In this document: positions 1-64,000 of the stretch, piece after piece
How positions within the stretch are numbered: position 1 is the first letter of the stretch
How the letters are laid out: the number at the start of each line of letters is the position of its first letter
Program-made: the position numbers and the translations under genes
Assembly: GCA_018433525.1 (NCBI GenBank)
Contig: JAHDRA010000043.1
Location: 1-64,000, forward strand
DNA from: Paludibacteraceae bacterium
GTDB lineage: Bacteria > Bacteroidota > Bacteroidia > Bacteroidales > Paludibacteraceae
Direction: 5' to 3'
Length of the DNA: 64,000 nt
The notes under the pieces: generated by a model
The model's database searches: none
What the model was told of the DNA's origin: nothing
What the model saw: the letters and a program-made list of their open reading frames with translations, nothing else

Positions 1-137
1 AATCAAATTCTGACCGCACTGGATATAAAAACACCTCTGATAAAAAGAAAAAAATTTGTGTGGCACCCAAAGGCTCCTCCTCAAAAAAACATCCACTCTC
101 TTACAGGTACTTAGCTCGATAATACCTGCAATGGGGG

Positions 138-290
138 TTAAGTATCAATGATTTGAGCAATATCCAAATTATCTACTATTTGATTAACCAACTGTGCAGG
201 AGAATCTTGTGGTACTTTTTCATCCAAACTGGCAGGGAACAGAACGATTTGTCCTTGTTCATTGGATTTAAAAACTACTCTGGACGTAAC
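138..290 (-). pseudogene. Transposase N-terminal fragment (IS1182-like), decayed
   Basis: On the minus strand a frame without a usable ATG reads FKSNEQGQIVLFPASLDEK, continues through NQIVDNLDIAQIIDT and stops at 138-140. This resembles the N-terminal segment of IS1182-type transposases, where a short N-terminal peptide precedes a conserved helical region. The expected following motif (a Gly-rich SSYHPRM-like stretch) is not found in any frame down to position 1, so the gene is truncated or rearranged. The assignment is by recalled family resemblance only. Positions 291-449 hold no gene I can support. Confidence 0.42.
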
Positions 291-449
291 TCATGTTATT
301 GATTAACAAATAAAAAGATACAAAAAATAAATATTTCTACAAATTTATTCTTCCTATTTTTAATCCAATATCCATTAAAAAAAGATTGCAACAATTCTTG
401 AACAGCTCCATCGGGAAATGGAAAAAACAACCACAAATATTTAGGTGTA

Positions 450-1115
450 TTACAAAAATTCTTTTTCGATTTGTTTTTTGAGTAAGTTTTTTACTTCTTC
501 TTCCTCTACGGTTTGGAACAACTCTTTTTGGAGGGAAGTTACGCCTTTGTCCACAAAGCCGCAGGGATGGATGTAATTGAAATAATTCAGGTCGGTATTG
601 ACATTGAGCGCAAAGCCGTGCATGGTAACAAAATGCGAGCTCCGCAAGCCAATGGCACAAATTTTTCTTGCCCGGGGCGTTTCGGCATCCAGCCACACCC
701 CTGTTGCTCCGTGCAGTCGAGTACCCTTTAACCCATAATGTTCGAGTAGATGGATGATGACTTCTTCGAGTTTGTAAATAAAAACTTTCAGTCCCAGTTG
801 CAATTTTTCAAGGTCAAAAATAAAATAACCAACCACCTGCCCCGGCCCATGAAAAGTGATATCGCCACCCCTGTTGGTGCGGAAAAAACTTGCGCCGCGG
901 GTTTGCAACTGAATCTGGTTGAGCAGTAGATTTTCTTCATGTCCGTTTTTTCCCAACGTATAAACGGGAAAATGCTGGCAAAAAACAACATAGTGCGTGT
1001 TAAAATCGGCATTTTTTTTGTTTTGAAGCAGCAGCTGAAACAAATCTTCCTGCCTTTTCCACGCATCGGCATATTCTGTCAATCCCCAATCCAAAAATTC
1101 GATTTGCCGGGTCAT
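450..1115 (-). CDS. lipB: Octanoyltransferase LipB (lipoate biosynthesis)
   Basis: Transfers the octanoyl group from octanoyl-ACP to the lipoyl domains of 2-oxoacid dehydrogenases and GcvH, in the cytoplasm; LipA then inserts the sulfurs. The 221-residue protein has the family signature RGGDITFHGPG at residues 82-92, ATGVW near 137-141, the conserved Lys of KICAIG (Lys151) and the presumed acyl-thioester Cys185 in HPCGF, followed by KGVTS. Length is normal for the family. The start lies only 2 bp after the stop of the transglycosylase gene upstream, so it is the last gene of a three-gene minus-strand operon. No lipA is visible in the window. Confidence 0.95.
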   Translation of the reverse strand: MTRQIEFLDWGLTEYADAWKRQEDLFQLLLQNKKNADFNTHYVVFCQHFPVYTLGKNGHEENLLLNQIQLQTRGASFFRTNRGGDITFHGPGQVVGYFIFDLEKLQLGLKVFIYKLEEVIIHLLEHYGLKGTRLHGATGVWLDAETPRARKICAIGLRSSHFVTMHGFALNVNTDLNYFNYIHPCGFVDKGVTSLQKELFQTVEEEEVKNLLKKQIEKEFL

Positions 1116-1117
1116 GG

Positions 1118-1843
1118 TTACTTTTGTTTTTTATGTTTTAAAAATTTAAATTCCGGACGTTCAAAATGCACCGGTTCGATTTTGTTCATCATGGCCATGA
1201 TGCGACCTTGCCGTCTCAATACATATCCTGAAGGATGGGCAGGGTTGAAACGTCGGGGATTGGGCAGACAGGCAGCAATGAGTGCCGCTTCGGATTTTGT
1301 GAGTTTGGAAGCATGTTTGCCGAAATATTCCATCGAAGCGGCCTCCACGCCGTAAATTCCATCTCCCATTTCGATCACATTCAGGTAAACTTCCATAATT
1401 CTTTCCTTGCTCCAGAAAAGTTCTATCAATACGGTAAAATAAGCTTCCAATCCTTTTCTGACGTAAGAACGCTGCGGCCAGAGGAAAACATTTTTTGCCG
1501 TTTGCTGCGAAATGGTACTGCCTCCACGAATGCGACGACTTCGTTTATTGTGTTCAATGGCTTGATTGATGGCTTCAAAGGAAAAACCGTGATGATGCAA
1601 AAACTGGTCGTCTTCGGCTGCTACTGCTGCCTGAATCATATTGTGCGAAATTTTGTCGATGGGCACCCATTTTTTGCTGATTTTCGGCGTTTCGCCCGAG
1701 AAAACGGATTCAGCGGTACGAATGAGCATCAGGGGCGTAACCACTACCGGGACAAACCGATCGACAATCACCCATCCAATGCTGATGAGAAAGAATAAAA
1801 CGACGCAATTTTTAATGAATTTAAAAGCTTTCCTGAACATAAC
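1118..1843 (-). CDS. mtgA: Monofunctional biosynthetic peptidoglycan transglycosylase (GT51)
   Basis: Polymerises lipid II into glycan strands at the outer face of the inner membrane. An N-terminal membrane anchor (about residues 8-28) is followed by a GT51 domain: the catalytic Glu of AAEDDQFLHHHGF (about residue 76), RGGSTISQQTAKN, the RKGLEAYFTVLIEL segment, MEVYLNVIEMGDGIYGVEAA and ALIAACLPNPRRFNP. There is no penicillin-binding domain, so it is the monofunctional type. The open frame extends to 1885, but I place the start at the ATG at 1843: this gives a normal membrane anchor and avoids overlap with the upstream gene, which ends at 1855. Same operon as lipB. Confidence 0.93.
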   Translation of the reverse strand, partial: VMFRKAFKFIKNCVVLFFLISIGWVIVDRFVPVVVTPLMLIRTAESVFSGETPKISKKWVPIDKISHNMIQAAVAAEDDQFLHHHGFSFEAINQAIEHNKRSRRIRGGSTISQQTAKNVFLWPQRSYVRKGLEAYFTVLIELFWSKERIMEVYLNVIEMGDGIYGVEAASMEYFGKHASKLTKSEAALIAACLPNPRRFNPAHPSGYVLRRQGRIMAMMNKIEPVHFERPEFKFLKHKKQK

Positions 1844-1854
1844 GCAAAAATTTG

Positions 1855-2313
1855 TTAGTCGATCAGACGAAAACGTACGCGCCACCTGCCCTCTTCATAA
1901 TCGTGGCTGATAATTTCAAAATGTCCGATTTCGGAAGTATTGTTCACATGCTGGCCAATGCAGGCGCAGGCATCATAATCGCCAACTCTGACAATCCGCA
2001 ACACGTCGGAAGCGTCATCCGGGAGTTTGGACAAATCTACTACACCGGAAGCTTCTTCCCGTTTCAGAAATTCGATGGTTACCGGCAAATGACTGTCGAT
2101 AACGGCATTTACCCGGTCGGAAAGTTCCCGAATTTGTTCCTCTGTAGGCGCCTGCGGCAAAAGATAATCACACTTGCTCTTTTTCCGTTCGATGTGGGCA
2201 TTTTGAGAGCGCCCACAACCAAACATGCGAATCATAGTCTGGTTGAGAATATGTTCGCATGTGTGCATGGGTTCGAAGTATTGCTTTTTAGGCCCATTGA
2301 TCTGATTTTCCAT
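1855..2313 (-). CDS. AlaX-like aminoacyl-tRNA editing domain protein
   Basis: About 152 residues from the chosen ATG at 2313. It contains the two zinc-site halves of the threonyl/alanyl-tRNA synthetase second additional domain: HTCEH (His17, His21) and CIGQHVNN (Cys118, His122). Stand-alone proteins of this type (AlaX family) hydrolyse mischarged aminoacyl-tRNA, typically Ser- or Gly-tRNA(Ala); the substrate here cannot be told from sequence. The frame stays open to 2373, but a good promoter at 2345-2373 lies between that ATG and the one at 2313, so the shorter form is preferred. First gene of the operon with mtgA and lipB. Confidence 0.85.
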   Translation of the reverse strand: MENQINGPKKQYFEPMHTCEHILNQTMIRMFGCGRSQNAHIERKKSKCDYLLPQAPTEEQIRELSDRVNAVIDSHLPVTIEFLKREEASGVVDLSKLPDDASDVLRIVRVGDYDACACIGQHVNNTSEIGHFEIISHDYEEGRWRVRFRLID

Positions 2314-2344
2314 TTTGGTCTCTTTTGCATTTGTTTGTCGTCTG

Positions 2345-2373
2345 CAAAGATAATGAATCTCAATGAGAAGCAA
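2345..2373 (-). promoter_or_regulatory. Bacteroidota-type promoter for AlaX-mtgA-lipB
   Basis: Minus-strand -7 box TATCTTTG (2345-2352) with TTG at 2371-2373, spacer 18 bp, matching the TTG-N19-TAnnTTTG pattern of Bacteroidota. It sits about 32 bp ahead of the chosen start. The 219 bp between here and the end of copA (2374-2592) show nothing else I can name. Confidence 0.6.
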
Positions 2374-2592
2374 CTATAATCGATATCTTACTATATAAAA
2401 ATTTCTGTTCGGAATTAAAGATTTCAAAAATAGTCTGATAGTCATCCTGTCATTCAACACAGCAAATAGTTTGTAAACATACCTATAAATCGATTATTGG
2501 ATATTTTTTAATTTGCAAAATTGAAATAACTCTCATCTATACTCAACAACAAACTATAAATTATCTGAAATTCTTTTTGAGACTTTTCAACT

Positions 2593-4878
2593 TTAAGATT
2601 TCACCTCCGAAGGTTTAAAAAAGCGAAGTCGAAGTGCATTCAGCACCACCGTAACAGAACTGAAACTCATGGCTGCTGCAGCAAATATGGGACTGAGTTT
2701 CCAGCCCAACAGCGGATAAAAAATACCTGCAGCCAAAGGTATACCTATAATATTGTAGAAAAATGCCCAAAAGAGATTTTCCTTAATGTTCCGTATCACG
2801 GCATTACTCAGTCGAATAGCCGAAACAGCATCCATAAGGTCATTGCGCATCAACACAACATCTGCCGATTCGATAGCAATATCGGTTCCGGCACCAATGG
2901 CAATTCCCAGATCCGCACGCATCAAAGCCGGTGCATCATTGATGCCATCTCCCACCATTGCCACCTTTTTCCCTCCTTTTTGCAGATTTACTATTACTTT
3001 ATCTTTATCCTGAGGCAACACTTCTGAAAAAACGGTTGAAATTCCCAATTTACGCTGAACAGCAGCTGCCGTTTTTTTGTGATCACCTGTCAGCATGACA
3101 ACCTCCAGTCCCAAAGAACGGAATTGGTTCACAGCTTCCTTGCTGGTTGGTTTCAATGGATCAGCAACAGCAATCACTCCTATTACTTTTTCCCTGGAAG
3201 CCACAAACAAGGGCGTTTTTCCTTCTTCAGCCAGTTGCGTGGCAATATTATCGAAATTCTGTACATCTATTTTCTGCTCTTCCATTAATTGTCTGTTTCC
3301 TATCAGAAAAAAATTTTCTCCGGCTTCAGCTACAATTCCTTTTCCGAACAGAGAAGTAAAATTTTTCACCGAAAAAGTTTCCAACTTCCTTTTGTCTGTT
3401 TCTTCCAGAATTGCTTCCGCCAATGGATGTTCAGAAAGTTTCTCCAGCGAAGCGGCTATTTGAAGCAATTCATTTTCCGTAATGTTTGGTGAAGGAATGA
3501 TGTCGGTAAGTTGAGGTTTTCCCATTGTCAACGTTCCGGTTTTATCCAACACTACCATATCAATTTTGTGTGCCATCTCCAGCGAAGCAGCCGATTTTAT
3601 CAAAATGCCCTGTTCAGTTCCTTTTCCCGTTCCAACCATAATGGCAACCGGTGTTGCAAGTCCCAAAGCACACGGACAGGAAATAACCAGAACGGAAATG
3701 GCAACCGACAAGGAAAAATCGAAAGAATACCCCAAAAAAAACCAAACAATACCAGCCGTCAAGGCAATGAAAATAACCACAGGGACAAAAATACGGCTTA
3801 TTCTGTCGGCCAGCTTGGAAATGGGAGCTTTTGACGAAGAAGCTTCTTCCACGAGGCTGATAATATGCGAAAGAGTGGTATCATTACCCACTTGCGTTGC
3901 TTTGAGCGTGATATATCCGGATTTGTTGATGCTGGCAGACAATACTCGGTCGCCGCTTTGTTTTAGTACCGGGATACTTTCTCCGGTTAGTGCCGATTCA
4001 TCCACTGTAGAACTTCCGCTTTCCACAACGCCATCCACAGGAATTCGCTGACCGGGACGAACAACTACTATATCGCCTACTCTAACCTCTTCTGCAGGAA
4101 CTTCTACTTCTGTCCCGTCTCGAATAACAGTTGCCGTTTTTGGAGACAAATCCATCAATTGCGTAATGGCGCGGGATGTTTGACTTTTTGATCGCGATTC
4201 GAGATATTTTCCAAGCGTAATCAAAGTCAAAATGGTTGCTCCCGACTCAAAATACATATCGTGAGCAAACTGATGCACCAACTCCGGTTGTGCATGTCCA
4301 AATCCGTAAGCTATTTTGTACAATCCGTAAATTCCATATAAAATGGCCGCCGAAGAACCTATGGCAATCAGTGAATCCATATTTGGAGCAGCCTTAAAAA
4401 GCATTTTGAAACCGTTTCTGAAATACTTTTCGTTCGACATTGCAATGGGAAGAGTCAACAAAAACTGCGTAAAAGCAAAAACCATTGCATTTTCTTCTCC
4501 CCTGAAAAAAGCCGGTATATACCAACCCAGCATGGAACCCATAGACAAATACAGTAACGGTAACCAGAAACCGAAAGAAATCCACCAACGTTTCTGCATT
4601 TCCTGTTGTTCTTTTTGAACAAAATCTATTTTTTTCGTTTCCCGACTCGCAGCCTGCTCTGCAGATGATTTTACATGTGCTTCGTATCCGGCTTCTACAA
4701 CGGCTTCTTCAATTTTATCAGTATCTACGTTCGATTCCTCAAAGTCTACTACCATACTGTTGGTCAGCAGATTGACATTAACTTTTTTAACACCTTCCAG
4801 TTTTCCGACCTCTTTTTCAATGTGGGCTGCACAGGCAGCGCAACTCATTCCCACCACATCAAATTTTTCTGTTTTCAT
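2593..4878 (-). CDS. copA: Copper-translocating P-type ATPase (P1B-1)
   Basis: Exports Cu(I) from the cytoplasm across the inner membrane using ATP. The 761 residues show one N-terminal heavy-metal-associated domain with GMSCAAC (Cys13, Cys16), transmembrane segments from about residue 98, the actuator TGES (about 298-301), the metal-site CPC (401-403) in the sixth transmembrane segment, the phosphorylation motif DKTGTLT with Asp445, the SEHPLAEA nucleotide-site HP motif (484-485), and [13 protein letters not shown] plus one HMA domain places it with the Cu(I) group rather than Zn/Cd pumps. It is monocistronic; no copper chaperone or regulator is adjacent. Confidence 0.95.
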
Positions 4879-5103
4879 TTCAATTTGTTCAGAATTAAAA
4901 TTTCTTTATATAAACAGATAAAAAACTATTTGGTTCAAGTTCACCAACGAAGAAAAATTTCCTCTAGTTTGTTAAAATATAAAAAACAAAAGAGATGAAA
5001 AACTAATAAAAGTTAATTCCATTGCTTTGCAAATCAAAACACTGTTTCCTTTACGTCTAACTGATAAACAAACATTATATTTACTTCTAAAATTTCAAAC
5101 ATT

Positions 5104-5730
5104 ATGAAAAAGTTCGTATTATTAGCGTTTTCGCTGATACTGTTTTCCGGTATCGGTTTTGCGCAGAACAAATCTGATGAAAGTTCCCATCCGTCATTGC
5201 CGGCTGCTTTGGAAAATCTGACCCAGCGGGAGAAAGATTCCATCTTGCTCAATAAACTTTCGCCCGAACAATTGCTGGAACTGAAAAAAGCGGAACTGGA
5301 AAACGAAAGGAAAAAAATTGAAGGCAATGCACGAGAAGACATGCCACTTACAGGATTCCAGATTTTCATGATTGTGGTTGCACCTTTCCTTTTTGTCATT
5401 ATTCTGATATGGATTATTTATGCTGCAAAAAACAAGGAGTCGAAACGAAAATTTGAACTGTACATGAAGGCGTTGGAAATGGGACAGCCTGTTCCTGAAG
5501 ATTTTTTCCAGAAAGATAAAAAGGATAAGCCGAACTCCAACTTAAAAAAAGGCGTATTATGGACTGCAGTGGGACTTGCCTTGCTTATTTACTTTATCAT
5601 CAATCACAATAATGATGGGCTGATTGTGGGAATTGTTCCAACTTTTGTGGGCATTGGATATTTAGTAGTGCATTTTTACGATCGGTCAAAAGAGAAACAA
5701 CCAATTGAGCAGAATGAGCAACAGGGATGA
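5104..5730 (+). CDS. DUF6249-type inner-membrane protein, first gene of sigma-factor operon
   Basis: 208 residues: an N-terminal signal/anchor (MKKFVLLAFSLILFSGIGFA), a charged Glu/Lys-rich helix (about 47-78), a membrane segment (about 88-108), a KRKFELYMKALEMGQPVPE segment typical of DUF6249 proteins, then two more membrane segments. In Bacteroidota this family commonly precedes an ECF sigma factor gene, as here, where the next start overlaps its 3' end by 17 bp. Its function is not known; a role in membrane sensing upstream of the sigma factor is an inference from context. The 225 bp upstream (4879-5103) are AT-rich with no clear promoter match. Confidence 0.8.
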   Translation: MKKFVLLAFSLILFSGIGFAQNKSDESSHPSLPAALENLTQREKDSILLNKLSPEQLLELKKAELENERKKIEGNAREDMPLTGFQIFMIVVAPFLFVIILIWIIYAAKNKESKRKFELYMKALEMGQPVPEDFFQKDKKDKPNSNLKKGVLWTAVGLALLIYFIINHNNDGLIVGIVPTFVGIGYLVVHFYDRSKEKQPIEQNEQQG

Positions 5731-6259
5731 TCTGCATTGGATAACACAATTCACCTTGCTTGGCGACAACAAAGCTTTTGAAAAACTCGTTGGCAAATAT
5801 CAGTCGCCCATTCGCCGGTTCTTTTTGAATCTGACAATGGGCGATGCCTCATTGAGCGACGATTTGGCACAAGAAACATTTATCAAGGCATTTGTGAATA
5901 TTCACTCGTTTCAAGCTTTGTCCAACTTTTCCACATGGCTTTATCGCATCGCTTACAATGTGTTTTAGGACTCAATGCGCACTCAAAAACAATTTTCCGA
6001 ACTCGACGTTAGGGAAATTGACCTTCAATATCAGTCCGACAATGCGTTTTCTGCTGAAAAGTTGGACTTTTACAGCGCTTTGCAATACTTAAAAAAAGAA
6101 GAACAAACAGTGCTCATTTTGCATTATATGGAAGACAAAACTCAGAAAGAAATTGCAAAAATCATGAATTGTCCGGAAGGAACGGTAAAAACCTACCTGC
6201 TAAAGGGAAAAAACAAATTGATGGATTATCTAAATAAGGAAGGTTATGACAAAAAATGA
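5714..6259 (+). pseudogene. ECF RNA polymerase sigma factor interrupted by in-frame TAG
   Basis: Both halves lie in one frame. The first reads sigma-70 region 2 (DDLAQETFIKAFVNIHSF, FSTWLYRIAYNVF), stops at TAG 5966-5968, and the same frame continues DSMRTQKQF and then region 4 (YSALQYLKKEEQTVLILHYM, KTQKEIAKIMNCPEGTVKTY). Removing the stop gives a normal-length sigma factor of about 180 residues. The position usually holds an aromatic or aliphatic residue, so one base change (from TTG, TAT or TAC) would explain it. Either a recent nonsense mutation, amber readthrough, or a sequence error. I prefer ATG 5714 over TTG 5705 as start. The downstream gene starts inside its 3' end. Confidence 0.85.
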
Positions 6260-6572
6260 ACAAACAGAAGAAAAATTAAAGGAATTTTTCAAAACCCATA
6301 AAACGGAAATACCCGACAATGGTTTTTCCTTAAAAGTCATGCGACGGTTGCCAACAGAGAAAGATCATTCCTGGATTGTATGGCTAATTGGAGCAACAGG
6401 CATTTCGTTTTTGCTGTACCATTATATCCATACCGGGATATTGTTGAATTTTATTGAAAATCTGCTGGTTATGCACTTCGATATGTTGCTGATTTCAATA
6501 GCCGTTTTTCCGATTGTATGTGGAATTGTCATGCTGTTGTGGGGAAAAAAAGAAAAAACTTTTTTCGGTTGA
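6246..6572 (+). CDS. Small membrane protein after sigma factor (DUF5056-like)
   Basis: 108 residues with a cytoplasmic N-terminal part (EEKLKEFFKTHKTEIPDNGF, then FSLKVMRRLP) and two hydrophobic segments (about 43-68 and 76-98). It overlaps the sigma-factor end by 14 bp. The arrangement (membrane protein, ECF sigma, small two-helix protein) recurs in Bacteroidota. The position and the N-terminal helical region resemble a membrane anti-sigma factor, but no zinc-binding HxxxCxxC motif is present, so that role is an inference. If the sigma gene is dead, this gene may be on its way to loss. Confidence 0.7.
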   Translation: MTKNEQTEEKLKEFFKTHKTEIPDNGFSLKVMRRLPTEKDHSWIVWLIGATGISFLLYHYIHTGILLNFIENLLVMHFDMLLISIAVFPIVCGIVMLLWGKKEKTFFG

Positions 6573-6657
6573 AATATGACGATAAGAAACAAAAAAAGAG
6601 AAATCTGCAATGAAGCAAACTTCTCCTGTTTTTAATTTCTTTGCCGAAAAGCCAATG

Positions 6658-7008
6658 TCAAACTCTTCTTTCCTTAATTTTGGCTTTCTTGCCGGTCAGA
6701 TTTCTCAAATAATACAGCTTGGCTCGACGCACTTTACCATGCTTGTTGACCGTAATACTTTCGATAAACGGAGAATCCATAGGAAAAATTCGTTCTACAC
6801 CTACATTTCCCGACATTTTACGAACAGTAAAATGCTTCTTTCCTCCATGACCGGAAATTTTTATAACATCACCCTTAAATTCCTGGATTCTTTCCTTGTT
6901 TCCTTCCTTAATTCGATAAGCTACTGTGATGGTATCACCACTTCTAAACTCAGGATAAGTTTTTACTTCCTGCTCAAAAGATTGTTCTGCAATTTTTAAT
7001 AAGTCCAT
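6658..7008 (-). CDS. rplS: 50S ribosomal protein L19
   Basis: 116 residues, a usual length. Matches L19 through [57 protein letters not shown] and the C-terminal [21 protein letters not shown]19 sits at the interface of the 30S and 50S subunits. Here it stands alone, without the trmD/rimM/rpsP neighbours found in many other phyla. The convergent sigma-operon end lies 85 bp away with no obvious terminator between. Confidence 0.97.
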
Positions 7009-7086
7009 CTCACTTGATTTTTTAAGTAAATTCGCAATATATACAGACTTCTTTTATTCTGTCAGAGATTACGATTGATTGGGGTG

Positions 7087-7118
7087 CAAAGGTACGCTTT
7101 TTTTTTGAGATTTACCAA
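7087..7118 (-). promoter_or_regulatory. Promoter for rplS
   Basis: Minus-strand -7 box TACCTTTG at 7087-7094 with TTG at 7116-7118 (spacer 21 bp), a good fit to the Bacteroidota housekeeping pattern, leaving a leader of roughly 75 nt before the rplS start. Confidence 0.55.
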
Positions 7119-7196
7119 AAACTCATCATATTTTTTCAAAATTGCAGAGTTTACCAGAAAATCTTTCAGAACATTTATAAATATTCGGAAATTATT

Positions 7197-7204
7197 TACT
7201 TTTG
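7197..7204 (+). promoter_or_regulatory. Promoter -7 box for S9 peptidase gene
   Basis: TACTTTTG, a TAnnTTTG match, 67 bp upstream of the peptidase start. I do not see a convincing -33 TTTG partner. Confidence 0.4.
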
Positions 7205-7271
7205 CATTTGAGACAGGATTTTGTTCAAAATATTTAGACTTACGCTTAAAAATTACAATTGAAAGCTACAA

Positions 7272-9344
7272 ATGAAATTTAAAACGATTCTTATGGCAAT
7301 AGCCGTTTTAGGTGCTGGATGCACTGAAAAAGAAAATCATTCCGTAATCGGGAAACAGATTCCCAATATCGAAAATGGACGCATGACGCCCGAAGTTTTA
7401 TGGTCTTTTGGAAGAGTTGGCGGAGTACAAATTTCTCCTGATCGAACCAAAATACTTTACAGTGTTACCTATTACAGTATTCCCGAAAACAAAGGAAATA
7501 CTGAACTTTTCATTATGAACGTTGATGGAACAAACAAGCATCAAATCACTCATACAGCCACAAAAGAAGCCGAGGCCCGATGGATGAAAGATGGCGAACA
7601 CATTGCTTTCCTCTCTTCCGAAAGTGGAAGCAACCAGTTATGGACAATGAAAATCGATGGAAGTGAGCGCAAACAAATTTCCAACCGCGAGGGAGGCATC
7701 AATGGATTTCTTTTTTCTCCCGACGAATCGAAAGTGCTTTTTATTGCCGATGTTAAATACGGTAAAACTGCTGCCGACAAATATCCCGATTTGCCAAAAG
7801 CAACAGGCCGAATTGTTACCGATTTAATGTACAAGCATTGGGACGAATGGGTAGAGAGCATTCCTCATCCTTTTATCGCCGACTTTAAAGACAATACGCT
7901 GAAAAATGAGCAAGATATCATGAAAGGAGAACCTTATGAATGTCCCATGAAACCTTTTGGTGGTATTGAACAACTCGACTGGAGTCCTGACGGGAAAATT
8001 ATTGCTTACACCTGCCGAAAAAAAACCGGGAAAGAATATGCCCTTTCCACCAATTCGGATATTTACTTTTACTATCTCGAAAATGGTAAAACCGAGAATA
8101 AAACGGAAGGAATGCAGGGTTACGACATCAATCCAAAGTTTTCTCCCGACGGAAAATGGATGGCTTGGGAAAGCATGGAACGCGATGGATACGAATCGGA
8201 TAAAAACCGTTTATTCGTAATGAATGTTCAAAGCGGAGAAAAATTGGATCTTTCGGAAGGATTTGATCAGAATTGCAATGCAATTTCTTGGAGTGCCGAC
8301 AGCCGTTCTATTTATTTTGTCAGTTGTTGGCACGCCGTTACACAAATCTACAAAACCGATTTGCAAACAAAATCAATTACTCCCATCACACATGGAGTAC
8401 ACGACTATGGATTTGTAGCAGAGGCGAGAAATGGTCTTATCGGAGTGAAACATTCCATGAGCAAACCTGACGAGATTTACTTTATTGATCCGGTTACGGG
8501 AAAGGAAGCGGAATTGTCCTTTGAGAACAAGGAACTATTGTCAAAACTTAAAATGGGAAAAGTTGAAGAACGATGGATTACCACTACCGACAAAAAGCAA
8601 ATGCAAACTTGGGTCATTTATCCGCCGGATTTTGATCCTGCAAAAAAATATCCTGCTTTACTTTTTTGCGAAGGCGGTCCTCAGTCCACTGTGAGCCAAT
8701 TTTGGTCGTACCGCTGGAATTTCCAGCTTATGGCTGCCAATGGCTACATTATAGTTGCTCCTAATCGCAGAGGCGTTCCAGGCTTCGGTAAAGCTTGGCT
8801 CGAGCAAATCAGTGGCGATTATGGCGGTCAAAACATGAAAGATTATCTTTCTGCCATCGATGCCTTGTCTAAAGAACCTTTTGTAAACAAAAACAAACTT
8901 GGATGTGTGGGTGCCAGCTATGGAGGATTTTCCGTATATTGGCTGGCAGGGCATCACAACAAACGATTCAAGGCCTTTATCGCTCATGATGGTATGTTCA
9001 ATCTCGAACAACAATATCTTGAAACGGATGAACTCTGGTTCGTAAATTGGGACTTGGGTGGACCCTACTGGGACAGAAAAAATCCCGTCGTTCGTCGAAC
9101 TTATGCCAATTCGCCACATTTATTTGTCGACAAATGGGATACACCAATACTCATTATTCACGGAGAAAAAGATTATCGCATCCTCGCTTCACAAGCTATG
9201 GCAGCTTTTAATGCAGCAGTTTTGCAGGGTGTTCCTGCGGAGATGCTTATTTTCCCTGATGAAAATCATTGGGTTTTACAACCACAAAACGGAATTTTGT
9301 GGCAACGCACTTTCTTTGAGTGGCTGGATAAATGGTTAAAATGA
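7272..9344 (+). CDS. S9 family prolyl oligopeptidase-like lipoprotein (DPP5-type)
   Basis: Cleaves short peptides in the periplasm. The N-terminus (MKFKTILMAIAVLGAGC) ends in a lipobox with Cys17, so it is probably a lipoprotein. The first 400 residues form a beta-propeller with PD40-like repeats (ISPDRTKILYSV, WSPDGKIIAYT, FSPDGKWMAW). The C-terminal alpha/beta-hydrolase domain has the nucleophile Ser of GASYGG (about residue 550), Asp in HGEKDYR (about 632) and His in DENHWV (about 665). At 690 residues it matches dipeptidyl-peptidase 5-like enzymes of asaccharolytic and mixed fermenters. It stands alone. An imperfect hairpin (9351-9374) follows it without a T-run. Confidence 0.9.
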   Translation: MKFKTILMAIAVLGAGCTEKENHSVIGKQIPNIENGRMTPEVLWSFGRVGGVQISPDRTKILYSVTYYSIPENKGNTELFIMNVDGTNKHQITHTATKEAEARWMKDGEHIAFLSSESGSNQLWTMKIDGSERKQISNREGGINGFLFSPDESKVLFIADVKYGKTAADKYPDLPKATGRIVTDLMYKHWDEWVESIPHPFIADFKDNTLKNEQDIMKGEPYECPMKPFGGIEQLDWSPDGKIIAYTCRKKTGKEYALSTNSDIYFYYLENGKTENKTEGMQGYDINPKFSPDGKWMAWESMERDGYESDKNRLFVMNVQSGEKLDLSEGFDQNCNAISWSADSRSIYFVSCWHAVTQIYKTDLQTKSITPITHGVHDYGFVAEARNGLIGVKHSMSKPDEIYFIDPVTGKEAELSFENKELLSKLKMGKVEERWITTTDKKQMQTWVIYPPDFDPAKKYPALLFCEGGPQSTVSQFWSYRWNFQLMAANGYIIVAPNRRGVPGFGKAWLEQISGDYGGQNMKDYLSAIDALSKEPFVNKNKLGCVGASYGGFSVYWLAGHHNKRFKAFIAHDGMFNLEQQYLETDELWFVNWDLGGPYWDRKNPVVRRTYANSPHLFVDKWDTPILIIHGEKDYRILASQAMAAFNAAVLQGVPAEMLIFPDENHWVLQPQNGILWQRTFFEWLDKWLK

Positions 9345-9437
9345 ACAAAAATTTTTCATTTTTTGATGAAAAATCCGTTGGACGCGATATGTAACAGCTA
9401 AGAAAAAAATAAAAAAATAAAAATTGCCATCTCTACA

Positions 9438-9468
9438 TTGCAATTTCAATTTATTTTGGATACTTTTG
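9438..9468 (+). promoter_or_regulatory. Promoter for pta-hbd-ackA
   Basis: TTG at 9438-9440, 20-bp spacer, TACTTTTG at 9461-9468. It leads into a leader of about 60 nt before pta. Confidence 0.55.
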
Positions 9469-9535
9469 TATTGCTCAAAAGCAAAAGAGCTATAGGTATT
9501 GTTTACAGCAAATTAGTGAAAAATAATTATAAAAA

Positions 9536-10534
9536 ATGGATCTACTGAACAAAATATTGGAGCGTGCAAAAGCAAATATTAAGCGAATTGTATTGCCCGA
9601 AGGAGATGAAACCCGTACCTTGCAGGCAGCTGAAATAATATTAAAAGAAAAGGCTGCTCATTTAATTTTACTGGGAAAAGAAGATGTCATTCTAAAAACA
9701 GCATCGAATTTGCATTTAAATCATATTGCTGAGGCAGAAATTATCGATCCCGAAACAAGTCCTCGAAGAGCAGAATACATCGATTTGCTGTACAATATTC
9801 GCAAAAACAAAGGCATAACCTATCAGGAAGCTGAAGAATTGACGAAAAATCCGCTTTATTTTGCCTGTCTGATGATTAAAAACGGAGATGCTGACGGGGA
9901 ACTTGCCGGAGCTCGGAATTTTACGGGGGATGTGCTTCGCCCTGCATTTCAAATAATTAAAACTTTACCCGGCATTCAGGTTGTTTCCGGTGCCATTCTC
10001 ATGTTTACCAAAACGCCTCAATACGGCGAAAACGGATTGCTTGTTTTTGCCGACTGTGCAGTAAATCCCAATCCTACAGCTGAGGAATTGGCTCAAATTG
10101 CGGTCTGTACAGCTAAAACGACTCGCCAAATTGGAGAAATAGAACCACGCATTGCCATGCTGAGTTTTTCCACCAAAGGCAGTGCCAGCCATGAGTTGGT
10201 AGATAAGGTAGTGAAAGCTACCCGTCTTGCCTGTGAAATGGACCCGACACTTTTAATTGACGGAGAACTTCAGGCGGATGCAGCTCTCGTCCCTTCTGTT
10301 GCCCATCGAAAAGCGCCTGAAAGTGCAGTAGCAGGAAAAGCAAATGTATTGATTTTCCCTGATCTTCAGTCGGGAAACATTGGATACAAATTGGTGGAAC
10401 GCTTTGGCGGAGCAGAAGCTGTTGGCCCAATACTGCAAGGAATGGCAGCACCTGTCAATGATCTTTCTCGTGGCTGCTCGGTAGAGGATATCTTTCACAT
10501 GATTACCATTACTTCCAATCTGGCGATAAAATAA
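9536..10534 (+). CDS. pta: Phosphate acetyltransferase
   Basis: Converts acetyl-CoA and phosphate to acetyl phosphate and CoA in the cytoplasm; with AckA it yields ATP and acetate. The 332-residue protein is the short single-domain class, without the DRTGG/BioD-like N-terminal extension of E. coli Pta. Family segments are IVLPEGDETRTLQAA, DGELAGARNFTGDVLRPA, FADCAVNPNPTAEELAQIA, MLSFSTKGSASHE, DGELQADAALVP and NVLIFPDLQSGNIGYKL. First gene of a three-gene operon with a 3-hydroxyacyl-CoA dehydrogenase gene (26 bp gap) and ackA. Confidence 0.96.
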   Translation: MDLLNKILERAKANIKRIVLPEGDETRTLQAAEIILKEKAAHLILLGKEDVILKTASNLHLNHIAEAEIIDPETSPRRAEYIDLLYNIRKNKGITYQEAEELTKNPLYFACLMIKNGDADGELAGARNFTGDVLRPAFQIIKTLPGIQVVSGAILMFTKTPQYGENGLLVFADCAVNPNPTAEELAQIAVCTAKTTRQIGEIEPRIAMLSFSTKGSASHELVDKVVKATRLACEMDPTLLIDGELQADAALVPSVAHRKAPESAVAGKANVLIFPDLQSGNIGYKLVERFGGAEAVGPILQGMAAPVNDLSRGCSVEDIFHMITITSNLAIK

Positions 10535-10560
10535 GTGTTTTTACCATACAATAAAAAAAT

Positions 10561-11517
10561 ATGTCCCAACCAATTATTGAACCCATAGAAAAATATGGTC
10601 TGAGCAAGAGGAGTCGCCGACGTACTTTGTTTTCAAAAATCGGAGTGGTCGGTTGCGGAAACGAAGGAAGTGCTATTGCAACCATTGCTTTGCTCAACGG
10701 AATAGAAGTTGTTTTTTTGGAACCTACAGAAGAAAAAATTGCCAATGCTTACAGCCGGATTGAAAGGAAACTGAATAAAAGAATTCAGAACTGGGGATTG
10801 ACGGAGAACGAAAAAAAAATTGCTCTCAGCCGCGTACATGGAACAACGAAATATAAAGATTTTGCCGGTTGCGATTTTGTCATTGAAGCAGTACGCTATG
10901 ATGACCAAACGGGAGAAAGGCACGTTGAAGAAAGAAAAGAAGTTTTTCTTCAACTCGAAAAAGTCCTGTCTCCTCAAGCCATCATTGCTTCCAATATTTC
11001 CACTGTGGTTATCACGGAACTTGCATCAGAACTGCAATATAAGGAACGTTGCATAGGGCTTCATTTCCTTTCCAATGTTCCCGGATCAAATATTATTGAA
11101 ATCGTCAGAGGGCTTTACACTTCCGACGAAACGTACGAAAAAATTTGTCAATTTGCCCGTCTGATCAATCATCAATATGTTGCAGTCGCCGAATCGGCAG
11201 GGCTGGTGAGTATTCGTTTGTTTTTAATAGAGCTCAACGAAGCCTGTGCCATGTTAATGGAAGGCATTTCCAACGTTGAAGACATAGACAAAGTACTTAC
11301 CGTTGGTTTTGGTCATCGCTTGGGTGTATTCCGAACAGCCGACCAAATGGGAATCGAAAAAATTGTCAAACTTATGGAAAATTTGTATCAGGAATATGGC
11401 AATTCTAAATACAAACCTTCGCCGGTCTTGTTGCGTCTTTCTCGCGCAAAACATTTTGGCATAAAAAAAGGAAAGGGATTTTACGAATATGATGAATTTG
11501 GTAATGTTATAAAATAA
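10561..11517 (+). CDS. 3-hydroxyacyl-CoA dehydrogenase, NAD-binding (HBD-like)
   Basis: 318 residues. An N-terminal tail of about 28 residues precedes a Rossmann fold with the NAD motif IGVVGCGNEGSAIA and a terminal acidic residue in VVFLEP. The substrate half has His in GLHFLSN (about residue 167) paired with Glu in NIIEIVRG, corresponding to the family His-Glu catalytic pair; the usual HFFNP is replaced by HFLSN. The C-terminal helical domain keeps GFGHRLGVFRTADQMGI and GKGFYEY. By family it oxidises or reduces 3-hydroxybutyryl-CoA type substrates. Its place between pta and ackA suggests coupling to fermentative acyl-CoA flow, an inference. No thiolase or crotonase lies nearby. Confidence 0.87.
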   Translation: MSQPIIEPIEKYGLSKRSRRRTLFSKIGVVGCGNEGSAIATIALLNGIEVVFLEPTEEKIANAYSRIERKLNKRIQNWGLTENEKKIALSRVHGTTKYKDFAGCDFVIEAVRYDDQTGERHVEERKEVFLQLEKVLSPQAIIASNISTVVITELASELQYKERCIGLHFLSNVPGSNIIEIVRGLYTSDETYEKICQFARLINHQYVAVAESAGLVSIRLFLIELNEACAMLMEGISNVEDIDKVLTVGFGHRLGVFRTADQMGIEKIVKLMENLYQEYGNSKYKPSPVLLRLSRAKHFGIKKGKGFYEYDEFGNVIK

Positions 11518-11522
11518 GGAGG
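11516..11522 (+). promoter_or_regulatory. Strong Shine-Dalgarno for ackA
   Basis: AAGGAGG lies 7 nt ahead of the ackA ATG and overlaps the stop of the upstream gene. Such a full match is uncommon in Bacteroidota, which generally depend little on SD pairing, and it fixes the ackA start at 11530. Confidence 0.7.
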
Positions 11523-11529
11523 ATAAAAA

Positions 11530-12741
11530 ATGAAAATTTTAGTGTTGAATTGCGGAAGTTCCTCCGTAAAATACCGATTGCTCGATTTGGAGAATAACAA
11601 AGTTCTTGGTTCGGGTGGAGTGGAAAAGATAGGCATGAAAGGTTCCCTTTTGAAACATATCCGACAAGACAATCAGATAATTATTCTGGAAGGTGAAGTA
11701 TTGGAACATCAGACAGCCATTGAATATATATTGGGAGTGCTTACCAGCGCAAAGCATGGTTGTATTAAGTCGCTGGAAGAAATAGATGCCGTAGGGCATC
11801 GAGTAGTTCACGGTGCCGAAAAATTCAATTCAAGTGTGCTGATTACTGACGAAGTAATCAAAAAAATAGAAGAATGCATCGATATAGCTCCCTTGCACAA
11901 TCCACCAAATTTGGCCGGTATTAATGCTATCGGCGAACTATTGCCGACGGTTCCACAAGTAGCAGTTTTCGACACGGCCTTTCATCAAACAATGCCCGAA
12001 TATGCCTACATGTATGCAATTCCATATTCTCTTTATACCAAATACGGTATTCGCCGATACGGGTTTCACGGTACTAGCCACCGCTACGTTTCACATCGGG
12101 CCTGTGAATTCTTGAATATGGATTACGTACAAACGAAAATCATCACCGTACATCTGGGAAATGGAGCCTCCATTACCGCCATAGAAAACGGTAAATCGGT
12201 TGATACTTCGATGGGATTTACACCATTGGAAGGATTGATGATGGGTACACGCTCCGGAGATGTGGATTTGGGAATTGCCACTTTTCTGATGGAAAAAGAA
12301 ATGATTGGGCCTTCTGCACTTTCTACACTTTTCAACAAACATAGCGGTGTATTGGGCGTTTCAGGCATTTCATCCGATATGCGCGATATTGAAACCGCCA
12401 TTGCAAATGGCAATGAAAGAGCAAAACTCGCTCTTGACATGTATGAGTACCGGATAAAAAAATATATTGGAGCTTATGCTGCTGCCTTGAATGGAGTAGA
12501 TTTAATCGTTTTTACCGGTGGTATTGGAGAAAATCAGGCCAAAACCAGACAAAACATAATAAAGGGACTGACTTATCTGGGGATAGATGTTGATGAAAAA
12601 GCCAATGCTGAAGCACGTGGCAAAGAAGCACTCATAAGTTCTGCAGAATCGAGGGTGAAAGTTGCCGTAATTCCTACAGATGAAGAATTCATGATTGCTT
12701 CCGATACGATGAAAATAATCAATGAAATGAAAAGAGGATAA
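11530..12741 (+). CDS. ackA: Acetate kinase
   Basis: Transfers phosphate from acetyl phosphate to ADP, giving ATP and acetate. The 403 residues carry both family signatures: VLNCGSSSVKYRLLD at the N-terminus and GFHGTSHRYVSHRA in the middle, plus GHRVVHG, HNPPNLAGI, the catalytic Asp in FDTAFHQTMP, GMGTRSGD-like MMGTRSGDVDLG, and FTGGIGEN near the C-terminus. Length is typical. It is the last gene of the pta operon. No intrinsic terminator is evident in the 396 bp that follow (12742-13137), in which I see no gene. Confidence 0.97.
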   Translation: MKILVLNCGSSSVKYRLLDLENNKVLGSGGVEKIGMKGSLLKHIRQDNQIIILEGEVLEHQTAIEYILGVLTSAKHGCIKSLEEIDAVGHRVVHGAEKFNSSVLITDEVIKKIEECIDIAPLHNPPNLAGINAIGELLPTVPQVAVFDTAFHQTMPEYAYMYAIPYSLYTKYGIRRYGFHGTSHRYVSHRACEFLNMDYVQTKIITVHLGNGASITAIENGKSVDTSMGFTPLEGLMMGTRSGDVDLGIATFLMEKEMIGPSALSTLFNKHSGVLGVSGISSDMRDIETAIANGNERAKLALDMYEYRIKKYIGAYAAALNGVDLIVFTGGIGENQAKTRQNIIKGLTYLGIDVDEKANAEARGKEALISSAESRVKVAVIPTDEEFMIASDTMKIINEMKRG

Positions 12742-13137
12742 TTTGCAAACAGTAATTTGATATCCGTATTCTTTTGTATTTCAAAATAAAAGACATATGG
12801 TTCGCTCTTCAAAACTTAATTCCTTCGTAAGAAAATACTATCTTACTTTTTAGGCATTAAATCTGTCCTACACAACCATTCATTTTAAATTTAATCTATT
12901 ATCAATGGTTCTTTAGCTCAACTTTCCAAATTTGAATAACGTAACGTTAAAGTTTTGTTAAAAACACACTGATATTGGTTAGTTTGGTAGTCAAATTCAG
13001 TCGATTAAAATTGTAACATACTGGATTTCAATGAGTTTTATTTTTTAGAACAAATTTGTAGTACCCAAACTCATCCTCCAGACAGTATGTTTGCTTGTTT
13101 ATCAATGTGTTCAGCTGGAGAAGTTAAACAATTAAAA

Positions 13138-13208
13138 GAAACCGCTGTGTGTAAGAACACGCATGGTAATGTGAAAGGGTGGTAGAGTAATCCCCCTAAC
13201 TACTCGAT
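13138..13208 (+). ncRNA. Degenerate group II intron 3' end (domains V and VI)
   Basis: The RNA can fold as a domain V-like hairpin: CUGUG pairs with CAUGG, a two-base bulge CG on the 3' side, then UGU/ACA closing an AAGA tetraloop (about 13145-13165). The outer stem has mismatches. A second helix follows, rich in G then C (GGGUGG and CCCCCU), and the segment ends in CTACTCGAT, the 3' end I know from bacterial group II introns. No reverse transcriptase frame or 5' intron end is visible upstream, so this would be a remnant. It ends 2 bp before the stop codon of the convergent GH89 gene. Needs a covariance-model search. Confidence 0.55.
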
Positions 13209-13210
13209 TT

Positions 13211-15439
13211 TTATTTCAGCATTTCGGTACTATATTTTTCAAACAAACGTTGAGCCGTTTCAATAGCATTTCCACTGGGTTTTTCCAAAAAATTCTCTTG
13301 AATTTCTCCATTCACCCATTTTCTCTCAAAATCGATACACCAGGCAGAAAAATCTTCTTGTTCGAAAGAAGTGCCGTTTATCAAGGACTTTTGCAAGAGC
13401 TCAATAAATTTTTCCCAACGTGGCAAATAATAACTCCGCATAAGGCCATTCCATTGGCGATTGGCATAATCTACCAATTCGCCGCCGGACTTATGCCATG
13501 TGGTGATAATTTCACGCGCATTTCTTTCGTAATAGATTTTTTCCTCTCTCGTTTTTCCCCAGCGACGTGCATCTGAAAGCCAACTGCCAAGTAAAAATTC
13601 CTTTCTTGTTCCCAACAACAAGTCAATTTCCATTCCAAGTGAAATAAACTGATGAGAATATTTTTGAAAATCAGAGAGATTTTGTTCTCGATAAGCAGTC
13701 ATCATTTTTTCGTAAAGGCAACTGCCATAATTTCCGAGTGCTTGCCTGGCCAAATTAACGACATCAAAACAATAGGCATCATTTTTTCGACTTTCTTCAT
13801 TTGCTTGCAACATGATTTGTAAAGCTTTCGCCAAATCGGCATTGTCATAAGGAACAAATGGATTGGTAGTCCATGAACTTTCCTTTAAATCCATGACCGG
13901 CAAAACCTGAAAAACAACGCTATGATTCCCAATTACTTGAGCCTCATCCACCAAGACTTTTTCTTTTAACAACTTCCATGCTTCAATGACAGCCGAATCT
14001 TCCTGTCCGGCTCTTCTGACAGCATAATTTTTTATCCATTCGTCAATGTCGAACGAAGATATTTTATTGTTGCAAGGAATTTCCAATACCATTTCATAAA
14101 TTTCGGGATTCACATTCAGCCCTTCCAGCGTAGCACCCACGCCAAGACAATTTTCCACTTTCTGTGCTTCCACAATTCTTTTGGAAACTTTTTTCATGGG
14201 CGCAACCAAATGGGTATTCCCGCCAAAATTTCCCAAATAACACCAAATAAATGGCGCTCCAAAAAAGTTTTCTGTCCGCTTGTAAAATTCTTCTTCCTCT
14301 GCCACATAATCCAAAAAAATCAGTTTCCCTTTTGGAACGCTTTCAACCATAGCTTTAAGCCGCTCTTGCGTCCAGTGTTCGCTGTCGTAGTAAAAAGTCC
14401 ACGACATCTGATACCAAATAGCTTCTGGATCAGCATTTTTCATCGATCGGTAAATTGTTTTTGCCACAGAAGCAATATATTCCGGAGCCCAGCTGGGTGG
14501 GTCAATTTCGTTGAAAGGATCGGCCGAATAGCGATGGGAAATGCCATAAAGTTTTTCCTGTTCTTTCAGAAAACGATATTGAATTTCGGAAAATAGTTTT
14601 TCTGAAGGATCGAGAAAATAGGTTGTATAATCAGCGTCCATTCCACCCCAACCCGGAGAAATTTGATGAATGTTAGCCTCCGGATAAACTTGTTTTAGCT
14701 GTTCGGGAACATGTCCGGCAAAAGCCGGCAAAACAGGTTCCATAGCCAATTCTCTGCATCTGGCGAGAATTTTTTTCTGAAGCCGATACTGACATTCGAT
14801 ATACGAAACCGGCAAGGGCCCGCCCCATTTATCCAAATTCGCCATTCGGTGCCACGGCAAATGCGCAGGCCCGGAAAAATAAGCCTGAATATCTTCTTTT
14901 TTCAATCCAAAAGATTGCCATACATTTAACCAGACTTTTTCCTGTCCGGCCAACATTAATGGCCGGTTGACCCCATTCATTGCCAGCCAGTCGATAAATT
15001 TTTCCCACCGTTCCCAATTCCAGAACGGAAAAGTATAACCAAAAGTACAAGTATTGTTAAAAAATCTTTCTTGCGCACTACATGCCATTCTTATTGTTGA
15101 AATCGGCAAAGGCAATTCTCCTTTTATTTGTAAAGGTGATACGGAAAACCAGTCGTAAGAGACATGCGCAACATCCCGCAAATAACGATTAAAAGCCATA
15201 GCAACAGACAGTTCATTGTTTCCCCGCAATACAATTTTTCCATTTTCGGATATAGCGATCTCAAAAACATCTTTCCCGTGCTCAGAAGAAATTTGTTCAA
15301 TCACAAAATGATTCGCCTTTTCGGGCAACACGCGTTGAATGAGCGCTTCAGAATTTTTAACAAAAGATTGATAAGAAGATGCATAAATGCTTTGATGGCA
15401 GGCTACCAACAATAAAATAGACAATAGGTGATTTTTCAT
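13211..15439 (-). CDS. Alpha-N-acetylglucosaminidase (GH89)
   Basis: Removes terminal alpha-linked GlcNAc (mucin-type or heparan-type ends in known members) outside the cytoplasm. About 742 residues from the chosen ATG at 15439. The N-terminus MKNHLLSILLLVAC has a plausible lipobox, otherwise a signal peptide ending at YAS. It follows NAGLU order: N-terminal domain, TIM barrel with WERWEKFIDWLAMNGVN and the Glu of DPFNEIDPPS (about residue 308), the second catalytic Glu in GVGATLEGLNV (about 437), then a helical C-terminal domain. A frame extends to 15526, but a -7 box at 15468 lies inside that extension. Divergent from nagB, whose product uses the amino sugar downstream. Confidence 0.93.
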   Translation of the reverse strand: MKNHLLSILLLVACHQSIYASSYQSFVKNSEALIQRVLPEKANHFVIEQISSEHGKDVFEIAISENGKIVLRGNNELSVAMAFNRYLRDVAHVSYDWFSVSPLQIKGELPLPISTIRMACSAQERFFNNTCTFGYTFPFWNWERWEKFIDWLAMNGVNRPLMLAGQEKVWLNVWQSFGLKKEDIQAYFSGPAHLPWHRMANLDKWGGPLPVSYIECQYRLQKKILARCRELAMEPVLPAFAGHVPEQLKQVYPEANIHQISPGWGGMDADYTTYFLDPSEKLFSEIQYRFLKEQEKLYGISHRYSADPFNEIDPPSWAPEYIASVAKTIYRSMKNADPEAIWYQMSWTFYYDSEHWTQERLKAMVESVPKGKLIFLDYVAEEEEFYKRTENFFGAPFIWCYLGNFGGNTHLVAPMKKVSKRIVEAQKVENCLGVGATLEGLNVNPEIYEMVLEIPCNNKISSFDIDEWIKNYAVRRAGQEDSAVIEAWKLLKEKVLVDEAQVIGNHSVVFQVLPVMDLKESSWTTNPFVPYDNADLAKALQIMLQANEESRKNDAYCFDVVNLARQALGNYGSCLYEKMMTAYREQNLSDFQKYSHQFISLGMEIDLLLGTRKEFLLGSWLSDARRWGKTREEKIYYERNAREIITTWHKSGGELVDYANRQWNGLMRSYYLPRWEKFIELLQKSLINGTSFEQEDFSAWCIDFERKWVNGEIQENFLEKPSGNAIETAQRLFEKYSTEMLK

Positions 15440-15467
15440 AATAACGGAAAATTTGGTTTTCTCAGAA

Positions 15468-15475
15468 CAAAAATA
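15468..15475 (-). promoter_or_regulatory. Promoter -7 box for GH89 gene
   Basis: TATTTTTG on the minus strand, 28 bp ahead of the chosen start, which argues for ATG 15439. Confidence 0.45.
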
Positions 15476-15581
15476 ACAAATCATCCCGACAAAAATGAGA
15501 AGAGATAAAATTTGTTTGTGCAACAAAAAATGTTGGACTAATATTTTTTAAAATATTCTTTTAAAACGAAAGAAATAATCG

Positions 15582-15589
15582 TACTTTTG
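15582..15589 (+). promoter_or_regulatory. Promoter -7 box for nagB
   Basis: TACTTTTG 36 bp upstream of the nagB start, in the 186-bp divergent region shared with the GH89 gene. Confidence 0.5.
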
Positions 15590-15625
15590 TAAAAAACTAT
15601 AAAACTATAAAAAACCTTTTTCATC

Positions 15626-16444
15626 ATGAGACTCATCATTCAGCCAGATTACCCGACTTTATCGCAGTGGGCAGCCAATTACGTGGCAGCAAAAATTCTT
15701 CATGCCCAGCCAAGCGCTCAAAAACCTTTTGTTTTGGGTTTGCCAACGGGATCTTCGCCTCTCGGCATGTACCATTATTTAATCGAATTAAACAAAAAAG
15801 GCATTATTTCCTTCGAAAATGTTATCACTTTCAACATGGACGAATATGTTGGGTTACCCCGTGAACATGAAGAAAGCTATTACAGTTTCATGTGGAAAAA
15901 CTTTTTCAGCCATATTGATATCAAACCCGAAAATGTAAATATTCTCAATGGCAATGCTGAAGATTTGATAGCAGAATGTGCAGCTTACGAAGAAAAAATG
16001 AAATCGGTGGGAGGAATTGAGCTTTTTGTAGGAGGAATAGGGCCGGACGGACACATCGCATTTAACGAGCCGGGCTCATCTCTTTCATCGCGTACGCGAC
16101 AAAAAACATTGACTACCGACACCATACTTGCCAATTCGCGTTTCTTCAATAACGATATTAATCAGGTTCCCAAAACTGCTCTTACCGTTGGTGTGGGAAC
16201 TATAATGGATGCTCGGGAAGTTTTGATTCTCGTTAATGGACACAACAAGGCTCGCGCTCTGCGCCATGCAGTAGAAGAACCTATCAGTCAGATGTGGACG
16301 GTGAGCGCACTGCAACTGCATCCCAAAAGTATTATCGTATGCGATTACGACGCCTGCATTGAGCTGAAAGTGGGCACTTACAAATATTTTCTGGATATTG
16401 AAAAAGACTATTTGAACCCGGAAAGTTTCAACATTTTTCCTTGA
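15626..16444 (+). CDS. nagB: Glucosamine-6-phosphate deaminase
   Basis: Converts glucosamine-6-phosphate to fructose-6-phosphate and ammonia in the cytoplasm, the last step of amino-sugar catabolism. The 272 residues show [12 protein letters not shown] (phosphate-binding loop), [17 protein letters not shown] with the catalytic Asp, [15 protein letters not shown] with the catalytic His, and [16 protein letters not shown]. Length is normal. Divergently paired with the secreted alpha-N-acetylglucosaminidase, which could supply GlcNAc; nagA and a kinase are not in the window. Confidence 0.97.
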
Positions 16445-16483
16445 AAAAAACCGTAGTAACAAACATACCAATACCTGTTTGCC

Positions 16484-17023
16484 ATGATTGATTTTAAAAG
16501 GATGCAATCCTCTTCTGATGCGTTTTTTCAGCAATTCTACAGGCTGTATTCTTCTGCTTTTCCTGAAAATGAACGCAGAAGCTTACAGAATCTGGAAAAG
16601 GAACTGAACAATCCAAACTTTCATGCTTACGTATTGATGAATAAAAACAGCTTTGTGGGAATTTTCAATTACTGGAATTTTGAAAAATTTATTTATATCG
16701 AACATTTTGCTATTGAAGAAAAGTTGAGAAGCCAGTATTTGGGCACAGAGGCATTGAAATCGTTTCTTGAAAAAGTAAATTTGCCTGTAATACTGGAAGT
16801 TGAAATGCCCAATACTGATGCTGCAAAAAGAAGAATTGAATTTTATCACCGGCATGAATTCGTCGAATTACAGAATTACTACCTTCAGCCACCTTACGAA
16901 AGCGGAGGTTTCCCCATCCCCATGCAGTTGATGAGCAACGATTACGAATTTGCAAAAAATAATTTTGAAACAATTAAACAAACCATCTATTTGGAAGTTT
17001 ATCACTTTAAACCGGAAGTTTAA
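16484..17023 (+). CDS. GNAT family N-acetyltransferase
   Basis: 179 residues with a GNAT fold: FPENERRSLQNLEKEL near the N-terminus, central strands FVGIFNYWNF and YIEHFAIEEKLRSQYLG, where the last part fits the acetyl-CoA loop, and a C-terminal RRIEFYHRHEFVEL typical of GNAT motif B. The substrate cannot be told. It lies 39 bp after nagB on the same strand and may be cotranscribed. No promoter match is seen in the gap. Confidence 0.8.
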   Translation: MIDFKRMQSSSDAFFQQFYRLYSSAFPENERRSLQNLEKELNNPNFHAYVLMNKNSFVGIFNYWNFEKFIYIEHFAIEEKLRSQYLGTEALKSFLEKVNLPVILEVEMPNTDAAKRRIEFYHRHEFVELQNYYLQPPYESGGFPIPMQLMSNDYEFAKNNFETIKQTIYLEVYHFKPEV

Positions 17024-17162
17024 ATATTTGTTTCTCCAACAATGCTAAGAGAATTATAATGCTCCTCCTGGTTAAGGTATTTCAAGTAAAAGGAAAATTC
17101 TTTTTTAACTATTATTAATCAGATATAGACAAAATTCAGGTGCAAAGAAAGCGCATTTTACC

Positions 17163-17170
17163 TATTTTTG
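17163..17170 (+). promoter_or_regulatory. Promoter -7 box for DUF1573 gene
   Basis: TATTTTTG, 54 bp before the start of the DUF1573 protein gene; the -33 region is weak. Confidence 0.35.
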
Positions 17171-17224
17171 TAGTCTGAATACAGAAATTTTCAAAATATT
17201 TTCAGAATAAACAATTCTCAAGTT

Positions 17225-18313
17225 ATGAATAGATATATAAAAAAAACCGTTTCCATCATTTTTATGATGCTTTTATTTGTTTCCGCTTCCAATGCGCAAA
17301 AAGCAGTGATTCAATTTCAGGAAAAAATTCACGACTTTGGTCAAATTAAGGAAGAAGACGGAAAAGTGAGCTATCAGTTCAAGTTCACCAATACAGGAAC
17401 AGGACCGCTCGTAATCAGCCGAGTACAGGCATCTTGCGGTTGCACCACACCGAATTGGACAAAAGAACCTATTGAACCCGGTAAATCCGGTTCTATTATG
17501 GTTACCTATAATCCTTTGGGACGTCCGGGAATTTTTAACAAAACCATTACCGTATTCAGCAATGCAACAGAAGAACAGGTACAACTTCAAATTAAAGGAG
17601 AAGTCATACCGAAAACTGATGAAAATTCCGATTATCCGATATCTGTGAGTGGAATCAGACTGAAAACCAAAATCGTTCAAATGAACAATGTCAACAAGGG
17701 AACCATTCAAAGCAGAAGCATCTCCTTTAAAAATACAACTTCCCAAAACGTAAGAATTACTTTTGAAAACTTGCCTTCGTATGTTACTTCAGAAGTTATT
17801 CCCGATATTACACAACCCAATGAAGAAGGGAAAATTACTTTTTATCTCAACTCAAAAAACTGTCAGCAATGGGGCCCAATTTCCGACGATTTTTATCTGA
17901 TTGTCAATGGTCAAAAGAAATTTTCGGAAGACAACAAACTGACCCTTTATGCCAATATAGTGGAAGATTTCAGCAAACTTTCCGTCAGCGAAAGGCAAAA
18001 CGCTCCAATTCTGGATATTCCTTCCACCACCTTATCACTGGGAACCTTTAAGGCCGGTTCAAAAGTCAGCGGTAAATTCTTAATAAAAAATATCGGAAAA
18101 GACGAATTGAAAATACACCGAATTGTTAACAACAATAAAGAGTTGACTGTTTCTTCCGTTCAAACCATAAAAGGTGGAAGCAAAGGAGAACTGAAAGTTA
18201 CCGTCAACACCGCCAACTTGGCATCGGGCAACTACAAAAAAACCATTACGCTGCAAACCAACGATCCGAACAACAGTTTTGTTATCCTGGTCGTAAATTG
18301 GACAATCAGCTGA
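17225..18313 (+). CDS. DUF1573 exported protein
   Basis: 362 residues with a signal peptide (cleavage likely after ASNA). The first domain (about 30-130) is a DUF1573/ASH-like Ig fold with FGQIKEEDGKVSYQFKFTNT, the paired-Cys segment ASCGCTTPNW, and PGKSGSIMVTYNP. A second similar domain at the C-terminus (about 262-362) repeats the pattern (LGTFKAGSKVSGKFLIKNIG, KTITLQTNDPNNSFVI). These domains are common on Bacteroidota exported proteins; their role is unknown. It precedes meaB, from which a hairpin separates it. Confidence 0.85.
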   Translation: MNRYIKKTVSIIFMMLLFVSASNAQKAVIQFQEKIHDFGQIKEEDGKVSYQFKFTNTGTGPLVISRVQASCGCTTPNWTKEPIEPGKSGSIMVTYNPLGRPGIFNKTITVFSNATEEQVQLQIKGEVIPKTDENSDYPISVSGIRLKTKIVQMNNVNKGTIQSRSISFKNTTSQNVRITFENLPSYVTSEVIPDITQPNEEGKITFYLNSKNCQQWGPISDDFYLIVNGQKKFSEDNKLTLYANIVEDFSKLSVSERQNAPILDIPSTTLSLGTFKAGSKVSGKFLIKNIGKDELKIHRIVNNNKELTVSSVQTIKGGSKGELKVTVNTANLASGNYKKTITLQTNDPNNSFVILVVNWTIS

Positions 18314-18339
18314 CAAAAAATTCTTTTTAGAAAATTACG

Positions 18340-18377
18340 AGCCAGGATGTAAAAAAGGTTACATTCTGGCTATTTTA
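18340..18377 (+). terminator. Hairpin terminator between DUF1573 gene and meaB
   Basis: A 13-bp stem (AGCCAGGATGTAA paired with TTACATTCTGGCT, one G-U pair) with a 6-nt loop, followed by ATTTTATT. It lies only 16 bp ahead of the meaB start codon. Confidence 0.75.
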
Positions 18378-18393
18378 TTCCAAAAATTCAACT

Positions 18394-19503
18394 ATGCACT
18401 TTCATCAAAAACATCCCGAAAATGATCCTTCATTCAAAAATTTAAGTGTCAATGATGGTGTAAATAAGCCACCCATTGTCAATCCCTATCAGAAGGTTAA
18501 ACAAAAAAGAAAAATTTATTCTGCATCAGAATATGTGAAAGGCATATTATCGGGCGATATTTCCTTGTTGAGCCAAGCCGTAACGCTGGTGGAAAGTTCA
18601 TTGCCCGAACATCAAAATATTGCTCAGGAAGTAATCGAAAAATGTCTGCCATATTCCGGGAAATCGGTCAGATTGGGAATAACGGGAGTTCCCGGAGCCG
18701 GCAAAAGTACCTTTATCGAAGCATTGGGCATGTATTTGGTTCAAAAAGGACACAGACTGGCAGTTTTGGCTATCGACCCCAGCAGCGAAAGAACCAAAGG
18801 AAGCATTTTGGGAGACAAAACGCGAATGGAAGAACTTTCCGTTTCAAAAAATGCTTTTATTCGCCCTTCTCCTTCTGCAGGAACGTTGGGCGGTGTTGCC
18901 CGCAAAACGCGCGAAAGCATTATTCTTTGCGAAGCTGCCGGTTTCGACAGGGTTTTTGTGGAAACAGTCGGCGTGGGACAATCGGAAACCGCCGTTCATT
19001 CTATGGTCGATTTCTTTCTGCTGCTTCAAATTGCCGGAGCCGGAGACGAATTGCAAGGTATCAAACGCGGCATTATGGAAATGGCTGATGGAATTGTTAT
19101 CAACAAATGCGACGGAAATAATATCGAAAAAGCACAACTGGCAAAAATACAGCATCAAAATGCCCTTCAACTTTTTCCTCCCGCTGAATCGGGATGGAAA
19201 CCCGAAGTGCTGACTTGTTCGGCCATTGAAAAGACGGGAATCGAAGACGTGTGGAATATGGTGGAAAGATACGTGGAATATACCAAAGCCAACGGTTTTT
19301 TCGAATATAAACGAAACGATCAGGCAAAATACTGGATGTATGAAACCATCAACGAACAGCTAAAGGCTCATTTTTATCAAAATGAAGAAATTAGGAAATT
19401 ATTGCCTGAAATCGAAAACAAGATTCTTACCAATGAACTTACATCATTCGTCGCAGCAAAAAAATTGCTCGAAACATATTTCGGAAAAATCAACAAAAAA
19501 TAA
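18394..19503 (+). CDS. meaB: Methylmalonyl-CoA mutase-associated GTPase MeaB
   Basis: G3E-family GTPase that protects and reloads B12-dependent methylmalonyl-CoA mutase. The 369 residues hold Walker A GVPGAGKSTF (about 99-108), the DPSSERTKGSILGDKTRM segment, FIRPSPSAGTLGGVA, the ETVGVGQSE switch region, and NKCDG for guanine recognition. It fits the Bacteroidota form, with an N-terminal region containing VNPYQKV. The mutase subunits are not in the window. A BtuB-like receptor that could import corrinoids lies at 40277-42196. Confidence 0.94.
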   Translation: MHFHQKHPENDPSFKNLSVNDGVNKPPIVNPYQKVKQKRKIYSASEYVKGILSGDISLLSQAVTLVESSLPEHQNIAQEVIEKCLPYSGKSVRLGITGVPGAGKSTFIEALGMYLVQKGHRLAVLAIDPSSERTKGSILGDKTRMEELSVSKNAFIRPSPSAGTLGGVARKTRESIILCEAAGFDRVFVETVGVGQSETAVHSMVDFFLLLQIAGAGDELQGIKRGIMEMADGIVINKCDGNNIEKAQLAKIQHQNALQLFPPAESGWKPEVLTCSAIEKTGIEDVWNMVERYVEYTKANGFFEYKRNDQAKYWMYETINEQLKAHFYQNEEIRKLLPEIENKILTNELTSFVAAKKLLETYFGKINKK

Positions 19504-19533
19504 CAGACAAATATTCAATAACTTTTTCCCCAC

Positions 19534-20247
19534 ATGGAAATGAATCAAATTTATGCTTTGTCGTGTTTGGAAGGTTTAAAAAAATTACCCGACCATAGTA
19601 TTGATCTTATCTTTACCGATCCACCATATTATCAATACCGGGCTCAAAACATAAAAGGACTTAAAAATCACAAGGATGTGGTTACCGAGTTTGAATTTGA
19701 TGATTTTAAATCGGAAGAAGAGTATTTGCAATTTTTGGAAGAAGTATTAAAAGAATGTTATCGTGTGAGTAAACCCGGCGCCAGCGGATATTTATGGTGC
19801 GGCGACGATTTTGTGTCTTTTCTCAATCGTATGGTTGAACGGGCAGGCTTTCAATTCAGAAAAGTCATTCACTGGCACAAAACCAATCCTTTCCCTGCCG
19901 TACATCCCCGAAAAATGTTTGCCAACAGCATGGAGCTGATTGTACACTTTTCAAAAGGCACTCCCAAAACATGGAATTACAAGAGCACCAACGAAATGCA
20001 CAATTTTATTGAAGCACCTATCTGCATGGGGAAAGAGAGAACCATTCATCGAACACAAAAACCATTGAAAGTGTGCATTCCGTACATTGAAATCAGCAGT
20101 AACGAAGGCGATTTGGTACTGGATCCGTTCATGGGTTCGGGAACGACGGCAGTGGCCTGCAAAATGCTCAAAAGAAATTTTATTGGCTTTGAAATCAATC
20201 CACTCTATTGCGAAATAGCCAACCAAAGATTGCAAAAAGTTGAATAA
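19534..20247 (+). CDS. Site-specific DNA methyltransferase (beta-class, orphan)
   Basis: Amino-methylates adenine N6 or cytosine N4 in DNA. The 237 residues have the catalytic motif DPPYY (about residues 29-33) before the SAM motif DPFMGSGTTAVAC (about 193-205), the beta-class order, plus YLWCGDDF and a HRTQKP segment. It starts 30 bp after meaB. No restriction endonuclease gene adjoins it, so it is an orphan or a regulatory methylase. Target sequence unknown. Confidence 0.9.
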   Translation: MEMNQIYALSCLEGLKKLPDHSIDLIFTDPPYYQYRAQNIKGLKNHKDVVTEFEFDDFKSEEEYLQFLEEVLKECYRVSKPGASGYLWCGDDFVSFLNRMVERAGFQFRKVIHWHKTNPFPAVHPRKMFANSMELIVHFSKGTPKTWNYKSTNEMHNFIEAPICMGKERTIHRTQKPLKVCIPYIEISSNEGDLVLDPFMGSGTTAVACKMLKRNFIGFEINPLYCEIANQRLQKVE

Positions 20248-20271
20248 CCGAGAAATTTTTTAGGTTTTGCC

Positions 20272-20570
20272 TTACCGAAACAAATGAGGAGCTTTGAAAA
20301 TGGTTTCTTTCAATTTGCATGCGCAATCGCAAATATTATTCTCCAAAACTGCACTCTTTTTCAACAAATCAAATTCTATCAGAAAGTTTTCGGTAAAAAT
20401 TCCTTCCTGCAAATTTTCTTCAATTCTTGTAGCGTCCACCATTTTGCCTGTTTCACTTTTTCCGATTGGAGGTCTATTTTATTTTCAAAATTTTCAGGAT
20501 TTTTATATTATATATTGGTAGTCAGCAACAATTTTGTAATTTGTGTGTTGCAATCCAGAAAACCGGAATT
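20272..20570 (-). pseudogene. Decayed C-terminal part of a Nudix hydrolase
   Basis: On the minus strand three overlapping frames read in order RFSGLQHTNYKIVADYQYII, then KNPENFENKIDLQSEKVKQA followed by KWWTLQEL, then IEENLQEGIFTENF and on to a stop at 20272. Joined across two frameshifts this resembles the C-terminal half of Nudix proteins, where a KWxxxEEL segment precedes a FTPNF-like segment. The Nudix box itself is absent. No intact gene occupies 20248-20595, and forward frames there look like shadows. Assignment rests on recalled family pattern. Confidence 0.42.
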
Positions 20571-20595
20571 TTTTAATTTAAGCTAATAGAAATTA

Positions 20596-21099
20596 TTATA
20601 TCTCTTCCTCTAAATTTTCTACTTCATTTTCCGTATCGAAAACAAAAAGCTGACGACGAAAAATTTCATCCAGAGAAATCTGAAAGGTTTCTGTATGCGC
20701 CACACCTGGTATAACGGTTAATTTCTCGAGTATAATCTGTAACAAATGTCGGTTGTCTTTTGCATAAATTTTAATAAACATGGAATATTTTCCTGTTGCA
20801 TAATGGCATTCAACAATTTCTGGAATTTTTTTCAACTCCTCTACCACAGACTTAAACATTTTAATATCGCTTAAAATAATCCCAATATAAGCGCAGGTTT
20901 GAAATCCAACCTTATAGGTATCTATCACAAATTCAGAACCTTTAATTATTCCTAGATTGCGAAGTTTTTGTATGCGCTGATGAATTGCTGCCCCCGAAAC
21001 ATTACATTCGCGTGCAACTTCGAGAAAAGGGATACGGGCATCTTGTGAAATCAATTGCAAAATTTTACGATCCAATCTATCAATTTGATGTTGTGCCAT
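20596..21099 (-). CDS. Lrp/AsnC family transcriptional regulator
   Basis: 167 residues. An N-terminal winged helix-turn-helix (LDRKILQLISQDARIPFLEV, VSGAAIHQRIQKLRNLGII) and a C-terminal RAM/ligand domain with the FQTCAYIGI strand and GVAHTETFQISLDEIF. Such proteins sense amino acids and form octamers on DNA. It is transcribed alone, and the upstream 199 bp separate it from the porP gene on the same strand. Target genes cannot be inferred. The ligand site has no telling residue that I can point to. Confidence 0.92.
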   Translation of the reverse strand: MAQHQIDRLDRKILQLISQDARIPFLEVARECNVSGAAIHQRIQKLRNLGIIKGSEFVIDTYKVGFQTCAYIGIILSDIKMFKSVVEELKKIPEIVECHYATGKYSMFIKIYAKDNRHLLQIILEKLTVIPGVAHTETFQISLDEIFRRQLFVFDTENEVENLEEEI

Positions 21100-21148
21100 A
21101 ACTTAATCTTTAAGCTCAGAAATAAATAATTAAAAAATTTTTCTCTAC

Positions 21149-21156
21149 AAATGTAT
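21149..21156 (-). promoter_or_regulatory. Promoter -7 box for Lrp-family gene
   Basis: TACATTTG on the minus strand, 49 bp upstream of the start. The flanking region is strongly AT-rich. Confidence 0.4.
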
Positions 21157-21298
21157 TTAATTTATTTGAATTATCTATATTTTTTCTACAAATTGATAGT
21201 CAAAATTAAAAATATTCATCTTTTCTGTATTTTTTAATCCGAAAAAGTCTGAATTATTTTATAAAGCAATATTGAGTCCACTACTAAAATGTCGAATT

Positions 21299-22207
21299 TC
21301 AATACCAGCAATTGATACATTTAGGTTCTCCTTTGATTTTATAAGTCAAAATCAACTCGTGCGTACCGTAAGAGTTCCGTCTGATTGCACCGGCATTATA
21401 GTCGTAGCTGTAGGAAAGGCGAAAGGAATTCGTCAGGTCAATGCCAAAAAGGGCACCAGCTTCGTGCCATGTCCGATAAAATAAACCAAGTTGAAAAGCA
21501 TTGTTTTCAGGGGTCATTTTGAAGAAGCCATTAAAGTTCAATTCTGCTTGCATCATGTTGCCATACTGAATCAAACACATTCCTCCACCCACACTGAAAA
21601 AATTTTGAGTATAGGGTTTGTAGGAGGCATATAAAAAATTGGTGTTATTGAACAGTTCGCTGAAAGAGTAAAAGAGTGAAAAAATATTTTGCCCTGCCAA
21701 CCCGATTTTCCAGTATTTATTATTTAATTCTACACCCAGATTGGAATTAAAGTTGGATTCAAATTTAAAATGTTCGTATGCTGAAGGGTCATCACCATTC
21801 GTCAAATTGACCTGACTCAGGTCGTAGTTCAATCCTTGATAATTAACGGTCAATCCCATACTCAGATTCCATGTAGGATTTAATGTTAACTGGTAAGCAT
21901 AGGAAAAAGCGAGATCGTAGGTATTGGTGTAACCAATTTTATCGGCCATTGCCTTCATTCCAATTTGCGTATGAAAATCGGAAAGAAAAACGGTGCCATG
22001 TCCGAAAAATGTAGTGGGCGAGCCCGGAAAATTTATCCATTGATTTCTGGCAGCCATGCTTATTTCTCCATTATACTGATCGTGAATGGAAGCAGGATTG
22101 ATATAATAAGTGTTTTCCCAATAATTGTTTACGCGAATATTTGACTGTCCAAACATGGAAACAATTACTGCAAACAAGAAAATCACTATCAGAAAACGTA
22201 TTTTCAT
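21299..22207 (-). CDS. PorP/SprF family type IX secretion outer-membrane protein
   Basis: 302 residues with a signal peptide (MKIRFLIVIFLFAVIVSMFG) and an outer-membrane beta-barrel of PorP/SprF type: NNYWENTYYINPASI, ARNQWINFPGSPTTFFG, the AYQLTLNPTWNLSMGL strand, LGLFYRTWHEAGALFGID and YSYDYNAG. SprF-like proteins act with one dedicated cargo, and this gene lies 10 bp downstream of the giant adhesin gene, in one operon. It is therefore the likely partner that anchors or exports that adhesin, an inference from the conserved sprB-sprF style of arrangement. Confidence 0.9.
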   Translation of the reverse strand: MKIRFLIVIFLFAVIVSMFGQSNIRVNNYWENTYYINPASIHDQYNGEISMAARNQWINFPGSPTTFFGHGTVFLSDFHTQIGMKAMADKIGYTNTYDLAFSYAYQLTLNPTWNLSMGLTVNYQGLNYDLSQVNLTNGDDPSAYEHFKFESNFNSNLGVELNNKYWKIGLAGQNIFSLFYSFSELFNNTNFLYASYKPYTQNFFSVGGGMCLIQYGNMMQAELNFNGFFKMTPENNAFQLGLFYRTWHEAGALFGIDLTNSFRLSYSYDYNAGAIRRNSYGTHELILTYKIKGEPKCINCWY

Positions 22208-22217
22208 TAAATTGCTT

Positions 22218-25200
22218 TTAACGAATTACTGTAACAAAATTTGAAGCAAACTTCAATCCTTTGGGTGTAGCATACATTAAGACGTAAAAGTATGTTCCCT
22301 CAGACACCGGTTTCCCTTTGTATGTTGCATCCCAGCCTTCTCTGCCATCAAACAGCAGTAGTCCGTTTCTGTTGAATACCTGAATATGAAATCCCTTCAG
22401 CAACAGATCGTTTTTTCCATCTCCATTGGGCGTAATGGTATTGGGCAAAGTTGGAGCTCCAATCCAAATTCGTTTTGTAGCATATTCCCGGCAACCATTG
22501 GGGTTGATCACTTGTAAATTAACTTCATAATACCCATCTCTTGAAATAATGTAAGTATGAGAAACGTGATTACCCTGCGTTTTATATCCATCACCAAAAT
22601 CCCAGTAATAAATAGCATTGGATGTGTCTTCCGACCAGAATTCTATCGTTGGTTGGCGATCGGTTACCATTTCCTGATCGGTTTGTATGGTATAATGGAA
22701 TAAATCGAAATAACTGGCCATGAAAGTCAAAATAGAACTGCATCCGGCTTTTGAAGTTCCTTCAACAGAATACGTCCCCGGTTTGACAATCAATAAATTA
22801 TCTGCTGTAGAACCATCATTCCAGCGATAATAGTCTGCCCCTGAAACATGAAGCAACAGAGAATCACCAATACAGAATATGGGTTCTTTATCGAGTGAAA
22901 GCACCGGAGGAGCTTCAACAGAAATTGTTGTTTCATAATTCAGCGAACATTCTGAATTTTGGATTTTTAATTTTACCGTGTAATTACCGGGTTTTGAAAA
23001 ATTATATTGCGGATTTTTAATATCAGAAACTCCGCCATCACCAAAATCCCAAGCATAGGTATAGTCGGCTTTCTGTATGGGAATCAATGCATTAAACTGA
23101 TAAAAGCGCTGATTACAGTCTAGAAGCTGATAGCTGATACCTTGTTCCGGAATCTCAACATTAAAAGAATAAGTTGTCACACATTGTAACGCATCAGTAA
23201 CATAAACAAAAGCCAAACCACTTTGACCGGTTATCATGATCTCATTGTTTGTGCCACTAATCGTTCCACTTGACCACGAAATCTGATAAGGTGGAACTCC
23301 TCCACTGACTGTTGCTTTGTTCACTTGAGTTATGCTTTTCGTCAGGCAATCAAATTCAATATGACTTACAACACTCACTTTGAGAGGTGATTGTCGGCGA
23401 ACGGTATATTGTTCCATTATATTACATCCTGAAGAATCGGTAATCTGAACCGAATAATTTCCTGCCTGAATATTTTCGATGTCTTTTGTTATCATTCCGT
23501 TTGACCATTCATATTTGTAGGGTGGTCTTCCTCCTGTAACTGCAAGCAGAATAGAACCGCTATTTACGTTTTGGCAATCGGTAGCATCCTTAACTTGAGC
23601 CGATACAGTCAGCGGTTGTGGCTCTATTATGGTAAAACTGCGGATAATATCGCAAGGTTGGGCATCATGAATGCGAACCGTATAAACGCCCGGTTTCAAT
23701 TGGTTCCTATCTACTCCGGCATTTGGATCATCATCCCATGCAAAAGAAATGGGTGGCATTCCTCCTACAAAATTGAGTTTGATACTGCCATCATTGGCTC
23801 CATAACAACTTATTTGTTTTACCACCGGTTTTACGGAGAATCGGAATGGTTCGGGAATGATGACCTGTAATGACTTTTGGCATCCATTATTATCGGTAAC
23901 CGTTATATCGTACGTTCCGGGAGAAAGATTTTCCTGCACCATTCCCTCGCCATAGTTGCTCCACTGAACCGAATAGGGTTCAACCCCGCCCGTAACGTTG
24001 AGTGTAATGGAAGCGTTGTCATCGCCAAAACAAGTAATAGCGGTAGATGTAGCCGAAACAATCAGTTCTTGCGGTTGCGTAACTGTAAAGGCGTCAGAAG
24101 TTACAGTACAATTTGAAGCATCTCGCACTGTCAAAAAATAATCTCCCGCTTTAAGGTTGGTTAAATTTTTATTGTTGCTGGTATAATTTTCAGGTCCTGT
24201 CCACGAATAGTAATAATCATAATCACCTGAAGTTATTTCGGCTTTGGTTCCTCCTGTTACTTCTACTTCAATGCTCCCTGTTGCATCTCCGTAGCAAAGA
24301 ACATTCTTTTTGTCGGAAAGAGAAATTGTTAAGGGTAGCGGTTCAATAATTGTAAATTCTTCCGATTGCGGAGCACACGCATTGCCGTCAGTAACCGATA
24401 CGGCATAAGTTCCTGCTTGAAGTGCAGTCAGATGATTGGTGCCCGTGAACGGTGTTCCATCTTTTGTCCATGAGTAAACGTAATTTCCCGTTCCTCCACT
24501 TACGTTGAAGCTGATTTCACCGTCGGCATTGCCATAGCAACTCACATTTTTTTGAGTTATTCCGGAAATCTTGATTTTTTCAGGTTCTATAATTGTATAC
24601 GTCGCTTGATAGGGACAACCTCCGGCATCCAACACTTGAAGTTGATAATCACCTGCCGATAAATTTGAAATATTTGCATTATGAGAAGTGAATCCGTTGG
24701 GTCCGTTCCATGTTATTTTATACGGATCGCCTGTAGCAAAAGGCACACCACTTGTTATTGTCAGACTTATCATTCCATCATTTGCTCCATTACATATAAT
24801 GTTGTGAACATTTGCTTCAATATGAGCTGCCGGATATACGGTAACCGAAATTTTGAATTCTGCACCATCACAACCGTTGGCTGAAGGTTTGACCGTATAG
24901 GTTACAATAGCGGTAGAAGTGGTTATATTGGTCAAAGTTTGACTTACTTGAGGTTGAGGATTTGATTGGGCACTTGCACCAGTAATTGAATTCGATGGAG
25001 AAATAGCCGGCATTGACCATGTATAAGTTGTACCTGTCGGAACGATGTTACTTCCGGAATTTTCAGGAATAATATTGAAACTTTGTCCACTGCAAATTGA
25101 AACGTTAATATCTGAAATGACAGGGGATTGATTAACCGTTACTGCAGCCGGATTGGAAACTAATTCGGAACATCCTCCCGATGAAAAAGAAATAACACAA

Positions 25201-28200
25201 TAATAATAAATTGTTCCGACAACAGCAGTTGAAGGCATATAAACTGAATCAGTTGCTGTTGGAATTAAGGTTCCACCGGTATTCGAGTTCAACGTATTCG
25301 AAAACCATTGATAGGAAGGAATTCCTACTCCATTTTTCCATGAAATCCACAATTTGGGTGAAATTTCATTTTTACAAACCACCAACGATGAAGGTTGTTC
25401 TGTAATAGCGGGACCTTCTTTCACAATCACTTGCGAAGTATTGCTGACTGCATTGCATCCCGGCCCATTGGGCTGCGTAATTTCACAATAGTAATATAAA
25501 ATTCCGGTATTTGTTGTGGATGGCATATAGATACTGTCGTTTGCATTAGGAATTATTGTCCCTCCACTGTTACTATTTGTGGTGCTTTGGTACCATTGAT
25601 AGGCATATTTCCCAATTCCTCCGGTAACTTTTACGCTTAGTTCTTCTGCAATTGAATTTTGACAAATAGTTTGCGATGCTAAAGGTTGTTGCGCAATGGA
25701 CGGATCGGGTATAACTTCAACCTTTGCCGTCTCACTTGTAACGGGGTCGCAATTGTTGCCCGAAAAAGTAATCGTTACATAAAAATAGAAAGTGCCGATG
25801 GCAGTAAATGAAGATGATGTAAATATAGAATCGTTTGCGCCCGAGATAGCTGTTCCTCCAACATTGGAATCTACATTATTACTATACCACTGAAAAGATG
25901 GACCAGCACCACCACTGTATTTTACCTTGAGTGGCCGAGGCAAACTACCTCCGACACAAATTATTTGTGATGCAAGGGGTTGTTGAGTAATTTGGGGAGG
26001 TTCATTCACAGTTACTGTAGCAATATCGGAAATTATTTCTCTGCAATAACCTGACGAAAATTCTATGATACAATAATAATAAGTTGTCCCAACCGTAGAA
26101 GTTGATGGTGTATAAACAGAGTCCACAGCTCCTGGAATAGGCGTCCCACCTGAAGTGGATTTTACATTATTGGAATACCACTGGAAAGAAAAAGTTCCTT
26201 CTCCTTTTGAAAAAGAAACCGATAAAAGTGTTGCTGCTCCATCTTTACAAAGAATACTGGAAACGGGTTGTTTCGTAAAATAGGGACGTGGATAAACGTT
26301 GATGACATATCTGACAGTATCTCCTGTGCAAGTACCTACTTTTGGTACAATGGAATAAGTTACATTGCCGGAAACATTTGCACTGGTTATTATATTTTGA
26401 GCCGGAATTGTATTGCTTGTTCCGGAAGAAATAAAGCCAGTAATACCGGTTGAGGCTTGTGCTGTCCACGAAAATGTTGTTCCCGGAACAGTGGAAGTCA
26501 ATGGAACGGATTGAGAACTGTCGCCTGAACAAATGGTTTGGCTTAATTCGGTATTTGTAATTTGAGGAACAACATTTATTTTGAATGTCTTTGTTGCAAC
26601 TGTACTTCCACAACCATTTTTTACTGTCAATGAAACGGTGTAGTTTCCCGGAGATGAATAGGTAATTTTTCCCGGACTTGCGGCTGTGGAACTTGCAGGT
26701 GTTCCTCCCGCGAAACTCCATTCATAACTGACTGAATCGGTAGCGGGAATACAGGTTTGAATAGTTGCGATAGGGCTTATTTCGGCGCTACCGCAAAAAT
26801 CGGGAATATTGCCGATCGAAACAAGAGGTGGACGTGTTACCGTAACTTGCTGGCTGACCGTTTGAACAGAACAGTTTGTGTAAACGTTCATTGTTAATGT
26901 ATATATTCCGGGATTGTTAAAAGTAATATGTGGATTTTTTGATGAGGTAGAAGTGTGATCAACATAGTCAAATGAGGATGTAGTGCCGCAATTGGCAGGC
27001 TGGTAACCGACAGTCCAATTGTATGAAGGGTTACTGCATAGTTTTGTCGTATCGGTTGTGTTGTTAACTTTTACGGTAAATGGAGCACAACCCTTATTTT
27101 TATCCAATGTAAAAGATGGAGTAACTACCGGTTCTACACAAATGGTTTGCGTAGTATCGCTTGCTCCGCAACGATTGGCAATTTTAATTTTGATGGTATA
27201 GTTTCCCGGATTTGCAAATCTTAGAATGACATTATCACTCCCAGAAATCCAGGAGCTGTATTGTTCATCGTTCAACCCTCGTGTATTTCCTAATGAGCCA
27301 CTTACCACAGTAACACCTTCGGTTGGAGATATAGACCATACAAATTTATCTCCTGAAGTACATCCTGAACTTGATGCCACATATCCTCTTCTTGAGGTGT
27401 TTTGTATGAAAAAATCGGTATTTACACAAGTAGAATTGTTGGCATTGAAATTTGCTTCCGGAGGAATAGAAACGTAGATTGGAGTAACAGCAGATGATGT
27501 TCCTGAAGGGCTGCAAGGATTTTTGGCAGTCATACTCACCATAAACGAATTGGGATAATAATTTCTCCCATCATAACTGTAAGTACCACAAGAACCATTA
27601 GTAAAAGTATGGGTTATTTGGGTTCGGGTATTATCATAAAAAACCTCTTCAGGTGTACCATCGTTAAATGAAACCATATAAATGGTACCGGGAGGATTAT
27701 TTTGAATACCGGCAATTGGAAAAGTCAATTGTTCATTTACACAAATATCCGTATTACCCGGACTAAGAATGCCACCTGCAGGATTGGAGCCTACAAATAT
27801 TTTGTATTCTTTGGTTACGGAGCAACCATTTTGCCCTTGAACTGTATATTTTAATGTATTCATTCCCAAATTATAAGTATGAGTCAGTAATGACCATGTG
27901 GATTCCGAAAAAATTGGAGAACCATCACCCCAATCAATAGTATAATTTACTATATAGGGATTATTTTCATTGGGATTGGTAAATACAAATTCGGTGGCGA
28001 CCTTGCTACAAGACATGAAAGTAACTTGACCATTCAACGTATCACTTTCTGCGGATGTTTCCAATTTTGGATCGGGATGTTGAGATAAGGTGATGGTTTT
28101 TTGTTTTGAATTGGTACAGGCAGTCAAATTATCAGTGACGGTCAGTTTTACCGTAAAAGTTTGAGTGCCGTTTCCTATTGCCGTCATAAATATATGATGT

Positions 28201-28781
28201 GCTACACTGTCGGTAGAAGTGGTATTGTCTCCAAATTCCCACATAAAAGAATAATCAGCGCCGGCAGGTAAGTTGATAGGAGTAAATGTGATGTTTTTTC
28301 CTGCACAATTTTCGTCGGAAAAAGTAAAATCGACAGAAGGAATATTGCCTACTGTAACAGTAACTTGCTGATTTGAAATATTCTGAGTAATTGGCGTAGC
28401 ATCTGAAATACTTACCAGAACATAGTTAAAAATTCCGGCAGTATTTGTCGGAACATGAATGGAAGCAGTGTTTTTCCCACTTTCTGACGTTATGGTTTGT
28501 AAAGCTCCATTATTTATTTTATAAGTGAAGACATAAGGAGCCGTTCCATTTGTTGCTGTGAAAGTAATTATCGGAGATGTTCCATTGATGCAAACGCCCA
28601 ATTTGTCTGCATTGATGGTTGCAGAAAGTGTATTTCCATTATTGACAGGGTAAAATGAAAATATATTTTTTTGATATAGAAAATTTTCGTTCGGATCTGT
28701 AAAATGAAAGGCAGCAAATGAATAAGAAGAAAAAAATATCATTTCTGTCAATGCCAGAAAAACACGAAGATATTTTTTCAT
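22218..28781 (-). CDS. Giant PKD/Ig/SprB-repeat adhesin with gliding-type C-terminal domain
   Basis: 2187 residues, exported. After the signal peptide, PKD-type domains occur (WEFGDN about residue 182; others to about 750). Then come four repeats of about 95 residues (about 830-1220) with QWYSNN, a GGT-IP-A-DS(V/I)Y element and YYYC. Seven SprB-type repeats of about 80 residues follow (about 1315-1877; CYGNADGEI, GGTGNY, YSWT, GTYAVSVTD, C, EP), then PKD domains (WDFGDGG near 1913; WDFGDGY). It ends with TITPNGDGKNDLLLKGFHI and the gliding-motility-associated (type B) T9SS C-terminal domain. Similar proteins are surface adhesins for gliding or attachment. Operon with the PorP/SprF gene. Confidence 0.92.
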   Translation of the reverse strand: MKKYLRVFLALTEMIFFSSYSFAAFHFTDPNENFLYQKNIFSFYPVNNGNTLSATINADKLGVCINGTSPIITFTATNGTAPYVFTYKINNGALQTITSESGKNTASIHVPTNTAGIFNYVLVSISDATPITQNISNQQVTVTVGNIPSVDFTFSDENCAGKNITFTPINLPAGADYSFMWEFGDNTTSTDSVAHHIFMTAIGNGTQTFTVKLTVTDNLTACTNSKQKTITLSQHPDPKLETSAESDTLNGQVTFMSCSKVATEFVFTNPNENNPYIVNYTIDWGDGSPIFSESTWSLLTHTYNLGMNTLKYTVQGQNGCSVTKEYKIFVGSNPAGGILSPGNTDICVNEQLTFPIAGIQNNPPGTIYMVSFNDGTPEEVFYDNTRTQITHTFTNGSCGTYSYDGRNYYPNSFMVSMTAKNPCSPSGTSSAVTPIYVSIPPEANFNANNSTCVNTDFFIQNTSRRGYVASSSGCTSGDKFVWSISPTEGVTVVSGSLGNTRGLNDEQYSSWISGSDNVILRFANPGNYTIKIKIANRCGASDTTQTICVEPVVTPSFTLDKNKGCAPFTVKVNNTTDTTKLCSNPSYNWTVGYQPANCGTTSSFDYVDHTSTSSKNPHITFNNPGIYTLTMNVYTNCSVQTVSQQVTVTRPPLVSIGNIPDFCGSAEISPIATIQTCIPATDSVSYEWSFAGGTPASSTAASPGKITYSSPGNYTVSLTVKNGCGSTVATKTFKINVVPQITNTELSQTICSGDSSQSVPLTSTVPGTTFSWTAQASTGITGFISSGTSNTIPAQNIITSANVSGNVTYSIVPKVGTCTGDTVRYVINVYPRPYFTKQPVSSILCKDGAATLLSVSFSKGEGTFSFQWYSNNVKSTSGGTPIPGAVDSVYTPSTSTVGTTYYYCIIEFSSGYCREIISDIATVTVNEPPQITQQPLASQIICVGGSLPRPLKVKYSGGAGPSFQWYSNNVDSNVGGTAISGANDSIFTSSSFTAIGTFYFYVTITFSGNNCDPVTSETAKVEVIPDPSIAQQPLASQTICQNSIAEELSVKVTGGIGKYAYQWYQSTTNSNSGGTIIPNANDSIYMPSTTNTGILYYYCEITQPNGPGCNAVSNTSQVIVKEGPAITEQPSSLVVCKNEISPKLWISWKNGVGIPSYQWFSNTLNSNTGGTLIPTATDSVYMPSTAVVGTIYYYCVISFSSGGCSELVSNPAAVTVNQSPVISDINVSICSGQSFNIIPENSGSNIVPTGTTYTWSMPAISPSNSITGASAQSNPQPQVSQTLTNITTSTAIVTYTVKPSANGCDGAEFKISVTVYPAAHIEANVHNIICNGANDGMISLTITSGVPFATGDPYKITWNGPNGFTSHNANISNLSAGDYQLQVLDAGGCPYQATYTIIEPEKIKISGITQKNVSCYGNADGEISFNVSGGTGNYVYSWTKDGTPFTGTNHLTALQAGTYAVSVTDGNACAPQSEEFTIIEPLPLTISLSDKKNVLCYGDATGSIEVEVTGGTKAEITSGDYDYYYSWTGPENYTSNNKNLTNLKAGDYFLTVRDASNCTVTSDAFTVTQPQELIVSATSTAITCFGDDNASITLNVTGGVEPYSVQWSNYGEGMVQENLSPGTYDITVTDNNGCQKSLQVIIPEPFRFSVKPVVKQISCYGANDGSIKLNFVGGMPPISFAWDDDPNAGVDRNQLKPGVYTVRIHDAQPCDIIRSFTIIEPQPLTVSAQVKDATDCQNVNSGSILLAVTGGRPPYKYEWSNGMITKDIENIQAGNYSVQITDSSGCNIMEQYTVRRQSPLKVSVVSHIEFDCLTKSITQVNKATVSGGVPPYQISWSSGTISGTNNEIMITGQSGLAFVYVTDALQCVTTYSFNVEIPEQGISYQLLDCNQRFYQFNALIPIQKADYTYAWDFGDGGVSDIKNPQYNFSKPGNYTVKLKIQNSECSLNYETTISVEAPPVLSLDKEPIFCIGDSLLLHVSGADYYRWNDGSTADNLLIVKPGTYSVEGTSKAGCSSILTFMASYFDLFHYTIQTDQEMVTDRQPTIEFWSEDTSNAIYYWDFGDGYKTQGNHVSHTYIISRDGYYEVNLQVINPNGCREYATKRIWIGAPTLPNTITPNGDGKNDLLLKGFHIQVFNRNGLLLFDGREGWDATYKGKPVSEGTYFYVLMYATPKGLKFASNFVTVIR

Positions 28782-28910
28782 TAATTATAAAAAATTGATT
28801 TTCAGAGTATTAAATTTATTTGGTTGTCATATATTTTTTATTGATTAAAACCTTGTAAAGATAATTAAGTTATTTTAAAAAATAGTTTTATTGAGAATAA
28901 TTTGCATAAA

Positions 28911-29849
28911 TTAATGATATTCATCTTTCCTGTATTTTTCGGCGTGGCAATCTTCCAAAACACTTAAATAGCTTTGATAGCGCGACCAGCTGATTTCCCC
29001 CTTTTCAACAGCTTCTCTTACAGCGCATTCCGGTTCCTGTATATGCAGACAGTTATCGTACTTGCATTGTGAAGAAATTTTAAAAATCTCCTTAAAATAA
29101 TGATCTACTTCCGATTCTTCCATGTCGATCAAGCCAAATCCCTTGATACCCGGTGTGTCAATAATATAACCTCCATCAGGTAATCGATACATTTCCGAAT
29201 AAGTGGTAGTATGCATCCCCTTGTTATGATAAAAAGAAATATCGGCTGTTTTGGCACGAGCTTCAGGCGATAGGGCATTGAGCAATGAAGATTTTCCAAC
29301 TCCCGAATTGCCTGCCAAAAGTACTGTTTTACCGGTAAAAAATTCTTTTATTGCCGAAAGATTTTCACCTTTTAAAACCGATATTTTAAAAACGGGATAC
29401 CCAATGTTTTCATAAAGATAAGCAAGTGCTTCCATATACTCAACATCTTCCTTACCATAGAGATCAGTTTTGTTGATTATCAGACAAGCAGGAACATTAT
29501 ACGCTTCGGTTACAGCCAAAAAACGGTCAATAAAAACGGTAGAAGTTTCGGGATAATTTAACGTAATGATAAGAGCCGCTATATCGAGATTTGCGGCCAT
29601 GATGCTGAATTCTTTGGATAAATTGGACGAGCGACGAATAATATAATTTTTTCTGTCGTATATTCTGTTAATCAGGCCTATTCCATCTTCGTTTTTTTCA
29701 AATTCCACACGGTCGCCCACAGCAATAGGATTGGTACTTCGAATCCCTTTTAAACGAAAATTCCCTTTAATTTTACATTCTACCCGTTCTTTTTCTTCAG
29801 TTTCAACCAGATACCAACTGCCGGTGCTTTTTACGACGGTGCCCAACAT
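28911..29849 (-). CDS. rsgA: Ribosome small subunit-dependent GTPase A
   Basis: Circularly permuted GTPase acting in late 30S maturation. The 312 residues show an OB fold, then G4 (NKTDLYG) before G1 (LAGNSGVGKSSLLNAL) and G3 (DTPGIKGFGL), the order that defines the family, and a C-terminal zinc knuckle with C-x4-C-x-H-x5-C in CKYDNCLHIQEPEC. Length is normal. It lies 147 bp downstream of frr on the same strand; the rsgA/frr/pyrH grouping fits translation-linked genes. Confidence 0.96.
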   Translation of the reverse strand: MLGTVVKSTGSWYLVETEEKERVECKIKGNFRLKGIRSTNPIAVGDRVEFEKNEDGIGLINRIYDRKNYIIRRSSNLSKEFSIMAANLDIAALIITLNYPETSTVFIDRFLAVTEAYNVPACLIINKTDLYGKEDVEYMEALAYLYENIGYPVFKISVLKGENLSAIKEFFTGKTVLLAGNSGVGKSSLLNALSPEARAKTADISFYHNKGMHTTTYSEMYRLPDGGYIIDTPGIKGFGLIDMEESEVDHYFKEIFKISSQCKYDNCLHIQEPECAVREAVEKGEISWSRYQSYLSVLEDCHAEKYRKDEYH

Positions 29850-29996
29850 TACATGTTCACTTCAAATTTATTTTAACAACCTTTTTTTGAGATTTGGAAT
29901 TACGGCATTGAAATTTCATAAAAAGATTGATAAAACTTGATCCGAGGTTATATCGAAAGCAAGTTTTATCAATTCTTACCATTGAAAATACCCTTG

Positions 29997-30563
29997 TTAA
30001 ACGGTCATAATCTCCTTTTCCTTGAGAGCAAGCATTTCATCAATGATTTTAATGTAATCATCATGAAGTTTTTGAACTTGTTCTTCTGCATCTTTTTCAA
30101 CGTCTTCTGGAAGCCCTTCCTTAATCATTTTTTTGATATGGTCAATGGCATTTCTGCGAGCATTTCTTATCCGAATACGGGCTTCTTCGACTTCCATTCT
30201 AACCTGTTTAACCAGCTGTTTGCGTCTTTCTTCAGTCAGTGGTGGCATGGAAAGCCGAATGACTTCACCATTATCGGTGGGATTAATTCCCAAATCAGAA
30301 TTTAAAATAGCTTTTTCAATGGGTTTGAGCATTGCCTTTTCCCAAGGTTGAATAAGGATTGTTTTTGCATCGGGAGTTGTAATGGAAGCAACATTGGCAA
30401 GAGGAACATGAACGCCATAATAATCCACACGAACTGCATCCAGAATTCGAGGATTAGCCTTTCCTGCACGAATATGTGCCAATGCATTTTCTAAAAACTG
30501 TATGGTTGTTTCCATACTTTCTTTTGCTTCATCCAAAATTGGTTTTACATCTTGTATGTCCAT
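29997..30563 (-). CDS. frr: Ribosome recycling factor
   Basis: Splits post-termination ribosomes together with EF-G. The 188 residues match the family throughout: LAHIRAGKANPRILD, VDYYGVHVPLANVASI, ILIQPWEKAMLKPIEKAIL, SDLGINPTDNGEVIRLSMP, PLTEERRKQLVKQVR, and the C-terminal helix region ending in MLALKEKEIMTV. It follows pyrH, the common bacterial order, with about 100 bp between. Confidence 0.97.
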   Translation of the reverse strand: MDIQDVKPILDEAKESMETTIQFLENALAHIRAGKANPRILDAVRVDYYGVHVPLANVASITTPDAKTILIQPWEKAMLKPIEKAILNSDLGINPTDNGEVIRLSMPPLTEERRKQLVKQVRMEVEEARIRIRNARRNAIDHIKKMIKEGLPEDVEKDAEEQVQKLHDDYIKIIDEMLALKEKEIMTV

Positions 30564-30667
30564 AAAATTTAGTTTTTAAGATTCTTCTTCCGTGATTATT
30601 TATTTTCGATAAGGATTTTCAAACCAATTCAATTCAATTCAATTTAAATTGATTTTTCTTTATGGTA

Positions 30668-31378
30668 TCAATTTTTTATTAAAGTGCCAATTTTTTCTCC
30701 CAAAATAACTTTTTTAAGATTTCCAATTGTATCCATGTTGAATACATAAATAGGCATATTGTTTTCCTTGCATAGGGTTGTGGCGGTTAAATCCATTATT
30801 TTCAGATTTCTCCGGTAAACTTCATCATAAGTTATTTCTTCAAATCTCTCTGCATCGCTGTTTTTTTCGGGATCGGCAGTATAAACGCCATCCACTCGGG
30901 TTCCTTTCAGCATGATATCGGCACCGATTTCTATGGCACGAAGTGATGAAGCGGTATCGGTGGTAAAAAACGGATTTCCCGTTCCCCCGGAAATAATGAC
31001 GATTTCACCTTTTTCTAAAGATGAAACGGCTTTTTGTTTGCTGTAATATTCTCCTACCGGTTCCATGCGTATGGCGGTGAGCACGTGTGAAGTCGCTCCT
31101 TCTGCCTGCAAGGCCGAATGAAGAGCCAAACTGTTGATAACGGTGGCAAGCATTCCCATTTGGTCGCCTAAAATGCGGTCAAAGCCTTTTTTTGTTCCAC
31201 TCAAACCCCGAAAAATATTTCCTCCACCAATCACTATCCCAACTTGAACTCCCATTTTTGCAACTTCTGCAATTTGAGCCGCATATTCCTGCAGCCGGTT
31301 TTCGTCAAGTCCGTATTGTTTTCCTCCCATTAAAGATTCTCCACTCAGTTTTAACAATATCCGCCTGTAGTACAACAT
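30668..31378 (-). CDS. pyrH: UMP kinase
   Basis: Phosphorylates UMP to UDP in pyrimidine nucleotide synthesis. The 236 residues have LLKLSGESLMG, GVQVGIVIGGGNIFRG, DQMGMLATVINSLALH, the GGTGNPFFTTDTAS segment, ADIMLKGTRVDGVYTADP and a C-terminal YVFNMDTIGNLKK. Typical length for the amino-acid-kinase fold UMP kinase. Leads the pyrH-frr-rsgA run on the minus strand. Confidence 0.97.
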   Translation of the reverse strand: MLYYRRILLKLSGESLMGGKQYGLDENRLQEYAAQIAEVAKMGVQVGIVIGGGNIFRGLSGTKKGFDRILGDQMGMLATVINSLALHSALQAEGATSHVLTAIRMEPVGEYYSKQKAVSSLEKGEIVIISGGTGNPFFTTDTASSLRAIEIGADIMLKGTRVDGVYTADPEKNSDAERFEEITYDEVYRRNLKIMDLTATTLCKENNMPIYVFNMDTIGNLKKVILGEKIGTLIKN

Positions 31379-31516
31379 TTTGATATGTTTTTAAGGTTCA
31401 AGAAATTTTTGTTTTTTCGTTGTTATGCAGAACAAACTACAGATAACCACACAAAAATAAATAAATAAATAGTATTTACAAACTTATGACAAACACAAAA
31501 ACAGCAAAATTTAAAA

Positions 31517-31807
31517 TTATTTTTTCCTTTTGGGGTTTTTGGGGAACCAACCTTTTTCCACCCTCCGTTTCTGTTGAAAAATTTCGCGTATGCTCCAGAA
31601 ACAAGAAAATGCAAAAACTCCCAATAAAATTGAGGGTATTTCTTTTTCCACAAATAAAGAAACAACGGCGGCAATTGAACCAATTATAAAAAATATCCAC
31701 CAGCTTCGGACACCCCAAAAATACTCGGCTTTTATAACAATTGGGTGAAAGATTCCTATCAGAAGAAAAACTGCAAAGCCAACCAACAAACCATTGAAAT
31801 TTATCAT
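31517..31807 (-). CDS. DUF4491 small membrane protein
   Basis: 96 residues with three hydrophobic segments (about 5-25, 35-52, 58-75) and a basic C-terminal tail KRRVEKGWFPKNPKRKK. The N-terminus MINFNGLLVGFAVFLLIGIF and the WWIFF segment match DUF4491, a short membrane family of Bacteroidota without known function. It lies 138 bp upstream of pyrH on the same strand and may be cotranscribed. The ATG at 31807 fits the family start. Confidence 0.82.
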   Translation of the reverse strand: MINFNGLLVGFAVFLLIGIFHPIVIKAEYFWGVRSWWIFFIIGSIAAVVSLFVEKEIPSILLGVFAFSCFWSIREIFQQKRRVEKGWFPKNPKRKK

Positions 31808-31969
31808 AAGATGAGTTGTTTTTTTGATACAAAGATCGAAAATAATTTTATAAAATTAAAAAACTATTTGTCGAGAATTCGGCAAATAGTTTTCGCATTC
31901 AGTAATTTTGAAAATTTTGTTGGATCAACTTCAACAAATCTGATATGTGTTTAAAACACTTACATAGAA

Positions 31970-32002
31970 TTAAAAAGGGCATCCCGATTTTAGAATGCCC
32001 TT
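31970..32002 (-). terminator. Intrinsic terminator of surface-lipoprotein gene
   Basis: Perfect 8-bp stem AAGGGCAT/ATGCCCTT (31975-31982 and 31995-32002) with a 12-nt loop. On the minus strand it runs into a T-tract. It lies 22 bp past the stop of the lipoprotein gene and could work in both directions. Confidence 0.8.
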
Positions 32003-32024
32003 AAAAAAACAGACGAAAAAATGA

Positions 32025-33413
32025 TTAATAAACTGTATTCTGTGGATCAAAATTGGTCCATTGTTCTTTTGTCCAATCTGTTGTACCAAAGGCCCCTTTA
32101 AAAGTTGGAGTTTTGTCGAAGAAATTGTCAGCCAGTTTTGCATGGGTAAATGATGCTCCACTCAACAATGGCGAACCTGCTGCAGGGAGGAAAGAGGTAG
32201 GGGCAGCTTCAGCGCCTGTTTTGGTTGCATCGTAGAAAGAACTGGCAATTCCTGTTGTAGCATTATCTGCAATGATTTGGTTATTCCCGCTGTTGAAGAA
32301 TGTCAGAGCCTGATCAGCAGTTACTCCTCCTGCTCCGTTCACAGCTGTTCCTTTTGTACCGGACAATACGCAATTTTGAATTACCAAATTGCCTGCAGTT
32401 GCATTGGCATAAGTAGATGTCCCATCCAGTAACAGGCCTGTATTCCATCCTGCAAAAACCGAATTAAAGACTGAAATTGAGCTGTTGCGACGAATATGCA
32501 TTCCTGCTCCAAACATGCTGTTTACATTTTTATCGGCTGTTGTTTTGTAAGGTCCTATCAGAGTAACATTTGAAAATACTGCAGAAGTTTGAGGTGTTGC
32601 GCCAGTACCAGAGCCATCGTTATCCGATTCGAAACCGTTGGAAGTTGAAACATCGGCTACGCGGGGATTACGAACTCCTAAAGCAAATTGAACACGCCCC
32701 GAATAACCGAAATCGGTGTCAAATTCATCATCCAATCCGCAATAGGCTATCAAATATTTTGCATTTACCGTACCACCAAACCATTCGAAAGAATCATCTC
32801 CTGAATAGGAAACTTGGATATGGTCAATGGTTGTTCCACTTCCTACCGCACACAAAGTCAGTCCGTTAATTTCCTTATCTGGCTGCAGGGCTATTCCGGC
32901 AAATTCAATGCGAACATAACGAAGTGAACCGGAATTATCGGCTGGATTCGTACCACCACCGTAAGTAACTTCCCGAGTCAAACCTTCTACACTTGGATTG
33001 GATTGGTTAACCGGTGCATTTCCTACTATAATGATTCCACCCCAATCACCTGCGTTGCGTAATCCGGGTTCCATGCGTGAAGTGAAAACTATAGGTTCTG
33101 TGGGAGTTCCAATAGCATTGATTACACCACCACGCAAAACAACCAAACAACCTTTGGTCAATTTGTCACCTTTAATAATGGTTCCTTTTTCAATATTGAT
33201 GGTTCCACTTACATTTACCTGTCCTTGAAGAATATAAACGGAATCGTTTACCAAATTGCGTGTTCCGGTGATATCCGAATTTAAGATTACTTCATTTGAA
33301 GTAGGGGTTGGTTCCGGATCGGGATCTGACTTGTCATCACAAGCCGTAAAGAAAATTAAACCGGAAACCATGACAGAAGAAATAACGAAATAATTTAAAA
33401 ATTTCCTTTTCAT
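32025..33413 (-). CDS. Surface lipoprotein with parallel beta-helix, partner of TonB receptor
   Basis: 462 residues. The N-terminus has a lipobox (GLIFFTAC) followed by an acidic stretch CDDKSDPDPEPTPTS, of the kind linked to surface lipoprotein export in Bacteroidota. The body has beta-helix character: GTINIEKGTIIKGDKL, FTSRMEPGLRNAGDWGGIII, SGSLRYVRIEFAGIAL, VSYSGDDSFEWFGGTVNAKY, and IRRNSSISVFNSVFAGW. It lacks a T9SS sorting domain. It sits just downstream of a TonB receptor gene and takes the position a SusD would have, so a substrate-capture role is inferred. It also has its own -7 box. The ligand is unknown. Confidence 0.75.
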   Translation of the reverse strand: MKRKFLNYFVISSVMVSGLIFFTACDDKSDPDPEPTPTSNEVILNSDITGTRNLVNDSVYILQGQVNVSGTINIEKGTIIKGDKLTKGCLVVLRGGVINAIGTPTEPIVFTSRMEPGLRNAGDWGGIIIVGNAPVNQSNPSVEGLTREVTYGGGTNPADNSGSLRYVRIEFAGIALQPDKEINGLTLCAVGSGTTIDHIQVSYSGDDSFEWFGGTVNAKYLIAYCGLDDEFDTDFGYSGRVQFALGVRNPRVADVSTSNGFESDNDGSGTGATPQTSAVFSNVTLIGPYKTTADKNVNSMFGAGMHIRRNSSISVFNSVFAGWNTGLLLDGTSTYANATAGNLVIQNCVLSGTKGTAVNGAGGVTADQALTFFNSGNNQIIADNATTGIASSFYDATKTGAEAAPTSFLPAAGSPLLSGASFTHAKLADNFFDKTPTFKGAFGTTDWTKEQWTNFDPQNTVY

Positions 33414-33488
33414 AAACGTGTTGATTAAATTTTACTTATTGAAACTTACCGTAGATGCTCGGCTTATTCTAAAAATTTTTTTACAGGA

Positions 33489-33496
33489 CAAAAGTA
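33489..33496 (-). promoter_or_regulatory. Promoter -7 box for surface-lipoprotein gene
   Basis: TACTTTTG on the minus strand, 75 bp ahead of the lipoprotein start, in the 233-bp gap after the TonB receptor gene. It suggests the lipoprotein can be expressed separately. Confidence 0.4.
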
Positions 33497-33646
33497 ATGA
33501 TTGACTGTTACAAGATTGTTCCGAAACAATGATGGTTATATGTAAAAGATATGAAGAATGTATTACAGGAATCATAATGCCATACGTTTCGAAAAACTCA
33601 AAATTCTCAAACAGTTTGCCGATTCCATATAATTTGACAGACACAA

Positions 33647-36445
33647 TTAAAATTTACAATTAAGTGCCAGCGAAAAGGTTCTGCCAAGATTATAACTTTG
33701 ATTGGTCAGCGTTGCTTTTTTTGCTGTACCATCTTTTTCATACTCATAGGTTTGCTGAGTTTTGTAATTTTGAGCAAGCAAGTCCTTGATACCAAATTTT
33801 AACTCCATCTGATTGCCCAGCTTTTTGTTTAATGTGAAATCGACCACATGACGAGGCATTTCATAAATATCGGGGATTACTACTTCTCCCTGATTCAACT
33901 GTGCTGCAGCCAAAATTCTTTTTCCCATCACATTGTACATCACAGAAGTTGACAAACCGGCTTTATCATTCTGGTAAAATAACGCTGCGTTAACTACATA
34001 CGGCGATTGTCCCTGCAATGGTCGATTTTGTTCGTTTGCCTTATCGGCAAATTCCACCTTACTGAAAATGTAGGATGCATTCACCTGAAGAGTAAAATTC
34101 TTTAACCCGATAAGTTTTTCCAGCGATTTTTTTGCTTCCAGTTCCAGTCCGTAATTAACAGCCGCTTGGGCGTTTCCGAAAGAGAAATCGTTTCCTACGC
34201 CATTGTTTACCATTTCGATCGGGTGCGTGAAATGCTTGTAGAAAGCTGCCAGCGAAAAAGTTTCTGTCGGAGATGGATAGTTTTCAAATCGCAAATCGAT
34301 ATTTTGAATGGAAGCATCCTGCAAATTGGGATTACCTCTTACTGAATTTTTTTCGGTAAAATCATAGTAACTCAAAGGCGAAACTTCACGAAATTCGGGG
34401 CGATTGATGGTATGAGCATAAGCTAACCTGATAAGAGATTTGTCGGATAAATTGTAAGAAGTATTTATGGAAGGAAAAATATTGAAAGTGGGATTATCAA
34501 CGTGCACTGGTGAAGTTGGATTGTAGTAGCCATCCAGCAGCAAATGATTGTATTCTGCTCTGATTCCTCCACTCAAATTGAATTTTCCTGCCGGCAATGT
34601 CATGGACAAATATCCAGCACCAAGCCAATTCTGTGCCTTGTAGGTGTTAGCAACGTTGGTTTGTTCATCTACGCTAATAACTTTTCCTTGTCCGAGGTAA
34701 GTTTCAGTGAAAAGACTTTCAAAGTCGAGTGCATTAATCTCATCATTACCCAATGGTCCGTATGCCTTGCGATAGGTAATGCTTCGTTCCGAAAAATTGC
34801 GCGATTTGAATTCCCCATAGAGTCCTGATTTCAAAACAGGCAACGTATTGAGAAATTGGAATTTTCTTTCGTGATTTATCCCAGACACCATAACATTTTC
34901 GTGATTGTTCATGTAAAGCCTTCCCAATTCGTTAATGCTGGGAACATCAGGCAACACATATTCGTAAATTCCTCCTTGAGTTTCTTTCATGCTCCAATTT
35001 TGACGATCCGGTTCGATTCGGTTGGCGTAAGCATAACCCACATTCCAATCCAGTTTGTTGTCTTCATTGTTTTTCAACTTGTGGTTACCGCTCAACTGTC
35101 CTGAATAGGTGGTACGTGCAGAATACTGATTGCTGAAGTATTTGAAATTTCCTTGACGGTAATTGTTCCAGCCAAAAGTATTGGAAGTTTTATCTACTCC
35201 AATTTGGTTCAACAGGTTTTTAAATTCTATTTTTGTTCCATTTGTTTTAATGTAAGCCCAATTGTGCATCAGTCCGATTTTAAAATCGGTACTGTAGATG
35301 TCGGCTGCATAGTTGTAAAGATAAACAGGTGTTTCTGCTATGGGGTCAAAGCGTTCGTACATGTTATTCTCCATATTGAAACGTGAAGAAGATGAGTTGC
35401 TGTAGGTGAGTGAAGTAAGGTTACCTATTTTGTTCCCTTTTTTCAAATTCCATTTTCTTCCAATAGAAAAAGTCAATTTTTGATTTGGCAATGCCGTGTA
35501 AGGTTGAGCAACCCAGTGGTTGTTCAGTTTTAAAGCTGCAGCATCCCGCTGTTGAATGCTGAGGGAGTTCAAATTTGCGGGGAAGTCGGCAGGAAGATCT
35601 CTTTGCAGGCTACCCAAACCAAAAACGTCCAATGTTTGTGTTGGTAAGTGATAACTGTTTTTAAATGAAGTCTGATCATTGTATCCAAAACTGTATTCGA
35701 TTTGTTGAAAATTTTCTTCCGGGATATTTTTGGTAAAAATTTTTACAAATCCTCCCGTTGCTTCGGCAGAAAGTTCAGGAGAACCTGTTTTATAAATCAT
35801 AATATTGTCAATCATGTTGCTCGGAACAGCGTCGAAGGAGAATGCTTTCACATCTGTTTCGCTACTTGGTGTGGAAGCATTGTTGAGCCAAACATTATTG
35901 TACCGCTGATTGAGACCGCGTACTACTACAAATCGGTCGTTTTGTACCGTAACGCCAGGGATTCGCTTCACTACTTCTGCCGCATCCCGATCCAGTGTTT
36001 TTCCGATTTGCTGGGAAGAAATGCCGTTAACCACCTGAACGGCCGTGCGTACACTTTTCAGCAGCGATAATTCTGTATCCGTGCGATGTTGTGCCACTAC
36101 CTGTACACTTTGAAGCATTAATTCGGCTTCTTCCATTTCTATGTTTAAAATCGTAGGTATATTTTTTTGAATTTTAATTTCGTCAAATTCAAGTTTTTTA
36201 TAAGAAACGTACGACACTATCAGTTTATATTTTCCGGGATCAAGTTCGCTTATTTTGAAATTTCCGTCAATGTCGGTAGTTGTTCCCCGTGAGGTTCCTT
36301 CAATTAGAATACTGGCACCTACCAGTGGTTCTTTGGTTTTTTTGTCTAAAACTTTTCCTTCTATCGCACTTTGAGCAAACAGAAGCGAGGAGAAAAATGT
36401 TGCTAAAATTATTGCAACAGAGCGTAATACTGAAGTTTTTTTCAT
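33647..36445 (-). CDS. TonB-dependent receptor with CarboxypepD_reg domain
   Basis: 932 residues, outer membrane. Signal peptide, then a carboxypeptidase-regulatory-like domain (AIEGKVLDKKTKEPLVGASI, about 28-110), a plug domain (AAEVVKRIPGVTVQNDRFVV, VVRGLNQRYNNVWLNNA, GGFVKIFTKN; about 130-245) and a long beta-barrel ending with an aromatic-terminated strand (SLALNCKF). It is not a SusC-type protein in length or in the usual plug motifs, and no SusD follows; instead a beta-helix lipoprotein gene is next. Substrate unknown. An upstream element at 36584-36830 is shared with the second receptor gene. Confidence 0.93.
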   Translation of the reverse strand: MKKTSVLRSVAIILATFFSSLLFAQSAIEGKVLDKKTKEPLVGASILIEGTSRGTTTDIDGNFKISELDPGKYKLIVSYVSYKKLEFDEIKIQKNIPTILNIEMEEAELMLQSVQVVAQHRTDTELSLLKSVRTAVQVVNGISSQQIGKTLDRDAAEVVKRIPGVTVQNDRFVVVRGLNQRYNNVWLNNASTPSSETDVKAFSFDAVPSNMIDNIMIYKTGSPELSAEATGGFVKIFTKNIPEENFQQIEYSFGYNDQTSFKNSYHLPTQTLDVFGLGSLQRDLPADFPANLNSLSIQQRDAAALKLNNHWVAQPYTALPNQKLTFSIGRKWNLKKGNKIGNLTSLTYSNSSSSRFNMENNMYERFDPIAETPVYLYNYAADIYSTDFKIGLMHNWAYIKTNGTKIEFKNLLNQIGVDKTSNTFGWNNYRQGNFKYFSNQYSARTTYSGQLSGNHKLKNNEDNKLDWNVGYAYANRIEPDRQNWSMKETQGGIYEYVLPDVPSINELGRLYMNNHENVMVSGINHERKFQFLNTLPVLKSGLYGEFKSRNFSERSITYRKAYGPLGNDEINALDFESLFTETYLGQGKVISVDEQTNVANTYKAQNWLGAGYLSMTLPAGKFNLSGGIRAEYNHLLLDGYYNPTSPVHVDNPTFNIFPSINTSYNLSDKSLIRLAYAHTINRPEFREVSPLSYYDFTEKNSVRGNPNLQDASIQNIDLRFENYPSPTETFSLAAFYKHFTHPIEMVNNGVGNDFSFGNAQAAVNYGLELEAKKSLEKLIGLKNFTLQVNASYIFSKVEFADKANEQNRPLQGQSPYVVNAALFYQNDKAGLSTSVMYNVMGKRILAAAQLNQGEVVIPDIYEMPRHVVDFTLNKKLGNQMELKFGIKDLLAQNYKTQQTYEYEKDGTAKKATLTNQSYNLGRTFSLALNCKF

Positions 36446-36583
36446 CTGATTTTTCTTCTGAATTTTTATGCTGCAAAATTAATTCACAACTGTTTCAAAA
36501 TTGATAAAATGATATTACAATGCGGTTATAATGATTTTTTGAAAGAATATTGAAATACCTTTTTCTATTTTAACATGAGTTTG

Positions 36584-36830
36584 AGATAAGTATATTTTAT
36601 AAGCAATTTTAAATAAGCTATAAAGGTTGTTGAAAAGTAAGTATTCACATTTTATCTAAGGTTAATTGTTTATAAATAAGGTTTTTATTTTCAGAAAGTG
36701 AACCTTATTTTTTTAAATAAAAACCTTAGTAACGATAATCAACAACAGGAATAAACCTTATTACCTTATTAATTATCAATTTTTTTGTATGATTAAAACA
36801 TGTAATCGTTCTATCGAACTTACATTATTA
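36584..36830 (-). promoter_or_regulatory. Shared receptor-upstream element, copy 1, with inverted repeat
   Basis: Aligned by eye with 42235-42408. Conserved blocks on the minus strand include TAAGTtCGATA, ATTACaTGTttTAATCATA, TTGAtAATTaATAAGG, AACAAtTAACC, GTgAATACTT, and GCTTATTT with TTATAAAATATaCTTAT. This copy carries about 70 bp more in the middle, holding a perfect 14-bp inverted repeat (36677-36690 and 36715-36728, TAAGGTTTTTATTT). It lies about 140 bp ahead of the first TonB receptor start. It could be regulatory or a small repeat element. The rest of 36446-36912 shows only promoter-like AT-rich sequence. Confidence 0.6.
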
Positions 36831-36882
36831 ATTTTTTTTGCAAAGAAGCACTTTCAAAATTCGTTTTATTGAATTATTCCGG

Positions 36883-36890
36883 TATTTTTG
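36883..36890 (+). promoter_or_regulatory. Promoter -7 box for S8 protease gene
   Basis: TATTTTTG, 22 bp before the protease ATG. Confidence 0.45.
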
Positions 36891-36912
36891 TACATAAAAA
36901 AATCCGTAACAT

Positions 36913-38553
36913 ATGAAAAATTTTACCCAATTTGGCAAATTCCTTCTTTTTTTGTTTTTTTTCTTTTCGATACTTCTATTGACTCCGGCAAAGGCAACCG
37001 ATTTCTATTTCTATGTGCAGTTTGCCGATAAAAATAATTCTCCTTATCGATTGGAAAATCCGCAAGAATTTCTTTCTGAACGCGCAATTGAGCGACGCAA
37101 TTTCTTTTCGCTTTCCGTTGATTCAACCGATTTGCCGGTTAATCCTTCCTATCTCTCACAAGTGATGAATCTGGGTGGCGAAATTCATTCTCAAAGCCGA
37201 TGGTTGAATGGAGCAACTGTGGTCATGCAGGATTCTGCGCTGATTGAGCAAGTAGTTTCCCTTCCGTTTGTAAAATGGGTTCAATACACAGGAAAAAAAT
37301 CTACGGTTTCGAATGTTCCGAAACAGCCTTCAAAGTTTTCTCCGGCCATCGACTATGGACTTTCCGGTTCTCAAATAGCTCAGGTAAAAGGAAATTTTCT
37401 TCACGAATTGGGATATTTTGGGAAAAATATTGTGGTTGGAGTGCTGGATGCCGGATTTCTTAATGTAGATGTCAATGTTGCTTTCGACAGCCTTCGGTTG
37501 CATAACCGATTGCTTGGAACAAAGGATTTTGTTGGTGGTTCAGATCTGTATCGTGGAAATTTTCACGGAGGAAATGTGCTTTCGATTATGGCAGGAAATT
37601 TACCTCAAAATTATTTGGGAACAGCTCCCGATGCTTCTTATTGGCTTATCAGGACCGAAGATGTTGACACCGAATACCTGAAAGAACTCGATTTTTGGGT
37701 TGCCGGAATCGAGTTTGCCGACAGCGTCGGCTCGGATGTTGTCAATTCGTCTTTGGGTTATTTTACCTTTGATGATTCGGCCATGAATTTTACTTATGCC
37801 GATATGAACGGTGAGGTTTCGCGTGCAGCTAAAGCTGCTTCAATGGCTGCTCAAAAAGGGATGATAGTAGTTTGCAGTGCCGGCAACGAAGGCGACAAAA
37901 CTTGGAAATATATTTCTACACCGGCCGATGCCAAAGGCATTATTACGGTTGGAGGCGTTACGGCCGATGGGACACCCAGCGTCTTTTCTTCATTTGGACC
38001 CTCCGCCGACGGAAGAGTAAAACCCGAAATTTGTGCACGCGGTACCCAAACCAGTCTTATAAATTCGAGTGGCAACATTGTAGCCGGTAACGGAACTTCC
38101 TATTCTTCTCCACTTATTTGCGGATTGATGGCTTGTTACCTTCAATATTTCAAAGAGCAGCATAAACTGATTTCTATACCGCAACTTCTACAGTCGGTTT
38201 TCGTAACCGGAAGCTTGTATGGTTCGCCAACCGATCAGATGGGATATGGCATACCCGATTTTCAACTGGCTTTTCTTAGTACAGCGTTCAACGGATTGAA
38301 CAACCAAACCCAAAATCAACCACAATGGTTGGTGGATGAAAAGAACAAAACCATTCAAGTTAATTTTGCGGGAAAAACCGATAATTCAGCTATAAACGTT
38401 CAAATTCATGCAATGGATGGAAAGTTGTTGCTCAGCAGATTTTATCGTTCTTCTTCCATTGTCCTTTCCATTGAAAATCTAAGTTCAGGTATTTATCTTG
38501 TTTCGGTAGAAAATGGCGGGAAGATTTTTTCAAAGAAAATTCTTGTTCCCTAA
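36913..38553 (+). CDS. Secreted subtilisin-like S8 protease with T9SS sorting domain
   Basis: 546 residues, exported. Signal peptide ends near TPAKA. An N-terminal prodomain-like region (about 28-140) includes ERAIERRNFF. The S8 catalytic domain has Asp in VVGVLDAGF (about 178), His in NFHGGNVLSI (about 217) and Ser in GNGTSYSSPLICG (about 396). The C-terminal 75 residues form a type A T9SS domain (LSSGIYLVSVENGGKIFSKK). Known relatives are extracellular proteases of Bacteroidota. It is divergent from the TonB receptor gene. Confidence 0.92.
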   Translation: MKNFTQFGKFLLFLFFFFSILLLTPAKATDFYFYVQFADKNNSPYRLENPQEFLSERAIERRNFFSLSVDSTDLPVNPSYLSQVMNLGGEIHSQSRWLNGATVVMQDSALIEQVVSLPFVKWVQYTGKKSTVSNVPKQPSKFSPAIDYGLSGSQIAQVKGNFLHELGYFGKNIVVGVLDAGFLNVDVNVAFDSLRLHNRLLGTKDFVGGSDLYRGNFHGGNVLSIMAGNLPQNYLGTAPDASYWLIRTEDVDTEYLKELDFWVAGIEFADSVGSDVVNSSLGYFTFDDSAMNFTYADMNGEVSRAAKAASMAAQKGMIVVCSAGNEGDKTWKYISTPADAKGIITVGGVTADGTPSVFSSFGPSADGRVKPEICARGTQTSLINSSGNIVAGNGTSYSSPLICGLMACYLQYFKEQHKLISIPQLLQSVFVTGSLYGSPTDQMGYGIPDFQLAFLSTAFNGLNNQTQNQPQWLVDEKNKTIQVNFAGKTDNSAINVQIHAMDGKLLLSRFYRSSSIVLSIENLSSGIYLVSVENGGKIFSKKILVP

Positions 38554-38555
38554 AT

Positions 38556-38587
38556 TTGTCAAGAAAAATATTTCTGTTGTATCTTTG
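38556..38587 (+). promoter_or_regulatory. Promoter for xseA-folB
   Basis: TTG at 38556-38558, 21-bp spacer, TATCTTTG at 38580-38587, ending 20 bp before the xseA ATG. Confidence 0.5.
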
Positions 38588-38607
38588 AAGTGAAAAATTC
38601 TCAATGA

Positions 38608-39855
38608 ATGAACGAAAACCAAAATATGACTTCTCTTTCCTTATCTGAACTAGCTGCTGCTATTGAAGAAACCATTCGTCTGAATTTTGATCGCCCTGTA
38701 TGGGTACGTGCCGAAATCAGTGAATTGCGTGAAAATTCCAATGGACACTGTTACATGGAATTAATAGAAAAGGATGAGAATTCCGACAATTTGCTGGCAA
38801 AAGTCAAAGCTACATGTTGGGCTTCAGTGTACCGATTGTTGAAACCTTACTTCGAAAATGCTACCGGTCAGACATTTCGCGCTGGATTGAAGGTTTTGTT
38901 GTCCGTTACGGTAGAATTTCATCCCGTTTATGGTTTGAGCCTTACGGTACGCGACATTGAGCCGACATTTACCATTGGCGAAATGGCAGCGCGCAGAATG
39001 CAAATTATTCGTCGTTTGGAAGCTGATGGCATTGCCGACATGAACAAACAGATTCCTTTACCGCGATTGGTTCAGCGTCTGGCTGTTGTTTCTTCACCCA
39101 CTGCTGCCGGTTATGGAGACTTTTGCGATCAGCTGAAAAACAATTCCGGTAACTTTGTGTTTTATACCCGCCTTTTCCCTGCCTTAATGCAGGGCGAGCA
39201 AGCCGAAAGCTCCATTATCGCAGCTTTGGAAAAGATTTTTCGCCATGCAGAACTTTTTGATGCAGTGGTGATTATTCGAGGTGGCGGTGCAACAACCGAT
39301 TTGTCCTGTTTCGATTCCTACGAATTGGCAGTGAATTGTGCTCAGTTTCCCTTGCCCATCATCACCGGCATCGGCCATCAGCGTGATGTTTCTATTCTTG
39401 ATTTGGTGGCACATTCGAGTTTGAAAACACCCACCGCCGTTGCCGAATTTCTCATAGATCGCCTGCAGGAAGCCGAAAATCTGGTTAAATATACAGCTTC
39501 CGATATTTATTCTTTTTCTAAAAATTATCTGGATGCTTCACTCAGAGAAATCAACGAAAAAAAGCTGTTGATTCGCCAAGTTCTGAGAAACAGTTTAATG
39601 CGCAAACAAAATGAAATCAATCGTCGGATAAGTCGTTTGAAAACGGCAGTACGGATGAAATTGCTCAGAGAACAAAATCGATTGACTTTAATGGAAAAAT
39701 CTATTGAAACTCATTCTCCGGCCTTTATGTTGAAATATGGTTACAGTTTCACTACCCTTCACGGAAAGAAAATTTTTTCCGTTCATGAAGTGAAACCCGG
39801 CGACCATGTTCAAACTTATCTGCATGATGGGAGTTTTGAGAGTGAGGTGATTTGA
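38608..39855 (+). CDS. xseA: Exodeoxyribonuclease VII large subunit
   Basis: Catalytic subunit of a nuclease that degrades single-stranded DNA to oligonucleotides. The 415 residues show the N-terminal OB fold (VWVRAEISELRENSNGHCYM), the nuclease region (RLAVVSSPTAAGYGDF, DAVVIIRGGGATTDLSCFD, PIITGIGHQRDVSILDLVAH, TPTAVAEFL) and a long coiled-coil C-terminal part. A little shorter than E. coli XseA. The small subunit gene xseB, usually next to it, is not here; folB follows after 45 bp. Confidence 0.95.
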   Translation: MNENQNMTSLSLSELAAAIEETIRLNFDRPVWVRAEISELRENSNGHCYMELIEKDENSDNLLAKVKATCWASVYRLLKPYFENATGQTFRAGLKVLLSVTVEFHPVYGLSLTVRDIEPTFTIGEMAARRMQIIRRLEADGIADMNKQIPLPRLVQRLAVVSSPTAAGYGDFCDQLKNNSGNFVFYTRLFPALMQGEQAESSIIAALEKIFRHAELFDAVVIIRGGGATTDLSCFDSYELAVNCAQFPLPIITGIGHQRDVSILDLVAHSSLKTPTAVAEFLIDRLQEAENLVKYTASDIYSFSKNYLDASLREINEKKLLIRQVLRNSLMRKQNEINRRISRLKTAVRMKLLREQNRLTLMEKSIETHSPAFMLKYGYSFTTLHGKKIFSVHEVKPGDHVQTYLHDGSFESEVI

Positions 39856-39900
39856 CGCGAAAAAATAAAGGGAATTTATTAAATACTCAATTCTTAACTT

Positions 39901-40266
39901 ATGGCATTCATTTATCTCGAAAATATGGAATTTTATTCCTTTCATGGTTGCTTGGAAGAAGAACGTGTAAAAGGAAATACTTTTCTGGTTTCGGTTTGTA
40001 TGGAAGTTGATACGGAAAAGGCTGGAAAAACTGACGAACTTTCGGATACGGTGAATTATCAGCAGGTGTACGATATTGTAAAAAAAGAGATGGAAATTCC
40101 TTCCCATCTCATAGAACATGTCGCTCAAAGGATTTACGACCGGATTTTTGAACAAATTCCGCAAATTTCCGGATTGCATATCCGACTTTCCAAATTAAAT
40201 CCTCCTTTGGGTGGAAAAGTAGAAAAAGCTTCGGTAGAAATTTCCGGGAAACGTTCTGACCGTTAA
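39901..40266 (+). CDS. folB: Dihydroneopterin aldolase
   Basis: Converts dihydroneopterin to 6-hydroxymethyl-dihydropterin in folate synthesis. The 121 residues match the family: YLENMEFYSFHGCLEEER, with the catalytic-site Glu and Tyr region, DTVNYQQVYDIVKKEM, LIEHVAQRIYDRI and the C-terminal RLSKLNPPLGGKVEKASVE with the active-site Lys. Normal length. Probably cotranscribed with xseA; its stop is 10 bp from the convergent receptor gene end, without a clear terminator between. Confidence 0.95.
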   Translation: MAFIYLENMEFYSFHGCLEEERVKGNTFLVSVCMEVDTEKAGKTDELSDTVNYQQVYDIVKKEMEIPSHLIEHVAQRIYDRIFEQIPQISGLHIRLSKLNPPLGGKVEKASVEISGKRSDR

Positions 40267-40276
40267 TGATGGTTTT

Positions 40277-42196
40277 TTATTTAAATTTCCATTTTATCCC
40301 GGCAGTGAAGTTAAATCCCGGCTGTACAATTCCGCCATAATCCGCGTAAGTTTTGTCGAAAATATTATTCAGATCAAGGTAAACTGCATATTTCTCGACT
40401 TCCCATAATCCTTTCATATCCAGTGAGAAATAAGGTTGATAATTTACGGGTTGTTGCGTATAAAAGTCGGTGTAGTTTCCTGCTCGATCCAAAAAGGAGA
40501 GTTTCCAGTTGAGAGAACAGTTTTTCACTGTTTTATGTTGTAAAGTTGCTATCAGCTTGTGTTTCATATAATCCAACGCATATTTGGAATCGAAATTTTC
40601 GGCATTTTTATCCATCTGAAGAAAAGAATAGGAAAGCCCTGCTTTTTGAAGGAAAGAATTTGAAAAAGAATAGTTCAAATTCATATCCAGCCCCACAGCG
40701 TTAACTTCAGTCAAATTTCGGCTTTCCCATTTTGTCGAGTCGGGTTCCTTTACCCAGTCGATAATGTTTTTCCCTTTTCGGTAGAAGGTCGTTGCATCAG
40801 CTTGCCAGTGTTTTTGTTGAATGCAGGCTCCCAATTCCCATGTTGTGGAATGTTCAGGTTTTAAATTGGGATTGCTGATTTGCGTTGGGCTCCGGTAATA
40901 TAAATCTGTAAAAGTTGGTAACCTCACGGCCGTATTTGATGAAAAAAATATCTTGGTCATGTTGTTTGGATGAAAAGCAATGTCAAATCCGCCATACGGA
41001 TTCGTTCCGAAAGCAGTGGCATGTGACAATGCTCCCCCGGCCGAAACATACCATCTATCAAAAATTTTTGCATAATCAATAAATGCCGTCCCCAGTAAAC
41101 GATTTGCACTATGATTAAAATTTATTCCGTTTTCATAAGGGTCTGGTTTCGTTTTATTCATCTCATTTCCCAAAACGGTGCTGAAAATATGTTCATTTCT
41201 TCCTTCAATGCCAAAAGTAATTTTTCCCCATGAATTTGCCACCGAAGCATCAAATTTTCCTCCCACAACATCTGTCAGGTGATAATTGTGTTGTGTGTAC
41301 GACGAAGGAGCCCCTTCAAAGTTGCGAAACAGTTCAAATCGGTCGTGATGTTGCCGCCAATAGCTCTGAACATGATAGCTGATGTTTCTTCGGATAAGTT
41401 CCCATCTCAACCCCGCCATCAGGGTTTGCGTACTTTCAAACTGATGCGGATAAGCCAACGAATAAAATCCGTTTGCACCAAAACCTTTTTTTTGTAAAGC
41501 TGCTTGAAACTGTATATTACCAAATTTCGGGCTATTCAGTTTCGAGTGCAGAAAAATGTTGCTATTCTCAAAATCTGTATTGTCGGTATAACCATCGCTG
41601 CTTTTGTGTGATAAAGAAAGGAGCGTATAAGGTTTTTGGATAAATGTGGTAATAACCGACTGTTCTCCATAACCAAAACTTCCGGCTTCCAAACCTGCTT
41701 TTAAAAAAGGTTTTGTTCCCTCTTCGGTTATTATGTTAATGGCACCGCTGAAAGCATTCGGCCCTAACATTCGGGCTGAAGAACCTTTTAAAATTTCAAC
41801 TTTACTCACATCGGAGAGTTGAATGGGAATATCAAGGTTAAAATGTCCCGTTTGAGGGTCAGTAATGTTGATACCATTCAGCAAAATTAGCGCCTGGTCA
41901 AATGAACCTCCACGAACCGAAATATCGGCTTGAACGCCATTTTTGCCACGTTGACGAATATCTAGACCGGAAACATAATCGAGCAATTCATCAATGCTGC
42001 GTACTGCCGAGCGTTCGATTTCATTCTTGTCGATAACAGTTAGGATACGACCCATTTCGGGATAAAGTTTTGTTCGGGTGGCATTGATTTCAACGTCTGA
42101 AAGTTGTACCGACAAGGTGTCGGTGGTAACTTGTCCCGAAAAACGAAAAACATTGCATCCGCAAATAATTCCTGTGATTAAAAGAATTTTCTTCAT
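40277..42196 (-). CDS. TonB-dependent receptor, BtuB-like
   Basis: 639 residues. Signal peptide, then directly a plug domain (LSVQLSDVEINATRTKLYPE, VRSIDELLDYVSGLDIRQRG, QADISVRGGSFDQALILLNG, PQTGHFNLDIPI, GPNAFSGAINIIT) and a 22-strand-type barrel ending in FNFTAGIKWKFK. No carboxypeptidase-like domain. The plug sequence resembles BtuB-type vitamin B12/corrinoid receptors, and a small RRWSR-motif ORF upstream supports this by memory of similar loci, but the ligand is inferred. No cobalamin riboswitch is seen. The upstream element is shared with the receptor at 33647-36445. Confidence 0.9.
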   Translation of the reverse strand: MKKILLITGIICGCNVFRFSGQVTTDTLSVQLSDVEINATRTKLYPEMGRILTVIDKNEIERSAVRSIDELLDYVSGLDIRQRGKNGVQADISVRGGSFDQALILLNGINITDPQTGHFNLDIPIQLSDVSKVEILKGSSARMLGPNAFSGAINIITEEGTKPFLKAGLEAGSFGYGEQSVITTFIQKPYTLLSLSHKSSDGYTDNTDFENSNIFLHSKLNSPKFGNIQFQAALQKKGFGANGFYSLAYPHQFESTQTLMAGLRWELIRRNISYHVQSYWRQHHDRFELFRNFEGAPSSYTQHNYHLTDVVGGKFDASVANSWGKITFGIEGRNEHIFSTVLGNEMNKTKPDPYENGINFNHSANRLLGTAFIDYAKIFDRWYVSAGGALSHATAFGTNPYGGFDIAFHPNNMTKIFFSSNTAVRLPTFTDLYYRSPTQISNPNLKPEHSTTWELGACIQQKHWQADATTFYRKGKNIIDWVKEPDSTKWESRNLTEVNAVGLDMNLNYSFSNSFLQKAGLSYSFLQMDKNAENFDSKYALDYMKHKLIATLQHKTVKNCSLNWKLSFLDRAGNYTDFYTQQPVNYQPYFSLDMKGLWEVEKYAVYLDLNNIFDKTYADYGGIVQPGFNFTAGIKWKFK

Positions 42197-42234
42197 TTGA
42201 AAAAATTTTAGTTAAACAATATTTATATGAATTC

Positions 42235-42408
42235 GATATAAGAATATTTTATAACTAATTATAAATAAGCCATTAAAATTGAGGAAAAAAGTATTTACCT
42301 GTTGTTATGGTTAGTTGTTCTTAAAGTAATAAGAATCAGCCTTATCAATTCTCAACTTTTTATATGATTAATACAGGTAATAGCCGTATCGTACTTACGT
42401 AATAATTA
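42235..42408 (-). promoter_or_regulatory. Shared receptor-upstream element, copy 2
   Basis: Diverged counterpart of 36584-36830, in the same orientation, 38 bp ahead of the BtuB-like receptor start. It lacks the central inverted repeat. It lies entirely downstream of the small-ORF terminator, so it is the likely control region of the receptor gene. Confidence 0.6.
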
Positions 42409-42439
42409 TGCTTTGATTCATTTTTTTTCCCCGATTTGT

Positions 42440-42817
42440 TTAATATGGCCTACTAACAAAAAAAATCGACTGAAAGAAATGAATTCCTTTCAGTCGACAA
42501 CAACATATATAAGTACATGAAAGACAGCATTTTACGTCTTCAGCAGAGAATATAACAGGAGTATTGAGTTGAATATTTTCAAGAATTTCCTCCGCTCGGA
42601 ATTTTTCTTCCTTGCACTGAACTAAAGAATTAATGGATGTAGTATCATTTTTTGAGACATTGGAAGGAGCATTTTTCAGTAAAGCTTTTTCGCAAATTCC
42701 GGCAGCAAGTACACCTATGGTTACCACGCAGGTCAAACTTCTGAAAACAGCATAGTTTGCCCTGCTCCAGCGACGGAAGCGAACTGTCTTATGGAAATTA
42801 TTGGGAATAATTTTCAT
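42440..42817 (-). CDS. Small RRWSR-motif protein upstream of BtuB-like receptor
   Basis: 125 residues as read. The N-terminus has FRRWSRANYAVFRSL followed by a hydrophobic VVTIGVLAAGICEKAL segment; I recall similar short proteins beside B12-type receptors in Bacteroidota, with no known function. A promoter box lies 23 bp upstream. The tail is odd: a Cys cluster (KCCLSCTYICCC) and then codons that run through the terminator hairpin, with the stop at 42440-42442, beyond the T-run. Transcripts ending at the terminator would lack a stop. A frameshift near residue 95-100 would give an earlier stop; the true 3' end is uncertain. Confidence 0.55.
   Translation of the reverse strand: MKIIPNNFHKTVRFRRWSRANYAVFRSLTCVVTIGVLAAGICEKALLKNAPSNVSKNDTTSINSLVQCKEEKFRAEEILENIQLNTPVIFSAEDVKCCLSCTYICCCRLKGIHFFQSIFFVSRPY
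42457..42497 (-). terminator. Intrinsic terminator after small ORF
   Basis: A perfect 11-bp stem (CTTTCAGTCGA type, 42466-42476 with 42487-42497) followed on the minus strand by a run of eight T. Very strong by eye. It isolates the receptor gene from upstream transcription. Confidence 0.88.
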
Positions 42818-42839
42818 TGTTTTTTCAGATTTGACAGGG

Positions 42840-42847
42840 CAAATGTA
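42840..42847 (-). promoter_or_regulatory. Promoter -7 box for small ORF
   Basis: TACATTTG on the minus strand, 22 bp before the ORF start, so the leader is very short and leaves no room for a riboswitch. Confidence 0.45.
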
Positions 42848-42899
42848 AGCAAAATTTTTTTTAAGTTATTTGTTTTTTCAAAAGAAACTTAAATTTGTT

Positions 42900-44735
42900 T
42901 CAGTTTGTTTTTTTCAGAATAGTTGCCGATAGCGATGGCAAAAGGAGCTTATTCTTCACTTTCTTTCCTGTAAGTAAATCGACATATTGTCCGCTCAATG
43001 AAAAATTTTGTTTGGTGTTTTCCAGATTAAAAAACACCAAAATCTCGGTTTCCCTGTCAAAACGTTTGTAAGCAAGTGTTTTATTTTTTGTCAAAACAAA
43101 TTCCAATTCTCCGTCTGCCAACACGGGATTAACATTTCGTATGGCAATAAGTTTTTTGTAGAATTCAAATTGGTTGTTGTCAAATTTCACCGGATCATAA
43201 ACGGCTTTCAGGGGAAGGATATTGTTTCTGTTTTCCGGATGAAAATTGAACTCTTTCCACCACAACGGCTTCCGGCAATATGGATCATCAGCTCCCCACA
43301 TGCCCATTTCTTCTCCATTCCAAATTTGAGGTGCCCCTATCGTTGTAAACAAATGAACCAGATAGAGTTTCAAACGTCGATAAGTAATTTTATCGGGTTT
43401 TCCTGTTTTATAAAGCGGTTCGTCATTTATCGTTGCATGAAATTTATACCGGTTGGGGTTGTAAAAATCGGTCAGTAAACGTGGTGTATCATGGGTGGAA
43501 GATACATTCATCATGGCATACAGGTTTTCGTGTTTCAATCGATTCCACTGAAAAAGTAAGCTGTCTCTGAATTGTGCTGCATCAATTTCACCAATTGTTT
43601 TGGCAAAGAAATAACGTGCAGGACAATAGACCTGATAAAACATGACAGCATCAAATATATCACCTTGCGTGTACGGGGCAGGATTCATCATTTTGTCGGG
43701 CCATTTCTCCCACCATATTTCGCCTATCAGATAAGCATCAGGATTGATGGAACGAACCCACGCACGATATTCCCGCCAAAATTCCAATCCAATCTGTTCA
43801 GCTACATCCAACCGAAAGCCATCAACGCCTTTTGTAATATCTCCATTTGGAGACAGCCAACGTTTGGTAACCTCAAAAATATGTCTTTTGGCATTTTCAT
43901 CCAGATTTCCTTCGTAGGGTTGCCCATTGACACGTTTCGATTTCAGATTGGTTTTTCTGATTTCAGGCATATAGGCATTTCCGTACCAGCCTTCATAGGC
44001 AAATTCGTTCTCGGGTGTTGCCGGATCGTCAAAACGGGTAATATTGTACCAAGTTTTGTAAGGAGAAGCAGCCTGATTTTTCAAAATATCGCGCCAAGCC
44101 CAAAATAAAGTTCCGGTATGATTCCATGAGTAATCGACAATTATTTTCATTCCGCGTTTATGGACTTCTTCTATCAACTTCAGAAAAAGCTTATCGGCAG
44201 CAGTCCATCGCCAAGAATTCGGATCGGCGGGATTTTCGCCGGAAATAATTTTTACATCACCTTCCGGATCAGGGCCAAAATTTATATCTACATGATGATA
44301 ATTGCGTGCATCATATTTATGAAGCGATGGCGCATCATTAATCGGATTGAGATAAATAGCATTGATTCCCAATTCCTGTAAGTAATCGAGTTTTTCTAAA
44401 ACTCCCTGCAAATCGCCTCCATAACGACGGTATTGAAGCAGTTCACTAAAAGTTTTATTCGAATTTTTCATCCAACTATCTCGTTCAAACCAGTCGCCTG
44501 TCCATGATGAAATTTTCCAGCCGTGAGGTGGAACAATATTCATGTCGCTAACCGTCATATATTTTGGTTGAGGATCGTTGGATGTGTCGCCATTGTAAAA
44601 ACGCTCAACAAAAATCTGATACCAAATGGCATACTTTGCCCAACTTGGCGGCTGATTTGTGGAATTAGCAGTTAAAGAAAAATTAAAAAAAAACAAACAA
44701 AAAACACCTGCAAAAATAAAATTCTGTTTTTTCAT
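42900..44735 (-). CDS. Secreted GH13 alpha-amylase family enzyme
   Basis: 611 residues with a signal peptide (ending near LTANS). GH13 motifs in order: WYQIFVERFYNGD, INAIYLNPINDAPSLHKYDA, DYSWNHTG (region I), GVDGFRLDVAEQ with the nucleophile Asp (about 308), IGEIWWEKW with the acid Glu (about 338), and NVSSTHDTPR with the third carboxylate (about 416). A C-terminal beta domain closes with LLPSLSATILKK. No T9SS sorting domain, so probably periplasmic. The layout resembles neopullulanase or cyclomaltodextrinase-type enzymes acting on alpha-glucans. No SusC/D-type maltose locus adjoins it. Confidence 0.93.
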   Translation of the reverse strand: MKKQNFIFAGVFCLFFFNFSLTANSTNQPPSWAKYAIWYQIFVERFYNGDTSNDPQPKYMTVSDMNIVPPHGWKISSWTGDWFERDSWMKNSNKTFSELLQYRRYGGDLQGVLEKLDYLQELGINAIYLNPINDAPSLHKYDARNYHHVDINFGPDPEGDVKIISGENPADPNSWRWTAADKLFLKLIEEVHKRGMKIIVDYSWNHTGTLFWAWRDILKNQAASPYKTWYNITRFDDPATPENEFAYEGWYGNAYMPEIRKTNLKSKRVNGQPYEGNLDENAKRHIFEVTKRWLSPNGDITKGVDGFRLDVAEQIGLEFWREYRAWVRSINPDAYLIGEIWWEKWPDKMMNPAPYTQGDIFDAVMFYQVYCPARYFFAKTIGEIDAAQFRDSLLFQWNRLKHENLYAMMNVSSTHDTPRLLTDFYNPNRYKFHATINDEPLYKTGKPDKITYRRLKLYLVHLFTTIGAPQIWNGEEMGMWGADDPYCRKPLWWKEFNFHPENRNNILPLKAVYDPVKFDNNQFEFYKKLIAIRNVNPVLADGELEFVLTKNKTLAYKRFDRETEILVFFNLENTKQNFSLSGQYVDLLTGKKVKNKLLLPSLSATILKKTN

Positions 44736-45324
44736 GGAAATAATAATTTTTTAAAAGCAAGAATATCAATCCAAAAAGTTCATCGGCACATCGTATAATT
44801 TTTTCTCTACTATCCGAAACTTTAGAAATTTAAAATGCCTGAGAATTTCATATTTTTATATTCGACCAAGAAAAACAGAAATAATGAAACTCCACAGGCG
44901 CAGTAAAAATAACAAAAAACCGGTTATCCGACAAGTTTTAGACTTAATCCCAAGATTTATACTTCGTAATTCTATACAAAAATATCAAAGCAACAAAGGT
45001 TGCCATAAATACAAATTATCCATTAGAACAATATGATAGTAGGATTTTTTTAGTCAGTATTTTCTAATGGACAATTTGGGATTATCAACGACAAAGTACG
45101 AAACAGATTATCCACCTTGCGATATAAATGCTTGCAATTCCGGCATATATTGAAGAACACTCCAACAAAGTTATCGTGAAAATGGCTCTTCAAATGAACA
45201 GGAGGGCTTGGATAAGGAAACTCTGGGAAAAATCAACCAATTTTCAATTCGATTTTTCTACCTGATGATGCTAATGGACAATTTGGGATAAATTGAAAGT
45301 TGGGTTAATACCATGCCCGATATA
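44736..45324. repeat. Gene-free stretch with three copies of a 16-19 bp repeat
   Basis: No credible gene. CTAATGGACAATTTGGGAT occurs at 45064-45082 and again at 45271-45289 (direct, 207 bp apart), and an inverted copy with one mismatch at 45011-45028. A reduced form of the TAATCCCAA part appears near 44944. Between the direct copies a minus-strand frame is open for about 60 codons (reading FHDNFVGVFFNICRNCKHLY) but has no ATG. It could be the scar of a mobile element with these ends; I do not recognise it. Confidence 0.5.
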
Positions 45325-45361
45325 CAAAAAAGAAAGTGCCCTTTTGGGACACTCTCTTTTT
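45325..45361 (-). terminator. Intrinsic terminator at the end of the T9SS cargo array
   Basis: Stem AGAGAGTG-T-CCC paired with GGGCACTTTCT around an AAAA loop, then a T-run on the minus strand, 26 bp past the last stop of the array. Confidence 0.75.
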
Positions 45362-45386
45362 AAAATTAATAATAAACAATGAACTT

Positions 45387-47810
45387 TTACTTTTCAATCA
45401 GCACTTTGGTTATACTTGAATTACCTTTGGTATCGTCAAGGCGAATGAAATACATTCCTGGAGTTAGTGTTGAAGTATCAAAATTAACTTCAGTGCTCAA
45501 ATTTTTACCTAAGTTCTTCACTAACTTACCATTTACATCGTACAAATTAAGCGAGGCTTTTGCATCATTTGCTATATTGAACTTCACAACTGCATTGCCT
45601 TTTACCGGATTTGGATAAATGTGTACCGGAGCTACAATGACTGCTGGAGAATAAATATAAGTAGAAAGTGGGTCAGATGCAAAGGTGCTTTCCTCTTTTA
45701 CACATTTCAGCGCAGCCACACGATATTCGTAAGGACCATCCACAGCAGTATAATCGTGCCATTCCTGCTTGTTCATATCTTGAATTACGATTGGGAAACT
45801 GCGGCTATCTAATGTTCCACCACCATAGTTGGGTGCACCTGATAAAGGTTTTGATAAAGTTGCCTCAAGCGAAGTTTTCGTTTCGTTTCGTGGACGGTAA
45901 GCTACAGTGTACCAGTTTGTTTCACCTACCTTACGCCGATCAACACGATAAGCCGTTTCGTTATCCACATCTGTCCATGCAATTTCAACGGCGCCGGTTG
46001 TGGCATTATATAAAATTTTATTAATAACAGGCGCTGTTGGATCGAACGTAGGGCAAGTGTTCATCCAGTCCTGTGGAGCTTCCATGGAATTCGTATTTAC
46101 CCACGAAGGACCACAATAATAAAGGGAGGGAGTTCCATTAAGGTCGTAGTTCTCAACGTGCGAAATGTCTTCGGCATAGTTCGGTTTTTGATCGCAAACA
46201 TTGGCACCCACTTTTCCCATAATTGTATTCCATCCCTGGAAAAGACCAATTACCCATGTATCATATGGACCAATATAACCTGATTCTCCATTATTATAAT
46301 CTGCTTGCTTATTATTCGTAATGGCAACAGAATAAACTTCAATACCATTGTGACGTTGCGCCAGAATACCTTCGCCATCATTTCCTCTTGATCCCGTTCC
46401 ACACCATGCATTGTCGTCAAACCACACATTATGACCACCATAGTCGATAAAACGCGCCATTAAGTCTGAAGCTGTTTCTGATGTTGAATAATCCCAACCA
46501 TCCAAAGCATAATGTGTTTGTTTATTATTATCGGTAGCTAAATATGGATATGGATTGGATAAACCGAGATGATGACGATAATTTACATTATTCTTAACCA
46601 CAACCCATGTACCTGCCACTTCAATTCCTTTATTTCCATGATTGTAAATCCAGTTATCGCGAATAATTACATTAGGTTCGTAAAATCCTTCCATATCGTT
46701 TACCACCGTGCGATTTGCACAGGCCGATAGCAGGTTTTTATTTACGTCAATACCGATAGCATTGGCATAGTCGTAAATTAACCATTTGTTATTGGCAGGG
46801 TTGTAACCGGAAGTAGTTGTATTATAAGAAGACGTAGGAGCTTGATAACTGAAACAAGCAGTCGGGAAATCAATCACATTATTAGCAACGAATACATTCT
46901 TTGCATCAATACCGATACGGGCACCAAAACGCCAACCTCCGTTTTCGTGACGGAAACCCTTAGAATAGATTTTTTTACGGTCGCAAACATAGTTAGGAGG
47001 CGTACAGTTGGTCATTTTTACACCAAACACCAATATCTTACTTGGAACTACAGAAACAGCCGAACCCCATGTTTTGGTTCCAGAGAATGGATCCATAAAA
47101 TGGGTACCATTGGGAATACGTTCATTCCAACCATTCATTTGTTTTCCCGAACCTCCAGTGTAAGTACTTGTAGCTGAACCCCAAGTAGGCGCCCAACCAT
47201 CGGCAAAGTCCATACCAAAGTAAATATAACCGAATTCCATTTCGATCCAGCAAACTCCCATGTGTGAGTTTTGACCTAAACTTGTTTCGTTAGCGCCTTT
47301 TGTCTGACCGATACAGTTCCACATTTTAGGAATGCTGTCGTTATTTACATCAATGGCAAATTCAGACAAACGACGAGTAAATTTAAATTTTGTTGGTAGT
47401 GAACTCAAACCATGGTTCATTAAATCAACCTGACCGGGAGCAGTATTTTTGCCGGTAACAGCAACTTTATCAGTAGCAGGAGTTTCACCAACAATAACAA
47501 CCCCTTTTTTAAGCATTAAACCTTCGTCGTTCGGACCATCAGGAATATCGAAAACATAAGTACCTGCCGGATAATACAATACGCCGCCACCCTGTGCATA
47601 TAACAAATCGCGTTTCGCTTTAAATTCAGCAAAATTGGCAGCACCCGAACCTTTGTTCTCCATGGTAATGCGGTTGTTCCACTGAATTTCGTTAATCCAT
47701 ACCGGATAACCTTCGGGGCCGTTGTAAAATTCCGCTACCGGATTTTGTGCCTGTAACAACCCGAGTGTACTCAGGGCGGTAAAAAGCATCGAAAAAATGG
47801 TCTTTTTCAT
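45387..47810 (-). CDS. T9SS-exported parallel beta-helix protein (pectate-lyase-like fold), A1
   Basis: 807 residues. Signal peptide to LLQAQ, then NPVAEFYNGPEGYPVWINEI. A pectate-lyase-3-like start (GGGVLYYPAGTYVFD, GLMLKKGVVIVGETP) opens a right-handed beta-helix with GARIGIDAKNVFVANNVID, LIYDYANAIGIDVNKN, VIIRDNWIYNHGNKGIEVAG and RGNDGEGILAQRHNG. A fibronectin-III-like domain follows (about 590-640, VEIAWTDVDNETAYRVDRR), then a type A T9SS domain (GMYFIRLDDTKGNSSITKVL). Related to the proteins at 53035 and 57688. Beta-helix proteins of this kind are often polysaccharide lyases or hydrolases; I cannot assign a family or substrate. Confidence 0.88.
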   Translation of the reverse strand: MKKTIFSMLFTALSTLGLLQAQNPVAEFYNGPEGYPVWINEIQWNNRITMENKGSGAANFAEFKAKRDLLYAQGGGVLYYPAGTYVFDIPDGPNDEGLMLKKGVVIVGETPATDKVAVTGKNTAPGQVDLMNHGLSSLPTKFKFTRRLSEFAIDVNNDSIPKMWNCIGQTKGANETSLGQNSHMGVCWIEMEFGYIYFGMDFADGWAPTWGSATSTYTGGSGKQMNGWNERIPNGTHFMDPFSGTKTWGSAVSVVPSKILVFGVKMTNCTPPNYVCDRKKIYSKGFRHENGGWRFGARIGIDAKNVFVANNVIDFPTACFSYQAPTSSYNTTTSGYNPANNKWLIYDYANAIGIDVNKNLLSACANRTVVNDMEGFYEPNVIIRDNWIYNHGNKGIEVAGTWVVVKNNVNYRHHLGLSNPYPYLATDNNKQTHYALDGWDYSTSETASDLMARFIDYGGHNVWFDDNAWCGTGSRGNDGEGILAQRHNGIEVYSVAITNNKQADYNNGESGYIGPYDTWVIGLFQGWNTIMGKVGANVCDQKPNYAEDISHVENYDLNGTPSLYYCGPSWVNTNSMEAPQDWMNTCPTFDPTAPVINKILYNATTGAVEIAWTDVDNETAYRVDRRKVGETNWYTVAYRPRNETKTSLEATLSKPLSGAPNYGGGTLDSRSFPIVIQDMNKQEWHDYTAVDGPYEYRVAALKCVKEESTFASDPLSTYIYSPAVIVAPVHIYPNPVKGNAVVKFNIANDAKASLNLYDVNGKLVKNLGKNLSTEVNFDTSTLTPGMYFIRLDDTKGNSSITKVLIEK

Positions 47811-47831
47811 TTTAGATTAATTTTAAAGGAT

Positions 47832-49160
47832 TTATTTTTTGATAAATTTATTGATTGTAATTGAATTATCGGCGTTTTTCACTTTTAAGAAATATACACC
47901 AGGTGTCAAATTAGTTATATCGATAGTTGTTACATCTGAATGGGCTTTGTACGCAGAGACTTGTACGCCTGTTAAATTTAAAATCTGAATATTACAGTTT
48001 TCAGAGGTGTTTACCCGCAGCAAATTATTCTTGATAGTATAGCTAACTGCATTTTTTGATACATTAGCTAATGAGGTTTCTAAATCCACAACATAAATAC
48101 CTTCTCTAAATGCAGTTGAAAGATAAACTATGGTGTCAGTAGCAATAACATCTGTCAAAAATACTTTATCGGCAGCCGGTGGATTAGCAATTCTATCTGA
48201 TTGGGAAGGGATAGACAAACCAGTTGCAAAAACTTCGAAAGTGTCTCCATTGTCCTTCGAAACGTACAAATTGTTTATACTCGCCATAGAGTAAAGATTT
48301 CCATTGGGTGAGCCTGTAATTTTTCGGCATTCCCAGTACTCAACACCCGCAGATAGCGAAGCTTCCCACGTTGTACCCATATCTTCCGAACGCCAAATAG
48401 CACCATCACTCCCATTCTGACCTCCATAATATATATATTTTTTATCGTTGTAAGTACGGGCATAAACTGCATATGGATTAAAGAATTTTCCCACGTGTTT
48501 GTACTGCCAGGTTGCGCCGTAATCTTCGGAATAAATTAAATAGTTATTGTTGTTTGCCACCTTATCCGTACCATAAACAATATTGTCACCGGGAAATACA
48601 TGAAGTCCTAACACATTTTTATATACTTTTCCATGTTCCGTATCGGCTTGTGGATAATTTGTCCAGGTAGCTCCACCATCATCCGAACGCCAGATACCGT
48701 TACCCCAAGTAGGATAAAGAATTATATCATTGCCGTTCTGATCTCTGATTTGTGTAAACTCTGAATATGCGCTACCAAAAGTGGAAAGTTTATCAGGATT
48801 CAGATTGGTTAGTTCCCATGTTGAACCATTTAGCTTATAAAGTACACTTGTAGTTTTAGTTGCATCATTGCTAGCGGTAACTAATACCAATGCTAATTTC
48901 AAATTTCCGAAACTCAGTCGGGTTACTTTTTCTCCTTGCAATCCGAAGGGTTCCCAATCGCCACCATTACCCGAAGGAGAAACCCAAATACCATCGTAGG
49001 TAGCCGCATACAACTTACCATTTTCGAGAACCATTCTACTAATGTTAAGATTAATCGTTCCACCTCCGGCTTTTGTTAAATCTAATTTTTGCCACGTTAG
49101 CGCATTGGCGGCAAAATAGCCGAACAGGATAAAAAGAAATAATGATGTAAATTTTTTCAT
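47832..49160 (-). CDS. T9SS-exported Asp-box beta-propeller protein, P1
   Basis: 442 residues. Signal peptide ends near ANA. Several Asp-box/BNR-type repeats: GIWRSDDGGATWTNY, YSEDYGATWQYKHV, IWRSEDMGTTWEAS, YVSKDNGDTFEVF, plus GIWVSPSGNGGDWEP near the start, giving a sortilin/sialidase-like propeller. C-terminal T9SS domain (LTPGVYFLKVKNADNS). The Asp boxes are structural and do not prove sialidase activity; I do not see the Arg triad region clearly. Its neighbour P2 is a tandem paralogue with the same length and repeat order. Confidence 0.88.
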   Translation of the reverse strand: MKKFTSLFLFILFGYFAANALTWQKLDLTKAGGGTINLNISRMVLENGKLYAATYDGIWVSPSGNGGDWEPFGLQGEKVTRLSFGNLKLALVLVTASNDATKTTSVLYKLNGSTWELTNLNPDKLSTFGSAYSEFTQIRDQNGNDIILYPTWGNGIWRSDDGGATWTNYPQADTEHGKVYKNVLGLHVFPGDNIVYGTDKVANNNNYLIYSEDYGATWQYKHVGKFFNPYAVYARTYNDKKYIYYGGQNGSDGAIWRSEDMGTTWEASLSAGVEYWECRKITGSPNGNLYSMASINNLYVSKDNGDTFEVFATGLSIPSQSDRIANPPAADKVFLTDVIATDTIVYLSTAFREGIYVVDLETSLANVSKNAVSYTIKNNLLRVNTSENCNIQILNLTGVQVSAYKAHSDVTTIDITNLTPGVYFLKVKNADNSITINKFIKK

Positions 49161-49206
49161 GACTTTATTTATTTAAATTGTTATTTTTATATAGAGCTTA
49201 AAAAGC

Positions 49207-50532
49207 TTATTTTTTCACAAAACGTCCAACTGAAAGTTCGCCACTCATTGAAAGTGATTTTACGAGGTACACCGATGCTCCCAAATCACCAATATTTAGT
49301 TTGCTTGTAGCATTGGAAGCAATTATTGTTTTGATTAATTTACCTGAAACCGAGTAAACTGAAATCTTTGAACCGGTTTCTGTTCTTACAATCAATTCAG
49401 TTTGATCGTCGCTTATAGAAATACTCAGTTTATCCGAATTGTTTAAATGCAGACCCGAACTAACCAACGAAAAAGCATAAATTCCCTGCGAAATTGTTGA
49501 TAAATACAATTTTTGATTCAGAATGAGCAAATGGGAATAATAAAAATTGACTGTTTCGGTTGACTGTGGCACTACAGCTTTTGAATTTAACGATTGAAAA
49601 GTATCGCCATTATCGGCAGATACATACACTTCTCCTCTACCCGATAATAGATATATCTTTCCCCTTTCGTCAGCAATCATCCTGCGATTATGCAATCCTC
49701 CGTCGCCCAATGTAAATGATGCGTCCCAGCTATTACCTCCGTCAGCCGAACGATACAAATAACCTTTTTCTCCATTTTCCCCTCCGTAATACAAATATTC
49801 TATACCATCAATAGTCTGCTTGTAAAGTGCCCATGGATTAAAAAAATTATCAACTTCCTTGTGTGTCCACGTTTGACCAAAGTCTGTTGAAATACTCAAA
49901 TATTGCATACGATAGTCAGCTTTGTCGAGTGCATAAACGGTATTACTTCCGGGAAAGGAAAAAACTCCGGGAATTTTCCGATAAAACTGATACCCATTGC
50001 TGGGGTGATCTTCGTAAGGTACCTGTATCCACGAGTCTCCTCCATCAGGTGAACGCCAGATACCATTGCCCCAGGTAGGGAGAATAATTACAACATCATC
50101 CCCGTTTTGTAGTTGCGCAAAATTTGTAAGATTATCGGGATAAGCTCCAAAAACGCTTAATTTTGCTGCATTAAATCCGGTATTTTCCCATGAGGAGCCA
50201 TTGTATTTATACAATTGAAGGGTAAATTTTGTAGCATCATCGCTAGCAGTTTCAATAGTAAGTGCTAACTTTAATATTTCAAAATTAAGTAAATATACTT
50301 TCTTTCCCTGAAGCCCAAAGGGAGTCCAGTCGCCACCATTAGCAGACGCCGACTCATAAATCCCATCATTGGTGCCCACATAAAGTTTGTTATCCTTAAC
50401 TGCCATCTGATAGGTTACAGGGGTTATTTCCCCCCCACCGGAAGCTTTTTCCATACTTATTTTATTCCACTGGCCAAACATGACAGTGTAGCTAAATATG
50501 AACAAAAAAACAAAAAAATAGTATTTTTTCAT
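49207..50532 (-). CDS. T9SS-exported Asp-box beta-propeller protein, P2
   Basis: 441 residues, a paralogue of the protein at 47832: same start pattern (GQWNKISMEKASGGGEITPV; GIYESASANGGDWTPFGLQG), GNGIWRSPDGGDSWIQVPYE, LSISTDFGQTWTHKE, LYRSADGGNSWDASF, YVSADNGDTFQSL. Signal peptide ends near MFG. T9SS domain at the C-terminus (SVYLVKSLSMSGELSVGRFV). The two genes are separated by 46 bp. Likely carbohydrate-binding or glycan-acting surface proteins, by analogy only. Confidence 0.88.
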   Translation of the reverse strand: MKKYYFFVFLFIFSYTVMFGQWNKISMEKASGGGEITPVTYQMAVKDNKLYVGTNDGIYESASANGGDWTPFGLQGKKVYLLNFEILKLALTIETASDDATKFTLQLYKYNGSSWENTGFNAAKLSVFGAYPDNLTNFAQLQNGDDVVIILPTWGNGIWRSPDGGDSWIQVPYEDHPSNGYQFYRKIPGVFSFPGSNTVYALDKADYRMQYLSISTDFGQTWTHKEVDNFFNPWALYKQTIDGIEYLYYGGENGEKGYLYRSADGGNSWDASFTLGDGGLHNRRMIADERGKIYLLSGRGEVYVSADNGDTFQSLNSKAVVPQSTETVNFYYSHLLILNQKLYLSTISQGIYAFSLVSSGLHLNNSDKLSISISDDQTELIVRTETGSKISVYSVSGKLIKTIIASNATSKLNIGDLGASVYLVKSLSMSGELSVGRFVKK

Positions 50533-50615
50533 ATATATTACTTTTAAAATTATAATATGTTAAGACGAATCAATTGAATTTTAGCCTTAATGTAAAATGT
50601 TAAATAAGACTAATA

Positions 50616-52955
50616 TTAATAAATCTGCATTTTTCTTGTCAGCACATATTGCCCCTCCTTAAATTTAACAAAATAAATTCCACTGTGTTTTTTAGAAAGA
50701 GGAATTGTATATATCTGTTTATTAAACTTTTTATCATCAGTAAACAAATAAATCGAACGCCCCATTAAATCAATCAATTCGATAGTAATACTACCAATAT
50801 ATGAAGAATTTACTTCAACATTTACTAATTCTTTAGCAGGATTCGGATACAATTCTATATTTCCATTTCTGTTTATTGCAACAGGGAAAATGTCAGAGAT
50901 AGTAGTCGAATACACAGGCAAATTGCCTGAAAAATCGACACGTAAAGAATCAGACTTACCAGCATAAATTCGCAAAATACGATTGCTTAACTCAAAATTT
51001 TTTCCTTTATAAACAGCTAAATTAGATGCAGAGACATTCACATTGTTCACACTCCAAGTTGGGACCCGTCCATAACCTTCGCCGTGTGGCCATTGTGGTT
51101 GAACAAAAGGTGGTGACTTTTGAGCAATCTGTGGGGTTGTAGGGCCATAGCCCCAGTCATATATGGGTTCTGTAAATGTTCCGCTACTATTGTATTGCAT
51201 AGAAATAACCTCTCCTTCGAGGTTTTTGTAAATAACGCGCCCCGATTCTACCTGGCTCTTATCCAATAGCGTTTTAGTCTGAATAGCATTTTTAAATGCC
51301 TCCAGCGAGGCATAATCGCGCTTGGATCCAACCTCAAGTACCAACCCGCACAATTCACCTTTGTTTGACGTATCTTTTATTCCATAATTGTCTGTGGCAG
51401 TAGTTACTGTAGGAGCAATTTGAGCAATCGAGCGAATGGCAACAAAATTACTATCGAGGGTAAAATAAGCTATATTATTTGCAATCTCGTAACTAACTGT
51501 AGCATTCTTCTTCCAAACAGCCATATACGAAAAGCTGGCATCGAGCACATCTGCTGACATATTTACCGGATTTGGCTTTGCGTCAAACGGAAAACGTTTC
51601 ATAAAATCGGTTGTCCAGTTAGATTTCCATGTTTCGATAATCGATTGAATTTCTGACTTAATTGCAGTAAAATTTAAAGGAACCTTTGTGGTTTGAATCA
51701 GCACATTGCGATGATGCACCACCTGATCCCAGGGCATGCGTCCACGGGCTTTATTCCATTCTTTACCTCCATATCCAACAATTACATTGGCTGTTTTTGC
51801 AGTAATAGTAGTATCGGGAGCAACTTTTCCGACAAATTTCCACATTTGGAATTGCGTATCACCCCCCGTAAAGCCTCCATAAGGCAAATAAGCTGCTCCT
51901 AAGGTAAATGTTTTACCCACATAAAAGGTTTGTTTAATAGCGCCGGGATTGTTAAGCAGGTATTCACCTTTGCTGTTGTAATACATAGAATTCAGAATAT
52001 CGGCTTTAGAAGCTAACTTCACAACAGCCATAGGCGGACGGTAAGTGGATGAAGCAGCATAAACAGCTGTAGCAGCTTCGTTATTTTGCGAACCAGGAGT
52101 GAAGGTTATTTTTTTGGGACTCTCGCCAAACCACAACCAACCCACATAATCACCATAATTTACGACACTTTCGTAACCTGAACTATTGCGCGACTCATAG
52201 CCTCCTGTAATTCCTTGAGTATAATGGAGCGCTACTTCAGCTGCATAATAATCAAGGACAGCACGAGCCACCAAACGCACATCAGGGTCTTTTGCTCTAT
52301 CGTAAAGTGCCAGCCAACCTGTAATACTGAAAGGCAAATATGTGCTCGAGTTCCATTCACCGGGACCGCTTGTGTAAAGCATTGCTGCCCAATCCATTAA
52401 CCAACTTTTCATTTCTGCTAATTTTTGTGCTGCATTAGGGAAATCATTCGGGAAACTGTCTTTTGCTATCTGGGCATACAAATATGCAGCTGTTCGGGTC
52501 ATTGCCAGATGGTTTTCCGTTCCTTCTGATGTAAATAAATTATAACTGTCTGTACGGTTCCACGCTGCAGTCAGATAATCCTTTATGTTCGATTTAACCG
52601 AAGGAGCATCCCAATAATGCGTAAAAATATACGTTTCGCCAACTACATTAAAATGAAATCGGTTATAAATACAGCTTTCTGTGTTGAAATGTGTAAGATA
52701 TTGATTCCCTTTAGGGTTGTTAATGCCGTATTTTTGAAACGATGCAACCACGATAGGCCAGTTGTATTTGCCATAGTCGGAAGGATTATTGCAGTTGTAC
52801 CAACCGGAAGCATCCCATTTATAATCGTCGGCTACATAGTTGATAATTTTTTGTGCACGGTATTTAAATTCACTCTCATAATCGGCTGCATGTAAATTTA
52901 TTACATGAAGTCCAATCATTATCAACAGTAAAAAAGTTTTTTTGAAATCAAACAT
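50616..52955 (-). CDS. T9SS-exported protein, predicted alpha/alpha-toroid, B1
   Basis: 779 residues. Signal peptide ends near LHAAD. The first 350 residues are helix-rich, with WPIVVASFQKYG, TSEGTENHLAMTRTAAYLYA and GEWNSSTYLPFSITGWLALY, a pattern like alpha/alpha-toroid polysaccharide lyases and hydrolases (a Glu-Asn-His element and a Trp-Asn-Ser element). A beta-rich second half carries GYGGKEWNKARGRMPWDQVV. Ends in a T9SS domain (HSGIYFVKFKEGQYVLTRKM). Paralogous to the protein at 55232. I do not recognise a named enzyme family; the fold class is an inference. Confidence 0.78.
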   Translation of the reverse strand: MFDFKKTFLLLIMIGLHVINLHAADYESEFKYRAQKIINYVADDYKWDASGWYNCNNPSDYGKYNWPIVVASFQKYGINNPKGNQYLTHFNTESCIYNRFHFNVVGETYIFTHYWDAPSVKSNIKDYLTAAWNRTDSYNLFTSEGTENHLAMTRTAAYLYAQIAKDSFPNDFPNAAQKLAEMKSWLMDWAAMLYTSGPGEWNSSTYLPFSITGWLALYDRAKDPDVRLVARAVLDYYAAEVALHYTQGITGGYESRNSSGYESVVNYGDYVGWLWFGESPKKITFTPGSQNNEAATAVYAASSTYRPPMAVVKLASKADILNSMYYNSKGEYLLNNPGAIKQTFYVGKTFTLGAAYLPYGGFTGGDTQFQMWKFVGKVAPDTTITAKTANVIVGYGGKEWNKARGRMPWDQVVHHRNVLIQTTKVPLNFTAIKSEIQSIIETWKSNWTTDFMKRFPFDAKPNPVNMSADVLDASFSYMAVWKKNATVSYEIANNIAYFTLDSNFVAIRSIAQIAPTVTTATDNYGIKDTSNKGELCGLVLEVGSKRDYASLEAFKNAIQTKTLLDKSQVESGRVIYKNLEGEVISMQYNSSGTFTEPIYDWGYGPTTPQIAQKSPPFVQPQWPHGEGYGRVPTWSVNNVNVSASNLAVYKGKNFELSNRILRIYAGKSDSLRVDFSGNLPVYSTTISDIFPVAINRNGNIELYPNPAKELVNVEVNSSYIGSITIELIDLMGRSIYLFTDDKKFNKQIYTIPLSKKHSGIYFVKFKEGQYVLTRKMQIY

Positions 52956-53034
52956 TATGAATTGAGAATATTTTTAAACATTATATTGACGAGAAAAAGA
53001 GCTGTTTTCCTTATAGAAAAATATTTTTTCCCTA

Positions 53035-55227
53035 TTATTTTTTTATCAGTTTAGCCGGATTATCATTGATTGAAACAAAATACAGACCCTTAGCAAGTGA
53101 GGTAAGAGATATTTTATCATTGTCAACCACTTGCTTTTCAAAAAGCAATTGACCATTAATACTAAAAATACGGAGTTGAACTTTTCGAAGTCCCGTTCCT
53201 GACAATTGAATATAATCATAAGCCGGATTTGGATAAAAATGCAGACTTTCTGTTCCGTTAATCAGCAGACCTGTATTCAGGTCAACAGCATCAGCCCTAA
53301 AAGTCCAACCAATAGAATCATTTTGAATATCCGTACCGGAAAGTTTTACAGCTCCGGCAGGTACAACTACGGTGTATGTTGACATATTATCGGAAAATCC
53401 ATCCTGATTCAGAATATTCAGGGTTTTATCGTTGATGGTGGACGAAAGAAATTTCTTTTGTCCCGACAGATTAGATTGTAAATAAATTCCACCAAGATTT
53501 ACGGCTTCTATTGGATGCGAAAACTCTAATTTCAATGAAGCTGTATCGCTTACATTATAAGCTCCGTGATAAGGCAGCTGCACTTTTGGTAATGCCTGAG
53601 CTGTAGAGAATTCCGATAGCCAAGAGGCATTTATATTACCCGAAACAATAGCCTGATAAGGAAATCCGATTCCGCCCGAAGACAGCATATTATTGCGAAT
53701 GTAAATATTTGAACCCGGCATGGCATATTCCGTACCCACTTTATTCCCTACAGCTATGCCGGTAATATTCACATTGTTTTCAATGTATAAATTATCAATA
53801 CGATAGATACGTTCTTTTTTAAATACCAGCACATTACCTTTACCTAACAAATCATTCCCAGTAATATGTAAATTACTTATTTGCAACTGAATATCGTAAA
53901 TTCCTATATATGAATTTGCCCTGTTATTTCGAATAGTTATATCATACATTCGGGTATTGGCACCACTTGCAGGATTATTGGTATCGAAACCCCAGGGGTC
54001 CTGCCACTGAATAAGAATACCTTCACCATCAACCGATTTATAGCCACTTACAAAATTGTGTCGTTCTACTTCTAAATCATTATTTTCTATAATGATATTT
54101 TCTCCGGCAAAATTTAAACCTCTGTTTTCGAAAGTTGCGGCATTATTGGAATTCAGGGATTTACCCGAAGGATGAATCCAGCCAATTTTTCCCGTTATAT
54201 CGCGCCTAACATTTCCACGTGCAATGGCTCCGATTCCTTCAATAAAATAACCTACACGCATGGTGGTGAGTACCCAGTTATTTTCGAGCAATATTTCCTG
54301 ATTAATTGGTACTGGATTTACAGCGGGATTCATACGTGCACCAGAAATAGCAATACCATAGTGATCTAAATAATTGAATTTAATACGGTCACCATACTTC
54401 ATGGTAGTTTGTCCTGAAGAACTAATCGATCCCGGATCATCCTCGGCAGTCGATGGGTCAGATCCTTTTTTGGCCACAAAACTTCCCTTAATTATGTATC
54501 CGGGCTGATCGTAACTATCATCCTCTATCGGATGAATAGTATTGTTTGTCAAGTCGTTAATCCTGCAATTTATTATAGCAGCCGCTCGTTTGGCAGATAC
54601 CGAAATATTACGGGTATGCCGATATGAAAAACGTTGCCATCCGTTCATATAAGTCATATCGGGGACACCAGGATCAGGTTGTGCAATATTATTTTGACGC
54701 ACACCAAAAACCAACACCCGCTCGCTCGTATTATTTCCTAATGATATGCGACCACGATTAATATCGAGATTGACCAAACCACAATTTGTAACAGTAACAG
54801 ATGTGGTAATTGATTTAAAAGCTGTGGAATTTGGTGTACCGTTACCTTCGAAAACAGGAATGTATTTTGGGAAAACCAACCGTGATGGTGGTGCAAAATT
54901 ATTGAGACGAGCATCGGTATTTATGGGAGCATCCCCCTTCAGAATCACATTCGAAGGCAGCGAAACATTATCAGAAAACTGATATTCGCCAGCGGGAAAA
55001 TACACTACTCCTCCGCCCGTTCCAAGTTGGCGGAAGGCACGGACTAAAGCTGAATCGACGGTAGTTTCGCCGGACTGAACAAAATCAGTAATCGTAAGCT
55101 GTGTATCCCAGTTGAGCGAATCTGTCCATAAAGGTGCGTTAGGAAACAAGCTGCGAACAGGGTTCGATGCAGAACTAATATGGAAACAAAAAACCAATAA
55201 GATGCTGAAAAAAAATGTATTTTTCAT
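53035..55227 (-). CDS. T9SS-exported parallel beta-helix protein, A2
   Basis: 730 residues. Signal peptide ends near SSA, then NPVRSLFPNAPLWTDSLNWD. It shows GTGGGVVYFPAGEYQFSDNV, PSNVILKGDAPINTD, beta-helix turns rich in Asn (ENNWVLTTMRVGYFIEG, NIIIENNDLEVERHNF, NIYIRNNMLSSGGIGF), and VDGEGILIQWQDPWG, which matches the NDGEGIL segment of A1 and A3. A Big/SWMA-like region (SLKLEFSHPIEAVNLGGIYL) precedes the T9SS domain (LAKGLYFVSINDNPAKL). The most divergent of the three beta-helix proteins. Function as for A1, unassigned. Confidence 0.87.
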   Translation of the reverse strand: MKNTFFFSILLVFCFHISSASNPVRSLFPNAPLWTDSLNWDTQLTITDFVQSGETTVDSALVRAFRQLGTGGGVVYFPAGEYQFSDNVSLPSNVILKGDAPINTDARLNNFAPPSRLVFPKYIPVFEGNGTPNSTAFKSITTSVTVTNCGLVNLDINRGRISLGNNTSERVLVFGVRQNNIAQPDPGVPDMTYMNGWQRFSYRHTRNISVSAKRAAAIINCRINDLTNNTIHPIEDDSYDQPGYIIKGSFVAKKGSDPSTAEDDPGSISSSGQTTMKYGDRIKFNYLDHYGIAISGARMNPAVNPVPINQEILLENNWVLTTMRVGYFIEGIGAIARGNVRRDITGKIGWIHPSGKSLNSNNAATFENRGLNFAGENIIIENNDLEVERHNFVSGYKSVDGEGILIQWQDPWGFDTNNPASGANTRMYDITIRNNRANSYIGIYDIQLQISNLHITGNDLLGKGNVLVFKKERIYRIDNLYIENNVNITGIAVGNKVGTEYAMPGSNIYIRNNMLSSGGIGFPYQAIVSGNINASWLSEFSTAQALPKVQLPYHGAYNVSDTASLKLEFSHPIEAVNLGGIYLQSNLSGQKKFLSSTINDKTLNILNQDGFSDNMSTYTVVVPAGAVKLSGTDIQNDSIGWTFRADAVDLNTGLLINGTESLHFYPNPAYDYIQLSGTGLRKVQLRIFSINGQLLFEKQVVDNDKISLTSLAKGLYFVSINDNPAKLIKK

Positions 55228-55231
55228 AATA

Positions 55232-57688
55232 TTATAATTTAATTACTTTAAAATTCTGACTTTCTTGTCCATTCGTAATTCTGAGAATATAAATTCCGGA
55301 GTTGCATCCCACAGGAGTTATCAGATCATTTTGAACTAAAAGTGGGACATTTTTCCCTTGTAAATCAACCATTTTCACGAAGATATTTTCACCAATATTT
55401 TTAATCCGAAATGAATTGCTAAATGGATTTGGAAAAATTTTCAAAGTATTTTCACGATTCAGTACACTAAAAGCTGAAGCGGTCTTTTTTTTCTCAATTT
55501 CAAATTTCACTTCTGCCGTTACTGGATCGATGGTAGTGCGTGATTTAGAACCTCCGGCATTTAATTCCAATACACCACTTCCCCATGCCTGATTGACGAT
55601 ATTTTGTCCGTAAACCGTACGGTACGAATCCCATGTTTGGTAGTCGATATACTGATTATTTCCCCACACTTTGGGATACGAACCAGCAGGAGAAAACGGA
55701 TTTGGCACGGGAGTATCGAAGGTAAATGGTGTCATTTCAAAACTTCCTGGAGCAACATATTCCATTTTTATAGTATTATTATTAGGAGAAGTGTATGAAA
55801 GTGTATTGGCATCTATTTCTGAAATATTTTTGGCTTGAACAGCAGTTACAAAAGCATTAAAATCAGTGTAATCGTTATCGGTAGCCAGTTCGAAAACCAA
55901 ACAACCCAACTGATTTGCCTCCCAGCGAAAAGAAAGTTGTGTATGTGTATTAGCTTCGCCGGAAGTTACTTTAATAATTTCAACAGGCTGAGGATAGGGT
56001 TTTACAGCTAAAAAAACATCGGGACGCAACTGCAAATACAAATCATTGTCAATCCACTTGTATTTTTGCACATCCCAAAAATCGGCTTCACCTGTGGTTT
56101 CAAATTGTTTCAACGAATCGGGAATAACCAACCAGATTTTATTCAGATTAGCATTGCTGTGTTTCACCATTTGCATCATCATGTTGCGGAACTGACCTAT
56201 TTCGTGCTGTGGCGAACGGCCCGCTGTGGTTGTTTGTGCTCCGCCATTTCCCGATAACATTCGTGCACCGTTTTGCTGTCCCTTTACGCCAATGCGCCAC
56301 ATACATTGTTCCGAAAAAGTTCCCATTGCTCCATCCGGACGGCCAACTGCCGCACTTGCCATGGTTACATTTTTGTCGATCCAGGTGGTTTCAAATTCAA
56401 AACGACGACCTTTCCCAGTTGCGTTCCATGCATTGTATGGAAACTCGCCATTGATAGTACCATCGATGTTAAAATAGCGCCCATGATCGATGTGGTAAAA
56501 AGGTTTAGCACTTTGTATTTCAACCGGTAAAGAAAAATTGCGCTGAGCAATATCTATAATTATTTGAGGTGGACGATACGAAGAACTCAGTTGAAATCCT
56601 ATTTCCATTTCGGTAGGATCTTTTGTTGCCAACAATTGGTCGGAACACGAAAGTTTAAAATTTGAATCTGTAAAATAAGGAATGGTATATTGATAATACG
56701 AACCTTTGAAGGGAACAAATGATCCTGTCTTGGCTCTGGCATCGGCGGCCACCTGCGCTCCATCCACAAAATGAATGGCTGCTTCGAGCATCATCCAATC
56801 CAAACAGGCCTGCGCACGTTTCTTATTTTCGGATCCATTGGGGTCGTTGCATTTTTCTGCACCTTCGTAAATAGTTAACAACGGATTAAGCGTATGACCA
56901 AAATAATTGTTTGAGTTCCATTCCACACGCCCTGCATTGTACAACGCACGCGTCAGATTTTTTAAAAATCCGTCGAAATAGGCAATGGCATTTACATTGG
57001 TTGGATATATCGTTTTGGTTACAGGAGAACTTACACCTGTGCGAAGTAATATACCATTCGAAGACAAATCGAGATTAGTCATGTCCAGCGTTTTCGAACC
57101 AACGGTTTTATTGTGTAACTCATGCGAAAACAAATAACCGGCAGCACGCATCATCCAATGAAAATTTTCGGAATTAAATTCTTTTCCACCGGCAGCATTG
57201 TAACCACAGCAGGGGTCGAAAACATGATCAGTTTTCATAAGTTGATGAAACATACTTTTAACATCCGAGTAAATCAAATCTACCTGAGTTGGATCATTTG
57301 CGGCAATTTCATCTTTCCAACGGAAATAATACATGGCATATCCGGCGCAACTGAAGGGCGAATAAAAACTCCCCACGTTGCTTCCGTTCACCATATTGCG
57401 ACCGGTAGCGATAAATGATTTAAGGGTTGTTGCACTTGAGTTTGTAACTGGCCAGGCCATTTTAGCTAATAATTTTGACCACTCCGATTTTCCACTGTCA
57501 GCATTTCCATTCGAAGGATTGGGGTTGTACAATGGAATTCGTGTCCCCCACATGAGATTTATGCGTTGCTGATAACCCGACTCCCATGCTGCAGCTGGGC
57601 GTGGAAGTTGAGGCACAATACTATCGGTTTGCGAATAACCAAATTTACAAAGAAACAGCAGAATTATTCCTATAGTATATCGTTGCAT
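55232..57688 (-). CDS. T9SS-exported protein, predicted alpha/alpha-toroid, B2
   Basis: 818 residues. Signal peptide ends near GYSQ. Paralogue of the protein at 50616 with equivalent elements: KEFNSENFHWMMRAAGYLFS (against GTENHLAMTRTAAYLYA), GRVEWNSNNYFGHTLNPLLT (against GEWNSSTYLPFSITG), SSYRPPQIIIDIAQR (against STYRPPMAVVKLASK) and GRSPQHEIGQFRNMMMQM. A beta-sandwich-like second half and a T9SS domain (NSGIYILRITNGQESQNFKV) follow. It starts 1 bp before the stop of the A3 gene, so the two are translationally close. Predicted glycan-active, no family assigned. Confidence 0.78.
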   Translation of the reverse strand: MQRYTIGIILLFLCKFGYSQTDSIVPQLPRPAAAWESGYQQRINLMWGTRIPLYNPNPSNGNADSGKSEWSKLLAKMAWPVTNSSATTLKSFIATGRNMVNGSNVGSFYSPFSCAGYAMYYFRWKDEIAANDPTQVDLIYSDVKSMFHQLMKTDHVFDPCCGYNAAGGKEFNSENFHWMMRAAGYLFSHELHNKTVGSKTLDMTNLDLSSNGILLRTGVSSPVTKTIYPTNVNAIAYFDGFLKNLTRALYNAGRVEWNSNNYFGHTLNPLLTIYEGAEKCNDPNGSENKKRAQACLDWMMLEAAIHFVDGAQVAADARAKTGSFVPFKGSYYQYTIPYFTDSNFKLSCSDQLLATKDPTEMEIGFQLSSSYRPPQIIIDIAQRNFSLPVEIQSAKPFYHIDHGRYFNIDGTINGEFPYNAWNATGKGRRFEFETTWIDKNVTMASAAVGRPDGAMGTFSEQCMWRIGVKGQQNGARMLSGNGGAQTTTAGRSPQHEIGQFRNMMMQMVKHSNANLNKIWLVIPDSLKQFETTGEADFWDVQKYKWIDNDLYLQLRPDVFLAVKPYPQPVEIIKVTSGEANTHTQLSFRWEANQLGCLVFELATDNDYTDFNAFVTAVQAKNISEIDANTLSYTSPNNNTIKMEYVAPGSFEMTPFTFDTPVPNPFSPAGSYPKVWGNNQYIDYQTWDSYRTVYGQNIVNQAWGSGVLELNAGGSKSRTTIDPVTAEVKFEIEKKKTASAFSVLNRENTLKIFPNPFSNSFRIKNIGENIFVKMVDLQGKNVPLLVQNDLITPVGCNSGIYILRITNGQESQNFKVIKL

Positions 57689-59868
57689 TAACGTACAATT
57701 TTTGTTGTTATAGTTTTTATATCCGATTGAAATATAAGCAGATAAATACCTGAAGCTAAATTTTGAAAAGAAAAAATGTTCTTTTTTATTTCCTCTCTGA
57801 CAAGTATTTTTCCCGAAATATCTGAAATGGTTATATATGGGTGATTTTCGATGGAGTTAAAAACAATTTTATCTTTGAGAATTTTAAATTCAGTGTTTGA
57901 AAAATCAATGAGATTTGCGGTTGAACCCGAGTTCAGGATTACCGATGCGGGTGAAGCGCCCGCATTGTTGTTATTACAATCAATTGCCACAACACGGTAT
58001 TGGAAGTTTATATTTTTCGGATACAAGTAATCGCGCCAGATCTGTTCATTGAATGTACTACCGGCACTTTTACGTGGTCGAAAAACAATCGTTTTCCATT
58101 CGCCTGTCCCGTCTTTGCGGTCGATACGGAAACCGATTTCGTTGGTCGAAGCATCGGTCCACGAAATGGTTACGTACTTTTTTTCAGCTTCGAAAGCCAC
58201 AACAGGAGCTTCCGGAGCTGCTGGTGAATTGGTTGGGCAAGTTGTAAGCACATCGTTACCGGTAGTTACCACATTTCCGGTATTGCTGACAATGGCTACA
58301 TCAGTCATAGTGCCAGCTTTGTAGTTGCCGATATTGGTGGTGGTGTTCCATGCCCACAACGAACCTTCGTGCGAGACATCGTACCCCGCCATATAACCCG
58401 AAGTACCGTTGTTGTTTGTAATGGCAAACGACCAGATACTGTTCATTCCGCCATGCGCTTGCCAGAGTATTCCTTCACCATCGTTACCGGGATTGGAGCC
58501 TGTATTGTTGTAAAAATTGTTGTCAATCCATCCGTTTTTTCCTGCCATATCGAAAGCACGCGAGAGATTATCGGACAAGCAACCATTTCCTCCGGGTACA
58601 CTTTCGTAAAAGCCATCAAGCGTAAGTTCCCAACCGGGACCCAACCCATAGCGGTCAGCGCCTTCCTGCAGATAATCGCGGACATTTTTATTATTGCGAA
58701 CCAAAAACCAATTTCCCGAAATTTCGAACCCCTTGTTGCCGTGATTATACACATTATTATCCTGAATAATTACATTTTCGGCCAAATAACCCGGAAGTGT
58801 ATTGCCGAACGGATTCAGAAAACATTTGTTGACGTCCAAACCGATGGCTTTTCCATAATCATAAATCAACGTTTTTCGATGATTGCCAAACGCCTGATTG
58901 CATTTATCCTGCTGCGTAATGGCTGTGGTTTGGTAATATTTAAAACAACTATCAGGTTTAGGCAGATAGTTATTAGCAACAAAAGTATTGCTTCCATACA
59001 CGCCAATACGCGCACCGAATTTATAAGGATAAGTGGACTGAGCAATACTATCGTATTTTTCTTTGGCATACTGTATAATGTTATGATTGCCGACAACCGC
59101 GTTTTTAATCACACAACCCATCACAATCCGTCCTGCACCTACACCCACAAAACTTCCGTTGGCAGCCGCAAAAGCATCGAATGGATGTGTACCATCAGGG
59201 ACACGGGTTTTCCATTCGCCTTTCGAAGCTTTGTTGCTGTACCAACCCAAACCACCGCTATACGATGATGAAAATGGATATTCAGCACCAAAATAAACTA
59301 CACCACCATTGAGTTCTACCCAAAGAATTCCAATGTTCGTTATGTCTTTAAGCGTTTCAGAACCTGAAGGAATGCAGCCTACTATATTCCAGTTTACCGG
59401 AATGGAGCGGTCATTGTTATTGATATCCTTTATTTTTTTTGTTTTAAAAATGAATTTTGTGAGCGGCTGCAACGTTCCCGAAATGGCATTGTCGGCTGTT
59501 GGTTTTTCGCCCAAAATCACTACACCACTCCGAAGCATTAAGCCCCTGCCCGCTTCACCATCCGAGATATTTTCAGGAACATTCGTAAAATCGTAACTGC
59601 CGGCAGGATAATACAAAACGCCGCCCCCCTGTTGGTACAATATATCACGCGCAAATTCAAATTTCTGAAAATCGGTAGCAGGCAGTTTTAATCCGGCTTT
59701 ACCAAAATCGTATGTTTGCATGTTGATTTGATTTGTCCAACGAATATTGTCAGTCCACACCGGATAATTTCCATTGCCGTAAAATTCAGCAACCGGATTT
59801 TGAGATAGCAATAGCAAACTGCTAAGGCCACAGAAAAGCAATGTTAATATTTTTCTGAATGTAATCAT
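57688..59868 (-). CDS. T9SS-exported parallel beta-helix protein, A3
   Basis: 726 residues, the closest relative of A1 in the array: NPVAEFYGNGNYPVWTDNIR, GGGVLYYPAGSYDF, GLMLRSGVVILGEKP, GARIGVYGSNTFVANNYLP, LIYDYGKAIGLDVNK, VIIQDNNVYNHGNKGFEISG and NDGEGILWQAHGG. A fibronectin-III-like segment (VTISWTDASTNEIGFRIDRK) and a T9SS domain (ASGIYLLIFQSDIKTITTKI) close it. Signal peptide ends near LLLSQ. Its stop overlaps the start base of the B2 gene. Possible lyase or hydrolase on a polysaccharide; unassigned. Confidence 0.88.
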   Translation of the reverse strand: MITFRKILTLLFCGLSSLLLLSQNPVAEFYGNGNYPVWTDNIRWTNQINMQTYDFGKAGLKLPATDFQKFEFARDILYQQGGGVLYYPAGSYDFTNVPENISDGEAGRGLMLRSGVVILGEKPTADNAISGTLQPLTKFIFKTKKIKDINNNDRSIPVNWNIVGCIPSGSETLKDITNIGILWVELNGGVVYFGAEYPFSSSYSGGLGWYSNKASKGEWKTRVPDGTHPFDAFAAANGSFVGVGAGRIVMGCVIKNAVVGNHNIIQYAKEKYDSIAQSTYPYKFGARIGVYGSNTFVANNYLPKPDSCFKYYQTTAITQQDKCNQAFGNHRKTLIYDYGKAIGLDVNKCFLNPFGNTLPGYLAENVIIQDNNVYNHGNKGFEISGNWFLVRNNKNVRDYLQEGADRYGLGPGWELTLDGFYESVPGGNGCLSDNLSRAFDMAGKNGWIDNNFYNNTGSNPGNDGEGILWQAHGGMNSIWSFAITNNNGTSGYMAGYDVSHEGSLWAWNTTTNIGNYKAGTMTDVAIVSNTGNVVTTGNDVLTTCPTNSPAAPEAPVVAFEAEKKYVTISWTDASTNEIGFRIDRKDGTGEWKTIVFRPRKSAGSTFNEQIWRDYLYPKNINFQYRVVAIDCNNNNAGASPASVILNSGSTANLIDFSNTEFKILKDKIVFNSIENHPYITISDISGKILVREEIKKNIFSFQNLASGIYLLIFQSDIKTITTKIVR

Positions 59869-59895
59869 AAACTTTAGATTGCCTGTGTATAGAAA

Positions 59896-62457
59896 CTATT
59901 TAATCACTACTTTTTGTGTAATTACATTTTGCGCTGTTACAATTTGAACGATATACACTCCAGCAACACAATTCAGTTTGAATTGGGAATAATTGCTTGT
60001 TTTTGCTGATTTTTGTATCAAATGCCCATTCAGATCGTACACATTTACACTAAATTGTTGATTGTCGGAAGCAAAAATCCGAATGATATTTTTATCTGCA
60101 AATATTTTAAAACCTGCACTTTGAATACCATTTATTTGTGTCGGGCTGCTAATAATTACAGTTGTTGTAGCAGTAATACCTTCGCTTTGAGCTGTAATTG
60201 TATAAATTCCCGGAGCTGAGGCCTGAAAAACGCCATCGTTCGAAATTGTTCCACCATTATTTACCGAAAAAGTAACCGGCTTATTCATAACCGAACCATA
60301 TTGATCAAAAAGATTGGCATAAAATTTTCGCGAAACGTTGGGTAACAGTGTTATATTCTCAGGCCATAAACGCATTGATTCAGGAATGGAGGCATTTCGA
60401 TCGTAAATTAGCTGTAAAGTAGGCTTCAGCACCCCTGTTGATTCTTTTGAGGCCGGCTCCAATACGGGATCGCCATTCGAATTAACCCATTGAGTTGTCA
60501 AAACAAATGTAATAGAAGCATCACCGGCAAGTCTTCTTGTTTCGATGTAATTTGTAAAATCTGTTCCCTGATAAACTACTTTTTCAGAGGTATTTGTTTT
60601 ATTAATTTTGAAAATTCCCAATGAGTCTGCTTTGGTTTTATCCATACTCCATGGAGATGTAATATCATTCCCAAATGCCGAAGAATTGTTCCACGTAAGT
60701 GTTGCCTCACTCCAATTGTCGAAACCTTTTTTCAATGCATAAACAATGGCTTGTCCATTATTATATTTTCCTGATTTATAAAGCAATAGACGTGCATCTT
60801 TAATTGGTTTTTGTAAATTCTGCAAATTGAATTTAAAATATGCTTTGGAAGTATTGGCAGGTCGGTCATCCTGTCGTTTCACCAATAAGGTTGCGGCAGT
60901 ACCAAAGGTCTTGGCAGCATCTCCCATTCGAATGTTTGTGTCTTCCGTAGTAATAATTTCCTCGGCTTCAATCTCTTTATCGTTATCATCAAATACGACA
61001 AGGTATCCATCATTGGCACCTCCGTAAGTATTTTGAAATGGATTGACACAAAAGACCGACGCAGTTGTAGCTGTACCAACTGCTGCATACCGATAGGTAT
61101 TCCTGTCTCGAGCTACTTTATTCATGGCATCAACGCCTGCAGGATGTGTAACAAATTTTCGTTGGGTTCCCAATGTAGGATGATATACTATTTTCATTAT
61201 AACTCCATTTGAACCTCCGCTTTCCCATGCGTTCACATCGGGTATTCCGCTAGTTCTTCCGGTATAAAAAATAGAATTATTGAAACCGCGAGTTACACCA
61301 TACCATCTGTTCCATGTATTGTATGGCTTAATGGCATGCATTCGTATCCATTCCCCGTTTTTATTCATAAGTCCGATAGTACTTGCCGATGTCGCACCAC
61401 TGAAACCTGCAAAACTATCTCCATCTGATATTCCTGCAGGTACAGGTGTTCCGGTAAAATTGTTATACCCTCCATACCAAGGGTCATATTGAAAAACAGT
61501 AGCACCTCCATCGGAATATCCTATCATCAAGATATTTCCGACTGAATCGGTACCTAATGCATTCACTTGCGAATCGGAAATAAGCCGGTTGGCGCCAATG
61601 GAAGCCTGAGGAAAATTATATATACCATAATCTTTCGAGTTACTGCCTCTTTTCCAGTTTTGCGAGCCATCGGAACCATTGAATGAAAAAAGATAAGGAT
61701 CTTTGTAAGGTTCAAAGCCTGTATTGCCCATTCCGTAACCCCCCACATATACCAAATCGCCCTGCGGACTTACAGCAACCGCATTGGTACGGGCAGATCC
61801 ACACCAAACATCGAATGTGCGGGTCCACACAAAACCCGACAAGTCTGGCTTAATTCGTGAAAGGTAATCGGCCCAATCGCCATTTTTATCGTGATTAACG
61901 CACAAATCTCCGTTTGGAAAAACATCAATATCATTCACATCCCGATCTGAATCGCCTCCACCCAGATATGTAGCATTCAGAATTTGAGAACCATCTAACG
62001 AAACCCGAACAATGGCAGGCTTTGAACCCGGAGCGCTGTCAATTTTGCCATCGAAACCAGGTAGTTGAGCAAAAGAATTGTATCCAACAGCTACAATATA
62101 GATACCGTTTTCGGTAACTGCAAGTCGTAAATCTTTTATTTTAATACTGCCTGTGGCAAAGCGCGAAAAGCTGAGAATTTGCTGTCCATTATTCGAAAGT
62201 CGTAGAATATAAGCCGATTCGAGTGAAGATGGATTGTCGGTTCCAAAAAGATATGTCGGAATATTGCCCGGAACGGTGAGGGCAGGCGTATTATCTGTAG
62301 TACCTATTACAATCAACGTTCCATCGTCGGCAAAAGCCACATCGTGTAAAATCTCGTTTCCGCTACCTCCAAAATAGCTTGCCGTAATACGTACAGGATA
62401 AGCATGTACTGTAAAAACAGTAACTGAAAACAATAAAAACAATAATGATTTTTTCAT
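59896..62457 (-). CDS. T9SS-exported propeller / DNRLRE (CBM96-like) / Ig-like protein, S
   Basis: About 853 residues from the ATG at 62457, chosen because MKKSLLFLLFSVTVFTVHA is a clean signal peptide; an upstream ATG at 62484 is also open but overlaps the promoter. N-terminal SBBP-like propeller (YFGGSGNEILHDVAFADDGT, ATYLGGGDSDRDVNDIDVFP). Residues about 510-680 form a DNRLRE domain (DTNIRMGDAAKTFGTAATLL, YFKFNLQNL), a carbohydrate-binding type (CBM96-like). A bacterial Ig-like repeat (VTFSVNNGGTISNDGVFQAS) precedes the T9SS domain (AGVYIVQIVTAQNVITQKVV). First gene of the array. Confidence 0.85.
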   Translation of the reverse strand: MKKSLLFLLFSVTVFTVHAYPVRITASYFGGSGNEILHDVAFADDGTLIVIGTTDNTPALTVPGNIPTYLFGTDNPSSLESAYILRLSNNGQQILSFSRFATGSIKIKDLRLAVTENGIYIVAVGYNSFAQLPGFDGKIDSAPGSKPAIVRVSLDGSQILNATYLGGGDSDRDVNDIDVFPNGDLCVNHDKNGDWADYLSRIKPDLSGFVWTRTFDVWCGSARTNAVAVSPQGDLVYVGGYGMGNTGFEPYKDPYLFSFNGSDGSQNWKRGSNSKDYGIYNFPQASIGANRLISDSQVNALGTDSVGNILMIGYSDGGATVFQYDPWYGGYNNFTGTPVPAGISDGDSFAGFSGATSASTIGLMNKNGEWIRMHAIKPYNTWNRWYGVTRGFNNSIFYTGRTSGIPDVNAWESGGSNGVIMKIVYHPTLGTQRKFVTHPAGVDAMNKVARDRNTYRYAAVGTATTASVFCVNPFQNTYGGANDGYLVVFDDNDKEIEAEEIITTEDTNIRMGDAAKTFGTAATLLVKRQDDRPANTSKAYFKFNLQNLQKPIKDARLLLYKSGKYNNGQAIVYALKKGFDNWSEATLTWNNSSAFGNDITSPWSMDKTKADSLGIFKINKTNTSEKVVYQGTDFTNYIETRRLAGDASITFVLTTQWVNSNGDPVLEPASKESTGVLKPTLQLIYDRNASIPESMRLWPENITLLPNVSRKFYANLFDQYGSVMNKPVTFSVNNGGTISNDGVFQASAPGIYTITAQSEGITATTTVIISSPTQINGIQSAGFKIFADKNIIRIFASDNQQFSVNVYDLNGHLIQKSAKTSNYSQFKLNCVAGVYIVQIVTAQNVITQKVVIK

Positions 62458-62481
62458 AAAAAAATATAAAAAGGTTATTAA

Positions 62482-62489
62482 CAAATTTA
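62482..62489 (-). promoter_or_regulatory. Promoter -7 box ahead of T9SS cargo array
   Basis: TAAATTTG on the minus strand, 24 bp before the chosen start of the first array gene. The remaining gap to the transposase remnant (62490-62703) has a short TTAATGTG tandem and nothing else I can support. Confidence 0.4.
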
Positions 62490-62703
62490 CTATTAATGCA
62501 TTAATGTGTTAATGTGTTAAACAACGTTATAACAAAATAAAGATAATCGATCTTTAACATTTTGATTGACTTGATTAGGTATATTTTCACTTAACAATTG
62601 AGAAATGGGTGTTTTGTCAAAAGCCGAAACACGCTAAATCTGCATAATTTCATCAGAATATAATTTATTTTTAAAGGTCTGATAGAACCACATGTCTTTT
62701 TAT

Positions 62704-63761
62704 TCATTCGTGTTTGTGTATGCAATACATGTGGGTTTCATAAATTGAAAGTGAAATTTTTGTCAAGTGTTTGATATATATAACAATCAGATGAGTACAA
62801 ATTGCCTTCCACAAGTTTATCTTGACAGCATTTGGAGAATGCCCCCAAAGTTTTTTGACTGTTAGATTTTGCTTTATCCATTTCAAAAACACCTCAATTT
62901 GCCAACGATTTTTGTACAAATATGTCTTTTCAAGGGAAAATATATCAAAATTATTGGTCAAAAACAGCAGTAATGCGTCGTTTTCGCTGTGGTAAAATTC
63001 AAAAGACGAAGTTTTTCGGGATAAGAGCATTTCGTCTTTGGAACAGTAAGTTCTATTATCCTGTCGGTTCTCAGTGCGGTCGTTTGATCAATACTGCTCA
63101 ACAATGCTATACAGTAAGGTGGATTTTGCCCGTGTGACAAAAAATGCACCTGCAGTATTTATACGAAACCAAGCCTCGAAATCGACATAAGCCTTGTCCA
63201 TCACATAAAATGGAATTACATCCAACGCATTGCTGTCATGATATTTCCCGTCTGTAATCAGGATAAATTTCGGTATGCTCCCACGCAAGTCGAGCAGTGT
63301 ATGCATTTTTACGGCTCAGCGTGAATATTTGCCTTCTGCCCAGGTAAAAAGATTGATACTTACCGATATGGTTGTTGAGTCAAGTGCAAATATCTCGTTT
63401 TCAATATCAATGCCCGGAACAGGAAAATCAGCATAAAGGGGACGAACAGGGTTTAATAATTACCGAAATCGGCAAAAATCCGCCAGTCTCACTGCTCGTT
63501 CGCAAGCGAAAAAGTTGTTTGGTCAACATACTTCTTAATACCTAAGTGATAAAGTTTACCTTTATGCGCTTTCAGGCCCAGACAAATGAAGCGAAGCGAT
63601 TCCAAAGAGGTCATTTAACCAAAAAGCAAGTGGATAAAATGATTCCAACAGTTCAGTTGATGAATGTGATAATCTCCCTTGTAACGCTTTACGCATTTGT
63701 TGAACTCATATTTGTTCACAAATTCCAACACTTGTGCAAACACATATTTACCTGAATACAT
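62704..63761 (-). pseudogene. Decayed IS4-family transposase
   Basis: Read in pieces on the minus strand: an N-terminal domain from ATG 63761 (GKYVFAQVLEFVNKYEF, RYKGDYHIHQLNCWN), then in-frame stops where FGQ and NxRDW would be expected, a frameshift near NY, the first catalytic Asp region (FALDSTTISVSINLFTWAEG), another stop, MHTLLDLRGSIPKFILITDG and FYVMDKAYVDFEAW with the second Asp, a further stop, and a C-terminal piece YKNRWQIEVFLKWIKQNL with the catalytic Glu. The C-terminus is shorter than in intact relatives. At least four stops or shifts make it inactive. I found no clear terminal inverted repeats. The region 63762-64000 holds nothing I can identify. Confidence 0.88.
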
Positions 63762-64000
63762 AATAATTTTGTGATTAATAGATCAAAAACCGCAAAATTA
63801 TTACTTTTCAAATCAAGTCGTAAAATCAAAGATCGCTTATAATGTATTTAATATTAGATGATTACAAAAATATTCTCAAAATTAACGCACAACTGATTAA
63901 TACCTGACGAAATTTCGCAACATAATCCCTAAACATTGTAAATATCAAATATTTATTTAACACACTTAAGGATTGATCAATTTACCCAGCACCTCCACAT

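Follow-up and report, generated by a model that had tools for sequence, protein, structure and literature searches.

We favor, with fair rather than high confidence, a reading in which eight consecutive genes at positions 45387–62484 of the window (the whole 64,000-nucleotide stretch analyzed) make up the surface arm of a larger polysaccharide utilization locus, families A and B being predicted uronate lyases or C5-epimerases that act together on one acidic polymer. All eight ORFs are co-directional on the minus strand and were confirmed in the order first described, from the promoter end S, A3, B2, A2, B1, P2, P1 and A1, with intergenic gaps, from A1 to S, of 21, 46, 83, 79, 4, −1 and 27 bases. 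The strong terminator proposed at one end was recovered about 25 bases beyond the end of A1 (45327–45361, minus strand), as a 15-pair hairpin with a T-run (−19 kcal/mol, z −6.05); a pattern scan gave no match there, and the assignment is based on hairpin energy and z score. Because the gaps are tight and the terminator is strong, the array is treated as one unit. The promoter proposed before S held up in part: a TAnnTTTG box, TAAATTTG, is present at 62482–62489 (minus strand), but it is weak, such boxes occurring 98 times in the window versus 81 expected, and the two-box promoter pattern had no match at this site. Recent import of the array was considered from composition and rejected, G+C content (39.4% versus 38.7%) giving no signal.

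The array had been described as self-contained, without SusC/SusD, a regulator or cytoplasmic or periplasmic enzymes. The absence of SusC/SusD is true up to the window edge but false on the contig beyond; the apparent lack is an artifact of that edge, and a self-contained array was rejected once the contig was read past it. Upstream of S lie the remains of a broken DDE transposase (62707–63782, minus strand; pieces matching DUF4372 at 1.5e-16 and DDE_Tnp_1 at 4.2e-7), followed on the same strand by the 3′ end of a GH29 gene (63966–64000 in the window, extending to 65060 outside it), GH88 (65110–66831) and a T9SS/PKD protein (66828–69308), and on the plus strand by GH42 (70268–72367) and GH92 (74789–77005). 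An adjacent SusC (81370–84624) and SusD (84667–86436), also on the plus strand, lie farther along the same contig at 81370–86436, 19 kb from S and on the strand opposite to the array. The claim that a regulator is missing fared no better, as one relative (locus L015) carries an ECF sigma–FecR–SusC–SusD set within the same gene set, between B2 and B1. The start of the 66828–69308 protein presumably resembles a heparinase; that reading was rejected, with no Pfam or PDB lyase match to the protein. That the array is autonomous and needs no SusC/SusD would be consistent with its unit-like gaps and terminator and with the transposase remnant that separates it from GH29. We give this account very little credence, since SusC/SusD and GH88 share the contig of the array and L015 has SusC/SusD with a regulator inside the gene set. 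The array makes most sense as the cell-surface part of a longer polysaccharide utilization locus. As in other such loci of Bacteroidota, a single contig brings together surface proteins, GH genes and a SusC/SusD pair, and L015 adds the ECF sigma/FecR pair. In contrast to those loci, T9SS tails occur on at least seven, and probably all eight, of the consecutive surface proteins, and the core enzymes are without catalytic Pfam models.

A type IX sorting domain had been assigned to all eight proteins. Seven exceeded the curated cut-off of PF18962 or TIGR04183 (e.g., P1, PF18962 37.5 bits; S, TIGR04183 54.2 bits), whereas the tail of P2 fell just below both (20.3 bits versus a cut-off of 27 for PF18962, 19.9 versus 23 for TIGR04183). 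A hydrophobic N-terminal stretch is present in all eight, and the genome encodes the secretion system (SprA_N, E 1.9e-198; PorP/SprF, 1.2e-35). Since PF18962 has 60 matches genome-wide, eight T9SS genes in a row are not a chance arrangement. These features support the prediction that the eight proteins are surface cargo; all would be exported by the type IX system and fixed to the cell surface. T9SS genes are also clustered on three other contigs of the same genome (C124, C19 and C78).

The three A paralogs (A3 is 35% identical to A1 and 25% to A2) comprise A1 (45387–47810, minus strand, 807 aa), A2 (53035–55227, minus strand, 730 aa), a T9SS protein with a Big_5 domain, and A3 (57688–59868, minus strand, 726 aa), in which a predicted beta-helix is followed by FN3 and a T9SS tail. 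The beta-helix originally proposed for the family agrees with the predicted model of A3, and for A1 and A2 the same fold is expected from homology to A3. The closest fold to the A3 model is mannuronan C5-epimerase/alginate lyase. A3 is predicted to have in common with AlgE-type mannuronan C5-epimerases, the alginate epimerase/lyase 8ja4 and the lyase RbmB a parallel beta-helix, but differs from them in sequence (∼18% identity) and in its FN3 and T9SS tail. Residues D463, E465 and R437 are invariant in 57/57 A sequences. A2 reaches PF12708 only at the borderline (27.1 bits, cut-off 27) and matches PF13205 at 34 bits, and a PDB sequence search with it returned tails only; A1, A3, B1 and B2 matched no catalytic Pfam family.

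Secreted AlgE-type epimerases modify the capsule or exopolysaccharide of the cell that makes them. The predicted A3 fold is closest to AlgE4/AlgE6 and to RbmB, a lyase reported to act on the biofilm polymer that its own organism produces (PMC11637428), a likeness that speaks for such remodeling of self-made capsule or exopolysaccharide rather than feeding on a foreign polymer. We hold such remodeling to be improbable: GH88, GH92, GH42, GH29 and SusC/SusD, present on this part of the contig and in relatives, indicate catabolism, and no glycan biosynthesis cluster was found among the Pfam-scanned neighbors, which make up part of the contig genes.

B1 (50616–52955, minus strand, 779 aa) and B2 (55232–57688, minus strand, 818 aa) are paralogs, as claimed, with 22% identity by BLASTP and a profile match probability of 100% (E 1.2e-61). 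The predicted model of B2 (pLDDT 91.8) is an (alpha/alpha) toroid with a beta-sheet domain, in agreement with the toroid foreseen for the family, and B1 probably adopts it too by homology to B2. With modest scores, the B2 model matches the PL17/PL33/heparinase/dermatan-sulfate-epimerase fold. PL12, PL15, PL17, PL21, PL33, PL39 and dermatan sulfate epimerase 1, in a superfamily that also takes in PL8, have a two-domain fold that B2 may share, judging by its model, and an Asn/His...Tyr spacing like that of B1. In B1, Asn148-His149...Tyr206 (all three present in 39/40 aligned sequences) separates the putative catalytic-type His/Asn from the Tyr by about 55 residues, the spacing given for the PL toroid superfamily in PMC8006597 and PMC11848413. 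In B2, Asn and Tyr are conserved in 57/57 sequences, 48–86 residues apart, and the His position is Phe/Tyr; PL33 uses Asn and Tyr. E174, N175, E256, R318, K320 and E460 are invariant in all 57. Apart from the missing His of B2, the two proteins differ from the PL toroid families in sequence, having no match to their PDB chains (phmmer at E ≤ 1, and profiles) or to any Pfam lyase (E ≤ 0.1). From its residue signature B1 is likely a polyuronate lyase or epimerase, and the same is likely for B2 from its predicted structure.

The models of A3 and B2 thus support the carbohydrate-active folds predicted for A and B, and gene order is conserved elsewhere, B2–P2–P1–A1 being kept in loci L011 and L019; the initial annotation had named failure on either point as grounds against it, and neither check went against it. 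Polygalacturonase 3jur and galacturonidase 5olp stand among the top Foldseek matches of A3, and GH105 4wu0 and GH127 6ex6 among the fold matches of B2, as would be expected if A and B were hydrolases (a GH28-like beta-helix and a toroid glycosidase) in the same locus, which we consider unlikely.

Outside this genome, 8/19 B2 loci have A and B genes next to each other or fused, an A-type gene is present in 13 of the 19, and A-B fusion proteins account for 6/199 homologs examined and occur in three phyla. This proximity and fusion, evident from the sequences, support the proposed joint action of A and B on one uronate polymer. It had further been suggested that A-B blocks were duplicated together in place. 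This was rejected, as the three A genes belong to distinct clades with kin in other lineages (the link of A1 to Fibrobacterota rows has support of 94/86, just below the starred level), and A2 and B1 are adjacent in 0/19 loci. Some fusions are without a T9SS tail and come from phyla without that secretion system; together with the invariant polar residues of B2 and A (57/57), they argue against A and B being noncatalytic surface scaffold or adhesion proteins, an explanation we regard as very unlikely.

The distribution of A and B is patchy. Among 60 relatives, the sole match to A3 was a tail fragment. In a 395-genome phylum sample that included the genome itself, with two candidates scored per genome, a whole A or B profile was matched in the own genome only, among the matches listed; one of the profile searches matched 209/395 genomes, by the FN3/tail part among the matches listed. 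A literature search found no published description of these A or B families. More tentatively, and with less than even confidence, A and B may be two undescribed enzyme families constituting a conserved pair of epimerase and lyase, often side by side in the genome and sometimes fused into a single bifunctional protein. Bacteroidota, Verrucomicrobiota, Planctomycetota and Fibrobacterota would use the two in tandem to rewrite and cut a uronate polymer, and in this bacterium the pair would have been expanded (three A, two B) and placed on the surface by T9SS. If so, proximity and fusion would connect two new polyuronate-active families without a catalytic Pfam model (bar the borderline PF12708 match of A2) across phyla, and a naturally occurring pair of epimerase and lyase would be available for testing; the fusions make joint action testable with one purified protein.

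The two P paralogs are propeller proteins, as described: P1 (47832–49160, minus strand, 442 aa) and P2 (49207–50532, minus strand, 441 aa) match the Sortilin/BNR (Asp-box) propeller model PF15902 at 40 and 43.4 bits and are 38% identical. A PDB sequence search with P1 returned a xyloglucan hydrolase fragment (E 1.1e-4). S (59896–62457, minus strand, 853 aa from ATG) has a DNRLRE/CBM96 match (PF24517, 62.8 bits) and N-terminal repeats read as a propeller; the ATG at 62457 (MKKSLLFLL...) is more likely its start than the TTG at 62484. With regard to S as a possible conserved third partner of A and B, its N-terminal part had weak BLASTP matches to A/B neighbors in loci L020, L021, L022, L023 and L028 (E 3e-9 to 2e-4), which were absent by phmmer with filters off over 546 ORFs.

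In the mechanism we propose, S, P1 and P2 would bind or trim the polymer, and A3 and B2 would act in succession on the same chain: A would epimerize or nick uronates, and B would cut by beta-elimination. Linkages of other kinds would fall to A1, A2 and B1. The 4,5-unsaturated uronic acid that the lyases leave behind would next be taken off by GH88, Fuc/Gal/Man/Glc units would be trimmed by further glycosidases, and oligosaccharides would be imported via SusC/SusD. The usual surface design of SusC/SusD loci relies on lipoproteins; here, if the scheme is correct, a SusC/SusD-type locus would depend on type IX secretion for its entire attack step.

The polymer is probably unsulfated, since the genome has two sulfatases and none on this contig. 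Xanthan is a lead only. No xanthanase GH5, as in the Bacteroides intestinalis xanthan locus, was found among the scanned genes, GH29 and GH42 are not enzymes expected for xanthan, and the available part of the source on that locus (PMC10881899) contains no description of the A and B families. The same part lists GH3, GH5, GH88, GH92, PL-CE and TonB transporters for the B. intestinalis locus, to which GH3, GH88 and GH92 with SusC/SusD are a likeness; GH94 is on the contig, as in the R.UCG13 xanthan locus, and a deacetylase is found in locus L012.

The eight minus-strand open reading frames of the array were confirmed in the order proposed by the initial annotation (S, A3, B2, A2, B1, P2, P1, A1 from the promoter end), spanning 45387–62484 with intergenic gaps of −1 to 83 bases. 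A hydrophobic N terminus is present in all eight proteins. The T9SS tail likewise attributed to every one of them was detected in seven at the curated cut-off, but the tail of the propeller protein P2 scored slightly under it. The strong terminator predicted at the array end corresponds to a hairpin 3′ of the beta-helix gene A1, and a promoter box does exist upstream of S, a DNRLRE/CBM96 protein, but it does not rise above chance. The gene that follows the array on the same strand, approximately 650 bases downstream and past the terminator, belongs to the alpha-amylase family (42900–44735). The host genome (2.57 Mb, 132 contigs) encodes SprA and contains 60 PF18962 matches and 11 SusD-like matches. 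A second minus-strand run of T9SS cargo genes, with seven PF18962 matches, occupies contig C124 at about 33253–54815 (loci L035 and L036), and one cargo gene there carries a GH88 domain (35838–36992, E = 3.2e-67). At 21299–28781 of the window, a PorP/SprF-type protein sits beside a 2187-residue protein that combines SprB repeats and PKD domains with a CHU_C tail; the two likely form a T9SS pair of their own, for gliding or adhesion.

Overall, the system is best read as an ordinary utilisation locus whose surface arm, built on T9SS cargo, is unusual. The array had been described as lacking SusC and SusD; this absence does not hold, as gene order past the window edge, on the same 141,669-base contig (C70; the window covers bases 1–64000), places the pair 19 kb from S. 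Upstream of S, a broken IS4-like transposase (DUF4372 and DDE pieces, 62707–63782) separates the array from a GH29 gene (PF01120, E = 2e-47). The latter, a GH88 gene (PF07470, E = 8e-9), and a gene for a PKD/T9SS protein all lie at 63966–69308 on the array strand. Genes for GH42 (E = 4.7e-110), GH92 (E = 1.2e-129), a second GH42-like protein, SusC (81370–84624), and SusD (84667–86436; PF14322, E = 8.9e-19) then follow on the plus strand, with GH3, GH42, and FAD oxidoreductase genes after SusD and a GH94 gene farther along on the minus strand. The same contig also encodes a protein combining a GlcNAc 2-epimerase (AGE) domain with a T9SS tail (109898–111781; L064:9898–11781) and a second SusD-like protein (116727–117320).

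The predicted folds, the signature of the toroid homologue B1 (Asn148-His149...Tyr206), and the presence of GH88 are the basis for the predicted beta-elimination step in substrate breakdown. GH88 is present in 14 of 18 genomes with B2, the host genome included; no sulfatase was found on C70. The set of GH88, GH92, GH3, and GH94 is reminiscent of xanthan loci (PMC10881899). However, the GH29 and GH42 genes found here do not fit such loci.

The predicted A (beta-helix) and B (toroid) enzyme families both look new and linked to each other. Genome contigs were scanned with the B2 alignment, which yielded 19 loci, and A-type genes were found in 13 of these (L011, L012, L013, L015, L017, L019, L020, L021, L022, L023, L025, L027, and L028). 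A and B are adjacent or fused in eight loci (L012, L013, L015, L020, L021, L025, L027, and L028), the adjacency in L012 and L013 being a B2-A2 pair and L027 and L028 being fusions; a single gene intervenes between them in L022 and L023, and two do so in L011, L019, and L017. Four of the six B2 loci without A (L014, L016, L018, L024, L026, and L029) are on contigs shorter than 9 kb. The order GH29-B2-P2-P1-A1 is kept in L011, matching the order described here minus S-A3 and A2-B1, and L015 reads A3-B2-sigma-FecR-SusC-SusD-B1. L012 contains GH94, deacetylase, GH3, A3, PKD/T9SS protein, B2, A2, GH88, and B1 genes, and a glucuronyl-esterase-like gene is located two genes upstream of B2 in L020. 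Peptidase C10 proteins with T9SS tails were also observed near B2 in two different phyla (L024:7298–9961 and L017:4198–6939).

By genome, an A match was detected in 13 of the 17 carrying B2 loci, one of the 13 being weak. Among 286 genomes of a class sample built around G463, strong relatives of B2 were confined to G463 and G468, and those of A to the same two genomes; G463 was selected because it is B2-positive, leaving G468 as the sole independent case of co-occurrence. Weak matches in this sample comprised B in G703 and A in G484 and G719. Searches with A3 and B2 supplied 199 homologues, and six of these contain both A and B stretches, a count that longer fusions would escape owing to the length limit of the search. 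Five are ordered A-B (P0063, P0146, P0178, P0074, and P0162) and one B-A (P0076), with the B stretch covered only in part in P0178 and P0162. The L027 fusion and P0074 are probably one gene, their contigs being of matching length, and L028 holds a further fusion in a 2010-residue open frame. P0074 and P0178 come from Verrucomicrobiota, P0076 from Planctomycetota, and L028 from Bacteroidota.

The alternation of A and B genes was initially read as blocks duplicated together, which the A paralogue tree does not support. Because A1, A2, and A3 fall into separate clades among 43 beta-helix rows, the sequence relationships speak for old A families that came together in a single operon and against recent copying of blocks. 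A2 clusters with Caldithrix rows (support 100/100) and A1 with Chitinivibrionales (94/86), and A3 lies inside a larger multi-phylum clade.
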